A stretch of DNA of 64,000 nt from Rhizophagus irregularis. Taxonomy: Eukaryota; Glomeromycota; Glomeromycetes; Glomerales; Glomeraceae. Shown here one piece after another: positions 1-64,000 of the stretch. Position 1 is the stretch's first letter. Each line of letters starts with the position of its first letter. The DNA is taken from the NCBI RefSeq assembly GCF_026210795.1, contig NC_089435.1, forward strand, positions 4,650,001-4,714,000, given 5' to 3'. A program made the position numbers and the translations under genes. The notes under the pieces were generated by a model. The model ran no database searches. It was not told the DNA's origin and was given only the letters and a program-made list of their open reading frames with translations.

Positions 1-659
1 TTTTTTAAACCCTTTAATTTTTACCCTGACTTTTTTTGTTATTACTCCTTTTATTTTGTTTTTAGCTTCAGGGTTCATGTTGCAGTTACAGTAAGTCACC
101 AGAAGGAGGGTTCCCCTTTAAGAAAGAATTGTTTCAAACAACACTTACTCCCCTAGCTAGAGTTTCCAACTGACAGTACACTTATGAGGTCTTTGTATAT
201 ATGATGGAAGGTTTAATGCTTAATGAATTAGAATAAATGTAATTTGTTCTTAATTTATTCGTTTTTCTATTCTAATAAAGTATTAAATGTGCTGCAGCCA
301 AAATAAATAAATAAATAAATAAATTATGAAATATTTCATTACACTAATATTATTATGTATATATATACAGTATATATAAAAAAAATATAAATATTGCTTA
401 TAAATCAGCTAACAATATTCTAAAATCATTTGATATAGACCGTAAACGTCAAGATCTGATTCTATGATCACCATATGATTGCATGATATTGACCGTAAAA
501 TATCAAATACTATTCACAAATCGGGCATCATAAAATCGCCCTTAAATATCCACAAATCAGACGAATATAACCAAAAATCACCCGGTATATTTGCAAACAG
601 GTTAAGACTATTTTTATTAATTTGACTTGTGTATTTAGCCAAAGGCATTGTTACATTCC
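1..659. other. Intergenic, A+T-rich, with an AAAT microsatellite
   Basis: I see no convincing coding region on either strand. A short run of AAAT repeats lies at 301-324. The segment follows the 3' end of the broken minus-strand gene that starts at 660. Confidence 0.5.
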
Positions 660-2195
660 TCAGTAAAGGTGTCCATATTCACGTTCAGATATAGCTTGGA
701 GCAAAGTATCATTTTTATATAAGAAGTAGAAGTGTTGGAGAAGGTGCTGAACATAAATTAAGTCGTTTGATGCAGTAGAGTAATTGATTAAAATTTCGCC
801 CAGGCATCTGCCTAAAGATTCCAAGTCTCTTATATGTTTAAACTTATCTAAAAACTGCATGACACCTTCCTCACAATTGACTAGAAACTTATCAATTGTT
901 CTTCCCTTGGTAAAATTTACTGCCTTTATCTCCTTGTCTTGAAGTTGATTTGCGATAAATATTTTATAATCAAGGGGCAAATATTTTGTACAAACTGTAT
1001 TATAAAAATTTATCACCCAATTGATATGGTGCCTCATCTCGTTTGTAGTCTAGCACGTCCATATAATCATAAATAAGCTTGTCACCTGGTAAAACACGCA
1101 TTTGATATGCTTTTAGAGCATCACTTGCAATATCTTGTCGTTTTTTGGTCGTTGGCTTTTTATTTTCAACTTCCTTTGTAGATGTGCTCGATTCGGTCGT
1201 TTTGTCCTTCGATTCATCAGTCAGAATATGAACACTCATCGGAAGTTTCGCGAAAAACATTTGTGAGCGAAACAGTCTTTTATTTTCAACTTCCTTTGTA
1301 GATGTGCTCGATTCGGTCGTTTTGTCCTTCAATTCATCAGAGTCAGAATATGAAACTCATCGGAAGTTTCGCGAAAACATTTGTGAGCGAAACAGGTACT
1401 ATTTCAGAATCGGAAGATGAACGCTCATCATCATCATATGATAAATAGCTCCTTTGTCTTTTTGGTAAAGATACTTTCACAGATGGGTCAATTGATTTTT
1501 TATTCTGCAGATATAATAATCGTCGTTAAAAAATACTCACATAAAATTCGAGACATTTAAATTATGTTTTTTTGTGGACAAAAATTTAAGATATATACCG
1601 ACCCTTTTTCTTTTTTCGTGATTCAAGTGGTTCTTCTTGAACTCGTTTGCGTTCATTCACACGGGTTTCAATTCTTTTTGTAACATCTCCCTGTAGTGCA
1701 CGATAGCTGATAAGGAACAGACAATAAGTAAATGGTGGTGCACTGGTACAGTCATCAAGAAGCAAGCAGCCTTTCCCGATGCAAGCAAGCAGCCTGCATG
1801 GTAATTGATGAGGCACATCATGGAATATAACGAGTATACTTGCCGTGAAATCTCGTCTCCACTTTAACAGCTTGACTACCGACATTTCGTCATATTGTTT
1901 GCCGATGGTGTCCAGTCTTTATTGTATCGATCATGCTCCGTTTCTTTTCTTCCAGACCACCTACCTACTCGTAAGCGGAAATCCAAGAACTTCATGAGAG
2001 AAGGCTCATCTGTATTCTTCCAAAACACTAAATATTTACAAACGACCCGGTTAAAGCATTGTCATAAGAAATCACTTCTATAGTTTGTCTTACCACTGTA
2101 TTTCAGAGCGTTTAAACATAGTGCATTGTACACGAAATAATCAATATACGGTATATGTAGAAGAGAAGGAATTATACATATGAACTCCGTGATAG
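660..2195 (-). pseudogene. Broken multi-exon gene, function unknown
   Basis: On the minus strand a coding frame enters near 2195, probably after a splice acceptor, and runs to about 1876. It reads IPYIDYFVYNALCLNALKYSG, then VFWKNTDEPSLMKFLDFRL, then EHDRYNKDWTPSANNMTK. It is interrupted by an in-frame TGA at 2062-2064, where CGA (Arg) would be a simple ancestor. A Lys/Arg-rich segment (GDVTKRIETRVNERKRVQEE) follows, behind a plausible acceptor near 1693. The next likely intron starts GTATAT near 1592 and ends CTGCAG near 1510. The downstream part covers 1332-1000 and 1037-660 in two frames, so a frame change lies near 1030. A tandem duplication (1157-1395) also breaks the frame. I do not recognise a domain. 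Exon limits are approximate; the broken state is better supported than any single exon. Confidence 0.5.
1157..1395. repeat. Tandem duplication, about 120 bp x 2, inside the broken gene
   Basis: Two adjacent copies of about 120 bp share nearly all bases, including the stretch encoding KTTESSTSTKEVENK on the minus strand. They differ by small indels in A runs and in the TCAG/AGTCAG stretch. The indels put the copies in different frames, so the duplication itself probably damaged the gene. Confidence 0.85.
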
Positions 2196-2622
2196 ATTTA
2201 CAGATCTATATAAAAATCATGATAATAAGTCACATGATTCTCATCGTTAAAATTTGATGGACGAAAATTTAGAGGAAGTATTTAATGCGAGTCCCAGCAT
2301 CAAGTTATTTCTTTCTCACATTTACGAAAAATATCTATAACTCCACACTCTTTTACTATACTAGATTTCCGAAATAAATTATCCCACTCATATTTACAAA
2401 TTTTTGTCTATCTATATCTCTTCCAAACACACAGACTATGTAATCTCGAAAGAGAACTTCTCTGGGATTAAGAAATTTCGAACCTATAGTATAATTACGG
2501 AAGTATTAGCAACCGAGGTAAAAAAATAATACCGATTTATACTTACCATCACGATTCATTTTCACATAATTCCATTCAGCCTCATACACGAGAAATTTAT
2601 TACTTAATTTTTTCTGTTATCG

Positions 2623-2630
2623 CCGGTACG
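2623..2630. repeat. 8-bp target-site duplication, left, of the hAT element
   Basis: CCGGTACG lies directly before the left terminal repeat and is repeated exactly at 5077-5084. An 8-bp duplication is the hallmark of hAT transposition. Confidence 0.93.
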
Positions 2631-5076
2631 TAGGGATGTTAACAGTTTATGATTGGATGGTTCGAACCGCAGTTTGATCATAGGACCGGTTTCAGTTCAG
2701 TTCAAACGTCAAACCAAACCGAGACCGAACCGATAGAAACCGGTTTAGTGAACCGGTTTTAGATCGGTTCAATTAACGGTTACGTGTATCTGCACGCGTA
2801 ACTTTTTACAATAAAAGAATAACGGATTTTACATTCTTACATTTTTTTATATCACCTTGCATTATTACAACTATGTCGGGAGTTTTTGAAAATGACGATA
2901 ATAATTTATCAGATGATTCCTTAGCATCTGATGATGAAAGAATTATAAATAAGAAATTGTCAGCAGATGTTTGGGAGTTTTTTCAAAAAATTCAAGATGA
3001 GGAAAGTTGGTTAATTACAAACTATAAGTGTATTTTGTGTGCAAAACTTTATTCACCTGGTAATCCAACATCTACACTTCGACGTCATTTAACTAAAAAA
3101 CATCCATCACATTATAAAAAACCTGAAACCCGCCAAACTACTTTACGTTTTAAACCTTACTCTCCATCAAAATCTAAACCTATCACAGATTCTTTGGTTG
3201 ATTTTGTTGCAACTGATTTGCAACCTTTTACCATTGTTGAAAATCCTGAATTCAAATTATTAATTAATAAATTGAATCCCCACTATATTTTACCTTGCAG
3301 ACAAACCTTAAAGGAAAAATTCATAGAAAATTATAAAATGAGAAAAAATGTGTTAATTAATGAAGTCTCACAAATTAACTCAAAAATCTCTCTTACTACT
3401 GATATTTGGACTTCAGAAATCTCAAAAGATTGTTATCTTGGAGTAACAATGCATTATATTAACAACAATTGGGAATTAAAAAATCTCTTACTTGATTTAA
3501 TTCCTGTAAATGGTTCTCATACAGCTGGGTTAATTACTAGCAAGCTTTTACAAATTCTTGAAGAGTTTAGTATCAGTAATAATATTCTTGCATTAACTAC
3601 AGACAATGGAAGCAACATGATAGCATGTGGTAATCAACTAGCAACTGAATTAGATCAGGAGTTTAATAATATGGCTTTTACTCATTACAGATGTGCTGCA
3701 CATATTATAAATTTAGCAGTAAAAGCAGGAATGAGTCATGTTGGAAATGAAATCAAAAAACTTCGTCAATTTGTTGTTAAAATCAAGAATTCACCATTAT
3801 TTTTGGATAAATTATCAGAAATTTGTACCCTTAAAAAAGTTAAATTTCTTAAACCAATTTTAGATATAGACATTCGCTGGAATTCCACATATTTTATGAT
3901 TAATAGACAAATCTTAATGCAGGGTGTTTCAGAATTACTTGCAACAACAAATGTTGAAGAACTTGGAGATTTATTTCCAACAATATCTGAATGGCGACAT
4001 ATTAAGGTATTTTTTATTTTATAAATTATTATTTATTTTATTTTATAATTATATATTTATTAATTATTATTTTTTTTTTTACAGGAATTAGCAAAGGTAT
4101 TAGAACCTATGTATGAAGCAACCAATTTATTATCATCATCAAAAAATCCTACACAAGGTGATATAAGATTGGTTTTTAATGGAATGTTTAAAAAATTGGA
4201 TCATTATCAAAGAGGAAATCACCATACACAAAAGGCAATAGCATCAGCAATTTGTAATAAATTGAAAGCCTATTGGGACAAATATTTGAATCAATCTTCC
4301 ATTACTTCTTCAATATTAGATCCACGCTACAAAACCACATTATTTAGTCATAATGATATAACTGAAATTATTAGTAAATTACAAGAATTATATTTGTCAT
4401 ATTTACCCTTAAATAATCAAACCATACCATCAGCACCAGCACGATCATCTCGTGATTATTTTCTTAATTTACTTAATCCAAATAATATTCGTCAAGAAGT
4501 ATCGCATGATGAATTAGATCGATACTTAAATTCTCCAGTAGATAGTAATACAGGTTCTTTAATTTGGTGGAAAACTTATGAAAAGGATTACCCAAGTACT
4601 ATCTCAAATAGCTAAGGATTATTTAACAATCCAAGCAACGTCGGTTCCATCAGAAAGGGCATTTTCAATTTCGGGATTAACTATTTCAAAAACTAGAAAT
4701 AGGTTAGATCCTGAAACGGCAAGGGCAATTATATGCATGAAAAATTGGATATCAGAAAAAGAAAGAATGGAAAATTGAATCAATACTTGCAATATGTCTT
4801 TTTTTTTTCCTTTTTTTTACATTATGTGAAATTTTGTTGGTAATTTTTTTTCTTATAATAAAAAATTTTTTGACGATATACGATATATTTAAATTCATGA
4901 TCTGCATTACACAATTTTGTATAAAATACTATAAATATCCGGTCTAAACTTCGGTCTAAACTTCAGTCCAAACTTCGGTTCAAACTCTGGTTCTAAACCT
5001 ATAACGGTTCGGTTTTGTACTCAAACCACCAGTTTTTGGACCGAAAACCGGATGGACCGAACCGTTAACATCCCTA
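2631..5076 (+). mobile_element. hAT-superfamily DNA transposon, 2.45 kb
   Basis: The ends are inverted repeats beginning TAGGGATGTTAAC, with 13 matching bases before the first mismatch. They are flanked by a perfect 8-bp duplication (CCGGTACG). Both subterminal regions are packed with AACCGG/CGGTTC motifs (about 2690-2775 and 4935-5060), typical positions for transposase binding. The element contains one transposase gene with an intron and one frame break, so it looks recent and nearly complete. Its exact duplication and matching ends argue against long decay. Confidence 0.95.
2873..4778 (+). pseudogene. hAT transposase, spliced, with a one-base frameshift
   Basis: Exon 1 (2873-4006) starts at ATG with an acidic leader, then a BED-type zinc finger: Cys at residues 53 and 56 (CILC), followed by a His pair in RRHLTKKH. 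The RNase-H-like core shows LTTDIWTS and LTTDNGSNM, which hold two likely catalytic Asp. Intron 4007-4084 is GTATTT...TTACAG, and exon 2 continues in frame at ELAKVLEPMYEA. Near 4590 the frame is lost by one base: the protein continues as SQIAKDYLTIQATSVPSERA in the next frame and ends with the hAT dimerisation motif (SERAFSISG...KTRNRL...MKNW) at 4778. The length suits the family. Either this copy is dead or the base is a sequencing error. Confidence 0.9.
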
Positions 5077-5084
5077 CCGGTACG
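5077..5084. repeat. 8-bp target-site duplication, right, of the hAT element
   Basis: CCGGTACG immediately follows the right terminal repeat and is identical to 2623-2630. Confidence 0.93.
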
Positions 5085-6310
5085 ATACTGCGCAAAGTTC
5101 CAAGAATTCGGCACGTGATGCTTATATAAGATAAATTTTTTTGATGCACTGACGGCACTGCGCCAGACAGCAAGACTTTTGCTGTGCCGTTGCATGTGAC
5201 GACTGACGAGATTCATGTATTGCGTCTATTGTACGCGTGATGATGGTCAGTAATTTTCTCGGCGAAGATCAAAATGCCGATATATAACAAGAAGAGCAAT
5301 ATGTCCGTTTTATTTTGGAACAACTATAGCGGAAAGTTGATTAAGATTGTGGTGACATGTTTCAAGAAGCTAACTGAACAATAAACCAACCTACCAGTAA
5401 CCTACCTTTATTACTTTGCAGAATATACGAGTTTGTTTAACTGTAAATATTGATGATGCAAATAATGTTAAGTTTTGATTATTTTGCTTGATTTTTTCGT
5501 TTTACTTATACAAGGCTGTTAAAAGGGTTCACTAACTGGGACATTATCTTTTTATATAATTTGCAGGATCGATTTTGGAATACGCTTATTACGTTAATGA
5601 TCGCATCACGAAAATCTGATCAACGGACTCTCCTTAATTTAACAATAAAAGCTATCCATATGTAAAGATCATCAAGGGGCCTTTTAATAATAATATACGT
5701 AAGAATTTTAAGAATATGCGAGAAAGTTTGAGAATAAATTATTTTGCGCAGTTACTTGTTCCTGTGATACATCTATACTAAATGATACTGCGCATTTATC
5801 AAGTTCTGGATCATTTATTTCGTTACAATAAAACTTGACCGAAAAATATTAGCATACATGGTCCCACAACCCATAACTGGTAAATTTGGCCCTTATTGCG
5901 TCTTTGCTTTATTGATCGTACGAGAAAAAAATACATAATACAGGTTACATGATCAAACCAAAGTGATAAAAAATTTCATATGAACAAAGCATTATACTGC
6001 TAGCCCTTCCGTGATGCTAGTATGAGTTTTGAAATCCTAAATGAGAAAATTGTCTATTAACTTATTGCTTCCTTGCAAATATACTGTATAATACAACTGA
6101 AAGTAAATTCACCTTAACTGCATAAATGTCTTGACTGGAAATTTCCTCTCCAGTATTTTTTTTCGCTGGCACTTTTCCATACTGCTTATTCGGAAGATAT
6201 GTATTTGGAAAAAAAATCTTTCATTGCACAGCCCGATATCTAGGTAATCGATCTCGCATGGTGAACATCTTACGATTGCAAATTTGCTTGAACTGTTGCA
6301 GGTAAGACAA
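5085..6310. other. Intergenic, nothing recognised
   Basis: No coding frame, RNA gene or repeat that I can support. The short open frame overlapping 4980-5216 on the minus strand crosses the transposon end and is not a gene. Confidence 0.5.
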
Positions 6311-6316
6311 ATATTC

Positions 6317-8549
6317 TATGAGGCGCCATGCTGTTCAAAAGTCTGGGGTTTAAACCCCAGATCAAATCCCAGATTTATCCAGGGTGAAAATGGATTAATC
6401 CATATTTCATCCCGGATTTTCCTATATTTCACCCCGGATTTGATCCATATTTTATCCCGCATATTTTATCCCAGATCTGATCCACATTTTACCCCGGATC
6501 TGATCCACATTTTACCCCAGATTAATTCCTTAAAATTCACCAAAAATTATATCACACCCAATTGTCAAACCCCGGATTAATCCATATTTCATCCCAGATT
6601 TGATCTATATTTTATCCCGGATTAATCCATATTTTATCCCAAATCTGATCTATATTTTATCCGGATTATATTTTATCCTTAGACTATATCATAGGTTTTA
6701 AGTCATGTGATCAGATTTTTTTGTTTATGAGATCATTTTAGAAACTTCTCTTATAACTTTAAAATAAAGTAAAATTTCTATTAAAGTTTACATGAGATGT
6801 TTTGAATAGAGATAAAGATGACCCTGAAATTAGATTTGCCAAAATTCTGAACTCATAATCCGTAATTCCAGCCAAATCCAAACTTCTGAAATCTGAAATT
6901 CCAGCCAAAATTGAAATTAAATATGTAAATTCAGCCGGAATTATGCACTTAATTCCAGCAGGAACTATTGAATTTCGATTTTGGCTGGAATTACAGGTTC
7001 ATTAATTTTAATTATGAATTAATTTTGGCAGAATTTCAGATTTCAGATTTTTGTTAAATTAATTTCAAATTTCAGGGCTATCCTTAAATATAGAGATTAC
7101 ATGATTTTAAATTATTACCAGATGTCATACCCTTTACGTTTAATTTCAGCCAAGTTGCCAAGTTTGTAATGCTGGTTCCATTCTCACGTTATATCATATG
7201 ACCGAAATCTTAGGTAAGTTTTCAAAAAATATTTTTCAAAAATAAAATAATTTTTTAATTATTTTTTTTTTCATTTTTATAGGAACTGACATTACACTTA
7301 TTGAAATTTTAGTTCCAATAAAATTGGAAAATTATACATAAAGTTATGACTTTTTAAAAGGAAAATTTTCATATCAATCATTTGGTATTATTTATTTTAT
7401 TTTTCTTATTTAACAATTTTATAATTAGAAGGCAAAAAAAACCAAGCCCTTTAGATAAATATAAACAATAAATATTTTTAAATTATATAGGAAAGAAAAT
7501 TTGTTGGTATTATTGAGAAAATATTTAGTATTATAATAATCATATATATAATTCATTTTCTAACTATTACTGGAGGTGATGATCACCAGGTGATTGAAAT
7601 TATGATAATCAACCAGCATTAAAAAATATAATGCCAGTAAAAATTGATAATTCTGGCTAATGAAAATAATTACCTGGTGATTTGAAGTAAAAAACTTATT
7701 TTTATACATTTTTTATAAATAAATATGTTGAAAAATATTTTGAGATTTTTTTAAAAATTTATTATTAACCTATTAACAGGCTGATTAAAATAAAATATTT
7801 TTATTATTTATTCAGTGCAATACCTCTATAATAGGTATCTCTTGTATTTTATATGATGATCTAATAATTAGAATTTTATAAAATTTCATTATTAAATAGT
7901 TTTTAATAAAATAAATTGATTAAGTAAATAAAAAATTTTCTCAATTTTTTTACTTATATAATATAAAAATTATGATAAATTTGATTGGTTAAAATTATAT
8001 AATATTGAAATTTATATATTTAGTAATCATAATTCTGGCTAAATTTATAATACTAACTAGAGTTAAGATTAATTATTAAAGTTTTTTTAAAAATTTTTTA
8101 AAAAGAGTAGCGTAAGGAGAATTTAATTTTATTGGTTGATCAGCAAGAATTTTAACTGGCTAAAATCAATAATTGACTTCGTAATATTGGATTTATATCA
8201 CCAGAATAAAATCAAATATAGATAAAATCAAATCTGGGATAAAATATAAATCAAATCCAAGATAAAATATGAATTAATCCGGGATAAAATATGGATTAAA
8301 TCTGGGATGAAATATGGATTCAGTTAATTCAGGGTTTGACAATTGGGTGTGATGTAATTTTTGGTGAAATTTAAGGAATTAATCTAGGGTAAAATGTGGA
8401 TCAGATCCGGGATAAAATATAGATCAAATCTGAGGTGAAATATAGGAAAATCTGGGATGAAATATGGATTAATCCATTTTCACCCCAGATAAATCTGGGA
8501 TTTGATCTGGAGTTTAAACTCAGACTTTAGATCAGTATGGCGCTTTATA
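6317..8549. mobile_element. Large foldback element without coding sequence, 2.2 kb
   Basis: The two ends are inverted copies of each other for several hundred bases. The left end reads GGCGCCATGCTGTTCAAAAG; the inverted right end reads AGCGCCATACTGATCTAAAG. ATATTC flanks both sides (6311-6316 and 8550-8555) and is the likely target duplication. The arms consist of an iterated motif of about 20 bp (ATCCATATTTCATCCCGGAT and variants), at least eight times per arm. The middle is A+T-rich with AATTCCAGCC/GGCTGGAATT palindromes. No transposase is present; the open frame at 6284-6580 lies in the iterated arm and is chance. Non-autonomous; superfamily unclear. Confidence 0.8.
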
Positions 8550-8555
8550 ATATTC

Positions 8556-9414
8556 CATTTTATTTTTATACCATTTACTATGTAATCCATAATTCCCATG
8601 CTTTTCATTGCAGATAGGGCATGATGAATCCTATGATCAAATTATAATTATCAATCCTCTTAAAACTATTTTAAAAATATGTTATAATATATATTAGTCA
8701 TGACTCATAAATCAATGAGTCATGACTAATCGTATAATTTAGTTAATTATAGTAAATATACTCATACAATTTTGAAATGCTTTAAGATGGATTTGATAAT
8801 TAATTCTAGATAGGATTTGACTTCAAAATAACAGGCTCTTTTTTTTACATTGCTCAGAAAAGATAAATAGAATACATTATTTTCTGATTTTGAATTTATG
8901 AGAAGGTGGTTTTAATAATTGTCATGGCTTATAACCAGTTCTTTTTTATGTTTTTTATTTATGTTGAAATCTTATCTGTCAAAATGGTAAGCCAGTTAAT
9001 TTAGCATGCAATCCAGATTTAAAAAATCAAATATGTAAATAAAATAATATTTATTTATTGTCTGAAGCATAGCGAAGGACTATATAATTTTATGAAGGTC
9101 GATGACAATTAGTGTCATGTAGTGATATCTGGTTATCTGCACACGTTATTTCTGATTGGTCCACACAAAATGTGTATTGGAAATTTCATGCTACATCAAA
9201 AATAAACAAGTAAAAAAGTTTATGATTACCTTTTTTTTAGATTTCAGCTAGTAAATATATTTTTCTTTTAAACGACTTTCTTATTTTTTTCCTAGGGTTT
9301 CTGGATTTCTTGTACATACCGGACTGGTGAGTTGTTTTTTATTTGTTTTGCTTTAAAAAAATGTTTTTAGCATTTCATTTTTATTTTCTTTTATCTAGAA
9401 ACACAGGTTTTTTG
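8556..9414. other. Intergenic with exon-like minisatellite units near its end
   Basis: No gene is recognised. Around 9290-9414 there are diverged repeat units built like the flank after 10992: a T-rich tract ending in TAG, a short segment containing TTCTTGTACATACCGGAC, then GTGAGT. They resemble short exons between splice sites and form the target into which the next element inserted. Confidence 0.45.
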
Positions 9415-9416
9415 TA

Positions 9417-10991
9417 CAGTCCCCTCTCGATATAACGAACCCTAGGTTCCAGCTGATCAGGGCTTCGTTATAAGCAACTTCGTTAACATTATAACGAATT
9501 ATTCGGTATTGTATAATGAATTCTTCGGTATAGGAATATCGGTTATACAGATCATGTGACTTGTTGATCTGATTACCGATAATTTAACATTTTTTTTAAT
9601 CTTTTTTTATAGGGGTGCTTTCTAAACTTCAAAATAGATGCCTAGAATGAGAAGTAAGTGGGAACTGGGGGTTTTTTATATTAATTTTGTTTAAAAACAT
9701 TTACTAATGTTCTTTTTTTATTTTTTTTATTGTAGGAAACTTCCTGGACTTCGAAATGGACGCCTGAGACGAGAAGTAAGTGGGGAACTCAATTTTTTTT
9801 ATTTAAGAACATTTACTAATGTTCTTTTTTTATTTTTTTATTATAGGGAACTTCCTGGACTTGAAATGGACGCTTGAGACGAAGTAAGTAGGGAACTCGA
9901 TTTTTTATTAATTTCGTTTAAGAACATTTACTAATGTTCTTTTTTATTTTTTATTGTAGGGCTTGAAATGGAAGCTTGAGACGAAGTAAGTAGGGGAACT
10001 CGATTTTTTTTATTAATTTCGTTTAAGAACATTTATTACTAATGTTCTTTTTTATTTTTTTATTGTAGGGACTTCAAAATAGACGCTTAGGACGAAGTAA
10101 GTGGGACAACTCAATTTTTTCTTTTAATTTTGTTTAAGAACATTTACTAATGTTCTTTTTTATTTTTTTATTGTAGGGACTTGAAATGGACGGGCTTGAG
10201 ACGAAGTAAGTGGAACAACTCAATTTTTTCTTTTAATTTCGTTTAAGAACATTTACTAATATTCTTTTTTATTTTTTTTTATTGTAGGGACTTGAAATGA
10301 ACGCTTGAGACGAAGTAAGTGGGACAACTCAATTTTTTCTTTTAATTTCGTTTAAGAACATTTACTAATGTTCTTTTTTTTTTTTTTATTATAGGGAATG
10401 CTTCCTGAAGTGTTCTATATAAAAATGTTTATTATAATTCCTTTTTTTGTAGGAATGCTGTTTAACAATAACTGACTATATAATAAATAAATTATTAATG
10501 ATATATTAATTTAACTAGGAGAGTACCTTACCCCTGCGATAAATATAAATTAATAACAATTCACATCGAATCCTAATACAACCGAATTAATGTAAATTAA
10601 TGTAATTCTGCCTAAATATTAAATAAAATAGCCAGAATTATTAATCCCGATACGATCCTGATACAATCCCGATCCATAATTTAAATATAAAACACAGGGG
10701 TGATATTTAATGTCATAATGCATCAATATTTATTAATAATTACATTTAATTATAAAGAAATTCTTCGTTATAACTGAAAAAAATTCGTTATAAAAAAAAT
10801 CCGTTATATCGAGAGGCATTTTTATATAAGAAATTCACACACTTTACTTCGTACTATGTTATACGGTAAATAAATAGTAAACTTCGTTATATCAAGGTTT
10901 TTTTCATATTTAAAATCGGTACCAATAATCGTACGATCCGTTATATCACGTTATTCACATATCGGCGTTCGCTCGGTAGGAGAGCTGACCG
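9417..10991. mobile_element. TA-flanked element resembling non-autonomous Tc1/mariner or pogo
   Basis: The left end is CAGTCCCCTCTCGATATAAC; the inverted right end is CGGTCAGCTCTCCTACCGAG, matching in the first dozen bases apart from three. TA lies on both sides (9415-9416 and 10992-10993). Removing the element restores TTTTGTACATGCCAGAC, which matches a neighbouring diverged copy of the target near 9312 (CTTGTACATACCGGAC), so the limits are supported by the inferred empty site. Many GTTATAAC and GTTATATC motifs lie inside both ends. No transposase frame is seen; the centre is a tandem array of intron-like modules. Confidence 0.7.
9613..10394 (+). repeat. Tandem array of exon/intron-like modules, about 110 bp x 7
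   Basis: Seven consecutive modules each contain a segment of about 27-41 bases (core GACTTGAAATGGACGCTTGA), then a strong 5' splice consensus GTAAGT, then an intron-like stretch with a TTTACTAAT branch-point look-alike, a T-rich tract and TTATTGTAG or TTATTATAG. The next core starts at the following base. Each intron-like stretch also holds the inverted repeat AAGAACATT...AATGTTCTT. The cores vary in length, so they do not keep one frame. The array lies inside the TA-flanked element. Confidence 0.85.
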
Positions 10992-10993
10992 TA

Positions 10994-13351
10994 CATGCCA
11001 GACTTTTTAAAGGTAAATTGTGAGGGCTTTTCTTACTTGTTTAACTTTAAAGAAACATTTTTAACGTTTCATTTTTTTTTAGGGATGCCAGATTTTTTGT
11101 ACAAATTGAATTTTTAAAGATATTTGGATTTTTGTACAAATCTTTCGCTATGAACTTACAACGGTTTCTGTTTCCTAGTTTATTAAATGATTTTTTTATT
11201 ATTTCTTTTGTTTTATTTTTTAATTTTATAATCAAGTTATATTTTACTTTTTTATTTTTATTTATTTAATATTTAATATTTTATTACTAAAAAAAATATA
11301 TTATTTTAATTAATAATCACTAATTATATATATTAAAATCAAATCAAAGTAAAAATTTAAATATGAATAATATAATATTAAATTTATTAAAATATAAATT
11401 TTGATGCAAATTGATTGGTCAGTTTTTAACTATATAATATTTTATTCCAAACTTCTATTAAATGCATTATTTATGTGATTTTTGATGTTTTTTAAAAAAA
11501 TTGCAATTTTTATAGCATTAATAATAATTAAGACATTAAGTGATAATTGGATAATAATAATTTAAATTAATAATTAAATTATAAAAAACAACAATATTGA
11601 TAGTTTGTCAATTAATTTATTTAAATAATATATTCAATAATAAAAATAAATCAATTAATTAAATAATTGTAAAATATATTAAAATACCAGAAATTTTCTT
11701 TTTTTTCTTTTTTATAAAATACTAAACTTAAATAAATTAAATAAAATATTAATTAAATATTTTAAATTTTTTTCTTAAGAGCTAATGTTATATTAAAATT
11801 ATTAATATTTGTTATTATTCAATACTTCAGTTATTTAGAAATATGCAGGATTTAATAACCAATATTTTTATTAGATATCCAAGATTAAAATCAGTATTAG
11901 TAACATTAATTCTTATTGGTTTTTACATTATTCCTAATAATCAAACTATAACTAAATTATTGGATAGAAAATATTGCCATATTGGTTTTCAGCTAATATT
12001 TCTATTTTCCCATCCAATAACTATTTATTATAATTAAACTATGTGCTAAAACTTATTTAGTATAAAATAAATTGAATTGTAATTTTAATTTTGCTAAACA
12101 ACTGTACAAATATAATTTCATTTTAATCAAAATGTTGAAATTATATTTTCACAAAAAAAAGTTTATTTATTTTTTTTTTTGCAATATTATAATTAATTTA
12201 AAAACTTTTTAATAGTATATAGTATATACTTTTAATTAGATGAAGTAAATGTAAAAATATACATTATAAATAAGAAAAATAAATAAATAACAATTTGCAG
12301 CTCAGATAGTATTTCAATACTTTTATTTAATAATTCAACTTTCTTAATTATTTACTTTTTAAATGGTTTATTTCTTAAAAAAGATTATTTAATAAGATGG
12401 CATTATATAAATAAACAACAAACAAAGGATGCAATGGATCACATTATATTTCAAATTTAGTTTTTTATAATTAAATATGTAATTAATGATAAAATAATTA
12501 CGAATTTTAAATACGTTTATATGATTAAGTTACACTGGAGTTCCATTACGTCATTTCTGGTCATCTCCTCAATAGGTGTTACTACAGAATGTTGGAAGAA
12601 AAATATTATTTAATTGGAACCTCATTCCGGATTTTTTTTAGAGCGCTCAAGTTATAAATTAATCAGAACAATCGTATTGTTGATATAGCGAGAATCCAGA
12701 AGATTTTGCCAGAATAGAATAACAAGAACTAAACTTTACATCATATAATATTAAATTAAATTGCTTCGCATCTTACAAATTGTTAGGCAAAAACAGAATT
12801 TTGATATATTTAGGTCATTTATTAGTCTTACCTTACCCGAAAAAATAAATGGATCGTTTTTAACATCATCGATTGAATTAACGCAAGTACATTAATTAAG
12901 AGAGGAAATTTCTAAATAAATTAGCACGACACTTAAATTTCTGGGTAGTATTATATACTGTATAACGATGACAAATTGGTATTTGTTGAAATAATTCATT
13001 CTGTCGGGAAACTCCATAAATTTATTTATAACGTGAATATTATGATATGATATTCACATGTAGGAATAAATTCACGTGTCATGATTCAAATATTCCGTTA
13101 TTGATTTCTTTTGTCGTACAAAATTATGTAATAGTATAATGGCGTAATTTTGATTAAATACCCGATATAGTCTTTTAAATTGTAGACGAAGATTCTTTAT
13201 AAAGGGCCAATTCTTTTATGTGCAATTTCAAGCCACAATACTTTACTTCTCCCATATTTTTCTGCTTTTGTAATTAGGGTTTTCTACTCCTAAAGGACAG
13301 ACGTTTAATTTAACGCCACTTTATATAAAATTTATCTCCCTTTGATTTGAA
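10994..13351. other. Very A+T-rich intergenic stretch
   Basis: The first 120 bases continue the exon-like minisatellite (GGTAAATTG...TTTTTTTTAG GGATGCCAG). After that I see no convincing gene. A 64-codon frame at 11843-12037 starts at ATG and is hydrophobic (LILIGFYIIPNN), but it is too short and A+T-driven to call. Confidence 0.45.
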
Positions 13352-14058
13352 ATGAAATACAATACACTTCGGTTAAAATCAAATATATTATTACTTCCAA
13401 ATGAATTATTAGCGGAAATTTGTGAGAATTTATCGCCGCAAGATCTGTATTCACTTTCTTCAGTATGTAAAGAGTTAAGGCATTTTTTATGGTCAGATAA
13501 ATCAATTATTACACAGCAAGTTTGGCGTATTTCTCGTAATAAATTTTATCCCAATCTAAAATCTATTCCACTTGTTGGTATGAGCGAACAACAATATGTC
13601 TGGTTTACGGTTTTAGCTAAACAATGCCAATTTTGTAAAGAAAGTAATAAAAATTTATTGAAAAGATATTGGGAATTTCAAATTATTTGCTGTGATGAAT
13701 GTCTAAATAAGCGAATTGAAAGGTATGTGTCAATTAGTTTTTAGTTGTGATATTTTTTATAATTTACATTTACTTATTTTCCTCTCACATTTTTACATTT
13801 GTTAATTATAGTCGTCAAACACTTGTGACAAAATATAATGTACCTGAAGATGTATTATCAACTTGTTTAAGTTTAGGAAATAGAGGTTATTTATTATCAC
13901 ATATAAAATCTGCTCAAATGGAATATTCAAAGGCTATAGATAAAGATTCTTGGGTTACACATAAACAAATGGAAATTATAAATCAAAAATGTATAATAAT
14001 TTCCATATTATTTGATGAGTTTCGTTCCGATTATAAGCCAATGACAACCATTTCGTAA
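13352..14058 (+). CDS. F-box-like protein, two exons
   Basis: Exon 1 is 13352-13722 and exon 2 is 13812-14058. The intron starts GTATGTGT, ends TTAATTATAG, and splits a Ser codon, giving about 205 residues. Residues 12-50 (LLLPNELLAEICENLSPQDL, SLSSVCKELRHFLWSDK) match the F-box pattern: a leucine/proline start, then the L..VC..... W signature that binds Skp1 in SCF ubiquitin ligases. A CxxC pair (CQFC, CCDEC) follows and may bind metal. No WD40 or LRR substrate domain is visible, and the protein is short, so the substrate is unknown. The start ATG follows an A+T-rich leader with no upstream frame. Glomeromycetes carry many F-box-like genes, so the assignment is plausible. Confidence 0.75.
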
Positions 14059-15315
14059 TAGATTTGTATAATTAGATTGTAAAATATTTTACTTCATAGA
14101 CTTTTATTAGGAGACATTAATTCACATAGATAATAGAAACAATAATGATAAAAATGTAATATTATTATTTACACATTGTAATTGGAGTAATTGTAAGATA
14201 TAATTAAAGTAACTTTACAAGAAAATAGTTATATTTCTAAAAGTTTGGTAATTTCTTCTAGTTCTAACAAATCAATATCCATAATAATCTGGATCATAGC
14301 TTGACATGTGGAGTTACCTATATAATTTATTTAATTATAGACCAAATTTTTAAATAATATTAAAAATATTAATTTATAGTATATTAACATTATAATCATA
14401 TAATAAAAATAATAAAATTAATTAAAAAGGACAAGATTTTGGAAATTCTAGCTATAAAGTAGCATATGGAATTTAGAATTAAATTAAAATTAGAAAATTA
14501 TTAAATAATATCTAAAGCTTCTAATATAGTAAATATACAAATTTATATAATACAAATTAAAAAGAAAGTTAATTTAATGAAAATTTTTATTAATTTACAT
14601 ATTTTTAAAAGCTTTATATTTTAATGATAAAATACTAATTATTAAATAATATTATTTTTTTTTAATACAAAGAGTAACTATCCAAAATTATGCAAATCAT
14701 TATATAATACTAGTATAATAAATAATTTACAATCTTATTTTTATAATTATAATATAAAAGCAAATTTTTTATATTTTATATTTTTTTGGAATTTTTAAAA
14801 AATATGAAATTACTTATTAATTTTAATTTTTATTATACAATTTATAAAACTTAAAATAGCATAATTTAATTAAAAATAAATTTAAATCTTACTCCCAGAT
14901 GTGATGTTTAAATTTCACCTTTATTCCAAAAAAGGATATTTTGTATGCTGATTATTTAATTCTGACTAGAATTAATATATCATGTAATTTAACAAAAAAT
15001 CTAAAAAAAAAATTGTCAAATAAATTAAAAATGACATTCAAAACCATCTTTAATATTTTAAGTAAACTTACAGAATAGAAAAAATATATATAGTAAATAA
15101 TATCATACAGATGGTCTAATCTGTATCAAATTAAAGTTGATATTTTTGGCACAATTTAGGTGCTAATAATTCCAAATTCAGATTAATTATTTAACCAATA
15201 TTTAGACCTAAATTGACCAATATCAGATATTTAACATTAAAAATTAGTAAGCTGAATTATAATTTAGCAACCACTTATTTATTTTCAAATTTATTTAATT
15301 TTATTATCAAATTTA
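14059..15315. other. A+T-rich intergenic stretch, nothing recognised
   Basis: No coding frame of useful length on either strand and no clear repeat. It separates the F-box gene from the TTAA-flanked transposon. Confidence 0.5.
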
Positions 15316-15319
15316 TTAA
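15316..15319. repeat. TTAA target duplication, left
   Basis: TTAA lies directly outside the left inverted repeat and matches 19747-19750. Confidence 0.75.
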
Positions 15320-17153
15320 GGGACAGATCGGCACTCAATGAGAGAAAATGATTGGCAAACTATAATTAATTTAACGGGTTTCGTAATTAATAAAAAAAAA
15401 ATTTTTGGAATTTTGCGTTCTTTACTATATAAACTGCCTCAATGAGCAAAACAAAACAGTATGAAGTAACCCTTCTGGCCAAGGGAATTATTTCAGAAGA
15501 TTTACACTATGAAATACATGCACGAAATTGATGGAAACCACGCAAATTTGCTCAAACCAACTTTAATCCAATACCTTACCGACTATTTATGTCTGTTAAT
15601 TGTTGTCTTAACAGTAAAAATTTTGCAATAACAATTCTTAATGATGAGCAAACACAAAATCCATGTTTCCGTTGTGTTTGTGATGGTAAAGATTCTGGAA
15701 TTCAAGCGTCAGCGAGTGCAGCTATTAATAACATGTACATACAAATTTTTGGTAATAAAACAACAAAGTATTCAGGATTAATTGTTATGGGATTTGATAA
15801 TGAAGCAATTGTTCGTGAGTTAGTAGCTGATGTTTCATTTATTCCAATATTTATTTGTTTAGATAAAATAATAATTGTGGTTAGTAAAATTGGTGGTTCA
15901 TCTCGTGAAGGATATTATGGTGCCGGTCCAGGATATTTTTCTACACTTATAACAAAATATGCAGGCAAACAATCACTTTTTGTACAATCCATAGAAGATG
16001 AATGTAGTTTAGACATTTATAATGAAGGTGTTAAATTATACCATAATAAGAATACTACACCTAATAAAATTTGGGAAACTATTGATATTCACAAAAAATA
16101 TGATGGAGTGGCTTTATTCGGAATTACTGATCCATATGTTCAACAAAAATTGGAAGAACTGAATAAATTAGAAAAAAGTAAATTAGAAAAGAGTAAAAAT
16201 TTAATCACTTGTACAAGTGATAATTGGGAAAATATTGATATATTGAATCTTATATTTGAGCAAAATATAAAAAAACGTAAAATTGCTACTAGTACATTTT
16301 CAGATTGGTCAAACTTATTTACAAATTGGTATAAACAAACTAATACAATAATTCAATTTCCCACAATTTTATTTCAAATTTATCCAAATAATTACCAATT
16401 CTAAGAAAAAGAATTAAACGCGTGGTGAGCAATGTTTTGTGCCGCTGGTTGTACCAATATCACTCCACTTGTAAAAAAAAGCATATAATTGAATTTTGGA
16501 CAAAAGCATCAGATCCTTCGTCTGATAGGGATAATCTAGTAAAACTTTTTGAATCAGAAATGTTATTGGTAATGGAAAAGAAATCTCAACCTAATAGCGA
16601 AAGTGAAAAAATTTGGGAAAGTTTACAAAAAGCTTTAGAAGCAAATAAAAGAGGAGTTGATGGAAAAGTTAGGATTCTTTCAATAATTGCCAAAAATTTT
16701 ACATATAAAAAACTCAATGAGAAGTTTGGGGTAAAGTTAAAAATTATATTTATTGAATTTATTATAAATAAATCTTAAAAATAACTAAATACTTACATAT
16801 AGGTAGGAAATAATATAATTAATTCTGCACGAAAATATGCAAGACTTAATGGACCAGGAGCACCAAGCCTAATAAAACCCAAAAGAACTGTTAAACAAAT
16901 GTCTGAAATTAAAGAAAAGCAATTTTTAATGTTTTTTCAAGATCGAAGTATAGTTACGCAAAGTTCTTACCAGGTGGATAAGAATGGATCACCAATATTA
17001 TATATGCGTGATCAAAAAATCAAACTGTGGAAAAAATTTGAAGAAACTTTTCCTAATGGTATGAAAAAGACATCATTTTTGGGCCGATTAGCAAATTGTA
17101 ATAATATCAAATATCGGAATGATATAGGTGGACTTTGCCTTACCTGTAATGAA

Positions 17154-17397
17154 TAAGGTTGCTTGTCTAAACCTCTTCAAAATCCTACGATTAGTTTCGT
17201 CAAAATTTTACTATAGATTTATTATAGTTTCGGCAGAGTTTCGGCAGTTTCAGCATTTATAATAAGTTTCGGCAGTTTCGCTATTCTCCAAAATTTCGCC
17301 AGTTTTTTAATATAACTTTAATATAGTTTCAGCAGAATTTCGCTTTTCGGTGAAACGCCATCTTGCCTAAACCCCTAGGTTTCGGCAAGCAACCTTA
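17154..17397 (+). mobile_element. MITE of the TAAGGTTGCTTG family, copy 1
   Basis: 244 bp, with ends TAAGGTTGCTTG...CAAGCAACCTTA and an exact 8-bp duplication GTAATGAA at 17146-17153 and 17398-17405. The 8-bp duplication suggests hAT-type mobilisation. It interrupts the transposase coding sequence and supplies a stop codon at its first bases. The inside repeats TTTCGGCAG motifs. Confidence 0.95.
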
Positions 17398-17557
17398 GTA
17401 ATGAATATGGCTATACTCCATTTGAGTCTTTAATAGCTATTGCACACAATATATTTTCATAAAAAGATCAGTTAGTAAGTAAAATTTTTAATAAACAAAT
17501 TATTTTAGTTTGAAAATATTATAATTTACCTTTTATTAATATTTTTAAAATAATGCA

Positions 17558-18769
17558 TTGCGAAAAATTGACACTTTAAAGCGTCACTTGCATCGTGGTT
17601 ATGAAAGAGAATTGGCAGTTAATGCTGATGGTACAACACAACATAATCCCTGTATTTCTCATTGTTTACCATATGCCTTTGGAAAATGTTTGGAAAAACA
17701 TAAGTCACGATGCTCAGAGTGTGATAAATTTTTTGAATTTTTTGAATTTATGCACCCACATGTAAATGAAGATCAAGCAGCTTTTTTAGAAGAAATAAAA
17801 GAACATTTGCAGTATTTCTTAGCCCATACAACACGAAAAGTATACTTGAATGCTCAATTTAAAGCTACATTGGCCAATCTTGATGAGAATGGTGCATTAT
17901 TTATTGCTGATTACAAGATGAGAATTTTGCCAAGATCTGCTAGGGAAACTAAAGCAGAATTTTTTGGCAAACGTGGCTGGACTCTTCACACAATCCTAGT
18001 TTTTACAAAAAAAAATAATTGTGCAGAGTTAGATATACGAGCTTATGATCACTGGTCAACTGACACCAAGCAGGATGCTTGGTTTACTGCCTCCTCATTT
18101 GAAGCTGTTTTTGAAACAATAAAAAATAAACCAAAATGGATTAGAATAATTTCAGATAATGGGGCACATTACCATTCATCAGTACTTATGGCCATAGTTT
18201 CACATTGGAATGAATGGTATCAAATTGAGGTTTGTGATTGGCAATTTCTTGAACTGGGTGAAGCTAAAACAACCATTGATTTCCATCACGCTGCAGTAAG
18301 TACTATTGTTATAAAGCTATTGCAATAAATTTTACATTAAAATTACCTTTTTTTTAGATTTCTCATTCAATCAAACGATATATTCGGATTGGATATGATA
18401 TTCATGATGGAGAGGATATAGTGGAAGCAGCTAAACATTTATCTGGTACATCACTGGCAAATTTAGAACCAAATCGAAGTCAATTTGGACCTGAAGATGA
18501 AAATTCAAATAATGTTAGCAAAAAAGAACTAAATACAAAACCAAACGTCAAAACAATAAAAGGTATTTCAAATTTGTTTTACTGGAAATGGCCAATTTCT
18601 GGTGAAATGATAGGTTATATATGTGCGCGATCACTCCCACATTTTGGTCCATGGAATAATTTTTCTCCTTCTGCAATTGCCAATCTTTGCACCAAACCAA
18701 TTGTTCGTTCCCATCCAAAGATTTCTGAACAAACTGAACCCGAATCATCTTGGACAATTCTTCTGCTAG
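17558..18769 (+). pseudogene. Catalytic core (RNase-H-like, DD34E) of the TTAA-element transposase
   Basis: These two exons (17558-18295 and 18358-18769) form an undisturbed frame. A His/Cys-rich segment (HNPCISHCLPYAFGKC, CSECDKFFEFFEF) comes first and may bind zinc. Likely catalytic acids are Asp in FIADYKMRILP (codon 17909), Asp in IISDNGAHYH (codon 18155) and Glu in LGEAKTTIDFHHA (codon 18260). This gives 81 residues between the first two and 34 between the last two. The context SDNG followed by a His is common among DDE transposases. The intron follows a complete codon, and the next exon continues ISHSIKRYIRIGYD. An Asp seven codons after... the Glu region (codon 18278) is an alternative third residue. 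Confidence 0.75.
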
Positions 18770-19746
18770 GTAATCAATTGAAATAAATGTCTTTTTTCAT
18801 AAACATATTTGACTAATAATGTATTTTATAGATATAAATTCAACCAGTATACCGGAATTTATGGATAATAATAATAGTAGTGATGAATTAGAAGATGTAA
18901 GGTAAATAAACGTGTAGCTTAAACAAACATAACAAACATAATTGAAAATTATAATCTTACATTTTTTTGCGTTGAATTAGTTCTGTTGATGCGAATTTTC
19001 AATTTTCCATGGGATGGGCATTAAAAAGCAATCAAAAACTAGGAGGAAAAGGAAAAGGAAAAAGAATGAAAAAGAAAGTAAAAGAGTTGTTGAAAAGTTT
19101 TTTTTTGAACGGAAACCTCAATCAAAAGGATAAAATGTCAGCAAAGGAGATGTATAATGAACTACTGATATTTGTTGAATCTGGAGAGTTAGAAGCTGAT
19201 GATATTCCTAAGATAGCAACAATACAAAACTGGATTTCAACTTACACACGAACATTCAAAGAACAAGCTACAGAAAATATGGTAAACAACGCACCATAAT
19301 ATAGTATAATAAGCAGAACTTTGTAAATAATATAAAATATTAGTGATTAAGAACAATATTCAGTATATAAAAGATAAAAAAAAATAAAAAAACGAAGCTA
19401 AATTAAAACTAAATAAAGGGTTAAAAACTAAATAAGAAGCAAAATTAGCTCATTTTTGATCGAAATTGTTCAAAAATAAATCATCTAAAATTTGAATCAA
19501 CTGGAAATTTATAGCCAGAATCTCGCGTTCCTCCATAGTAAAGTCAAAGATGTGGAACTTTAGCGACGTCAAATTTTGCAAGTGGCTTAGCTAGGATTGA
19601 TACTATTAATTACCATTTTTAAAATTTGTATAACATATCATGTGGTGAGCCGATGACCCGGTAAAAAAGGAGTATTAGCCATTTTTAGCAATGATCTGCA
19701 TAAATCGGAATTAGTAAATTTCTCTTATTGAGTGATGATCTGTCCC

Positions 19747-19750
19747 TTAA
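19747..19750. repeat. TTAA target duplication, right
   Basis: TTAA directly follows the right inverted repeat and matches 15316-15319. Confidence 0.75.
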
Positions 19751-20011
19751 ATATATTTATTAAATACAATCAACTCTCTTTATAGTCACACATTTGGGAC
19801 AGTCCATATTTGGTGATTATAAAGTGACTATATAAAAAATTTCTTATATTAGTATATCATAATTCCAGCCAAAAATTAACATAATTTTGGCCAAAATTAT
19901 ACTTAAAATTTTATTATATCATAATTCTGCCAATATTACTAATTGTAGAGAGATGATCTTACCACCATTTGATTCGTCTCAATGAGACGGTTCTAATCAG
20001 TATTTATTTTT

Positions 20012-20217
20012 CACTGTGCGGCATGTGCGTAGCGCACACTGATCAGAATTTTGCGCACACCTTTTTTAGAAAGGATGTATGGCGTACGCGCACAAAAAAT
20101 TTTGAAATATCCTTATATGATTGGGCGCATATGTATTACAGTGCCTATTATAGTAGTATAGCCATACCACTTTGCCGCACAGTAAGACTCAATAAATTGT
20201 GCGCAATCCACACAGTA
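20012..20217. repeat. Possible small nested inverted-repeat element
   Basis: A locally GC-richer patch begins CACTGTGCGGCATGTGCG and ends with an imperfect inverted copy (TGCGCAATCCACACAGTA). Many GTGCGC/GCGCAC motifs lie within. I find no clear target duplication, so the limits are tentative. Confidence 0.3.
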
Positions 20218-20691
20218 ACTTTTTATCGAAAAATTAACACTGGTTCTAATGGTATAAAATATATTAAAATCCAGAAATCCAATCACTAGATTAATTTCCA
20301 AAATTAAAAAAATATTAATGGTTTTTGTGTAATAACTCTGCCAATATTGATCCTAGGGAGACGATCTTACTACCATTCGATTCATCTTAATGTAACTAAT
20401 CTAATGGTATAAAATACATCAAAATCCAATCACTAGATCAATTTTCAAAATTAAAAAATATTAAATGGTTTTTAAGTAGTAACTCTGTTAATATTGATTA
20501 TAGAGAGATGAGCTTACCACCATTCGATTCGTCTTGATGGGCGATTCCAACGAGCTATTAATCATCTTTTTACAATCACTAAGTACTGAGAAATTTAGCA
20601 AAATGTTAAATGGCGCAGTAAACGTAAATCAAGAAATATAATAATGCCGATACTTAACATTTTGTTGAATAATTCATCAGCCAGTGATTGT

Positions 20692-20704
20692 AAAAGGATA
20701 AAAC
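20692..20704. repeat. 13-base junction sequence, site 1
   Basis: AAAAGGATAAAAC, the first of five copies (others at 21101, 36607, 41576 and 42579). It is the probable original target within the TA-flanked element. Confidence 0.85.
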
Positions 20705-21113
20705 TCCCTTTTTTGGCAACAGTTTCTCAGGATTTCTGGATTTCTTGGATATCCTCTTCTATAATTCAGGATGGATCTTGGATCTCGCACTTGGATTTTC
20801 TGCGCCGCTTAACAGTTCAACTTCTTAGGATTTCTTTCTGATAACAGACTGGATTTTTGGATGTTAGATAATTGATTTATACTGGCCTTCAGGTAAAGTT
20901 GGAGTATGCGATTCTGTAATAGTCTAGTTTTCTTTGCTTTAATTTTATTTTAGTTTAGATTTCTTTACTTGTATGAGTTGTGAAGCTATTCTTTTTATTT
21001 TTTATTAGTTTATTTTCTTATTTTGTAATATTGTTCGATTTTTTGATTTTTGAAGTTAAAATATAAATAAAAGATAAAGTCATAAGACTGTTTGCACAGT
21101 AAAAGGATAAAAC
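20705..21113 (+). mobile_element. Insertion A: 5'-truncated 3' end of a non-LTR-like element
   Basis: This 0.4-kb stretch is a direct repeat of 41180-41588, the 3' end of insertion C, from TTTGGCAACAGTTTCTCAGG through GTTTGCACAGT and the 13-base sequence. It lacks the upstream part, as expected for an element copied by target-primed reverse transcription. The open frame at 20644-20841 crosses the junction and is not a gene. Confidence 0.75.
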
Positions 21114-21333
21114 TAAAAACTAAACTTTCTCCTATTGCCCTTACGACAGTATTTTGTTGGAAAAAATATTTTTATTTTTCTGGGGTTTTCTTTTCTTTTT
21201 TTATTTTTCCTTAGGCCTTTGGCCTTTGAAACTTGCCTAGAACTATTTTAATATTACTTTTACTTTATTTTTCTTTTTTTTTTTGAGAGCTTTCTCTTAT
21301 ATTATTTACTATTTTCTTTGGTCCATTTTCTTT

Positions 21334-22524
21334 ATGGGACATCAGAAAGAAAAATTCTCTCGTTCCTGTTCCAAACAAAAAACTAGTAATCTAACCTCAC
21401 CTTCCTTTTTCCCTTCTATTGCCCATGATGAAAAATGGTGCAAACTTGCTGACAAGTTAATGGACTCTCAACTTGCTTATATCAAATTGCCCCTAGTTAA
21501 TAGGTGGCAAAGTGTTATTACTTATGAAAAAAATTTGAAGGATTATGAATCCTCATATATTCCCTTGTATCTTCCTGATAATAAAGTCCTCACTACTTAT
21601 CGTCTTGCGTTAGCAGACTCTTCTCGTTATCTTAAATTTTTTCATTTACGTGACCAAAAATATTTGAAATTTGTGGATTTTTGGCGTACCCCCTCTGAAA
21701 GATCAACATTGAAAGATTTCAGAAATTCTTTATTTTCAGAATTTATGCCTCCTACAGTTGTTCCTGCATTTATGCCTGATGATCATCAAGATGACTTTTC
21801 TGATATGACGCTAGATCCTGTCCTTCAATCTGTAATACAAAACCCTGCTTTTCAACAGATTTGGCCTATAGGACCAGATCCATATACTTTTGACTCTGAT
21901 GGTGAAATGGACGAATTTCTTCTCCCTGACTATCCTATTCAACTTATTCCAATTGATTATAAAAATAATGCTACTCAGTGTCACTCTTCTCGTCCATTGA
22001 ATTATGATGATGATGATAGTGATCTCTCTACTTATGTCCCTTCCACTTCAATTAGCGTTGCTCAACTAATGTCAGATACTGGGCTTTCTATTGCTACAGC
22101 TACTCGTCTTGTTGCTAAACTTCCTGCTTTACATGCTGCTGCTAAAGCTATATTTGCTCTACCCATTGTACCCCTTCTAGACAGATCAATTCTTTTATAG
22201 ATTTTGACAAACTTCTCTCAGTTTACGATGTTCCTCTTTTGCCATGTACTTTTGACGCATCTACGTTGAATGATGATTCTGAGTACGAACCGTATGATTC
22301 TGATGATGACTTGCTTTTCTCCTTTTCATCTTTCGATGACTCTTCTTTTATGAGTCCTCTCTTAAAATCTATAATCTATTGTTTCTTTTTCGATCACCTT
22401 TCCTCTATTTTGCTTTGATCTTGGTCCTTTGGTAGCAGTTTCTACTATAATGTTTTCAAATGATATTCCTGAATATAAACCCTTTTTTATCAGCTTCTTT
22501 TTTGATTTTTCAAAATTTGAACGT
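21334..22524 (+). pseudogene. ORF of insertion B, function unknown, frame broken and cut by the Gypsy LTR
   Basis: From ATG 21334 (MGHQKEKFSRSCSKQ) the frame runs to a stop at 22198-22200. The protein is soluble-looking, with an acidic C-terminal half (YDDDDSDLSTYVPSTSIS) and an Ala-rich helix (LPALHAAAKAIFALP). Near 22165 the coding pattern moves to the next frame (INSFIDFDKLLSVYD, DDSEYEPYDSDDDLLFS), so a one-base change truncates it. Acidic low-complexity segments recur in the matching ORF of insertion C. I do not recognise a domain. It sits where a non-LTR element would carry ORF1. I chose 21334 because no earlier in-frame ATG exists. Confidence 0.5.
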
Positions 22525-22902
22525 TGTAGCCATAGATACTGAAGTAATCGCATAATATGGAGGAATAATATGGAATAAAAGATCAAACGATAGAAAGTCA
22601 CATGATTGGATAAAATTAACTGGAAAGGATAAACTTTTAGGAGAAGGAATGATCTACATGATGTAATGTTTATTAAATGATTAACGGAGAACCAATAGAT
22701 CAAGTAGGAAGTTGATCGATGTGGCTTAGCAACCAGTTTATCAAGTTCAACAATAGGAACAATTAGGAGGAGTAATCATAAGCCACAAATGATAAATCAT
22801 ATAAAAAGGAAGGATAGCGAATTAAAGGAACAAAAAAATAGGAACATGTAAAATATTGATGAACTGCAGCCGCAGTAGAAGAATAGCTGACGAGACGCAG
22901 TA

Positions 22903-23460
22903 GAAAAGATAGCACAGCCACAAAAGATGGATTTTTACGATATAATATTTGAAAGATTATTTTATTTTAAAGAAAAGATAGCACAGCCACAAAAGATGGA
23001 TCTTTACGATATAATATTTGAAAGATTATTTTATTTTAAAGAAAAGATAGCACAGCCACAAAAGATGGATCTTTACGATATAATTAAGGTTGCTTGTCTA
23101 AACCTCTTCAAAATCCTACGATTAGTTTCGTCAAAATTTTACTATAGATTTATTATAGTTTCGGCAGAGTTTCGGCAGTTTCGGCATTTATAATAAGTTT
23201 TGGCAGTTTCGCCTTTCTCCAAAGTTTCGCCAGTTTTTTAATATAACTTTAATATAGTTTCGGCAGAATTTCGCTTTTCGGCAAAACGCCATCTTGCCTA
23301 AACCCCTAGGTTTCGGCAAGCAACCTTAGATATAATATTTGAAAGATTATCTTATTTTAAAGAAAAGATAGCACAGCCACAAAAGATGGATCTTTACGAT
23401 ATAATATTTGAAAGATTATTTTATTTTAAAGAAAAGATAGCACAGCCACAAAAGATGGAT
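22903..23460 (+). repeat. 69-bp tandem repeat, four units, interrupted by a MITE (left LTR)
   Basis: Each unit has 69 bases and reads MDLYDIIFERLFYF...IAQPQK in one frame with no stop, so the frame passes through all units. The third unit (LSYF variant) is split by the MITE at 23085-23328; the same variant is third in the right LTR. Confidence 0.92.
23085..23328 (+). mobile_element. MITE of the TAAGGTTGCTTG family, copy 2
   Basis: 244 bp with the same inverted ends as copy 1 and an exact 8-bp duplication GATATAAT (23077-23084 and 23329-23336). It is absent from the right LTR, so it arrived after the Gypsy insertion. Confidence 0.95.
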
Positions 23461-23544
23461 TATATCTTTACGACATAATATTTGAAAGATTATTTTGAAG
23501 AAAAGATAGCGTATTAAAATAGTATAATATATTAGAAAAGATAA

Positions 23545-23555
23545 TATATAAATAG
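23545..23555 (+). promoter_or_regulatory. TATA-like box in the left LTR
   Basis: TATATAAATAG fits a TATA box and is conserved at 35276-35286 in the right LTR. It lies upstream of the AATAAA-type signal, as expected for a U3 promoter. Functional role is inferred. Confidence 0.4.
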
Positions 23556-24162
23556 CATATAAGATAGCGCATAAAAGGGAACACATAACATAAAATATTA
23601 GAAAGAAATAAGAAGTAAGAAAAGAAAGAATAAGAAAGTTAGTTTAAATAGGAGCGGAATGGGAGGTGAATTCCACAGTCGTCAGATACGATGTAAAACT
23701 TTAAGTAAATTAGTTAGTTGTGAATTTTATGAAGAATAAATAAAATACCTTTTATATGAAAATTAATTGTTTCGATTGTTTTTGTTACTATTTTCTTATG
23801 ATGAAAAAGTAATTTTGTTCAATTAACTGTTAGTAAAGCGTAATGTTATTTTAAAGGTAATAGGTTCGCCCTAAACTTTATTGTAATGTTCGCTTAATTA
23901 ATTTTAATTGGATAAATTCATGGTGAATTTAATGTCATAGCAAGAATTATGAAATAAATAAAATATAAACTTTCATAAAGAGAACTATCGTAAATTTGAA
24001 AGAAGAGAAAGGATGAAATATCGCGGCGAGAGCTATCGCAATTTGAAAGTTAAGTAGTAATAAAACTAAACCAAGCAAGAATATTAATATTTCGTGGAGA
24101 ACGAATATACGTTAAAGCAGGGAAGCTTGTTTACCGCCGGGTGGCAGACGGGGATGACAATT

Positions 24163-24178
24163 TGGTGCATGCTCCGAG
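24163..24178 (+). promoter_or_regulatory. Candidate primer-binding site
   Basis: TGGTGCATGCTCCGAG begins three bases after the left LTR. TGG pairs with the CCA end of a tRNA, and the following bases would pair with its acceptor stem. I cannot name the tRNA without a search. Confidence 0.6.
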
Positions 24179-25191
24179 AAAGGAAATGTTGACTTTGCGT
24201 CGACATTTTGACTATCTTCTTATAGTCAAGTACCTATGCGGTATTAAGAAGGAATCGGTCAACAACTAAGTGAATTGATCACTCGCGAAGGAAAAGATCG
24301 TTCTGATCATGGTACCGACGTGGTATTCCGAAGAATCTGAACTCAGAAAAAGAGGTGTTAGAATTAAAATATAATATTGGGAAAAAAGGTTGTAAGTACC
24401 TGAAAAACTTTAAAATGGGAACGGGCGAAATAGCGATATTGTACACCTACCTTAGGAATTATAAAAAGAAGGATGCGGTGATATGATGGAATATAATGAA
24501 CTCGTTTCAAAGTAATAGATTTGTTACAAGAATATCCGGAAAAGTATTGTAGTAAGTCACAAAAGTTGTCGTCTTTAAAGTTTTTGCGCTAATAATTGTA
24601 AAACCAAGAAATTAAGGAAGCCCTCGTAAGATGTTGTATTCTGGGAGGGGCACCATTGTATTTTGCAGATGCCAGAAGTTCCTGGGGATACAATGTTGTA
24701 ACGAAAAGCTGACGAGTAAACTATAAACTCAAGGGTTACGTGGGAACCTGTTACCAAAACACAAGGGTTGCATGGGAACCTATTTAAAACACAAGGGTTA
24801 CGTGGGAACCTATTACAAAAACACCGGCTGTGAATATAACTTCTTCAGATGGGAATCGAAATAATTGGACTCAGACGTGAGTGGAACATCTCCCTACTGA
24901 AAGCATTTTGAAAATGCGTAATTGAATTCACAAGGCAAAAAGAGAAACTATCATCGTGAGTATAACTTCTTCAGATAAAACTGAAAGCATTTAGGAAAAT
25001 GCGCAATTGAACTCACGAAAAGACGATGAACGTTATGGAATAATGCGAAATTTAGGAATATTTGCTGGTCAAATGATGAAATGTGAGTAACAAACCTTGA
25101 AACTACTATACTTCATTGGGAAGGTAAAGGCAAGCCAAGTATAGGTTATTAAATTGTAAAAGATAATAAATAAGAAGAAACACCGTTAAAT

Positions 25192-25283
25192 AAGTATAAA
25201 TGCGTGTGTCGCATAAGTATAAATGCGTGTGTCGCATAAGTATAGATGCGTGTGTCGCATAAGTGAAGATGCGTGTGTCGCAT
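25192..25283 (+). repeat. Four direct 23-bp units in the Gypsy leader
   Basis: Four adjacent 23-base units share the core ATGCGTGTGTCGCATAAG; only the last two carry single-base changes. There are no spacers. The 65-codon minus-strand frame here is produced by the repeat. Confidence 0.9.
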
Positions 25284-25957
25284 AAAGTATAATATGTTGT
25301 GTGTCGACATAATGGTTATAATAAGAGTTAGTACAAGATTAAACAAAGAAGATATTTTGCGTAATATTAAATATATAGATGTAAAGATTACATATATAAT
25401 GAAAAAGAACTAAAAATTCACGAACTTTAGAAGTTATGAGAATTTTGAAGTTCGTGAAATGCGAAAATTATAAATTTTGATGATAAAAGAAAATTTTGAG
25501 GCGCAGTAAAAACTTAGAAAATTTTTGAAATTTTTAGAATGCGCAGTAAAAACCTCCGCAGTCTGAGGAGATTGTGGACTTAGAATAATTTTTGAAATTT
25601 TAGGGCGCAGCAAAAATTAATGGTGAAATATGGCGCAGTAAATATATATATGAAGTTATGAAAGATAAAAATAGCAGAAGAAACTTGTGAAAATCAAAAA
25701 AAAAAAAGAGGATTTAAAGATTGAAAGATTAACATAAGAATATTATGAATAAGTAAAAGATTTAGAAAAAATAAGTTGTTAAATGAATATTCATAATGAA
25801 AGAAAGATTATACATTCAATATAGGTAATAGGAAAGGACAATATAGTAAAGGATGGTTAGAAGATCAAAATAGAAGCGATAAAAATGATATATAAGAGAG
25901 CGAAATTTCAATTTGAATTCTGGATGAATATTTATAATAATTTAATTAGAGTATACG

Positions 25958-26191
25958 ATGGAATGGTATTATCAATGGGAAAGTGAATATAGGACACATA
26001 AAGAAGAACATGAGTTAAGAACAGGAGAATTAGATGAATGTTTAAATTGTGAATTATGTCATCCAATAGTAGATGAACCAATAGTATTCAAGAAATTTTG
26101 GGACGCATTATTTAAGTTCGAAGATACAATAATAATATATAATAATGTAACGATCAAGGGAGTAATAGATTTATTAAGTATGAATAATTAG
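25958..26191 (+). CDS. Small ORF, 77 residues, CxxC pair, unknown
   Basis: ATG to stop encodes an acidic protein starting MEWYYQWESEYRTHKEEHE, with CLNCELC in the middle that could bind metal. It lies 42 bases before the 714-codon ORF. The same style of spaced Cys pairs occurs in that ORF, so it may be a detached first segment of it. No recognised family. Confidence 0.4.
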   Translation: MEWYYQWESEYRTHKEEHELRTGELDECLNCELCHPIVDEPIVFKKFWDALFKFEDTIIIYNNVTIKGVIDLLSMNN

Positions 26192-26233
26192 GAAAGAGAA
26201 GATACAATACATAAAGGAAAATGTAGGGACATA

Positions 26234-28378
26234 ATGGATAGAATAACAGAATCAATAAGATATAGAATACAACCAAAAATGAAAGAAAAAGGATTACGAA
26301 CAATTATATTAGTAATTGTAAGAGATTGTATTGAAGGAGATTTAGAGAATGAAGTATTTGATAGATTAATTGGAAATCCTGAATTAATAGAACACAAATA
26401 TATTTTGGAAGATTGGGATGTTGAAAGAAGGTTTAAAAAATTTTGGCAATGGTACAAGATCACATCGAAAGAAGTTAAACCATTACGAGTAAAGATGGGA
26501 GCAATAAAGACATTCAGGGAATTACTTTATGAAGAAGAAGGAATAGCTACGAATGAGGAGAAAGTAAAAGAATTAATGTCCAATATGGAATATGGGAATA
26601 TAGACATAGAAAATGTTCACGAATATCACAGGAATATGGTACAAAAGATAATAAGAATATTTATAGATACTAGGGGCTTTACAAAAGAACCAGAAGATTC
26701 AGAAAGTGAAGATAGCTTAGAAAGTTATGAAATGAAAAAGAATTTTAATGGGAGTTTATATCTTAGATTTGAAAGATTCAGGTACTGGTGGAATGACAAA
26801 TATGAAGGTAAACGAATACATACATATCATGAAAATGATTCATTAGGATGGTTCGAGAAGATGTTATCTGAAGGAGAGAATTTGCAAAAAGATACTGTAA
26901 AGAAACTGACAGATAGTATGACATTTAAGGATAGCGAAGATATGTATGAAAAAGATCCTATTATAACAAGAATAGATGATGGAGTAATAGAATGGATTGT
27001 AACGGATTTAAAAGTAGTGATGGAAAGAACACAAAAATTTAAGTTAGTGGAGATAGAGCAAGGGGAAGATAATGAAATATATGATTCTGAAGAAGAAATA
27101 GAAATAATAGTAAAAGACAAAACGTGGGAGTTAAATGAAATAAGAATAGGATTAAGACAACTGATAGTGGATCCGAAAGAAAAACTCATCAGGGAAATGA
27201 TGAAATTTGGAATAAAAGAAAAGATAGAAACGGGAGTACTGTTAACATATGATTTTATAAGATATTATATTTTTCAGGAAAGGAGATTCGATAAGATTGA
27301 GGACATAAAGGAATGGATAGATTTGAGTACAAAAATATGTGGTAGATGCAATAAACAGAAATTAGATTATGTGATATCAGAAGAAGATGGCAGATGTGAA
27401 GAATGTAACCAGGAAATACAGGAAGATGAACAAGATGAATTAACAGAATTAAAAAACAACTTAGAAAAGTTAGGATACAAAATAGATGTATCGGAAATTC
27501 AAAGAATAAAGAATTTTGGAGTTAATAATCGAATAATAGTAACAGAAGAATTCATAGAAAGGTATATAAGAATGATAGAATTAGAAGATAGAGAGTTAAG
27601 AAAAGAGGTGCACAAATGGTTAAATGAGAACACAACTTGGTGCGAAAGATGTGAAATAAGATGGATGAATGATATGTTTAGATTAGGAGGAACTGTATGC
27701 AAAGATTGTGAAGAAGAAGATATTGATGAAATTGATGATCGGGTAAAAAGATTACAGAAGATTTTTGAAGATATTGGAGTAATGATGATTGAAGAGGAAT
27801 TGTTAAGATTAACTAGTATGGGATATACAGATGGAGAAATTTTAGATAAAGAATTTATCGAAATCTTTCAAGAAAATAAAAATGAGTCAGAAAAAGAACT
27901 AAAGAAAAAGTTAGATAAGTTGTTGAAAGAACAAGCAGGAGTAATAGAAAGTGAAGAAAGTGGTGAAAAGAGTGATAATGAAGAATCAGAAGAAGATAAT
28001 ACGGATAATTCAGAAAAGATTGGAGAAATATTAAGTCCAGAAGAATATGAAATATGGGATGGAAGTGATGAAGATTTTGAAGAAGAAGAGTCTGAAAATG
28101 AAATCGAAAATGTTATAAATACAGGAGGTTTTGGTCTGAATCAAAATTCAGATTCGAATAGTTCATTAAATTTTAAAAATTCTGACACAGAAAGTGAAAT
28201 ATCTGATTACAATTTACAAGAATTATTTCAAGAGAATATAGTAAATATGGCAAATGAAGCACAAATAAGAAGAATAATGGAGAATGCTATGGAATTGGCA
28301 CCAAATGCATTAGATAATGCGTTAGGAGCAGGACAGACTTTGGCGGATAGGATTCAGACTGCAGGAATGGGGGAATAG
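26234..28378 (+). CDS. Retroelement ORF upstream of gag, 714 residues with two zinc-ribbon-like modules
   Basis: A long Lys/Glu-rich, largely helical protein. Residues 369-395 hold CGRCNKQ...GRCEEC and residues 470-497 hold WCERCEIR...CKDCEEE, two similar modules of paired CxxC that probably bind zinc. Each is followed by a similar segment (LEKLGYKIDVSEIQRIKNFG; FEDIGVMMIEEELLRLTSMG), so the two halves look like an internal duplication. A very acidic tract follows, and the last 45 residues (MANEAQIRRIMENAME, GAGQTLADRIQTAGMG) read like the start of Gag. The stop at 28378 is 6 bases before the gag ATG in the -1 frame, so the two may be one protein separated by a frameshift. Not a standard Ty3/Gypsy part. 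Confidence 0.8.
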   Translation: MDRITESIRYRIQPKMKEKGLRTIILVIVRDCIEGDLENEVFDRLIGNPELIEHKYILEDWDVERRFKKFWQWYKITSKEVKPLRVKMGAIKTFRELLYEEEGIATNEEKVKELMSNMEYGNIDIENVHEYHRNMVQKIIRIFIDTRGFTKEPEDSESEDSLESYEMKKNFNGSLYLRFERFRYWWNDKYEGKRIHTYHENDSLGWFEKMLSEGENLQKDTVKKLTDSMTFKDSEDMYEKDPIITRIDDGVIEWIVTDLKVVMERTQKFKLVEIEQGEDNEIYDSEEEIEIIVKDKTWELNEIRIGLRQLIVDPKEKLIREMMKFGIKEKIETGVLLTYDFIRYYIFQERRFDKIEDIKEWIDLSTKICGRCNKQKLDYVISEEDGRCEECNQEIQEDEQDELTELKNNLEKLGYKIDVSEIQRIKNFGVNNRIIVTEEFIERYIRMIELEDRELRKEVHKWLNENTTWCERCEIRWMNDMFRLGGTVCKDCEEEDIDEIDDRVKRLQKIFEDIGVMMIEEELLRLTSMGYTDGEILDKEFIEIFQENKNESEKELKKKLDKLLKEQAGVIESEESGEKSDNEESEEDNTDNSEKIGEILSPEEYEIWDGSDEDFEEEESENEIENVINTGGFGLNQNSDSNSSLNFKNSDTESEISDYNLQELFQENIVNMANEAQIRRIMENAMELAPNALDNALGAGQTLADRIQTAGMGE

Positions 28379-28383
28379 TAGGT

Positions 28384-29871
28384 ATGCCAACTTTTAGTGG
28401 AAAAGAGGATGAAGATATTAATGATTGGATTAGACAATTTGAGATAGCATTTACAGTAAGTGGACGACCAGAAGGAAATGTTGGAGGAGGTGTATGTAGA
28501 CAAAATAAGGCAAACATAGCTATAACTTGTTTAAGAGGAATTGCATTACAATGGTATAATGAGGAAAAAGAAAGGGTAGCAGCTAATTTAGTGAATTGGT
28601 GTGATCATAATGAGGACAGGAATTTAAAAGGAAGATTAATCGACAGATTTACTAGGAATGATGTTCAAAGAAGAAAGATGTCAGAATTAACAAGAATTAA
28701 ACAGGGAACAAATGAAAGTGTCGAAGAATATACTAGAAGATTTAGGTCAATATTAAGAGTTGCAACTAGAGGTCATGCGTTAGAGGATTTATATCAAGTG
28801 AATTATTTTATTCAAGGGTTAGACGCCATGATAGGTTATCATGTTAGGAAAAGTAATCCGACGAATCTGAATGATGCAGTTAACGAAGCAAAAAGTGAAG
28901 AGAAAGCGAGAGATGAGTTGATGATGAAAACAACAGGGTTGGATATGAAACGAGTAGGACAGGAGAAAAACATGGAAGAAATTTTGAAAGAAGAGACAAA
29001 TAAGTATAAAGGAATGAATCCAATTGCGAAAGAGTTACAAAATAAAGAAGTTAAAAGTGATGAATGGGATGAGTTAATTAATGGAATGAAAAGGTTGGAA
29101 GCACATGTAATGCAGAGAAATGAAGCATATGTAATCCAAAGGAATGGGAATGATAGGAGACCGATCGGAAATAATAATGTCCAAAGAAATAATATGAACT
29201 GGGATAGAATGACTTGTTATACATGTGGAAGAAAAGGACATACTTCTAGAGTTTGTAGGGAAGGTCAAAGAAGATCATATGGAGGAAATAATAAAGGGTC
29301 ATATAGCCAAAATAATCAAGTTAATTACTTTGATGAAGAATATTATGGTGGAGGATATAATGTGTATAATATGGAATATAATGATGAATATGATGGATAT
29401 AATGAGGGTGATGGATATGATAACTATAATAATAATGGATTTGATGGATACGAAGTGAATAACTATGAAGATGAGGAAAGATACGATATGTTTCCAGTAC
29501 CACCTAGAAAGAGTGAAAGAAATAAAGACAAGGTTATGAACGATGAAAGAGATAGAAGAAGAAATGCACAATGGCAAGGACAACAACAAAAAGCACAGGG
29601 GAATAATAAGAGAGGTTTTACGAAAGAACAATTACAGAAAGGATATGAAACTAGAAAGAATAATAATAGGTGTCACAATTGTGGACAACAAGGACATTTT
29701 GCTAGAGAATGTACAAACGAGAAAGTGAAGTTAAATCGAGATATACCAAACGTTGGAGATTTTGATCCATTCGAACAATTTGTAAATTCAAGTGTACCAA
29801 TTAATTGGGGACAAATGATGAATGAAAGACCAGAAGTAAGGAAGAAATTATTAAATGGTTTGAGATATTGA
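28384..29871 (+). CDS. gag: Gag polyprotein with two CCHC zinc knuckles
   Basis: The first 190 residues match the retrotransposon Gag pattern: MPTFSGKEDEDINDWIRQFE at the start, ALQWYNEE, then LTRIKQGTNESVEEYTRRFR and YFIQGL. Two CCHC knuckles lie at residues 278-291 (CYTCGRKGHTSRVC) and 430-443 (CHNCGQQGHFAREC). They are separated by a long Gly/Asn/Tyr-rich stretch that may be disordered. The Gag domain packages element RNA into particles. Two knuckles so far apart is unusual. The true N terminus may lie in the preceding ORF, read through a shift at the G-run near 28371. Confidence 0.93.
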   Translation: MPTFSGKEDEDINDWIRQFEIAFTVSGRPEGNVGGGVCRQNKANIAITCLRGIALQWYNEEKERVAANLVNWCDHNEDRNLKGRLIDRFTRNDVQRRKMSELTRIKQGTNESVEEYTRRFRSILRVATRGHALEDLYQVNYFIQGLDAMIGYHVRKSNPTNLNDAVNEAKSEEKARDELMMKTTGLDMKRVGQEKNMEEILKEETNKYKGMNPIAKELQNKEVKSDEWDELINGMKRLEAHVMQRNEAYVIQRNGNDRRPIGNNNVQRNNMNWDRMTCYTCGRKGHTSRVCREGQRRSYGGNNKGSYSQNNQVNYFDEEYYGGGYNVYNMEYNDEYDGYNEGDGYDNYNNNGFDGYEVNNYEDEERYDMFPVPPRKSERNKDKVMNDERDRRRNAQWQGQQQKAQGNNKRGFTKEQLQKGYETRKNNNRCHNCGQQGHFARECTNEKVKLNRDIPNVGDFDPFEQFVNSSVPINWGQMMNERPEVRKKLLNGLRY

Positions 29872-29900
29872 CTACACTCGGGGGAATTGAAGAATATTAA

Positions 29901-30476
29901 TCAGAAAGAAGAAAATCACAAGCAACAAGATGTAATATAATAATTGAAGGAAAAATGATTAGAGCATCAGTTGATACAGGAGCAGGACCTTCAGTAATAA
30001 CGAATGAACTGAGAAAAGAATTAAATATACCAATAACGAGGAAAAGTAATGTCGTATTAACAATAGCAGATGGAAATAACATAGCTTCATTAGGAAGAGT
30101 GGAAATTAGAATAGAAATTGATGAAAATTTAGAAATACCTTTAGAGTTCGAAGTAATTGACTCGAGAAGAAAAGATTTGATATTAGGAACTGATTTATTA
30201 AGATATGGGATAATAAATATGAAAGAAGGTCTGTTAACAATAGAATGGGATAATGGAATATATGAAATACCAATTGATTTTAGAGGAAAGAAAAATGTTG
30301 AATTTGAGGAGTCAGAGAATAGGGGTGAATTTAATGAAGATCCAAAGAATATAGATGATATAGATGGCAATTCTAGTGAAGAGTCAGAGGGTGAAGATGA
30401 ATATGAGGAGATGGAAAAAGAAGAGTTGTTGTCGATTGTAAAAACTGATAGAGAAAAGAGAGATGAGGAAAAATGA
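29901..30476 (+). CDS. Retropepsin-type aspartic protease
   Basis: The first ATG is at 29955, but the frame is open from just after a TAA at about 29901, with plausible coding (RKSQATRCNIIIEGKMIRAS) before it. The active-site motif is VDTGAGPSVI (Asp codon 29973), and ILGTDLLRYG supplies the second conserved segment. The C-terminal third is very acidic. It cleaves Gag and Pol. Gag ends at 29871 in another frame and 30 bases separate the frames, so a simple frameshift does not join them. The stop overlaps the start of the next ORF as ATGA. Plus-strand start is uncertain. Confidence 0.85.
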   Translation, partial: SERRKSQATRCNIIIEGKMIRASVDTGAGPSVITNELRKELNIPITRKSNVVLTIADGNNIASLGRVEIRIEIDENLEIPLEFEVIDSRRKDLILGTDLLRYGIINMKEGLLTIEWDNGIYEIPIDFRGKKNVEFEESENRGEFNEDPKNIDDIDGNSSEESEGEDEYEEMEKEELLSIVKTDREKRDEEK

Positions 30477-32596
30477 ATGGTCTTGGCTTTCTGAATGAAG
30501 GAGAGACGGTAAAGATGCTAAATGAGAGCAAAGAAGAAAAATTTGAAAAGAAAACACATCTGGGAGAAATGAGCGATGAGGAGAGAATAGCATTTAAAAA
30601 ATTGATAAGGGAATATGAAGATATATTTGAATATGACGAAGAGAAACTGGGAAGGATAAATACAGTTAAACATGAGATAATAATTGAAGAAAATCAAGGA
30701 CCAATAGCACAAAAGAGATATAAAGAAACTGATGAAAAAGGAAAGTTTATAAAGAAAGAAATTGAACAATTGTTAAAGATGGGGAAGATAAGAGAATCAT
30801 GGAGTAATTGGGCATCTCCAGTAACATTAGCAGGAAAGAAAACTGGAAATTATAGATTTTGTATAGATTATAGAAAGCTAAATAATGTGACAAAGTCAGA
30901 TGAATATCCTTTACCCCGGATAGACGAATTGTTAGAAAAATTTAGAAAGGGAAGTTGGTTCACAAGTTTGGACTTAGTAGCGGGATATCATCAAGTGGAA
31001 ATGGCAGAAGAAGATAAAGAGAAAACAGCATTCATTTGTTCACAAGGATTATATGAATACAATGTTATGCCATTTGGATTGAAGAATGCACCAGGAACAT
31101 TTCAGAGATTAATGGATAAAATATTAAAGGAATATATAGGAGAATTTGTTACAGTGTATTTAGATGATATAATGATTTATTCAGAAGATTTTGAGGGACA
31201 TATAGAACATGTAGATAAAGTACTGAGTAAATTGAGAGAGAATAATATGATTGTAAAGTTGAAGAAATGTCAGTTTGGATTGAGAAATATAAATTTCTTA
31301 GGGCATATAGTAGGAAGAGATGGATTGCGACCGGATAAAGAGAAAGTTGAGAAGATAGAAAATATGAGGAGGCCGAAAACTGTTACAGAAGTAAGATCAT
31401 TTTTAGGATTATATTCATATTATAGGAGATTTATAAAAGGTTTTTCGAAAATAGCAAAACCTTTGCTTAACTTAACGAGAAAGAATGAAAAGTTTGAATG
31501 GAAAGAAGAACAACAAAAAGCATTTGACGTATTGAGGACAAAATTGACAGAAAATCCAATTTTAGTATATCCGGACTTCAGTAGAGAATTTATATTAATA
31601 ACTGATGGATCTAAGATAGGATTAGGAGCAGTGTTAGCTCAAATGAATGAAGAAAATAAAGAGGTTGTAATAGCTTACGCAAGTAGGAGTACAGTTGGGG
31701 CAGAAAAGAATTATCCACCAACAGAATTGGAATGCTTAGCAGTATTTTGGGGAATACAACATTTTCAGAAATATTTGGTAGGAAGGAAATTTATAGTGAT
31801 AACAGATCACGCAGCATTAAAAGGATTAACAGATGGAAAGGAACAAACGGGAAGGAGAGCAAGATGGGTAATGAAATTACAACAATTTGACTTTAAAATA
31901 GTACATAGAAGTGGAAAGAAAATTAAAAATGCAGATGGATTATCAAGACTGAGATTTAAAGAAAAAGAAACAGAAAGGAACGAGAATCAAGAAATAACAA
32001 AAATAGAAAGTAATAAGGGGAAATTGAGATATATCAAATTTAGGAATAAATGGTATAATGCTAAAAGATTTAAAGGAAGATGGGATGATGAAAAATATTT
32101 TACCGATAAAGAAGCAATACTTTTGAATTTGGAGGAAAAGACAGAAAAAGAATTATTAGAGAAATTGGGAAGAGAAAATAAGCCACAAGTTATTATAATC
32201 GACGGAGTGGATGGATTAGGAAAAACAAGTATAGTACAAAATTTAATTAAAGAGTGGGAAAAACAAGGATTAAAAGTAAGATTTAATACATTCAAAAGGA
32301 GAAGAAAAGACAAAGGTGAATTTTATGAATCAAAGTTAGAAACAGAATGGAAATTTAGAAAGGAAGTAGTAGAACAAATAAACAGAAGAATGTTAGAATA
32401 TGATGGAGATACAGATATAATAATTCTAGACAAATCGCCATATTGCGAATATTATTATCAGAAGACGAAAAGTTTCAACAGAGGATTAATTATTCCACAT
32501 GGGAACTATGAGATGGAAAAAGAAATATTCAGATTAAAAGAAACAATAGATGAATCAATAGTGATATTTTTGGAAAAAGATGGCAATGTATGTTGA
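30473..32596 (+). CDS. pol: Reverse transcriptase - RNase H - nucleotide-kinase-like fusion
   Basis: Residues about 80-320 are reverse transcriptase: YRFCIDYRKLN, SLDLVAGYHQ with catalytic Asp167, MPFGLKNAPGTFQRLM, and VYLDDIMIYS with Asp231 and Asp232. RNase H follows (ITDGSKIGLGAVLAQ with Asp378; TELECLA; ITDHAALKGL) and ends at NADGLSRL (486). Instead of integrase, the frame continues to a P-loop: IIIDGVDGLGKTS (Asp577, Lys584, Thr585) with QNLIKEWEKQGLKVRF after it, then IIILDKSPYCEYYYQ (Asp653). This order and spacing are those of thymidylate-kinase-like enzymes, which phosphorylate dTMP. The ATG overlaps the protease stop (ATGA), fitting reinitiation. The stop at 32594 cuts the domain short; coding continues in frame. 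Confidence 0.9.
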   Translation: MNGLGFLNEGETVKMLNESKEEKFEKKTHLGEMSDEERIAFKKLIREYEDIFEYDEEKLGRINTVKHEIIIEENQGPIAQKRYKETDEKGKFIKKEIEQLLKMGKIRESWSNWASPVTLAGKKTGNYRFCIDYRKLNNVTKSDEYPLPRIDELLEKFRKGSWFTSLDLVAGYHQVEMAEEDKEKTAFICSQGLYEYNVMPFGLKNAPGTFQRLMDKILKEYIGEFVTVYLDDIMIYSEDFEGHIEHVDKVLSKLRENNMIVKLKKCQFGLRNINFLGHIVGRDGLRPDKEKVEKIENMRRPKTVTEVRSFLGLYSYYRRFIKGFSKIAKPLLNLTRKNEKFEWKEEQQKAFDVLRTKLTENPILVYPDFSREFILITDGSKIGLGAVLAQMNEENKEVVIAYASRSTVGAEKNYPPTELECLAVFWGIQHFQKYLVGRKFIVITDHAALKGLTDGKEQTGRRARWVMKLQQFDFKIVHRSGKKIKNADGLSRLRFKEKETERNENQEITKIESNKGKLRYIKFRNKWYNAKRFKGRWDDEKYFTDKEAILLNLEEKTEKELLEKLGRENKPQVIIIDGVDGLGKTSIVQNLIKEWEKQGLKVRFNTFKRRRKDKGEFYESKLETEWKFRKEVVEQINRRMLEYDGDTDIIILDKSPYCEYYYQKTKSFNRGLIIPHGNYEMEKEIFRLKETIDESIVIFLEKDGNVC

Positions 32597-32806
32597 AAAA
32601 ATTATATTGGAAGAGAAACGAAGAAAATGGAGAAATCGTCATACCCAACATTAAAGAAAAACGAATATTTGGACATGGTTAAAATGTTTAAGGAAAACCA
32701 GGATGTATACAAAGATACCAAAAGATACAGTCAAATTGAAGTTAGGAACGACGATAGTAGTTGGAGAAAAGTATATAAGGAGTTAGAAAAACACCAAAGA
32801 GCTTAG
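32597..32806 (+). pseudogene. In-frame continuation of the kinase-like domain after a TGA
   Basis: After TGA 32594-32596 the same frame stays open for 69 codons to TAG at 32804-32806: KNYIGRETKKMEKSSYPTLK, KKNEYLDMVKMFKENQDVY, ...WRKVYKELEKHQRA. Adding it gives about 200 residues from the P-loop to the end, the usual size of thymidylate kinase, and the tail resembles its C-terminal helices. TGA is one change from TGG (Trp), so a nonsense mutation, readthrough or a sequencing error are all possible. Confidence 0.7.
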
Positions 32807-32821
32807 AATTATATTTTCAAA

Positions 32822-33163
32822 ATGGTATTAGTAAATCGTTATGAGAATTGGTTTCTTACATATCGAGTAAAGGTCGACAAGATATGGAAAGTAACTATAA
32901 AAGAAGAAGGGAACAAAACAATTATCCGTTTAAGGATTGAAGAGGGAGAAAACTTCATACTAGTAGATGTACACATTATAATAAGACTAAAAGAGAAAAA
33001 GGTGAAATTAATTATGGAAGATAAAGACAATATGATAATAGAAGAAAGATTAATGGAAAAAGGATTAGGATGGGTACGATCTAAATTGATTATAGGAAAT
33101 GAAAAATATATAAGAAGGATAGAAATACCAAGGATCAAAAATAAATCGAGAGATAAAAATTAA
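32822..33163 (+). CDS. Small ORF between kinase and integrase, 113 residues, unknown
   Basis: ATG to stop, 16 bases after the kinase frame closes. The product is basic and beta-strand-like (WKVTIKEEGNKTIIRLRIEE, ILVDVHIIIRLKEKKVKLIM) with no Cys pairs or recognised motif. Position and composition match the retroelement, so it is probably part of it. It may be a genuine accessory protein or a remnant of a connecting domain before integrase. The minus-strand frame at 32839-33138 is its shadow. Confidence 0.5.
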   Translation: MVLVNRYENWFLTYRVKVDKIWKVTIKEEGNKTIIRLRIEEGENFILVDVHIIIRLKEKKVKLIMEDKDNMIIEERLMEKGLGWVRSKLIIGNEKYIRRIEIPRIKNKSRDKN

Positions 33164-33197
33164 AAAATATATATGGAACAGTTATCACGACGCTTTA

Positions 33198-33268
33198 TTT
33201 TTACAATACCTTAATTTTTACAACACTTCAACCCTTTACAACATTTCAACCTTTTACAACACTTTAGC
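33198..33268 (+). repeat. Iterated TTTACAACACTTCAAC units ahead of the integrase ORF
   Basis: Four imperfect units of about 18 bases (core TTTTACAACACTTCAACC) fill the space before the integrase ATG. Their T/C and CAA content differs sharply from the purine-rich coding strand around them. Possible roles are internal translation start, splicing or a central initiation tract; none is proven. Confidence 0.65.
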
Positions 33269-33289
33269 TTTTAGAATTACAACATAGAC

Positions 33290-34477
33290 ATGGAAGAGGA
33301 AGAATATAATAAGATAGCGAGAAATATCAACAATGAACGGGAATATGAAATTATAGGAGGATTAATTTACAAAATAAAAGATGGGAAAAGACTAAGAGTG
33401 ATAAGAAAATACGAATTTGAAGGATTAATGTACATAGCTCACGATCATGAATTATCAGGACATTTTGGAATAGATGCAACGTATAATAGGATCAAAGATA
33501 AATATTATTGGAAAGGAATGAGAAAAGATGTGGAAGCTTATGTCAAATCATGTAATAATTGTCAGAGAAGAGGGAAACCAATAGGAAAACATGAACTGAA
33601 TGTAATCAAAGTTATAGAACCATTTTATCAAATTGGGATTGATGTAGTGGGACCATTACCAGTAACAAAGAGAAATAATAGATATATAGTTACAGCGATG
33701 GATTATTTTACAAAATGGCCTGAAGCAAAGGCATTGGAAACAGCAGATGCTAAGGAAATTGCAAGATTTATTTATGAAGATATAATATGTAGGCATGGAT
33801 GTCCAAAGAAGATATTGAGTGATAGAGGAAGTCATTTCAATAATAAATTAGTGAAATCATTAATGGAGGAATTTCAGATAAAACATAACTTTTCGACGCC
33901 TTATCATCCAAAAACTAATGGGTTAATAGAAAGATTTAATAAGACATTATGTGAATCATTAGCAAAGCTAAGTAATATCGAAGATTGGGATTTGAAAGTA
34001 CCAGGAGTATTGTTCGCGTATCGAACTAAAAGGAATGATTCAACGAAAATGGAACCAGGATATTTAATATATGGGAGACAAATGAAGACATTATTAGATT
34101 TAGAAGATAAGGAAATTACCATGGCAGAGAGAGTTAATGAGTTGATCGAAGGATTACCAAACATTAGGAATCAAGCTAAAGAAAATGTCAGGAAATCTCA
34201 GGAAAAACAAAAATCGTACCATGATAAAAAGAATAGAATAAAGCAGAAATTACAAATCAAAGATAAAGTACTATATTATGACGTAGCAAAAGAGAAACAA
34301 TGGTCTGAAAAGTTAGAAGAAAAATGGAAAGGACCTTATTATGTACATGAGATAATTTCTAAAGGATCATACAGAATTAAAACTATGGAAGGGAAGATAT
34401 TGAAAACACCAGTAAATGGTGAATTACTGAAAGAATATATTGATAGGACAAATTTTGAAGTAATAGTTCGAATTTGA
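33290..34477 (+). CDS. Ty3/Gypsy integrase, separately encoded
   Basis: An HHCC zinc domain comes first (HDHELSGHFG ... CNNCQRRG), then the catalytic core with Asp118 (IDVVGPLP), Asp178 (LSDRGSHFNN) and Glu214 (TNGLIERFNKTL). The Asp178-Glu214 spacing is 35 residues (DD35E). A basic C-terminal region follows, with WKGPYYVHEI typical of the integrase tail; no chromodomain is evident. It inserts the cDNA into the genome. In most Ty3/Gypsy elements integrase is the end of one Pol frame. Here 484 bases, a small ORF and a repeat leader separate it from the kinase-bearing frame, so it must be translated by another route or after loss of a fusion. Confidence 0.93.
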   Translation: MEEEEYNKIARNINNEREYEIIGGLIYKIKDGKRLRVIRKYEFEGLMYIAHDHELSGHFGIDATYNRIKDKYYWKGMRKDVEAYVKSCNNCQRRGKPIGKHELNVIKVIEPFYQIGIDVVGPLPVTKRNNRYIVTAMDYFTKWPEAKALETADAKEIARFIYEDIICRHGCPKKILSDRGSHFNNKLVKSLMEEFQIKHNFSTPYHPKTNGLIERFNKTLCESLAKLSNIEDWDLKVPGVLFAYRTKRNDSTKMEPGYLIYGRQMKTLLDLEDKEITMAERVNELIEGLPNIRNQAKENVRKSQEKQKSYHDKKNRIKQKLQIKDKVLYYDVAKEKQWSEKLEEKWKGPYYVHEIISKGSYRIKTMEGKILKTPVNGELLKEYIDRTNFEVIVRI

Positions 34478-34492
34478 TGGGACTCAAATTTT

Positions 34493-34507
34493 AGGTGGGG
34501 GGCAAAC
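34493..34507 (+). promoter_or_regulatory. Polypurine tract
   Basis: AGGTGGGGGGCAAAC lies directly before the right LTR, the expected place for the plus-strand primer of reverse transcription. Confidence 0.7.
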
Positions 34508-34884
34508 TGTAGCCATAGATACTGAAGTAATCGCATAATATGGAGGAATAATATGGAATAAAAGATCAAACGATAGAAAGTCACATGATTGGATAAAATT
34601 AACCGGAAAGGATAAACTTTTAGGAGAAGGAATGATCTACATGATGTAATGTTTATTAAATGATTAACGGAGAACCAATAGATCAAGTAGGGAGTTGATC
34701 GATGTGGTTTAGCAACCAGTTTATCAAGTTCAACAATAGGAACAATTAGGAGGAGTAATCATAAGCCACAAATGATAAATCATATAAAAAGGAAGGATAG
34801 CAAATTAAAGGAACAAAAAAATAGGAACATGTAAAATATTGATGAACTGCAGCCGCAGTAGAAGAATAGCTAACGAGACGCAGT

Positions 34885-35190
34885 AGAAAAGATAGCACAG
34901 CCACAAAAGATGGATCTTTACGATATAATATTTGAAAGATTATTTTATTTTAAAGAAAAGATAGCACAGCCACAAAAGATGGATCTTTACGATATAATAT
35001 TTGAAAGATTATTTTATTTTAAAGAAAAGATAGCACAGCCACAAAAGATGGATCTTTACGATATAATATTTGAAAGATTATCTTATTTTAAAGAAAAGAT
35101 AGCACAGCCACAAAAGATGGATCTTTACGATATAATATTTGAAAGATTATTTTATTTTAAAGAAAAGATAGCACAGCCACAAAAGATGGA
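34885..35190 (+). repeat. 69-bp tandem repeat, four units (right LTR)
   Basis: Four units with the same open frame as in the left LTR; the 99-codon frame from 34910 consists almost wholly of them. The third unit has the LSYF variant. Confidence 0.93.
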
Positions 35191-35275
35191 TTATATCTTT
35201 ACGACATAATATTTGAAAGATTATTTTGAAGAAAAGATAGCGTATTAAAATAGTATAACATATTAGAAAAGATAA

Positions 35276-35286
35276 TATATAAATAG
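35276..35286 (+). promoter_or_regulatory. TATA-like box in the right LTR
   Basis: TATATAAATAG, conserved with 23545-23555 in the left LTR. Confidence 0.4.
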
Positions 35287-35890
35287 CATATAAGATAGCG
35301 CATAAAAGGGAACACATAACATAAAATATTAGAAAGAAATAAGAAGTAAGAAAAGAAAGAATAAGAAAGTTGGTTTAAATAGGAGCGGAATGGGAGGTGA
35401 ATTCCACAGTCGTCAGATACGATGTAAAACTTTAAGTAAATTAGTTAGTTGTGAATTTTATGAAGAATAAATAAAATACCTTTTATATGAAAATTAATTG
35501 TTTCGATTGTTTTTGTTACTATTTTCTTATGATGAAAAAGTAATTTTGTTCAATTAACTGTTAGTAAAGCGTAATGTTATTTTAAAGGTAATAGGTTCGC
35601 CCTAAACTTTATTGTAATGTTCGCTTAATTAATTTTAATTGGATAAATTCATGGTGAATTTAATGTCATAGCAAGAATTATGAAATGAATAAAATATAAA
35701 CTTTCGTAAAGAGAACTATCGTAAATTTGAAAGAAGAGAAAGGATGAAATATCGTGGCGAGAGCTATCGCAATTTGAAAGTTAAGTAGTAATAAAACTAA
35801 ACCAAGCAAGAATATTAATGTTTCGTGGAGAACGAATATACGTTAAAGCAGGGAAGCTTGTTTACCGCCGGGTGGCAGACGGGGGTGACA

Positions 35891-36606
35891 ACGTCATTAT
35901 AAATGGAAAATTTATCGTTCCTCTCTTCTTCCTGTCATGATATTTATCAGTTGGATATTTCTCACCTGTTTTCTTTGGTTTCGGCTTCACTTAAGAATTA
36001 TGGATAGTCTTCTTAAACTGACCTTTTTTTGTTCGATTAATAGGTTTATTAACCTATTTCCTTCTTGGCCTGGTTAGATTACTTTTTTTTTTTAATTTTG
36101 TTTGTTTGGGTCATTTGTTTGATTTGTAGTTGTGTAATTATTTAAGGCGTGTGGTATTTCTTAGTTTGCCATCCCCTTCTATATGATCTATAGTTTTATT
36201 TTATAATTCTCCCTTCTTTATTATTTTGCTTTATTTACAACTATTTTATTTTCTTTTTGCTTTTCTTCGTTAAGAATTTTCTGTAGGTAATATTTTTCTG
36301 GTTTTTCTAACCTTTTTGTAGCTTTTGCTTTTATTACCTTTTATTGGTTTTGTTAGTTTCAGTTTCTTTTTATAAGAAACTATTTAGTCACCTCACAGTG
36401 ATTTTATATTAATCTGGAGGATGTAGTGCCTTTATTAATGATTGTTTATAGTTTTTTTTAGAGCTTTAACCTTCGTTTTGTTTTGTACTATGAGATTATT
36501 CTTTATTTCTTTATTTGTTTTTTTTTTTGAATTTATATTTCTTTTTGATTTGTATATTTCTATAAAAATAAATAAAAAACGTCATAAAGACCATTTGCAT
36601 AACAGT
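35891..36606 (+). other. 3' part of insertion B after the Gypsy element
   Basis: It begins with the duplicated ACGT, then coding-like remnants for about 150 bases, then a T-rich untranslated region. It ends GTCATAAAGACCATTTGCATAACAGT, like the 3' ends of insertions A and C. The frames at 36442-36798 are T-rich and cross into insertion C. Confidence 0.6.
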
Positions 36607-36619
36607 AAAAGGATAAAAT
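36607..36619. repeat. 13-base junction sequence, site 3 (last base changed)
   Basis: AAAAGGATAAAAT, a C-to-T variant of the sequence at the other four junctions. Confidence 0.8.
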
Positions 36620-37320
36620 TAAAAACTAAAACAACTCTCTCCCGTTACTCTTATAACAATATTGTTACAAAAGAAATTTTGATATATCCATATATTGTTT
36701 ATACCTATAATTATTTCTTCTCTTTTTTTTCTCTTGCTCAGGCCGATGACCTCTTCCTACGACTTCTCAACCTTGAGTTGGGAAGAAGTTTTTTTTAAAC
36801 TTCACGAGGTTGAGGACCTCTGCGCTAAGTGTATTCTCAAACAAAAAACTTTATTAGCCCATTTCAACTCTCTTTCTGATAGCTCTTCCGCTAAATCATG
36901 TGTTTACTTGGCTTTTGGCCCTCTCCACCAACTAGACGACTCTCTTTTTGAACAAAAATGCCTTCTATACTTACGTTTAGACTTTCTTTCGTTTACTGCA
37001 AATTCAAAAAATGATATCACAATTCTCTCTGCTAACGATCATCCATCATATGATGATTCAGTAAATAATGATCCATCTCCTCTTCCATTAACTGTTTGGA
37101 CTTCTAACCATGAGGCTAATCCTAATGTTATCTTAGATTTATGCATCCCTTCTTTACAACGTACCAATCATTTTTCAGTTGCTATATTTGGCGCACTCCT
37201 AAATTTCTTTGTAAATACTGACGTCTTTTCTATGATTTCCCTGCATCTTTCAAATGTGCACAGAAATTTAAAAAGAATTTATTTTTTACACGTTTGGTCT
37301 TGTCCTCTTCTACAATACGT

Positions 37321-38629
37321 TGTCACCCCCGTCTGCCACCCGGCGGTAAACAAGGTTCCCTGCTTCTGTTATATGTGCTCTCAGCGAAACATTAACATTC
37401 TTGCTTGGTTTAGTTTTATTACTACTTAACTTTCAAATTGCGATAGCTCTCGCCACGATATTTCATCCATTATCTTCTTTCAAAATACGATAGTTCTCTT
37501 TACAAAAGTTTATATTTTATTCATTTCATAATTCTTGTTATGACATTAAATTCACCATGAATTTGTCCAATTAAAATTAATTAAGCGAACATTACAGTAA
37601 AGTTTAGGGCGAACCTATTACCTTTAAAATAACATTACGCTTTACTAACAATTAATTAAACAAAATTACTTTTTCATCATAAGAAAATAGTAACAAAAAC
37701 AATCGAAACAATTAATTTTCATATAAAGGGTATTTTATTTATTCTTCATAAAATTCACAATTAACTAATTTACTTAAAGTTTTACATCGTATCTGACGAC
37801 TGTGGAATTCACCTCCCATCCCGCTCCTATTTAAACCAACTTTCTTATTCTTTCTTTTCCTACTTCTTATTTCTTTCTAATATTTTATATGTTATCTTTT
37901 ATGCGCTATCTTATATGCTATTTTATATGTTATCTTTTCTAATATGTTATACTATTTTAATATGCTATCTTTTCTTTAAAATAATCTTTCGCATATTATG
38001 TCGTAAAGATATAATCCATCTTTTGTGGCTGTGCTATCTTTTCTTTAAAATGAAATAATCTTTCAAATATTATATCGTAAAGATCCATCTTTTGTGGCTG
38101 TGCTATCTTTTCTTTAAAATAAAATAATCTTTCAAATATTATATCGTAAAGATCCATCTTTTGTGGCTGTGCTATCTTTTCTTTAAAATAAAATAATCTT
38201 TCAAATATTATATCATAAAGATCCATCTTTTGTGGCTGTGCTATCTTTTCTACTGCGTCTCGTCAGCTATTCTTCTACTGCGGCTGCAGTTCATCAATAT
38301 TTTACATGTTCCTATTTTTTTTGTTCCTTTAATTCGCTATCCTTCCTTTTTATATGATTTATCATTTGTGGCTTATGATTACTCCTCCTAATTGTTCCTA
38401 TTGTTGAACTTGATAAACTTGTTGCTAAGCCACATCGATCAACTCCCCACTTGATCTATTGGTTCTCCGTTAATCATTTAATAAACATTACATCATGTAG
38501 ATCATTCCTTCTCCTAAAAGTTTATCCTTTCCGGTTAATTTCATCCAATCATGTGACTTTCTATCGTTTGATCTTTTATTCCATATTATTCCTCCATATT
38601 ATACGATTACTTCAGTATCTATGGCTACA
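37321..38629 (-). mobile_element. Solo LTR of the Gypsy family, reversed, 1309 bp
   Basis: Forward it reads TGTCACCCCCGTC...TATGGCTACA, the reverse of the LTRs at 22525 and 34508. ACGT flanks both sides (37317-37320 and 38630-38633). It has three instead of four 69-bp units, accounting for 69 of the 74-base length difference. Solo LTRs arise by recombination between the two LTRs of a full copy. Confidence 0.95.
38017..38254 (-). repeat. 69-bp tandem repeat, three units (solo LTR)
   Basis: Same unit and same open frame on the minus strand (frame 37996-38226) as in the full element. Confidence 0.9.
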
Positions 38630-39179
38630 ACGTACATCAGTTTGACTCTTGTCACGTCCTCTCCGATCTGTTGATTTATTTCAAAAAATTTTTTCTGATT
38701 CTTCTATAATTACTCCTCATATTTCAGTGACGTTTGACACTGCTGATAGTGATATTAGCGCTCTTCCAGGACCGGGAAAACCTATAATGGAGGTCACTGT
38801 AGTACCCGGCACACTAGTAAAATCCATTGAATTTTTTATATATACAATTTTTAATGAAGCCAAAATGTGTGGATTAAACTTATCTGTTTAAGTTTAGAGT
38901 TAAATGCATGATTTATACACTCAATTTAGATTTTTATATATTCTGTGTAACACAAAAAGGTGGTTCGCATAATTAGTAAATTTTTTAAAAAGTGGTTCGC
39001 GTTATTATAAAATTTTTTTCGGAAAATTTAATGATCTCAGTTAATATTGATATTAAAAGAATAATTTATGATTCATTTTATTTTTCAGACATTTCTGTAT
39101 GATTTGTTAGATTTTTAGTTTAATTACTTAAGAAAAATTTTTATTAATTTGGGCAAAACCATCATTTTACTATTGTCCG

Positions 39180-40130
39180 GTGACCTTTATTATAAGTTTT
39201 CCCAGTCCTGCTCTTCCTCCAGTCTCTTCTCTGAATTATATACCTGTAGCTTCCTTACCTCCAGCTTCTGCTTCAGCCCTCTGTTATGATAATGTATAGT
39301 GATCTTCTTACACTTTCACGTTGCATACTGTTCTGAATGGATAGATACAACCTACTCAAAATGTTAGATCTAATCGCTTATATTTTATTCAACGAGGCAA
39401 TTGTTACTTCCTTTTAGATCCTACTTCTGATTTGAATAATTGTTATACAATTCATACCAATTCTCCTCTTCTTTCAACTGTTGATCCGTTTTAATTTATA
39501 TTAGACTGACCTTCACCTAATTTTAAATTTATTTTATCAAAATTTTTAACCTTTTTCTTTTACCGTTAGAATCGTATTTCTTTTCGTACTCAGCACAAAT
39601 ATTTTAATAGGTTACGTCAACTTTTGCTTATACAACGAGTAACTTCTCTTGCTCATTGATCGTCCTCTCATCAAAATAATAGACGAACTCATACTTTTAT
39701 TTAATTTCAATATCAGCAATCTTACTTTTACCTTAGCTTTTATTTTAGTTGCCCACATTGCAAGACTCCAGCTACTTATATTATGTTCCGTTTTTGTCAT
39801 GCTTGTCATATTTATGACAAGAAACTTATCTAAACTCCACCTTTCCCATCTTCTTCTCCTTTCACCTTACCTTGTAAGTGTATATCTGAAAGACAAAATG
39901 ATGGTTTTTATAAAACTGTGACTTTTCAACGCCTAGAAACTTTTTACCACAAATCTTATGCTTTCTATGATGTTCTTAAATACGATAATGGCTTGCTTAC
40001 AACTTGAACTCTTATCACATATTCTGCTCATGAATCCATATCTCATCCTACGAAGAAACAACTTGTCTGTCAACATTGTCATGAAGTTCTCCTCTCGGGC
40101 TGATTCAAATTTTACAGCATGTTGTTCATC
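39180..40130 (+). pseudogene. Degenerate coding remnant with CxxC pairs in insertion C
   Basis: Reading across several stops, one frame gives FPSPALPPVSSLNYIP and, after a frame change, FSCPHCKTPATYIMFRFCHA followed by CHIYDKK, then CKCISERQNDGFYKTVTFQR and QLVCQHCHEVLLS. The repeated Cys pairs suggest zinc binding, common in nucleic-acid-binding proteins of retroelements. I find no reverse transcriptase motif. Short open frames listed on either strand here are fragments or shadows. Confidence 0.4.
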
Positions 40131-41179
40131 CTGATTTCTTAAACTCTTCAATGTGGATGGCTACTAAGGAACGTGCTGTTGTCATTTCACCTTCCTTCTA
40201 CAATTTGACTATATCTACTACTGATTACTCAATTATCCTGAGTATACATAATTTAATCTTCTCGCACCTTGATATTTCCTTCTGTTTGGAAGAACGCTCC
40301 GCTCCCACCACTTCTCTATTGCGTCTGTATCCTCTCGCTTCATAAGTTTTATCTAAAAAGTGGTTTTAAATCCCTCCTCTATAGTTATATGCCACTTTAT
40401 AACTGACAAACCCAATTCTGGTTCCTTTATCAGTTTGAACTGCCCTATTATTATCAATCATAAAGATTTTAAAGCTTTTGGCTTTAATTGTTTCATTGTT
40501 GATATAGTCTGAAGAATACTTTCGAATAGTGCTTCCTTTTATGTACTTTCTTATAATTTCCTTTGGTTAATAATTTTCAAGCACAACACCTCTTCAGTAT
40601 CATGGAAACATCTCTGTAAAGCTATCTAATCTGTTATTATCAGATCAACCTTCTCTTCGACTTTTTTACATCTTTGAAATAGTAATACATGCTTTTCCTT
40701 CAAACTTGGCCGTGTCAAACTTTATGATACTTTATTGTTAATAGATATTTGCGCATCTTGGTTTGATTCACATATTTATCCTGCTCCTTCTGATTTTTAA
40801 ACACCGTGAAAATTACCTGCTAATTTTGTCTATTCTGCATTTTTATTGTGCTAATTGCACTGGCTTCTTATTAATTACTTTTACCCAATTTTCTTCCTTA
40901 TTACCTTTCTTTATGCTTATTTTAAAGCTCCTCTAATTCTCTTCTTTTGTATTTTATGAATATTAATTTTATCATTCATTCATTCTGTATCAGAAATTTA
41001 CATACAGCGCTATGATGATTGATGAATTTATCCTATTGAATTACAAAATTTTACATTTTATGTCAAACAGAATTTACACATAAAACTTTGGTTAAAAATA
41101 AATTTGGCTAACTCTGCTAGTGAACATCACGTAACTCTTTTACCGTTTCCTTTTCTACCATTTCTTCTCATCATCATAA
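40131..41179 (+). other. Decayed middle of insertion C
   Basis: T-rich sequence with frequent stops in all frames, between the Cys-pair remnant and the 3' repeat. Nothing identifiable. Confidence 0.4.
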
Positions 41180-41588
41180 TTCTTCTTTGGCGACAGTTTT
41201 TCAGAATTCCTGGATTTCTTGGATATCCTCTTCTATAATCTGGGGTGAATCTTAGATCTTGCACTTGGATTTTCTACGCCGCTTAACAGTTTAAGCTCTT
41301 AGAGTCTCTTTCTAGTAACAGACTGGATTTTTGGATGTTGGATAGTTGACTCACACTGGCCTTCAGGTAAAGTTAGGATATGCGACTTTGTAATAGTTTA
41401 GTTTTTCTTTCTTTAATTTTATTTTAGTTTAGATTTCTTTACTTGTGTGAGTCGTGAAGCTATTCTTTTTATTTTTTTATTAGTTTATTTTCTTATTTTT
41501 GTAATATTGTTCGATCTTTAAATTTTTGAAGTTAAATATGAATAAAAGATAAAGTCATAAGACTGTTTGCACAGTAAAAGGATAAAAC
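41180..41588 (+). repeat. 3' terminal repeat of insertion C, matching insertion A
   Basis: A direct repeat of 20705-21113 with scattered differences. It ends TAAAGTCATAAGACTGTTTG...CAGT and then AAAAGGATAAAAC at 41576-41588. Confidence 0.85.
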
Positions 41589-42591
41589 CAAGGGCTGATA
41601 ACCTTAGTGCAGTCGTTAAAGTGGTACTTCCTCATATAGCCTAAGTAAAATAAGGTCACAGGTTCAATTCTGCCGATCACAAAAATAAAACGAATTTTAC
41701 TGCAAACGCTACAACTAATAGCGTGAAGGTACAGGGATTAGTGTAATTGGATTGTTTTATGGTGAATTAGTATGTATGGTTAGGCTGCACATTTCAACTA
41801 AGGTTATGGTGTTCTTCTAATGTTCTCTATGAGGCCATTAACATGTACGCAGTCCTGTCCTTGAGGTCACTACTATACCTTAGGGGGACTTCCTGTTCAG
41901 GTAGTCACTCCACGATACCACTTAAGGTCAGTAATAGCTAGATGGTCATCCACTCATCCTAGATGGTAAAGTTGAAATGCAATGTCTTGGTGGTAGTTTG
42001 ACCTTCTGTTAGGTCTTAGACTAACCAAGATATTTGTGCACAGAACAGGTAGCATGATTATAAGGTTCGATTTCCCATTTTTTGAGTCCTGGTTGGTAAT
42101 CCCTGATGATTGATACCCACTATAAGGCGTGATCCTGGACAGATGCCTGCTACTTCCTGTTTGAGTAGTCACTACAAAATATATCACTTGGGGTAAACAA
42201 CTGTACTATTGGTGCTGGATAATCGCAGGTTGTAATGACCTTTGAGTGAGACCTCGTACCTAAAATTGTGGTATGGAAGGGTACTAGATGGTTGATGTTA
42301 CCTGTCAAAAGTCCTCCATTAAAGTAAGTACTCTCCAAAGGTAGTAAAATAAATTGAGTACCAGTATCATGCAATGGGTATAGAATGAGTAGGTAGTGTA
42401 TTCCTAACTTCAGATCAGCTTTAAAAGTGGCACAATGGGGATATCTTCAAAAAGTGGTGCTGTTAACCTGAGAAATTAAGTACTCAGTATAATGTTACTC
42501 ATGAAGATGATAGGATACTAGTCTAAGGATACCTCAAAAAGAGGTAGAGAGAGGCTTGGCCATAAACACTAGTAAAATAAAAGGATAAAAC
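41589..42591 (+). mobile_element. Insertion D: SINE-like element with a tRNA-like head, 1 kb
   Basis: The first 90 bases resemble a tRNA gene: TTAGTGCAGTCGTTAAAGTG fits the D-arm region with a diverged A box, and GGTTCAATTCT matches the RNA polymerase III B box. A long body with repeated GTAGTCACT...ACTT motifs follows. It ends AGTAAAAT plus the 13-base sequence (42579-42591), which also precedes it. About 1 kb is long for a SINE, so other interpretations stay open. Short frames inside are not genes. Confidence 0.55.
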
Positions 42592-42874
42592 TACCACCAT
42601 TCGATTCGCCTTAGTGAGACAATTCTAACAAGCTATGGTACATCATTGTACGATTATTAGATGTCAAGTTATTTAATATATTCTTTATATAACTGTGATT
42701 ATAAACGGTTTTTTTTAATATAAGATTTTTGAGGATAGGTGTGATAGTGACTATAGATAGATTATGACTATATAGGATAGATTTTAATAATAAAGTATTT
42801 TGAACATTCAACTGGTGTAACTATATAGTAGAATGTAACTATAACGGAAGTGACTATAGAGGGAGTTGACTGTA

Positions 42875-44159
42875 CTTAAATACTTTATAATTATACAGTA
42901 TTATTATTAGTATTTATTTAAATTATAAATAAATATTACTAATTTGAAATTAAATTACACATAATAATCCACAATTTCATTATATCTAAAAGGAATCTGT
43001 AAAATATCATTATTTACCCAAAAAATATACCTGCTCGAAACTCATTTAACAATAAAATTCAAAAATTTGAAACTCAAAAACTTTAATTTTAATGAAAAAA
43101 TTGGTAAATCTGAAACTTTTCTAAACTATAATTAGTTTTGAAAAAACATAAAAACAGTTTAGGCAATTAAGTTTATTATAAAAAATAGTTTTAGATTGAA
43201 TTTTGATTAAACTAAAATTTTGAAAAAATAGTTTTGGCAAGGCTTCCTTAATACCTGCAAAAAAAAAGAAAAGAAATTAAAAAAAAATTTTGAAGTAAAA
43301 TGAAATTTTGAAACTTACTAATCTATTTCAAATATTAAAATTTATATATATTTATAAATCTTGATCTTCTTTTTTTATTCTTCAGAAATTCACCTATAAA
43401 AAAAAAGAAAAAAAAGTTAGTAAAAACTGCTTATTAATATTAAAAAATAAAAACTAAAACTAAAATTTGTATTTACTTATGAATTTTAGTTTTTCTATTT
43501 TTTGAAATTCAGAAGTCTACTCAAACCTAAAAAAATAAAAAAAAGAATAGTTATTAGTAATCATTTATTAACATTAAAAAAAGTAAAAAAAATAAAATTA
43601 AGATTTGTATTTACTTAAAAATTTTAGTTTTTCTGTTTTTCAGAATTCAGAAATCTACTTGAACTTATAAAAAAAAAAAGAATAGTTATTAGTAACCATT
43701 TATTAACAATCATTAGATAAATTCACGTTACATGAATTTATTAGTAAAAAAATTTTGTATAACATAAAAGAGAAGACTTTGATTTTATTACAAGTTGATA
43801 AACAATTACATTAGTATAATAATTTAATAAATAAAATTAATTCTCTAATCATGTGCTATATCATGTAATTTTTTTTTAATATGTTCATCATTTAAAAAAA
43901 ATGTATAAGTCATAAAATTTTGAATTTTTAAGTTATTTTTTTTAAGATCCTTCTAAGTTTGAAACTTTAGAAGCCTATTCTTTACATTATTAAATAAAGC
44001 AAAATGTATTTTTTTTGAACTTAAAATATAAAAAGTGGTTTATACAAGAACTTTTGTGTAAAGTCAAATTTTTAAATTTATATTACAAGAGAAGAGTCAA
44101 TTTTAGTAAATTTATTTTTAAAAATATTTGATTTTTTTTTTGTTATTTAAATAATAGCA
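42875..44159. other. A+T-rich stretch with a minus-strand exon-like array
   Basis: No coding frame. The main structure is the tandem array at 43385-43720. Confidence 0.5.
43385..43720 (-). repeat. Second tandem array of exon/intron-like modules, about 115 bp x 3
   Basis: On the minus strand each module has a short core (AGTAGATTTCTGAATTCTGA), then AAACTAAAATTTTTAA, a GTAAATAC donor-like site, a branch-point look-alike (ATTACTAATAAC or TTTACTAACTT), a T tract and TTTATAG or TTTTTAG before the next core. The cores have stops in every frame. The design matches the 9613-10394 array, although the bases do not. Confidence 0.7.
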
Positions 44160-45425
44160 TTTAACTCTTTGAATATCCTATGTATGTAGAAGGTAAATTA
44201 ACTAAAATATTGCTAAATTCTTCTTTGGTTGGCATTGTTTCTTTAAGCAATAAAGTTTTAATATTTTTTTTTCTTCATTTATTATAACTATTATTTTACG
44301 TTTAGGAGCAAGATCTATATCATTTAATTGTTGAAAATTTTCATTAATTGGTACTGAACCAGATGCTGTGCTTTCATTATTTCCCTCAAGTACTTTTCTT
44401 TTTTGTAAAGATACTATTGATTTATTTATCAATTTTATATCTGTTTTAACTACTTTTAAATGTTATCTTTCTTTTGTATTTATTTGTTCAGTTTAATAAC
44501 TTCTTGACAATAAACTTCCTTTATTCTTTTTAATCCTTTATTATAAGCATTATTTAACTTTTCCAATTTTTTTTGAATTAATCATGATTAAGGTTGCTTG
44601 TCTAAACCTCTTCAAAATCCTACGATTAGTTTCATCAAAATTTTACTATAGATTTATTATAGTTTTGGCAGAGTTTTGGCAGTTTTGGCATTTATAATAA
44701 GTTTCGGCAGTTTCGCCTTTCTCCAAAGTTTCGCCAGTTTTTTAATATAACTTTAATATAGTTTCGGCAGAATTTCACTTTTCGGCGAAACGCCATCTTG
44801 CCTAAACTCCTAGGTTTCAGCAAGCAACCTTAATCATGATGGTGAATTATTTTTAAAAACCTTGTATTCTATATAATTACTTATTTCAAATATTTTTATT
44901 AGGTTTTCTACCAATTTATATAGAGAGTCAATTCTATTATCAACTTTACGATTTTTTCTATTATAATTATTAGAATCTAAAATTCATTTAATAATACATC
45001 AATTCTCTCCTTTTCTTCCTAAGTTGCCCTAATTTGAAGATTTAGATTTTCTTGATTAATGACATTTTCAATTATATTTTTTTTAACATACCTAACTCCA
45101 TATATTTCTAAAGTTTTATCAAATTCTGAATAGTGACCTTTTTTTGTTAAATTAATAGAAGCATAATATTGAAGTTTTTTTTCAAGTTGAGGTACTTTTT
45201 AAGGATTAACAAAAATGAGCCACAGATGTCATATAGTTATTTTTGCTAATAGCTGGAAAAAGAGGAGCGAAAGCTGTTAGACTATCTTTAGAATCATCAT
45301 CTTGGTTTACAACTTTTTTGTGTGAGTTGACTAATTGTAGTTGAATGGATTTGCCAGATGTGTGATTGTTTTTGTCAAGTTGTAACTTTTTTAATTAACT
45401 TATGGCATGGTCCCATTGTGGCCAA
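44160..45425 (-). pseudogene. Decayed gene of a repeated fungal family, split by a MITE
   Basis: On the minus strand, readable protein begins at about 45425 with PDVGYNWPQWDHAIS, passes a stop, and goes on LKKLQLDKNNHTSGKSIQLQ, then DSKDSLTAFAPLFPAISKNN and ASINLTKKGHYSEFDKTLE, with several stops and frame changes. After the MITE at 44589-44832 it continues into the 76-codon frame 44432-44202, which is Lys-rich (LAPKRKIIVIINEEKK). Composition and pattern suggest one gene of a multicopy family. I cannot name a function. Confidence 0.5.
44589..44832 (+). mobile_element. MITE of the TAAGGTTGCTTG family, copy 3
   Basis: 244 bp, exact 8-bp duplication ATCATGAT (44581-44588 and 44833-44840). It has several TTTTGGCAG for TTTCGGCAG changes relative to copies 1 and 2. 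Confidence 0.95.
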
Positions 45426-45433
45426 TTATAACC

Positions 45434-45954
45434 TACATCAGGAAATTTGTTTAAGCGTAATTTAGTGTAATATTATAAAATTTCAAAATATTACACTAAA
45501 AACGTAATATTACAAAAGTTTACGCTTTTAAATTTGAATAATTATAGTAATTTAAGAATATCTCGCTATCTACTGATCTAATCAAGATGATCTATAGGCT
45601 ATAGCTTATTGGAATCAGCTCATCAAACTGAATCGAATGGTAATAAAATCATATCTCTACGTTCGATAGATGACTTCCTATTAATTTAAAACTTTATTGT
45701 ATACTATAGAGCGTTCTATTAACTGTAGAAATGCAATTTTACTACTATTCGATTCGTCTTGATAAGCTGATTCCAATGAGCTATAGATCATCTTGATTGG
45801 ATCAGTAGATAGCAAGATATTCTTAAATTACTATAATTATTCAAATTTAAAAGCGTAAACTTTGTAATATTACGTTTTTAGTGTAATATTTCGAAATTTT
45901 ACACCACCTCTGAAATATTACACTAAATTACGCCTAAACAAATTTTCTGATGTA
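45434..45954. mobile_element. Palindromic foldback element, 0.5 kb
   Basis: Almost the whole element pairs with itself. It begins TACATCAGGAAATTTGTTTA and the inverted end reads TACATCAGAAAATTTGTTTA; the arms continue GCGTAATTTAGTGTAATATT and reach inward to CTATCTACTGATC and CATTCGATTCG. The inner motif also occurs in the TA-flanked element ends (near 20520 and 42595). TATAACC on the left and TATAACG on the right may be a diverged target duplication. No coding sequence. Confidence 0.75.
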
Positions 45955-47229
45955 TATAACGTAATAATAAATAGAGGCTAATATAAAAATTTATTTTTAA
46001 AAACATCATATAAATTTATTTACCATATAGGCCGATTTTCAGAATTAATAAAATTAGGATATTTTACAAAATTTACGAGTTACTACAACTCAAAATATAA
46101 AATTATGTTTCACAAATCAAATCAAGGTTGTGTAATATAAATTTAATTTATTTATAATGATAAAAATATTTTTCTTTCACAAACTCTCTATTAGTTTTTT
46201 CATTAGTTTTTAATCAGTTTTTTAAATTAAATAAGCTGAATAGCTTTAAAAGTATATAGAGTAGTTTTTCTACTTTATATACAAGTAATAGCTTTCTTTT
46301 TTATTATTTGAAAGTTTTTTTAACATTTTATAGCAAAAAAAATACATTACTCAATAGAAATCTTTAAAAAATCATAATTAATAGTTTTAATAAATTGTAA
46401 CAAATTAAATTATGAATTAATAAAATATTTAGTTAAAATTTATTTGTATTTATTTTTAAATAATTTATTATTTTTTAGTTTTTTTTTTTATTAAATATTA
46501 TGATTTTTTTTTCTTTTTTTTTAATAAACTAACTATAATATTTTTTCTTTATTTTTTTAGGGTGTATTCATTATTTTCAGGTTGAAAAAGCAAATATTAT
46601 AATAGAAATTTTGAAAGAATTATTATTTTTAATATAATATTTGATTTTTTTTTATTTGGAAACAGTTTGAAACGTCACACTCAGCTAATTAAACATCATG
46701 TGATCCAAATTCTTAATTCTACCATTAGTAGATATGTTTAGTACTATTTGATAAATATTGAATTTTCATTATTAAATACTGCATATTATGATAAAAATTT
46801 CATTGATGATGCTCATTAATGTTAAATATTACATGTTTATTTAAAATAATGAATATTATAATATAAATTTATGATATAAAAATTTTTTTTTAATATGTTA
46901 TAAGTTTAAAAAAGTAGATTTTATCATAATTTAAAATATATTTATATAATAAAAACTTGTAAATTTCAGAAAATATATATATTACTTAAATAAAATAGTA
47001 GTTCTTTCATTTTTGTCAATTACTTAAAATTGTATATAATAATAATACTATAATAATACTTAAAATTTTAATATATGATAATTGTATTGTTATAGTTTTA
47101 ATGGTTAAATAAACTGGAAAGATATTCTTTCAGATTAAAAATTAATATTAAATTTATTTATAATTGAAGTTTTTTCTTTAGCCGGTCTAAGCAAAAAACA
47201 AAAGTGAAGGTTACATAAGATGATAAATG
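45955..47229. other. A+T-rich intergenic stretch
   Basis: Long A and T runs with no supported gene. Part of 46990-47090 resembles 54205-54295 beyond the other end of the LINE, which could be an older local duplication. Confidence 0.4.
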
Positions 47230-47483
47230 AAGTTACACATGTAGTAATAATGGAAGGAAGGGAAAAATGCCAAGCTCTGGACAATTTTCACAAGAGTAAT
47301 CAAGACAACAACGCGTCCTCAACACAGCACGCAAGTGACGAATGGTCACAACAATAACAAAAAGGATACAAAGCAGGTGGTGAAGCAGAAAAAAAAAATA
47401 TACATCTAGAAACAAATGAACTAATGGTTGAAAGGAGGGATTTTTAAAAGAATCAAGACAACATAGAAGAAGTAGTTAATTCA

Positions 47484-48472
47484 TTGACAAGTGAAGAAAG
47501 TATTAATGTATTCTTAGCAAGACAAAAACTAAGATTTGTTAAGGAGAATTTGAATAAACAAGAAATGAAAGATTCAATGTTTTTAGAGTTGAACATTGCA
47601 GCACACAATATAGATGAGATTACTAGTGTCCTGTCTATACAGAAACTTCATAACTTATTGGAATTCATTAATGAAAATAGCATCGATATTATTGCTATAT
47701 CAGAAACTAATATAGACTATTAACAGGAATATTATATAAACCAGGACATTAAGTCAAAAGTCTATTCGATAATCTTCAGTGAACATGATCAAAAAACTAA
47801 AGAATCAGGAACAGCACTTGTGATCCATAACAGATGGATGAAGCATTATTACTCAGTAGTGTGCATATCTTTATATATCATAATAGCTAAATTCTTGTTT
47901 GTACAGAGAGAAATATGGGTATGGTCAATATACGCTGCTCCTAACGATCAAGACATGAGAAAAAGTTTGATCGATGAATTGAAAATGGCTATGAAGGGAC
48001 ATAACCGATCAGTTCATAACACCATAGTACTGCATGTTGTATTAGGCGATTTCAATGACACAATTAATAATAAAATAGATCGATCGCCAGCACTGAACAA
48101 CCAGGATCTCAATTTTTAATACAATTATCGCAGTTAGGTCTCTATGATGTGTGCCGAGTTCTCTATCCAGATGCAGAGTTATTCACACATGAGAAATGGA
48201 ATAAAAACAAAAATAGATCAGCTCCTATCTCAAAATCAAGGATTGATTAAATCTGGATCATACATGAACCCAATGTGATTTCAGTAGAATTTTTGGTGCA
48301 CTCATTACAGATGGTCACAAACAGTCACCATAGTATTATATCAACAACGCTAAATATATCAGGATTTATTAGGAATAATTTCTGGCATTGTATCCCAGAT
48401 CAATTACAGGATCCAGATTTACATCAAGATAAACGTATAGTGGATATCAGTAAAATAACCAATATGCAATGA
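47484..48472 (+). pseudogene. LINE endonuclease domain
   Basis: The reading NIAAHNIDEITSVL, then ENSIDIIAISETNIDY matches the start of APE-type endonucleases, with SETN as the metal-binding Glu. After a TAA at 47721-47723 the same frame continues past WVWSIYAAPND to VVLGDFNDTIN, the conserved DFN motif. A shift near 48110 leads to LYDVCRVLYPDAELFTHEKW and SRID-stop-IWIIHE. It ends with NSHHSIISTTLN, where the catalytic Asp-His pair is expected. The enzyme would nick target DNA; this copy cannot be made intact. Confidence 0.8.
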
Positions 48473-51136
48473 GAAAATTTTATTGAAACATTAGATAGGA
48501 AAATAGAAGCATAGGACTTTCAACAACTAATAGAGGAAGTTAATTATGAAATACAATTAGGTGACGAAAAGAACGCTGATGGAGAAAAAATAAAATGTAG
48601 ATTTAATGAACTTTGGGATAATATTATAAGTGCTATATCTATAGCGATAAATATAGAACTTTCCATAAAAATAGTTAAATATCCAGGAAGCCGCAATACA
48701 AGACATAAGTTAACATTTGCAGATAAAACTATGCGACATACTACTAAATTGGGAAGTTTAATTAGAAAAATCTGTAAAGATCAGGATTTTATTGCCGCCA
48801 AAGATGCCTATTGAATAGATTATTGGCTGAACAGATTTAATAAATATAATGATGATTATAAAAGGAAAAAATACAATAAATTCATAGATAAGTATAAGGA
48901 AATTATTATTCCTACACACAGCCTTTTTAGTGACACATGGATTAATATTGTTAAAGATGTAGTTAAAAAAAGAGTTAAAATAGACAAAAATTATTTACAA
49001 GTACAACGTTTAAGCAAGATCCAAAATAGCATAGAAAAACGTTGCAACATTATATACTCAGATATTCCTAAATGGCTACTTTCCACACAAGATGTTGTTA
49101 AGGAGCACATTATTATTGATTGAGCAGTAATATCCAACGAGAATGAAAGTGTTAAACTAGCGCTTGATCCTAATACAATTAGAACCTATACAAAAGATAC
49201 TTTTGCAGGAATTTTACAAAAACACAATACTAAATCGATAGAGCAAGACATTTTCTGGAACAATATATATAGGCCAAAAGGTAAATTTACTGAATGTATA
49301 GCTAATTTAATGGATGAGATAATGTTAGAAGAATGGCAGCAAACACTTGAACAGGTGAACATAAACTCAGTGCCAGGTCCTTCAGGCTAAGGTTGCTTGC
49401 CGAAACCTAGGGGTTTAGGCAAGATGGCATTTCGCCGAAAAGCGAAATTCTGCCAAAACTATATTAAAGTTATATTAAAAAACTGGCGAAACTTTGGAGA
49501 AAGGCGAAACTGCCGAAACTTATTATAAATGCCGAAACTGCCAAAACTCTGCCAAAACTATAATAAATCTATAGTAAAATTTTGACGAAACTAATCGTAG
49601 GATTTTGAAGAGGTTTAGACAAGCAACCTTACTTCAGGTATTAGATATACTATAATCAAATACATTTCAAACAAATTCAACTCCATCATATTAAAGATCA
49701 TTAATTTGTCCTTGAAAATAGAAGTTGTACCAGACCAGTGGAAACAGTCACTTATTTATCCGATTCCAAACCCGCAAAAATTTGATTATATTTTGGCCAA
49801 CATGCGTCCCATAGTATTACTAGATAATATCAGGAAATCTGTTACTAAATTATTGACAAACCGATTAAGTACAATTTTGATATATAATAAAGTTTTACGC
49901 AGATTGAATTTTTGCAGTTTTAAGGGAGAAGACATAGCAATACTGTTACATTTAATGAATGATATAATTGAAGATGCAAGGGAAAATGGAAAAGAACTCT
50001 AGGTGGTAAACCAAGATATGATGAAAGCATACGATTTAGTTAGCCTAAAGAGTTTACAGCTTGCATTAAAAAGGCTAGACATACCAGAAAAATTTATTTT
50101 ATAGATTACAGGATTATTCAAAAATAGACAAATGAGTGTAATTACAGCATTTGGCCCTAGTCCAACCTTTATAGAGGGAGACGGTATTGACCAGAGTGAT
50201 GCGATTTCACCTTTACCCTGGAGAATTTTTTACGATTCTTTGCTTGTAACTATTCAACAAGCATGCAATCAACAACAAGGATATGAAATGGTAAATACTT
50301 GGCCATTGGATATTCAGGATCGATCAACATAGCAACAATATAGACTAAGGGTACCAGTTATAGCCTATATAAATGATACGAGTTATTTGGATAGTTTGGG
50401 GGATAAAATTCAGGCATCAATTAATATAGCCACACAATTCTATTATTTCCATGATGTAGATATAAATGGGAAAAAGTCTGAGCTGATGGTAATAAATCCT
50501 AAAGTACCTAAAGATGAATTATATATCACTATTGGATATGACAACTCAAAGGTCTAAGCCACAGATAAAGAGATACGGTATTTAGGATACTATTTCTCTT
50601 CTTCCAATTTAAGGAAAAGATCAATCAAAAGAATCAAGGATATAATTGAAAAATTTTTGAATCCTATTAGAAGAAAACGTATTACAGTAGAACATATTGC
50701 ATATCTTATTAATCACGTTCTTATCCCAAGAGTGGTATATGTGGCCCAATTAATGACATTATCAGAAAATGAATGGAATCTTTTGTTTACTCCAGTGATC
50801 AAGTTAGTTAGGCAGATATGTAGGTTGTCTAGAAGTTATCCAACATCAGCAATATATCATCAATACATCTTAGGAATTAGTAATTCATGAAATCAAATAT
50901 GTGCAAATCAGATCGCTGCTTTTTTATATCTAATAAATAGTAATTCACCAACATCTAGATCTATAATGATAAGATGTAGGACTGCACAGTTGCAATTGGC
51001 CATATATGACAATATTTTTGAACATGAATCAGGATCATTATTTCTAGGACATCAAGAAGCAAAATCTAACCTAAGTCTATATAATATTATTATAGCCCAG
51101 AAATTAAATATTATCATACAACAAGATTACATAAAT
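48473..51136 (+). pseudogene. LINE reverse transcriptase domain
   Basis: Readable across several stops: SVPGPSG | IRYTIIKYIS (the GPSG motif, split exactly by MITE copy 4), QWKQSLIYPIPN, MRPIVLLDNIRKSV, VNQDMMKAYDLVSL with the first catalytic Asp, GIDQSDAISPLPWRIFYDSLL, and VIAYINDTSYLDS. The last should carry two adjacent Asp (usually YADD); here it reads YIND, so one catalytic residue is Asn. Thumb-like sequence with IRYLGYYFSSS follows. The domain is dead through stops, the insertion and this substitution. Confidence 0.85.
49388..49631 (-). mobile_element. MITE of the TAAGGTTGCTTG family, copy 4, inverted
   Basis: 244 bp in the opposite orientation to copies 1-3. The duplication is CTTCAGGC on the left (49380-49387) and CTTCAGGT on the right (49632-49639), one mismatch. 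It lies inside the LINE GPSG codons. Confidence 0.95.
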
Positions 51137-51475
51137 CAGTGATGGCAAATGACTAGGTCATTTGCCCATTTTGAGATGACCTCCGAATGACCTTTGAATG
51201 ACCTAGTCATTTAGGTCATTTGTCATTTGAGTCATTTAAAATTAATGCTTTATAATTCAGGCCAAGTTAATGATGCCGGCCAGAATTATGAACTTCTAAT
51301 ATCATGTGAAAATTTTATCCATGAAATAGTGAAATTGTATGAATAGTTCTGGCCAGAATTATGATGTAATTTTTAAATGACTAGGTCATTTGTCATTTAA
51401 TGTTGAAATGACCCAAATGACACGTGACCAGTCATTTGAGTCATTTGAGGTCATTTGGGTCACTGGCCAACACTG
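51137..51475. mobile_element. MITE with CAGTG ends, 339 bp, hAT-like
   Basis: The ends are CAGTGATGGCAAATGAC and, inverted, CAGTGTTGGCCAGTGAC. An exact 8-bp duplication ACATAAAT flanks it (51129-51136 and 51476-51483). It is built of repeated TGACCTAGTCATTTG and GTCATTTGAGTCATTT motifs, with TCTGGCCAGAATTATGA palindromes in the centre. CAGTG ends and an 8-bp duplication fit hAT-derived MITEs. Confidence 0.9.
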
Positions 51476-51483
51476 ACATAAAT

Positions 51484-52256
51484 AGGTCAACATGAACTAT
51501 TAATGATGGAAACATGGCTATTAGAGAAATATTTATAACACATAGATGCCTTAATTTATTACAAAAAATTGGAACTTCAAATTCATACCCACTTATATAT
51601 GCTAGCCAATTAATGTTACCTTCTGGACATACTATGAGTTGGGTATATTATCGTTTCATTGTAGGACTATCAGCAAAAGGACGCATAGCCAAATGGTTTC
51701 AATTATTAACCCGATGGATTAAAGGATATCAGCACCAGAAATGCCTAGACATTCCTTATTTAACTTTTTGAATAATATATTACAACCAGTATCAGAAGAC
51801 AAGCGAAAATACCCATATGTTATAATAAAAGATAAAAACAATGAAGTCTCAGTAGGATTTGTTAAGAAAAGAACATAAATAAAGAAAAATGATGAAAAAA
51901 TTGAATGTTTAATTATAGAAGTTTGTAATATTGAAATATATTCAGATAATTCTCAAAAAGCAATTATTCAGAAACAGAAATGTTCCAAGATAATTACAAT
52001 AACCCAACATAATGCATTAGTATTACCAATTTTTATTCGTTTATCAACAGGTGCAATTACACATATCAACTGGTATTATATAGTGGAATCGTTAAATAGA
52101 ACTAAAAATATTTTAGCAAATAGTGATATACAACAATTAGAAAAAACACCTACAATTAATTTGAATGGAGATAATTTAGGTCTATAGATCAATCAATGGA
52201 TCGAGCAAGATACACTTAAACAAGAACTTACAAATATAAGACATCAATTAAAGTTA
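51484..52256 (+). pseudogene. LINE segment between reverse transcriptase and RNase H
   Basis: Coding remnants continue after the MITE: MAIREIFITHRCLNLLQKIG (51514-51771), then shifted frames with stops (NILQPVSEDKRKYPYVIIKD). This is the usual variable linker region. Nothing specific to assign. Confidence 0.55.
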
Positions 52257-53114
52257 TTGAAAAATATTGAATATTATACAGATGGATCACTGGCTAATCG
52301 GACTATAAATAATAATGACCTTTTACATAAAGCAGATAATACTACTGTGGATTTAGGGGCAGCATTCTATACAAGTAATGAATTAGGAGAATTTTCGGTA
52401 TATTCATATTTATCTTTATGGCCGTTATCAACCAGGGGAGAAATAGTAGCTATTTTTTTAGTATTGTTAACAGCATCAGAAAATTCTAATGTAACTATTT
52501 ATACAAACAGCTTAGGTGCTATTAATTCAATTAATTCAGCTTTTAATTCAACAACTAGAATATGGCTTAAAAAGACCAATAATCTAATCATTATTAAAAT
52601 AATTATGCTGATCAGAGAAGCACCTATAAATTTAAAGTTGGTTAAAATAAAGGATCATAGTGGCATAATAGGCAATGATATAGTTGATGAATTAGCAAAG
52701 AAAGGACAATATGGAAACAATTTATTCAGGAATAATGTAGATTTTATTAATAATATATTAACTTATTTTCCTGTTTTTATAGATAAACCTATTGAAGTTA
52801 ATATTAGAAGATTTATTTTGAAAATATTAGCTACAAGTGAAGCTACTGAATGGTCATTGTTAAAAAATAATCAAAAATTATGTTATGGAGATGTTAATCA
52901 GATAGACTGGAAAATTACTTGGCTTATTTTCCATTATTGCAAGGGGTTTCACTGCAATAGTATGAGAATCAACTATTTATGGACTTTTATAGCAAAATTA
53001 TTTCATAAAATCCTTCTATTAGGATCCATTTTAGCAATAAGAAAACTAAAACTCTACAAGGAAATGAAATGTATTATGAAATGTAATAAGAAGGAAAATT
53101 GGAATCATTTATGA
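52257..53114 (+). pseudogene. LINE RNase H domain
   Basis: The longest open frame of the LINE. EYYTDGSLAN carries the first catalytic Asp, and STRGEIVAIFLVLLTA the Glu. IYTNSLGAINSI corresponds to the usual IYTDS, with Asn in place of the second Asp. VKIKDHSGIIGNDIVDELAKKG is the His/Asp segment. RNase H removes the RNA strand after copying. The Asn substitution suggests an inactive enzyme even where the frame is open. Coding fragments continue to about 53760 (KAKDNSNQLSEFKVKDNSNQ is an internal repeat). Confidence 0.85.
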
Positions 53115-55011
53115 GTTTGAATGTCAGGCATATGAGGTAGCTTGGCAAAAAATATTGGAAATTACAACAAAAGAATCTATAATTATATGTTTGAAACAAA
53201 AACAAATTAGATGCTAAGGTGAAGATTTTATTAGAAAAGTATTACAAAACATATTAGGAATTATAGCAAAATCAGAAAAATTTCAAAAGTTCCAACATTT
53301 GGCATTAGAAGTAAATGTTGAAACTTGCCTAACAATAAGATTACAAAAAGACTTCAAGATATTTTTTGCTGAAGCACAGACATTTATGGCCAACATTTAA
53401 TTTGATTCATTCTAGCATTTAAAGAATTAATATGGAAACCAAGATGTGAACAAGTTATTTTATAGGAAAAAAGAAGAGGTATTTCTCAAACAGATAAAAT
53501 TACTTTAGAATCCAAAGCAAAGGACAATTCAAATCAACTTTCAGAATTCAAAGTAAAGGACAATTCAAATCAACTTACAAATAAAGTTAAAGATTTACAA
53601 ATAGGAAAAGTAGATCGATTACAAAAATCAGTCTCTTTAGTAAAGAAATCTATGGACACCTTTGTAAGGAAATACATATGTAAGGATTGGATTCTGATAA
53701 AAAAGAAAGTTAATAATGAAGATTACGTTATATATGAGCAAAAAATTAATAGATACAAAAATAATATTTTTATTCTTTTCTCATTTATATTTATTTTTAT
53801 TTATAATTTTAGACATATAATTTATTAATTATTGTTAATTTTAATTTTATTTTTAATTTTTTTTTTGTTTTTCTTTTAATGTTTTATTTTTGTTTATACT
53901 TTTAGATTATGGTATATTATTTTGCTATGCTTTTTGATTACTTTTATTCTTAATTTTAATTTTATTGGTAATATAATATCTAATGTTTGATTGGACTGGC
54001 CTGGAGCTGGAAGTATCATTCATAGAATATTTGTGATTATTATGTAGTCCAAATATATTCTAATAAAATGGTACATAATTCAACATTTTAAAAAAAAAAA
54101 AAAAATTTTTAATATATAATAACATAAATTTCAAAGAATATACATTTGAAATTTCACAATTCTAACTTTTACACAGCTATATTCATTAAAAAAGGAAGCT
54201 TTGTAATTATCAAATTACTTAAATAAAAATAGTGAATACTCTATTTTTATTAATTACTTAAAAATTATATAATGCTTAAAATTTTAATATATAATAATAT
54301 AGACTTTAAAGAATACAAAGTCAAATTTTTATGCTTTTAACTATATAGCTATAATTATTTATTTAAAAAATAAAAATATTAATATTTATTTTTTAAACCT
54401 GTAATTTTCAAATAATATATAAATTAAAGTATTTTATTATGTAAAATTTTAAAAATGTGAAAATACAGTATTATTGTTTTAAAAATTAAAATTCTTTCAA
54501 TTTTTTATATAATTCATATAAAAATAAAAACAAGGATAAAGAAATTTAATGCATATATTTTAATCAGAATTCTATATTATTATATATATATTAAAATTTC
54601 TGTTATTTTATTTTTTTTTTATGATTTATAATTTATATACCATTTAAAATTTCTGTTATTATTATTATATACAATTCTTAAATAAATAGATAATAACAGA
54701 TTATTTATTTAATTTTATAACTAATTATCAATATTTTTCTTTTTAAATTTCTATAATTAATATAGTTGCATAAAAACTAAGACTATAAAATTTTTAATAT
54801 AGAGTCTATATTATCATATATTTTAATTTTAAGTATTATTTTTATGTATAATTTTGAATAATTAACATAAATAGAAGATCCACTACTTTTATCTAAGTAG
54901 TGTATATTTTATAGAAATTGAATAAATTTATAATAAATTTTTTGCAATATACATTTTAATTGGTATATCAGCTAATCAGAAAAGTTTCCTATAATTTAAT
55001 ATATTAATGAC

Positions 55012-55188
55012 TATACATGCCACCCAAATTATTTTGGATTGCCGTAATTATAAGTAAAATCCCAAATTCAATTATGACATCCCAAATTATTTTGGCACTT
55101 TACATAGTAAATTATATATAGACTGAATGAATTATGGCATCCCAAATTATAATTATGGCATCCCAAAATAATTTGGGCAGTATGTATA
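55012..55188. mobile_element. MITE with CCCAAATTATTTTGG arms, 177 bp
   Basis: The left end is TATACATGCCACCCAAATT; the inverted right end is TATACATACTGCCCAAATT. TTAATGAC flanks both sides exactly (55004-55011 and 55189-55196). The body repeats TTATGGCATCCCAAATTA. The 8-bp duplication suggests a hAT-type origin. Confidence 0.88.
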
Positions 55189-55810
55189 TTAATGACAATA
55201 AGTAATCTAGTATCAGTTAAATAATGAATCCATCAATTGAGCTTAAATATTAATTGGTTTAATTTTTTCAATCAGCCAATATGGATTTAATTAAAATTAC
55301 TGGTAAATCAATATGAATATAAGATTTCTTTAATATAAATATATAGCATATTTCCACTTTAACTAGTGAGAAAGAAATTTATGAAAAGCTTTTACTGCCA
55401 TTTATTGATTATAAATCAGAAAAAATTGGCCAAAATATATGAAGAAATGAAGGATGATTCTGCTTAACTTTGCTAAGAACTAATATGCAATTTTTTAAAA
55501 GTAAATAAAATTTATGATCCAAACATTATTTTAAAAAATAGATTCAAATTACTTTGAAACATTTATGAAACCTTTATAAAAATCCATCTGACTTTTTATA
55601 TTAAAATCAGTATGAAAATTGGTTTACAATTTATAATCTGTTTAAAAATTACTTTAATTTCTTAATAAAATATTCAAAAATATCTAAAAAACAAATGCAT
55701 TATCAATTACTTTAGCAAATAGGAAAAACTAAGTTAAAAAATCAAAATAAAGAAAATTAACTAGCAGAAAAATTAATGAAATTATTCATTATTTAACTTA
55801 TAATATAGAA

Positions 55811-57539
55811 TTGGATGTATTTGAAGTTGCAAGATCCTTATAAATGATGGAGATAATAAAAACTTTTTATTGGATTTTTTAAAATACTGCTGAAGACTTT
55901 AAAAGATATTTTGATTGATATAATAAGATCAAAATGATATAATGATAAGAAAATGAATAAGTTGGTGACTATTAGTATCTTGCATTTTACTATAATATTT
56001 AGTTTGTAAAGTTATAGTTAATTAAAGAATTTATATATATTTTTCCAAAAAATGATATTTATTTTATCTCCATTACTTTTTTAAAACAAGCCTTTTAGAT
56101 TAGATTTTTTAAATTTCTAATTTCTTTTTTTAAAGTTAAAAATAATTTAAAATACTTGAATTCATTAAACAGAAATTTTTAAAGAAAAATGATTTTAAGG
56201 ATAAGAATCTTAATTATTCAGAAATCTTAGACAATGACTAAAAGTTCAGGATTTTTCTTAATCTGTAACAATTCTTAAAAACAAAATTTCTATTGTATAT
56301 TACTTTGAAATATTATATAAAAAGAAAAATAAACCAAATAAAAAACTCTGGAGAAAATAACAAATATAAAGAAAAGAGCCAAATAAAATGATACAGGTTT
56401 AATAATAGAATAGAGGTATTGCCAAAAATTAGCTGATTTGAAAAAGGATAAAAGGAGCTAAGCTTTAAATTAAAACTATATATATTATATGATATTTATA
56501 TATTTAAAAAAAAATATAAATAATTTAATTGTCTAAAGTGTAGTAAAGGATTATTTATTATATAGAATTAGTAGTATTAAGATTCTGCTTACTTATAATA
56601 AAGATTATTATAAAAAATTGGCCCTTTACTAATAGTTTTTTCTTTACTTTATCCTTAAATTTTATTAGTTATTGGATGCATTTGAAATTGCAAGATCCTT
56701 TATAAATGATGGAGATAAAAACTTTTTATTGGATTTTTTAAAATACTGCTGAAGACTTTAAAAAATATTTTGGTTGATATAATAAAATCAAAATGATGTA
56801 ATGATAAGAAAATGAATAAGTTGGTGACTATTGGTATTTTGCATTTTCACTATAATATTTAGTTTGTAAGGTTATAGTTAATTAAAGAATTTATATATAT
56901 CTTTTCAAAAAATAATATTTATTTTATCTCCATTACTTTTTTAAAACAAGCCTTTTAGATTAAATTTTTTTAAATTTCTAATTTCTTTTTTTAAAGTTAT
57001 AAAAAATAATTTAAAATACTTGAATTCATTAAACAGAAAATTTTAAAGAAAAATGATTTTAAGGATAAGAATCTTAATTATTCAGAAATCTTAGATAATG
57101 GCTAGAAGTTTAGGATTTTTCTTAACCTGTAACAATTCTTAAAAACAAAATTTTTATTATATATTACTTTGAAATATTATATAAAAAGAAAAATAAATCA
57201 AATAAGAAACTCTGGAGAAAATAACAAATATAAAAAAAAGAGCCAAATAAAATGATACAAGTTTAATAATAGAATAAAGGCATTGCCAAAAATTAGCTGA
57301 TTTGAAAAAGGATAAAAGGAGCCAAGCTTCAAATCAAGTTTATATATATTATATGATATTTATATATTTAAAAAAAAATATAAATAATTCAATTGTTTAA
57401 AGTATAGCAAAGGATTATTTATTATATAGAATTAGATAAATTTGTAGTATTAAGATTTTGCTTACTTATAATAAAGATTATTATAAAAAATTGGCCTTTA
57501 CTATAGTTTTTACTTTACTTTTTTCTTAAATTTTATTAG
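55811..57539. repeat. Tandem duplication, about 860 bp x 2
   Basis: Copy 1 (55811-56671) and copy 2 (from 56672) both begin TTGGATG.ATTTGAA and run parallel to ...TTAAATTTTATTAGTT, with scattered substitutions and small indels. Neither copy has a long open frame. The divergence indicates an old duplication. Confidence 0.88.
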
Positions 57540-58154
57540 TTAATTAGTTAAAAAAAAAAAAATCATAACAATGTAACATAAAATTTCCTTTTATAGTAAG
57601 ATCTGCAAAAAAATTTATACATGATTTTTACTATACTTTTCGTCAAAATGACAAAATACTAATTAAATTTATTTTGACAGACGTAATGTATTTTGACAGA
57701 CGTAATTAATTCATAGTAATTTTATAATAAATAGTGAATTGGTCCGTTCACCAAAATACGACATAATTAATTAGCGGAGAAGTATAATTTTTACCTGTAC
57801 TGCGGGCGACCTATTTTATAAATAAGCAAGATTCTGTAATATTAGTTTAATCCATGTATTTTTTCTTTCTTCTATTTACATTATTATAATTTACCTCTAT
57901 TTGTTTTATATCACATTTTTTTAACATTTTATTTTTAGCAACATATTTTATAATACTTTATCACATTTTTGTAACCATTTATATATATATGTAAATTATT
58001 GTTAGTATTAAATGTATTAAGTGATAAACTTCTGTTTTTTTAGTTATTTTTATATACAATTATTATAATGCAATTATTTTAACTTCTAGTAATCTAATTT
58101 TAATGAATTTTTTTTTAATTTATAGTTATTTAATTCTGCAAAGTTAGCTTTACA

Positions 58155-58179
58155 AATATATATATATATATATATATAA
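58155..58179. repeat. TA microsatellite
   Basis: A run of about twelve AT dinucleotides. Confidence 0.9.
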
Positions 58180-58936
58180 TGTTTGTTTAAAATTGAATTA
58201 CTAGAGGTCAATTTAATATTTAATAATAAAAATTTTTTTTAGTTATTCAGATTTCAATCAAATAGAGATGAAGTATCATCTAATAGATAAATTAAATTTT
58301 TATTTATAAAGAAATTTAGGGTGATCTAACATAATTAGGTTTATTTTAAACTTTTATCTTTAATTATTTCCAAAAGAATAATATATTAATTGTTTATATT
58401 TTAAAACTTCATATAAATTGGTGAATCATCTAGATGGTTAAAACTTTTGCTGACACTATTATAATTAAAGTTTTACAATTTAATTTGATATTTTAAATTT
58501 GATTTGATTTGATTTAAAAATTCTTTAATTTAATTAATCAGTTTAATAAATATTTAATATTTGATTTGAATTTAATTTAAAGAATATATTTTTTTCACAT
58601 CTATAATATATTGCATTTTCCTTTTTTGGTAATTTTTATAAATTATTTTGATTACATGACTTTATTAAGATTGCGCATTTTTTAAAAAATCCTAATATAA
58701 GATTTTATGCACTTACTATATACTATAAAAAACTTTATACTATGCATATTTTTGACTGCTTTATAAGTAGTTTTCTTAATATATCAAAAAGGATTTAAAA
58801 TGTCATTTTTAATTTTTATATGTAATACATTATAAGGATACAACATAATGCAGGTGTAATAAAAATAAAATCCTTAATTTAAATTAATTTTGATTCGGCA
58901 AATTCAAATTAGTTTTATATTTAGGATAAATCTAAT

Positions 58937-59247
58937 TGTAACAGCCTGTTACGCGTCTTATTTGTAACAACCCAATTTTATCCAATTAAAATTTAAGATC
59001 AGGCGTAATGTAAACAAAAACAAAAGATCAGTTGTGTAACCAAGACAAAAGAATTTTTTAAAAAATTTCAAAAAACTGCTTATAACTTGAAATTTTGTCT
59101 ATAAAACTGTCTTAAGTACATTAAGTAAAAGTTTTCCAAATTAAATTTTGTTTATAAAAATTTTATTTGTAAACCATATACTAAATTTATTATTAAAAAA
59201 AAATAAAAAAAGGATGTTACAAATAAGATATGTAACAGGCTGTTACA
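58937..59247. mobile_element. MITE with TGTAACAGCCTGTTAC ends, 311 bp
   Basis: The left end is TGTAACAGCCTGTTACGCGT, then CTTATTTGTAACA; the inverted right end is TGTAACAGCCTGTTACATAT, then CTTATTTGTAACA. Each end is itself a small palindrome. Flanks AATCTAAT and AATATTAT could be a degraded 8-bp duplication. No coding sequence. Confidence 0.8.
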
Positions 59248-62200
59248 AATATTATATTTAATTTAATTTGATTTTAAGGAACTCTAATTATAATCCATTT
59301 GGATTTTTAACAGATATTAAAATGTATTGTACAAGATCTTTTAAATCATTTAAAAATATTTTAATATAAATTCTGAATTTAAATATTAAGCAACTTAAAC
59401 TTTTATGTGATTGGCCAATAGATTTTGCTATATGAAGTATTTTTAACGATTTTTTTAGTTTTATAACAGAATTATATGAAACATTGGACATATATATTTC
59501 AGTGGAAAATAACTTTAACTTAATTTACATGGAACTAATAGTTTTAATTCAAAATCAGAAAGATTATGATATTTTAATGGATTGCAAAATGAATAATGAA
59601 TTGAAAAAAAAAATCATTTTTAAAGAAAAATAATATTTCTATGGCTATTAATATAATTTCAAAATAAATTGATTCTTTTTTTTCATTAGATAATAATATT
59701 CCTAAATTAAATATTGAAGAGCTTGCTAAACAAGTTGATTTAGTGAAAATTATTTAATGTACTTTATTATTTTTAACTCCAATAACTACAGATTAATTTT
59801 ATTTTATTTAAATAATCTAGTATTCATTTATTAATAAAAATTGATTTTAACTTCTAAATCATTATTTTTTTTAAATATTCAATATATTCTTCTAGATGGC
59901 TAATTAAATTTTACTTAAATGATAGAAATTTATGCTAAATATGAACCTTACAATTTAAAAGTATTGGAATACAAATATTGTGACAAATAGATTGCAAAAA
60001 ATAGTAATTCTAAAATAAAGCAAATCATATTGTTGCATATTCTATTAACTAGGTAACGGGATTTGTTGTAATATCTGAAGCACTTATTTAAAATCATGCA
60101 TCAGGTGTGTCACCAAAAATCTGATCACGTGATAATAATCAATAATAACATCTTATTGGTTAATCATGGATAGACATACCTTGCATTACAATGTGTCTAA
60201 CCGTTAATATCTTCTGCTACGCTTTGGATAATAATAATAAAATTTAGAAATGTGATTTATTATATAATACTATGAAAAGCATTGGATAAAAAGCAGAAAA
60301 TTATAGCAGTGAATTTTATGCAGAATCTAAAAATAAGAAAAAATGAAATGTTAATTCATTTATTTATAAAAGTAAGTTTTTGTATATATATTTATCATAT
60401 CTTTATATATTTTTTTGTTATATTTTTAATAATTAATTTATTTTTTTCAGTTCTGAATATTAATGTTAATACTGGTAACAGTAAAAACAAAAAAATGAAG
60501 TTGAGTAGTATAAAATGAAACAAAGAAAATGCTGAAATAGTAAGCTTCAGGAAAAGCTTTTGGAATAAATGGAATGATTTTGCATTTCATTGGGATGGAT
60601 ATTGGGCAAATTTTTAGACCACCTAGAGATTTTGGTTGTATCACTATTTGTAATAGTAATATAACTGCATTTTAGTTTTTTCTTATTTGTATAAGTTTAA
60701 TATGTAAGTAAGCATAGTTATAATATGACAAGACTGCATTTATAATTTAAAAAAAAAAAAATTATTAACTTTATAATAAAAATATTTTTTATATAAATAT
60801 TAAGTATAAATAAAATATAAAATTTATATTATTAATTGTATTAATTTTATATTTATAATAAAAAATTAATTTTTATATACACATTAATTATATCAAAATT
60901 ATTATATAAATTGAATTATAAATAATTACAAAGAATTTAAAGTACATATCTATAACTTAGTATACAAACTAAGATGCGTATTGCCTGTAATTCAAACTAA
61001 AGCAGTCTAAGTCACGTGATGTGAAAGAAATCACGTGAATTTGCTATTAGTAATCAAACTATATAAATTATATAATAGTAAATTTTGAACAATCCAACTT
61101 TTTTTTACAGATTCAGGACCGGAGGAATCCGGCCGGAAAAATTTCAAACCTATAAATAATGTATATAAAAAATAATTTTACCATAAATAAATAATTATAT
61201 ACAAAATAGAAATTTCGTAGATGGCTAGATGCCCGAAAAAAAAAACTTTAAAAAATCATGTGTTCATATACGCCAATTTTCGATTTTTTTTTTTGCTCGG
61301 ACCACTTCTAAAACTTAAATTATGACACAACAATAGTCGCGTGATTGACACTTGTGACTCATTTTTAATATTGATTTCTTTGACAAAAGATTAATACGTA
61401 GTTTCCTATATATAGGTTTATTTAATGTTGCAAATCAAAATCAAAATAAACATTATTCCGTTCATTCCGTTGTATTTATTATATATTTCATTGTAAAACG
61501 GATAATCATAAATTAACATCAAAACAAAGTGATTTTTTTTTAAAAAAGGACCTTGGCATAATGATGAAAGGACAACTTTGTAAACGCGAACTATTTCATA
61601 ATGAACATGCGGAACATGCGTACAAATTATACACGATAACACGATAATGCAATTGCTATAAGTTATCTTTCCACGTAATATATGTGTCATTTGTGTCATA
61701 TGTAACGTATCGATTTGGGCAAAATAAATGACGGAACAAGTGTTACACAAAAGTTGTTCATTATGAGTTATAGTGATATATATCTTCATTTATGTAAATT
61801 GAGTCATATTACTTTTTTAAAAAATATTTATGTTTGTTAATTTTAATAAATTATGAACTGTTAATCGTTACGGTTGCGATAATTGCGGCAGATACGGTAA
61901 ATACGAGACCCTTTTTTTTTTATATCGGTGTAAACCATTATCCTTTTGAAGAATTTTAATAAAGTTTAAAAAAATTATTGTTATTATGATTCGCTCATAG
62001 TATGAAGGTTATTACGTAAACCATTTTTTATACGGAGTAATTTTTATTTAAGATTCCGTAAAATTGATTTATGGTGAAGATTTACTACAATACTGCGGTA
62101 ATATTAATTAATGATGTGTAACAAATTTTGAGAAAAAAAATTTTTAATTAAATAATTCGTCAAACTTTAACCAAATTGAGATAAATGTAATACTATTATA

Positions 62201-62707
62201 CTATTCCCGATTAAGGGATAACTCCATTACATATACCAAATAAGAGAAAAAAAAGCACAATTACAATAACCATTTTTTTACATTACAAAAAAAGTTATAA
62301 ATTTGACGTTCGATCAAATATTTGTCAAGTTAAAAATAATTTCCGCAGTACGGAAATTTTTTATTCCCAGCTTACCGTATGAGCCATTCTTTCCATTCTT
62401 TGCAATAAATAAAATAATAAAAAGGCGCAGTCGTACAACAATAGTAAGAAAAAAAAATAAAAATTTTTTTTTTTCGTATATTTTCGGTTCTATCCGTTAT
62501 ATATTATTTTAATACAAAAAAAAATTTATTTTGAAGATCCCTTTTTTTATGAAACACACAAGATTTGTATCACCTGACAAATACTTAATTGTGTATTATA
62601 TATATAAATTACCCAACTTGAGTTAAATAATCAACTCTCCCTTTTTTTTTCCTTTCCGTCGAAATTTTTTTTTTTTTTTCGTTAACAGAAACACGGTATT
62701 AAAAAAA

Positions 62708-63350
62708 ATGAACGTGAACGAAAAATCTTGTCGAAATTGTGTTGTTCTTAAAGCACAACTTGAACAACAAGAAGCTATCGTGGCCAAATATCTAAAGATA
62801 GTACAATCTCAATCGGAACTAATACAAGATTTACAGAACAAATCATCAACGGTTGGAACATCCCCAAAACCTTCACCTCGTAGGCAATATTCAACAAACT
62901 ATACGAACTATAACGGATGGGATACGACTTCCAATGATCCAAATAATAAAAAAACTCGTGGAGGTAATTTTTTTTTTTTTTACTTTACTGCGGTTATATT
63001 TAATTTTCTGATTTTACTTAATAAAGCATTTTAACAAAAAGGTTACCGCGCTTTTATCGGCTCTATTACAAGTGAAATCGACAAAGATTCATTAAAGAGA
63101 TGTCTTGAAGATTCATTTGGCAAAGTAGATAGTATTGATATTATAACTTCAAAGGTAATGTTATATTTCAATAATATTTATGTCTAATTTATTTATTATT
63201 AAACTAATTAAATATATATAATAGGCCTGTGCGTTTGCGGATTTTGCTTCACCAACCGCATATCATAATGCTGTTAGCGAAGGTGCCGTGTTAGTTAATG
63301 GAATAGCATTAAGCGTCGAAAGAGTGAGAAGACCTAAACCACGAAAATGA
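62708..63350 (+). CDS. RRM-domain RNA-binding protein, three exons
   Basis: Exons are 62708-62963, 63042-63154 and 63225-63350. The introns (GTAATT...AAAAAG and GTAATG...AATAG) keep the frame and give 164 residues. Residues 8-45 form a Cys-containing helix likely to coil (CRNCVVLKAQLEQQEAIVAK, QSQSELIQDL). A Ser/Pro/Asn-rich linker follows. From residue about 86 comes an RNA-recognition motif: YRAFIGSI as RNP2, then CLEDSFGKVDSIDI, ACAFADFASPTAYHNAV as RNP1, and VNGIALSVERVR. The motif resembles the C-terminal RRM of G3BP/NTF2-type proteins, but the NTF2 domain is absent, so only RNA binding is assigned. The ATG follows a long T-rich leader, as in many expressed fungal genes. Everything after the first intron is missed if introns are ignored. 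Confidence 0.88.
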
Positions 63351-64000
63351 ATTTACGCAAACGAAAAACACACACAACATTATCTATCATTCTTTATTTA
63401 AACGCGGGCGATTAAAAAAAAAAAAGAAATGGTTCGAGTTTTATCATTTAAATCATTTATTTTTTTTTTTTGCGATTTTGAATTTGCGACGGAAATATAT
63501 ATTATATCCTTTCCTTTAATCTATTATTTTGAATTATTATCTTACTCATTGAATGTCTATACTTTTTTTTTCATATGAAAAAAATTTCCCCCGTAGACAT
63601 TTATCTTTTTTTTTCTTTTCTTGCGATTAAAAATTAGCGTTAAAAAAATGATAATCGAAATTTTATTATTCTGTTACATCGGTTTTTGCGTTGTTTTTAT
63701 TTGCGTTGAATTCTATCATTTACTGTATGTATTACATATTTTTTTCTTTATTGCGTATATTTTTTAGTTTATTATCATTTTTTTTAAGCTAGTTTTTCTC
63801 TAAATCATTTTATTAACGAAAAAATACCCTGTAAAAAATTCCAACAAAAAAAATTGAAAAAATTTAAAAAATAACAAAATTTAAATATTATTCATAGTTT
63901 TAAAAGAAGAAAAACTATTAATAATAAAGATCTTATTCTTATCTTTTTACTTGTATCAAAAAGTAAAATAAAGATAAATTAATTATTTATTATTCGAACA
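63351..64000. other. 3' flank of the RRM gene
   Basis: T-rich downstream sequence, probably 3' untranslated region followed by intergenic DNA. No second gene seen. Confidence 0.5.

Follow-up and report, generated by a model that had tools for sequence, protein, structure and literature searches.

LTR elements are described as carrying accessory enzymes and domains of several kinds, including dUTPase, RNA demethylase, exonuclease and chromodomain (available portions of PMC2864245, PMC5408684, PMC6431247, PMC9289625 and PMC6338049). In the parts consulted, dUTPases are reported from the fungal PosPlaTy3 and Tuber elements, the bdelloid Juno, Vesta and TelKA, planarian giant Gypsy elements and retroviruses (PMC2864245, PMC5408684, PMC6431247), lying between RT and IN in some of the last (PMC5408684). 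Orchid Ty3/Gypsy elements carry an AlkB-type RNA demethylase, active in vitro, in an additional ORF (PMC9289625, in part), and in the accessible text of two papers on transposable elements of Rhizophagus irregularis, the kinases mentioned are either plant genes or gene families that have expanded (PMC8647823, PMC11075540). No description of a nucleotide kinase within an LTR retrotransposon was found in the literature searched (titles and the beginnings of abstracts, with subscription papers, preprints and Repbase outside it), nor any paper there combining “thymidylate kinase” with “LTR retrotransposon.” Annotation pipelines do label some element proteins “thymidylate kinase” or “Thymidylate kinase-like domain”; as far as could be found, the similarity has thus been annotated by machine, yet is undescribed in that literature.

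The element considered here lies in a 64,000-nucleotide stretch of R. irregularis DNA (the window). With fungal Ty3/Gypsy elements (Metaviridae) it has in common TG...CA LTRs, a short target repeat, a zinc-knuckle gag, protease, RT, RNase H and integrase. Unlike the usual members of that group, it has a kinase between RNase H and integrase and a further 714-aa ORF ahead of gag, and is 13.4 kb long.

The element and its kinase domain

The element, complete at 22525-35890, is a young Ty3/Gypsy LTR retrotransposon, with all of its parts on the forward strand. Its LTRs, located by self-blastn at 22525-24159 and 34508-35890, both have TG...CA ends and show 13 differences over 1384 aligned positions once a 245-nt insert in the 5' copy (23085-23329) is excluded; the whole is flanked by the 4-bp target-site repeat ACGT (22521-22524 and 35891-35894). 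Pfam matches follow the Ty3/Gypsy order of gag, protease, RT, RNase H and integrase, with the kinase as an insertion in that order. The 714-aa ORF (26234-28378) has no Pfam match at E<=0.1; by eye, one portion looks similar to the N-terminal region of the deposited protein P0004. It is followed by gag (28384-29871; Retrotrans_gag and two CCHC zinc-knuckle stretches), an aspartic protease ORF (29955-30476), and a Pol ORF (30473-32596) with RVT_1 and RNase H matches and the first two thirds of the kinase. Between kinase and integrase is a 113-aa ORF (32822-33163) of no clear family, and integrase expression may need an extra step; the integrase ORF itself (33290-34477) has an H2C2 zinc finger and an rve core. 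The element is 69% A+T, with 43% A on the sense strand.

Several other features of the surroundings may be recorded. Immediately inside the 5' LTR, at 24163-24178, the sequence TGGTGCATGCTCCGAG has by eye the look of a tRNA-complementary primer binding site. The insert in the 5' LTR belongs to a repeat of about 245 nt with three other copies in the window (17154-17408, 44584-44832 and 49387-49631), perhaps a MITE. Tandem repeats of 69 bp occur within the LTR (34816-35229) and also at 37945-38251, and self-blastn gives an inversely oriented LTR copy at about 37311-38636, perhaps a solo LTR.

As the preliminary description had recognized, the RT-RNase H frame continues unbroken into a P-loop domain of about 210 residues (32180-32806), behind RNase H and ahead of the integrase that starts at 33290. 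The frame passes into KPQVIIIDGVDGLGKTS, with the P-loop, GVDGLGKTS, at 32204-32230, and then DKSPYCEYYYQ at 32429-32461. Up to position 32593 the kinase domain is open; a TGA (32594-32596) then closes it early, after which the same frame (32597-32806), the counterpart of what in sister loci is the LID and the C-terminal region, is open as far as a TAG (32804-32806). The expectation of about 200 residues up to the TAG, were the TGA passed, agrees with this. In-frame stops in the kinase occur at three of 38 compared loci (the window copy, L030 and L037) and at none of the other 20 loci fetched from the window copy's own family (A; the labels A-F were coined for this analysis), and the TGA looks like a lesion of the window copy and not like a family-wide readthrough signal. 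Of the 38, all but one have the P-loop pattern (37 loci), the exception being a family A locus, L022, with a changed P-loop. In family A some 40 residues of conserved linker stand ahead of the kinase.

Distribution, selection and exchange

The preliminary description had suggested looking for the fusion beyond this copy and comparing rates among copies. The fusion proved widespread, in this genome as well as in glomeromycete species. A six-frame search of the genome (146.7 Mb, 32 contigs) gave 150 scored kinase matches from 165 candidates, some of them pieces of one copy and many in open frames of 706-779 aa; on these counts the kinase in the window Pol is more than a chance event in one copy. 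Five further subfamilies (B-F) have kinases with 54-87% identity to that of locus L005.

Pairing with RT was scored as a kinase at most 7 kb downstream on the same strand, for the best 150 of 280 RT matches. Among those with at least 66% identity to the window RT, 120 of 121 are paired (all 33 at 85% or above, 86 of the 87 at 69-74%, and the single one at 67%); at 65% or less none of 29 is, a count from which a strongly diverged kinase could escape. Because the RT identity classes divide in this way, the kinase is, to judge from the genome matches, the mark of a clade of elements. For the one exception, an RT at 72% identity (C13:674052), the kinase match downstream is 16 kb away. Conversely, 25 of the 150 kinase matches lack an RT within 7 kb among the best 150 of 280, so that some are fragments or adjoin RTs outside those 150. 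Also present, near G000:C6:4454486, is a frame-broken kinase relic (L041) that is not among the 150; its 3.2-kb locus has no RT, gag or integrase match at E<=0.1.

Two arrangements of the reading frames were found. RT, RNase H and kinase form a single frame in families A, B and D; in family C, RT and kinase share a 674-aa frame at C16:4182937, and the fetched locus, L031, has a 412-aa frame. Family E (L034-L036) has RT and RNase H in a separate 493-aa frame and a kinase continuous with the integrase, in a frame of 600 aa. The order RNase H, kinase, integrase is kept at all places examined. Between families A and D, the stretch from kinase to integrase can hardly be aligned.

Three protein searches gave 98 matches from 2,469 candidates, 35 from 965 and, with 8,000 scored, 114 (E<=0.1), the named organisms being R. 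irregularis, R. clarus, R. diaphanus and Glomus cerebriforme and the others metagenomic or unlabelled; deposited proteins carry the fusion in other Rhizophagus and Glomus species. RT-RNase H-kinase fusions include P0100, P0106, P0110 and P0127, and fusions of kinase and integrase, with or without RNase H, include P0107, P0109, P0123, P0126 and P0131: P0107 is joined as in family E, while P0109, P0123 and P0131 have RNase H, kinase and integrase parts within a single protein. Thirteen proteins, deposited or metagenomic, were checked for order, and in each the parts that are there run from RT/RNase H through kinase to integrase; R. diaphanus P0092 retains only the end of the kinase, adjoining integrase. 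Many metagenomic kinase matches are of about 250 aa on short contigs and may or may not lie in elements.

Only three relatives with a different partner domain are among the matches listed, the metagenomic Nudix-kinase proteins P0140, P0144 and P0147. They share the DKSPY motif with the element kinase, and have 44%, 34% and 40% identity, respectively, to P0025 over 205-246 positions (P0147 also 38% to L005); they have a Nudix domain in front and neither RT nor integrase, whereas the element kinase sits within Pol. Their source was not found in the viral, phage and prokaryotic collections scanned, and a viral or prokaryotic source for the element kinase was likewise set aside. Scans of viral contigs (queries A1, P0140, P0144, P0147 and A3) gave zero confirmed relatives; GTDB contigs, with query A3, gave a single 42-residue match in a Dechloromonas contig; and phage records gave none for the window kinase piece or P0147, while P0025 had a single weak match, to tmk (E 8e-3), and P0140 had seven, all weak (best E 0.2). 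A search of the fungus' own genome with the Nudix domain alone gave weak matches (best E 0.006). Descent of the linker from the last part of a Nudix domain, which it resembles in alignment A3, is not supported: with a linker-only profile (36 rows), P0140, P0144 and P0147 did not score above 3000 shuffled sequences. The host's thymidylate kinase was rejected as a close source, the CDC8-like gene at C13:3242213-3242981, with DRYAYSGVSYS in its exons, having no significant match to the element kinase.

The comparison of rates points to constraint. Between families, kinase dN/dS is 0.075-0.21 (pairwise NG86 among 11 chosen loci, where dS is defined; many pairs have dS >1 or undefined), and 0.08-0.10 for the least saturated family pair, A and B. 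Within family A (21 loci, including the window copy), pN/pS is 0.20 for the kinase and 0.088 for RT, and within family B (10 loci) 0.069 and 0.039. By these ratios the kinase is under purifying selection, with about half the constraint of RT in the same copies.

It also has a history of its own. In 120-column alignment windows, nucleotide identity between A and B is 85-93% in the kinase, against 62-83% for RT plus RNase H and 48-72% for as much of integrase as was covered; between A and D it is 66-79%, 69-89% and 65-92% (mostly at least 78), respectively. In a kinase tree of 21 members, A groups with B (99/98); in an RT tree of the same members, A joins C (100/100) first and D (100/98) next. 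A constraint placing A with C and D is rejected by the kinase data (AU p 8.7e-7), and one placing A with B by the RT data (p 9e-52), the groups having been named after the divergences were seen and the p-values being descriptive. Because trees and local identities alike set the kinase apart from RT, the kinase is, on this evidence, swapped between families as its own cassette, possibly by recombination during reverse transcription. Such exchange suggests a module under selection in its own right.

Which kinase, and for what role?

The preliminary description had read the domain as a thymidylate-kinase-like enzyme. Of this, the fold class holds: the predicted model is confident (pLDDT 91.7) and has a thymidylate-kinase/deoxynucleoside-kinase (TMPK/dNK) fold across the kinase domain, which together with the P-loop would fit a TMPK, and by fold would fit a dNK as well. 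Neither of the outcomes that the preliminary description had named as refuting came about: profile searches do find nucleotide kinases, and the fusion is widespread and constrained. PHROG 761, “thymidylate kinase,” matches residues 2-205 of 209 at E 5.8e-15, but is too broad to separate TMPK from dNK, since its best match in the genome is a plain dNK gene. (The same genome has a 335-aa single-ORF dNK at L044:1984-2991, reverse strand, with 110.5 bits in Pfam dNK and an N-terminal extension of about 120 aa.) A dTMP substrate is not established. The domain has fold, P-loop and size in common with both PF02223 (thymidylate kinase) and PF01712 (deoxynucleoside kinase), but is below threshold in the curated models: against the PF02223 cut-off of 27 bits, L005 scores 22.2, L024 19.0, L031 18.6 and L032 21.1, and the relative P0107 passes at 30.2; the PF01712 cut-off, also 27, is missed by the window piece at 16.2; and the NCBIfam dTMP-kinase equivalog cut-offs are missed widely (L005: TIGR00041, 20.5 vs 83.25; NF005923, 21.7 vs 193). 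Identity to TMPK and dNK structures is 9-18% in the rows listed. Matches from a PDB sequence search, mainly to FtsY P-loops, were N-terminal only where inspected and were taken as P-loop noise. TMPKs usually have Asp/Glu-Arg (DR/ER) where the element kinase has DK: instead of the DR[Y/H] motif, Asp-Lys is found in all 49 sequences of alignment A4, whose rows were picked for completeness and omit fragments, most near-identical copies and L022. With these missed cut-offs, the invariant Asp-Lys, and a structural tie between TMPK and dCK, the label “thymidylate kinase” is not settled.

The best explanation, held to be rather more probable than its negation, is that a clade of glomeromycete Ty3/Gypsy elements gained a small-molecule kinase of the TMPK/dNK fold, by what we infer to have been a single acquisition, and kept it between RNase H and integrase as a putative dNMP or deoxynucleoside kinase aiding dNTP supply. 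Most likely it would phosphorylate deoxynucleotides or deoxynucleosides for cDNA synthesis, as a putatively active, ATP-dependent kinase of deoxynucleoside monophosphates (dTMP likeliest) or of deoxynucleosides. As a portion of Pol, it would be produced along with RT and accompany it into the particle or its precursor, where it could relieve a shortage of dNTPs in reverse transcription. Because the sense strand is 43% A, first-strand cDNA would need dTTP most, a need that a dTMP kinase, or a broad dNMP/deoxynucleoside kinase, would feed. The role would also suit the host, an obligate symbiont whose many nuclei live long and mostly do not divide, conditions under which dNTPs may be low. Against this explanation stand the sub-cut-off profiles, the Lys for Arg in 49 of 49, a constraint weaker than that on RT, the broken window copy, L022, and the breadth of PHROG 761. 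A more specific version is tentative and more doubtful than the explanation just given: that this fixed part of Pol is a separate new kinase family, with DK for DR/ER, related to the Nudix-kinase proteins, phosphorylating deoxynucleotides beside RT, permitting copying at low dNTPs and moving as a cassette.

A salvage enzyme making dNMPs from nucleosides, instead of a nucleotide kinase, has perhaps a one-in-several chance: the top Foldseek match is a Giardia deoxyadenosine kinase (E 1.2e-6 and 1.7e-6), AbmG and dCK rank highest with the first model and dCK ties with TMPK in the second, Pfam dNK matches 7 of 41 members, and the S-x-Y behind DK resembles the ERS-x-Y of dNKs. Pfam Thymidylate_kin matches 37 of the same 41 at E<=0.01, however, with a better best score (8.5e-8 vs 1.6e-4), the G-x-D-G-x-G-K P-loop is as in TMPKs, and past strand 2, where dNKs have a catalytic Glu, there is a basic F-K-R-R-R.

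Use of the fold for something other than dNTP synthesis, as a polynucleotide 5'-kinase, an NTPase or a structural or targeting module, seems improbable. An invariant DK where DR/ER is expected, the Nudix partner of the relatives, which is not obviously a dNTP enzyme, and weak PHROG polynucleotide-kinase matches in P0140 and P0147 would suit it; but the structural match to dNK and TMPK extends across the kinase domain, and the substrate-side residues and LID-side arginine are conserved along with the P-loop. Transposable elements do pick up sequence by chance, and the window copy has its stop, but a functionless hitch-hiker, or an artefact of assembly or annotation, is very hard to reconcile with clade-wide retention, presence in several species, two fusion arrangements and cassette exchange, and is strongly disfavoured by dN/dS between families well below 1.

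Comparison with other captured enzymes

If the dNTP-supplying kinase favoured here is active, this would suggest that a limited dNTP supply holds back reverse transcription in glomeromycete fungi so strongly that selection maintains such an enzyme throughout an entire clade, and the idea of a limiting supply would become testable with the purified domain. Among described elements, those from orchids resemble this one in lineage-specific capture of an enzyme, but the enzyme differs and is in an additional ORF (PMC9289625, in part). In the dUTPase-bearing elements, as here, an enzyme of nucleotide metabolism has been captured in Pol (consulted portions of PMC2864245, PMC5408684 and PMC6431247); the word “kinase” has no occurrence in the main text of these three. 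Where the available text places it, the dUTPase of the named elements is terminal in Pol or sits between PR and RT, whereas the kinase is between RNase H and integrase. A dUTPase removes dUTP, and the element enzyme is a kinase of another fold. By analogy, the role proposed for it would be close to the logic of dUTPases in retroelements (PMC2864245, in part), with other chemistry: the dUTPase cleans the dNTP supply, while the kinase would add to it, which would be new for an LTR retrotransposon in the literature searched.
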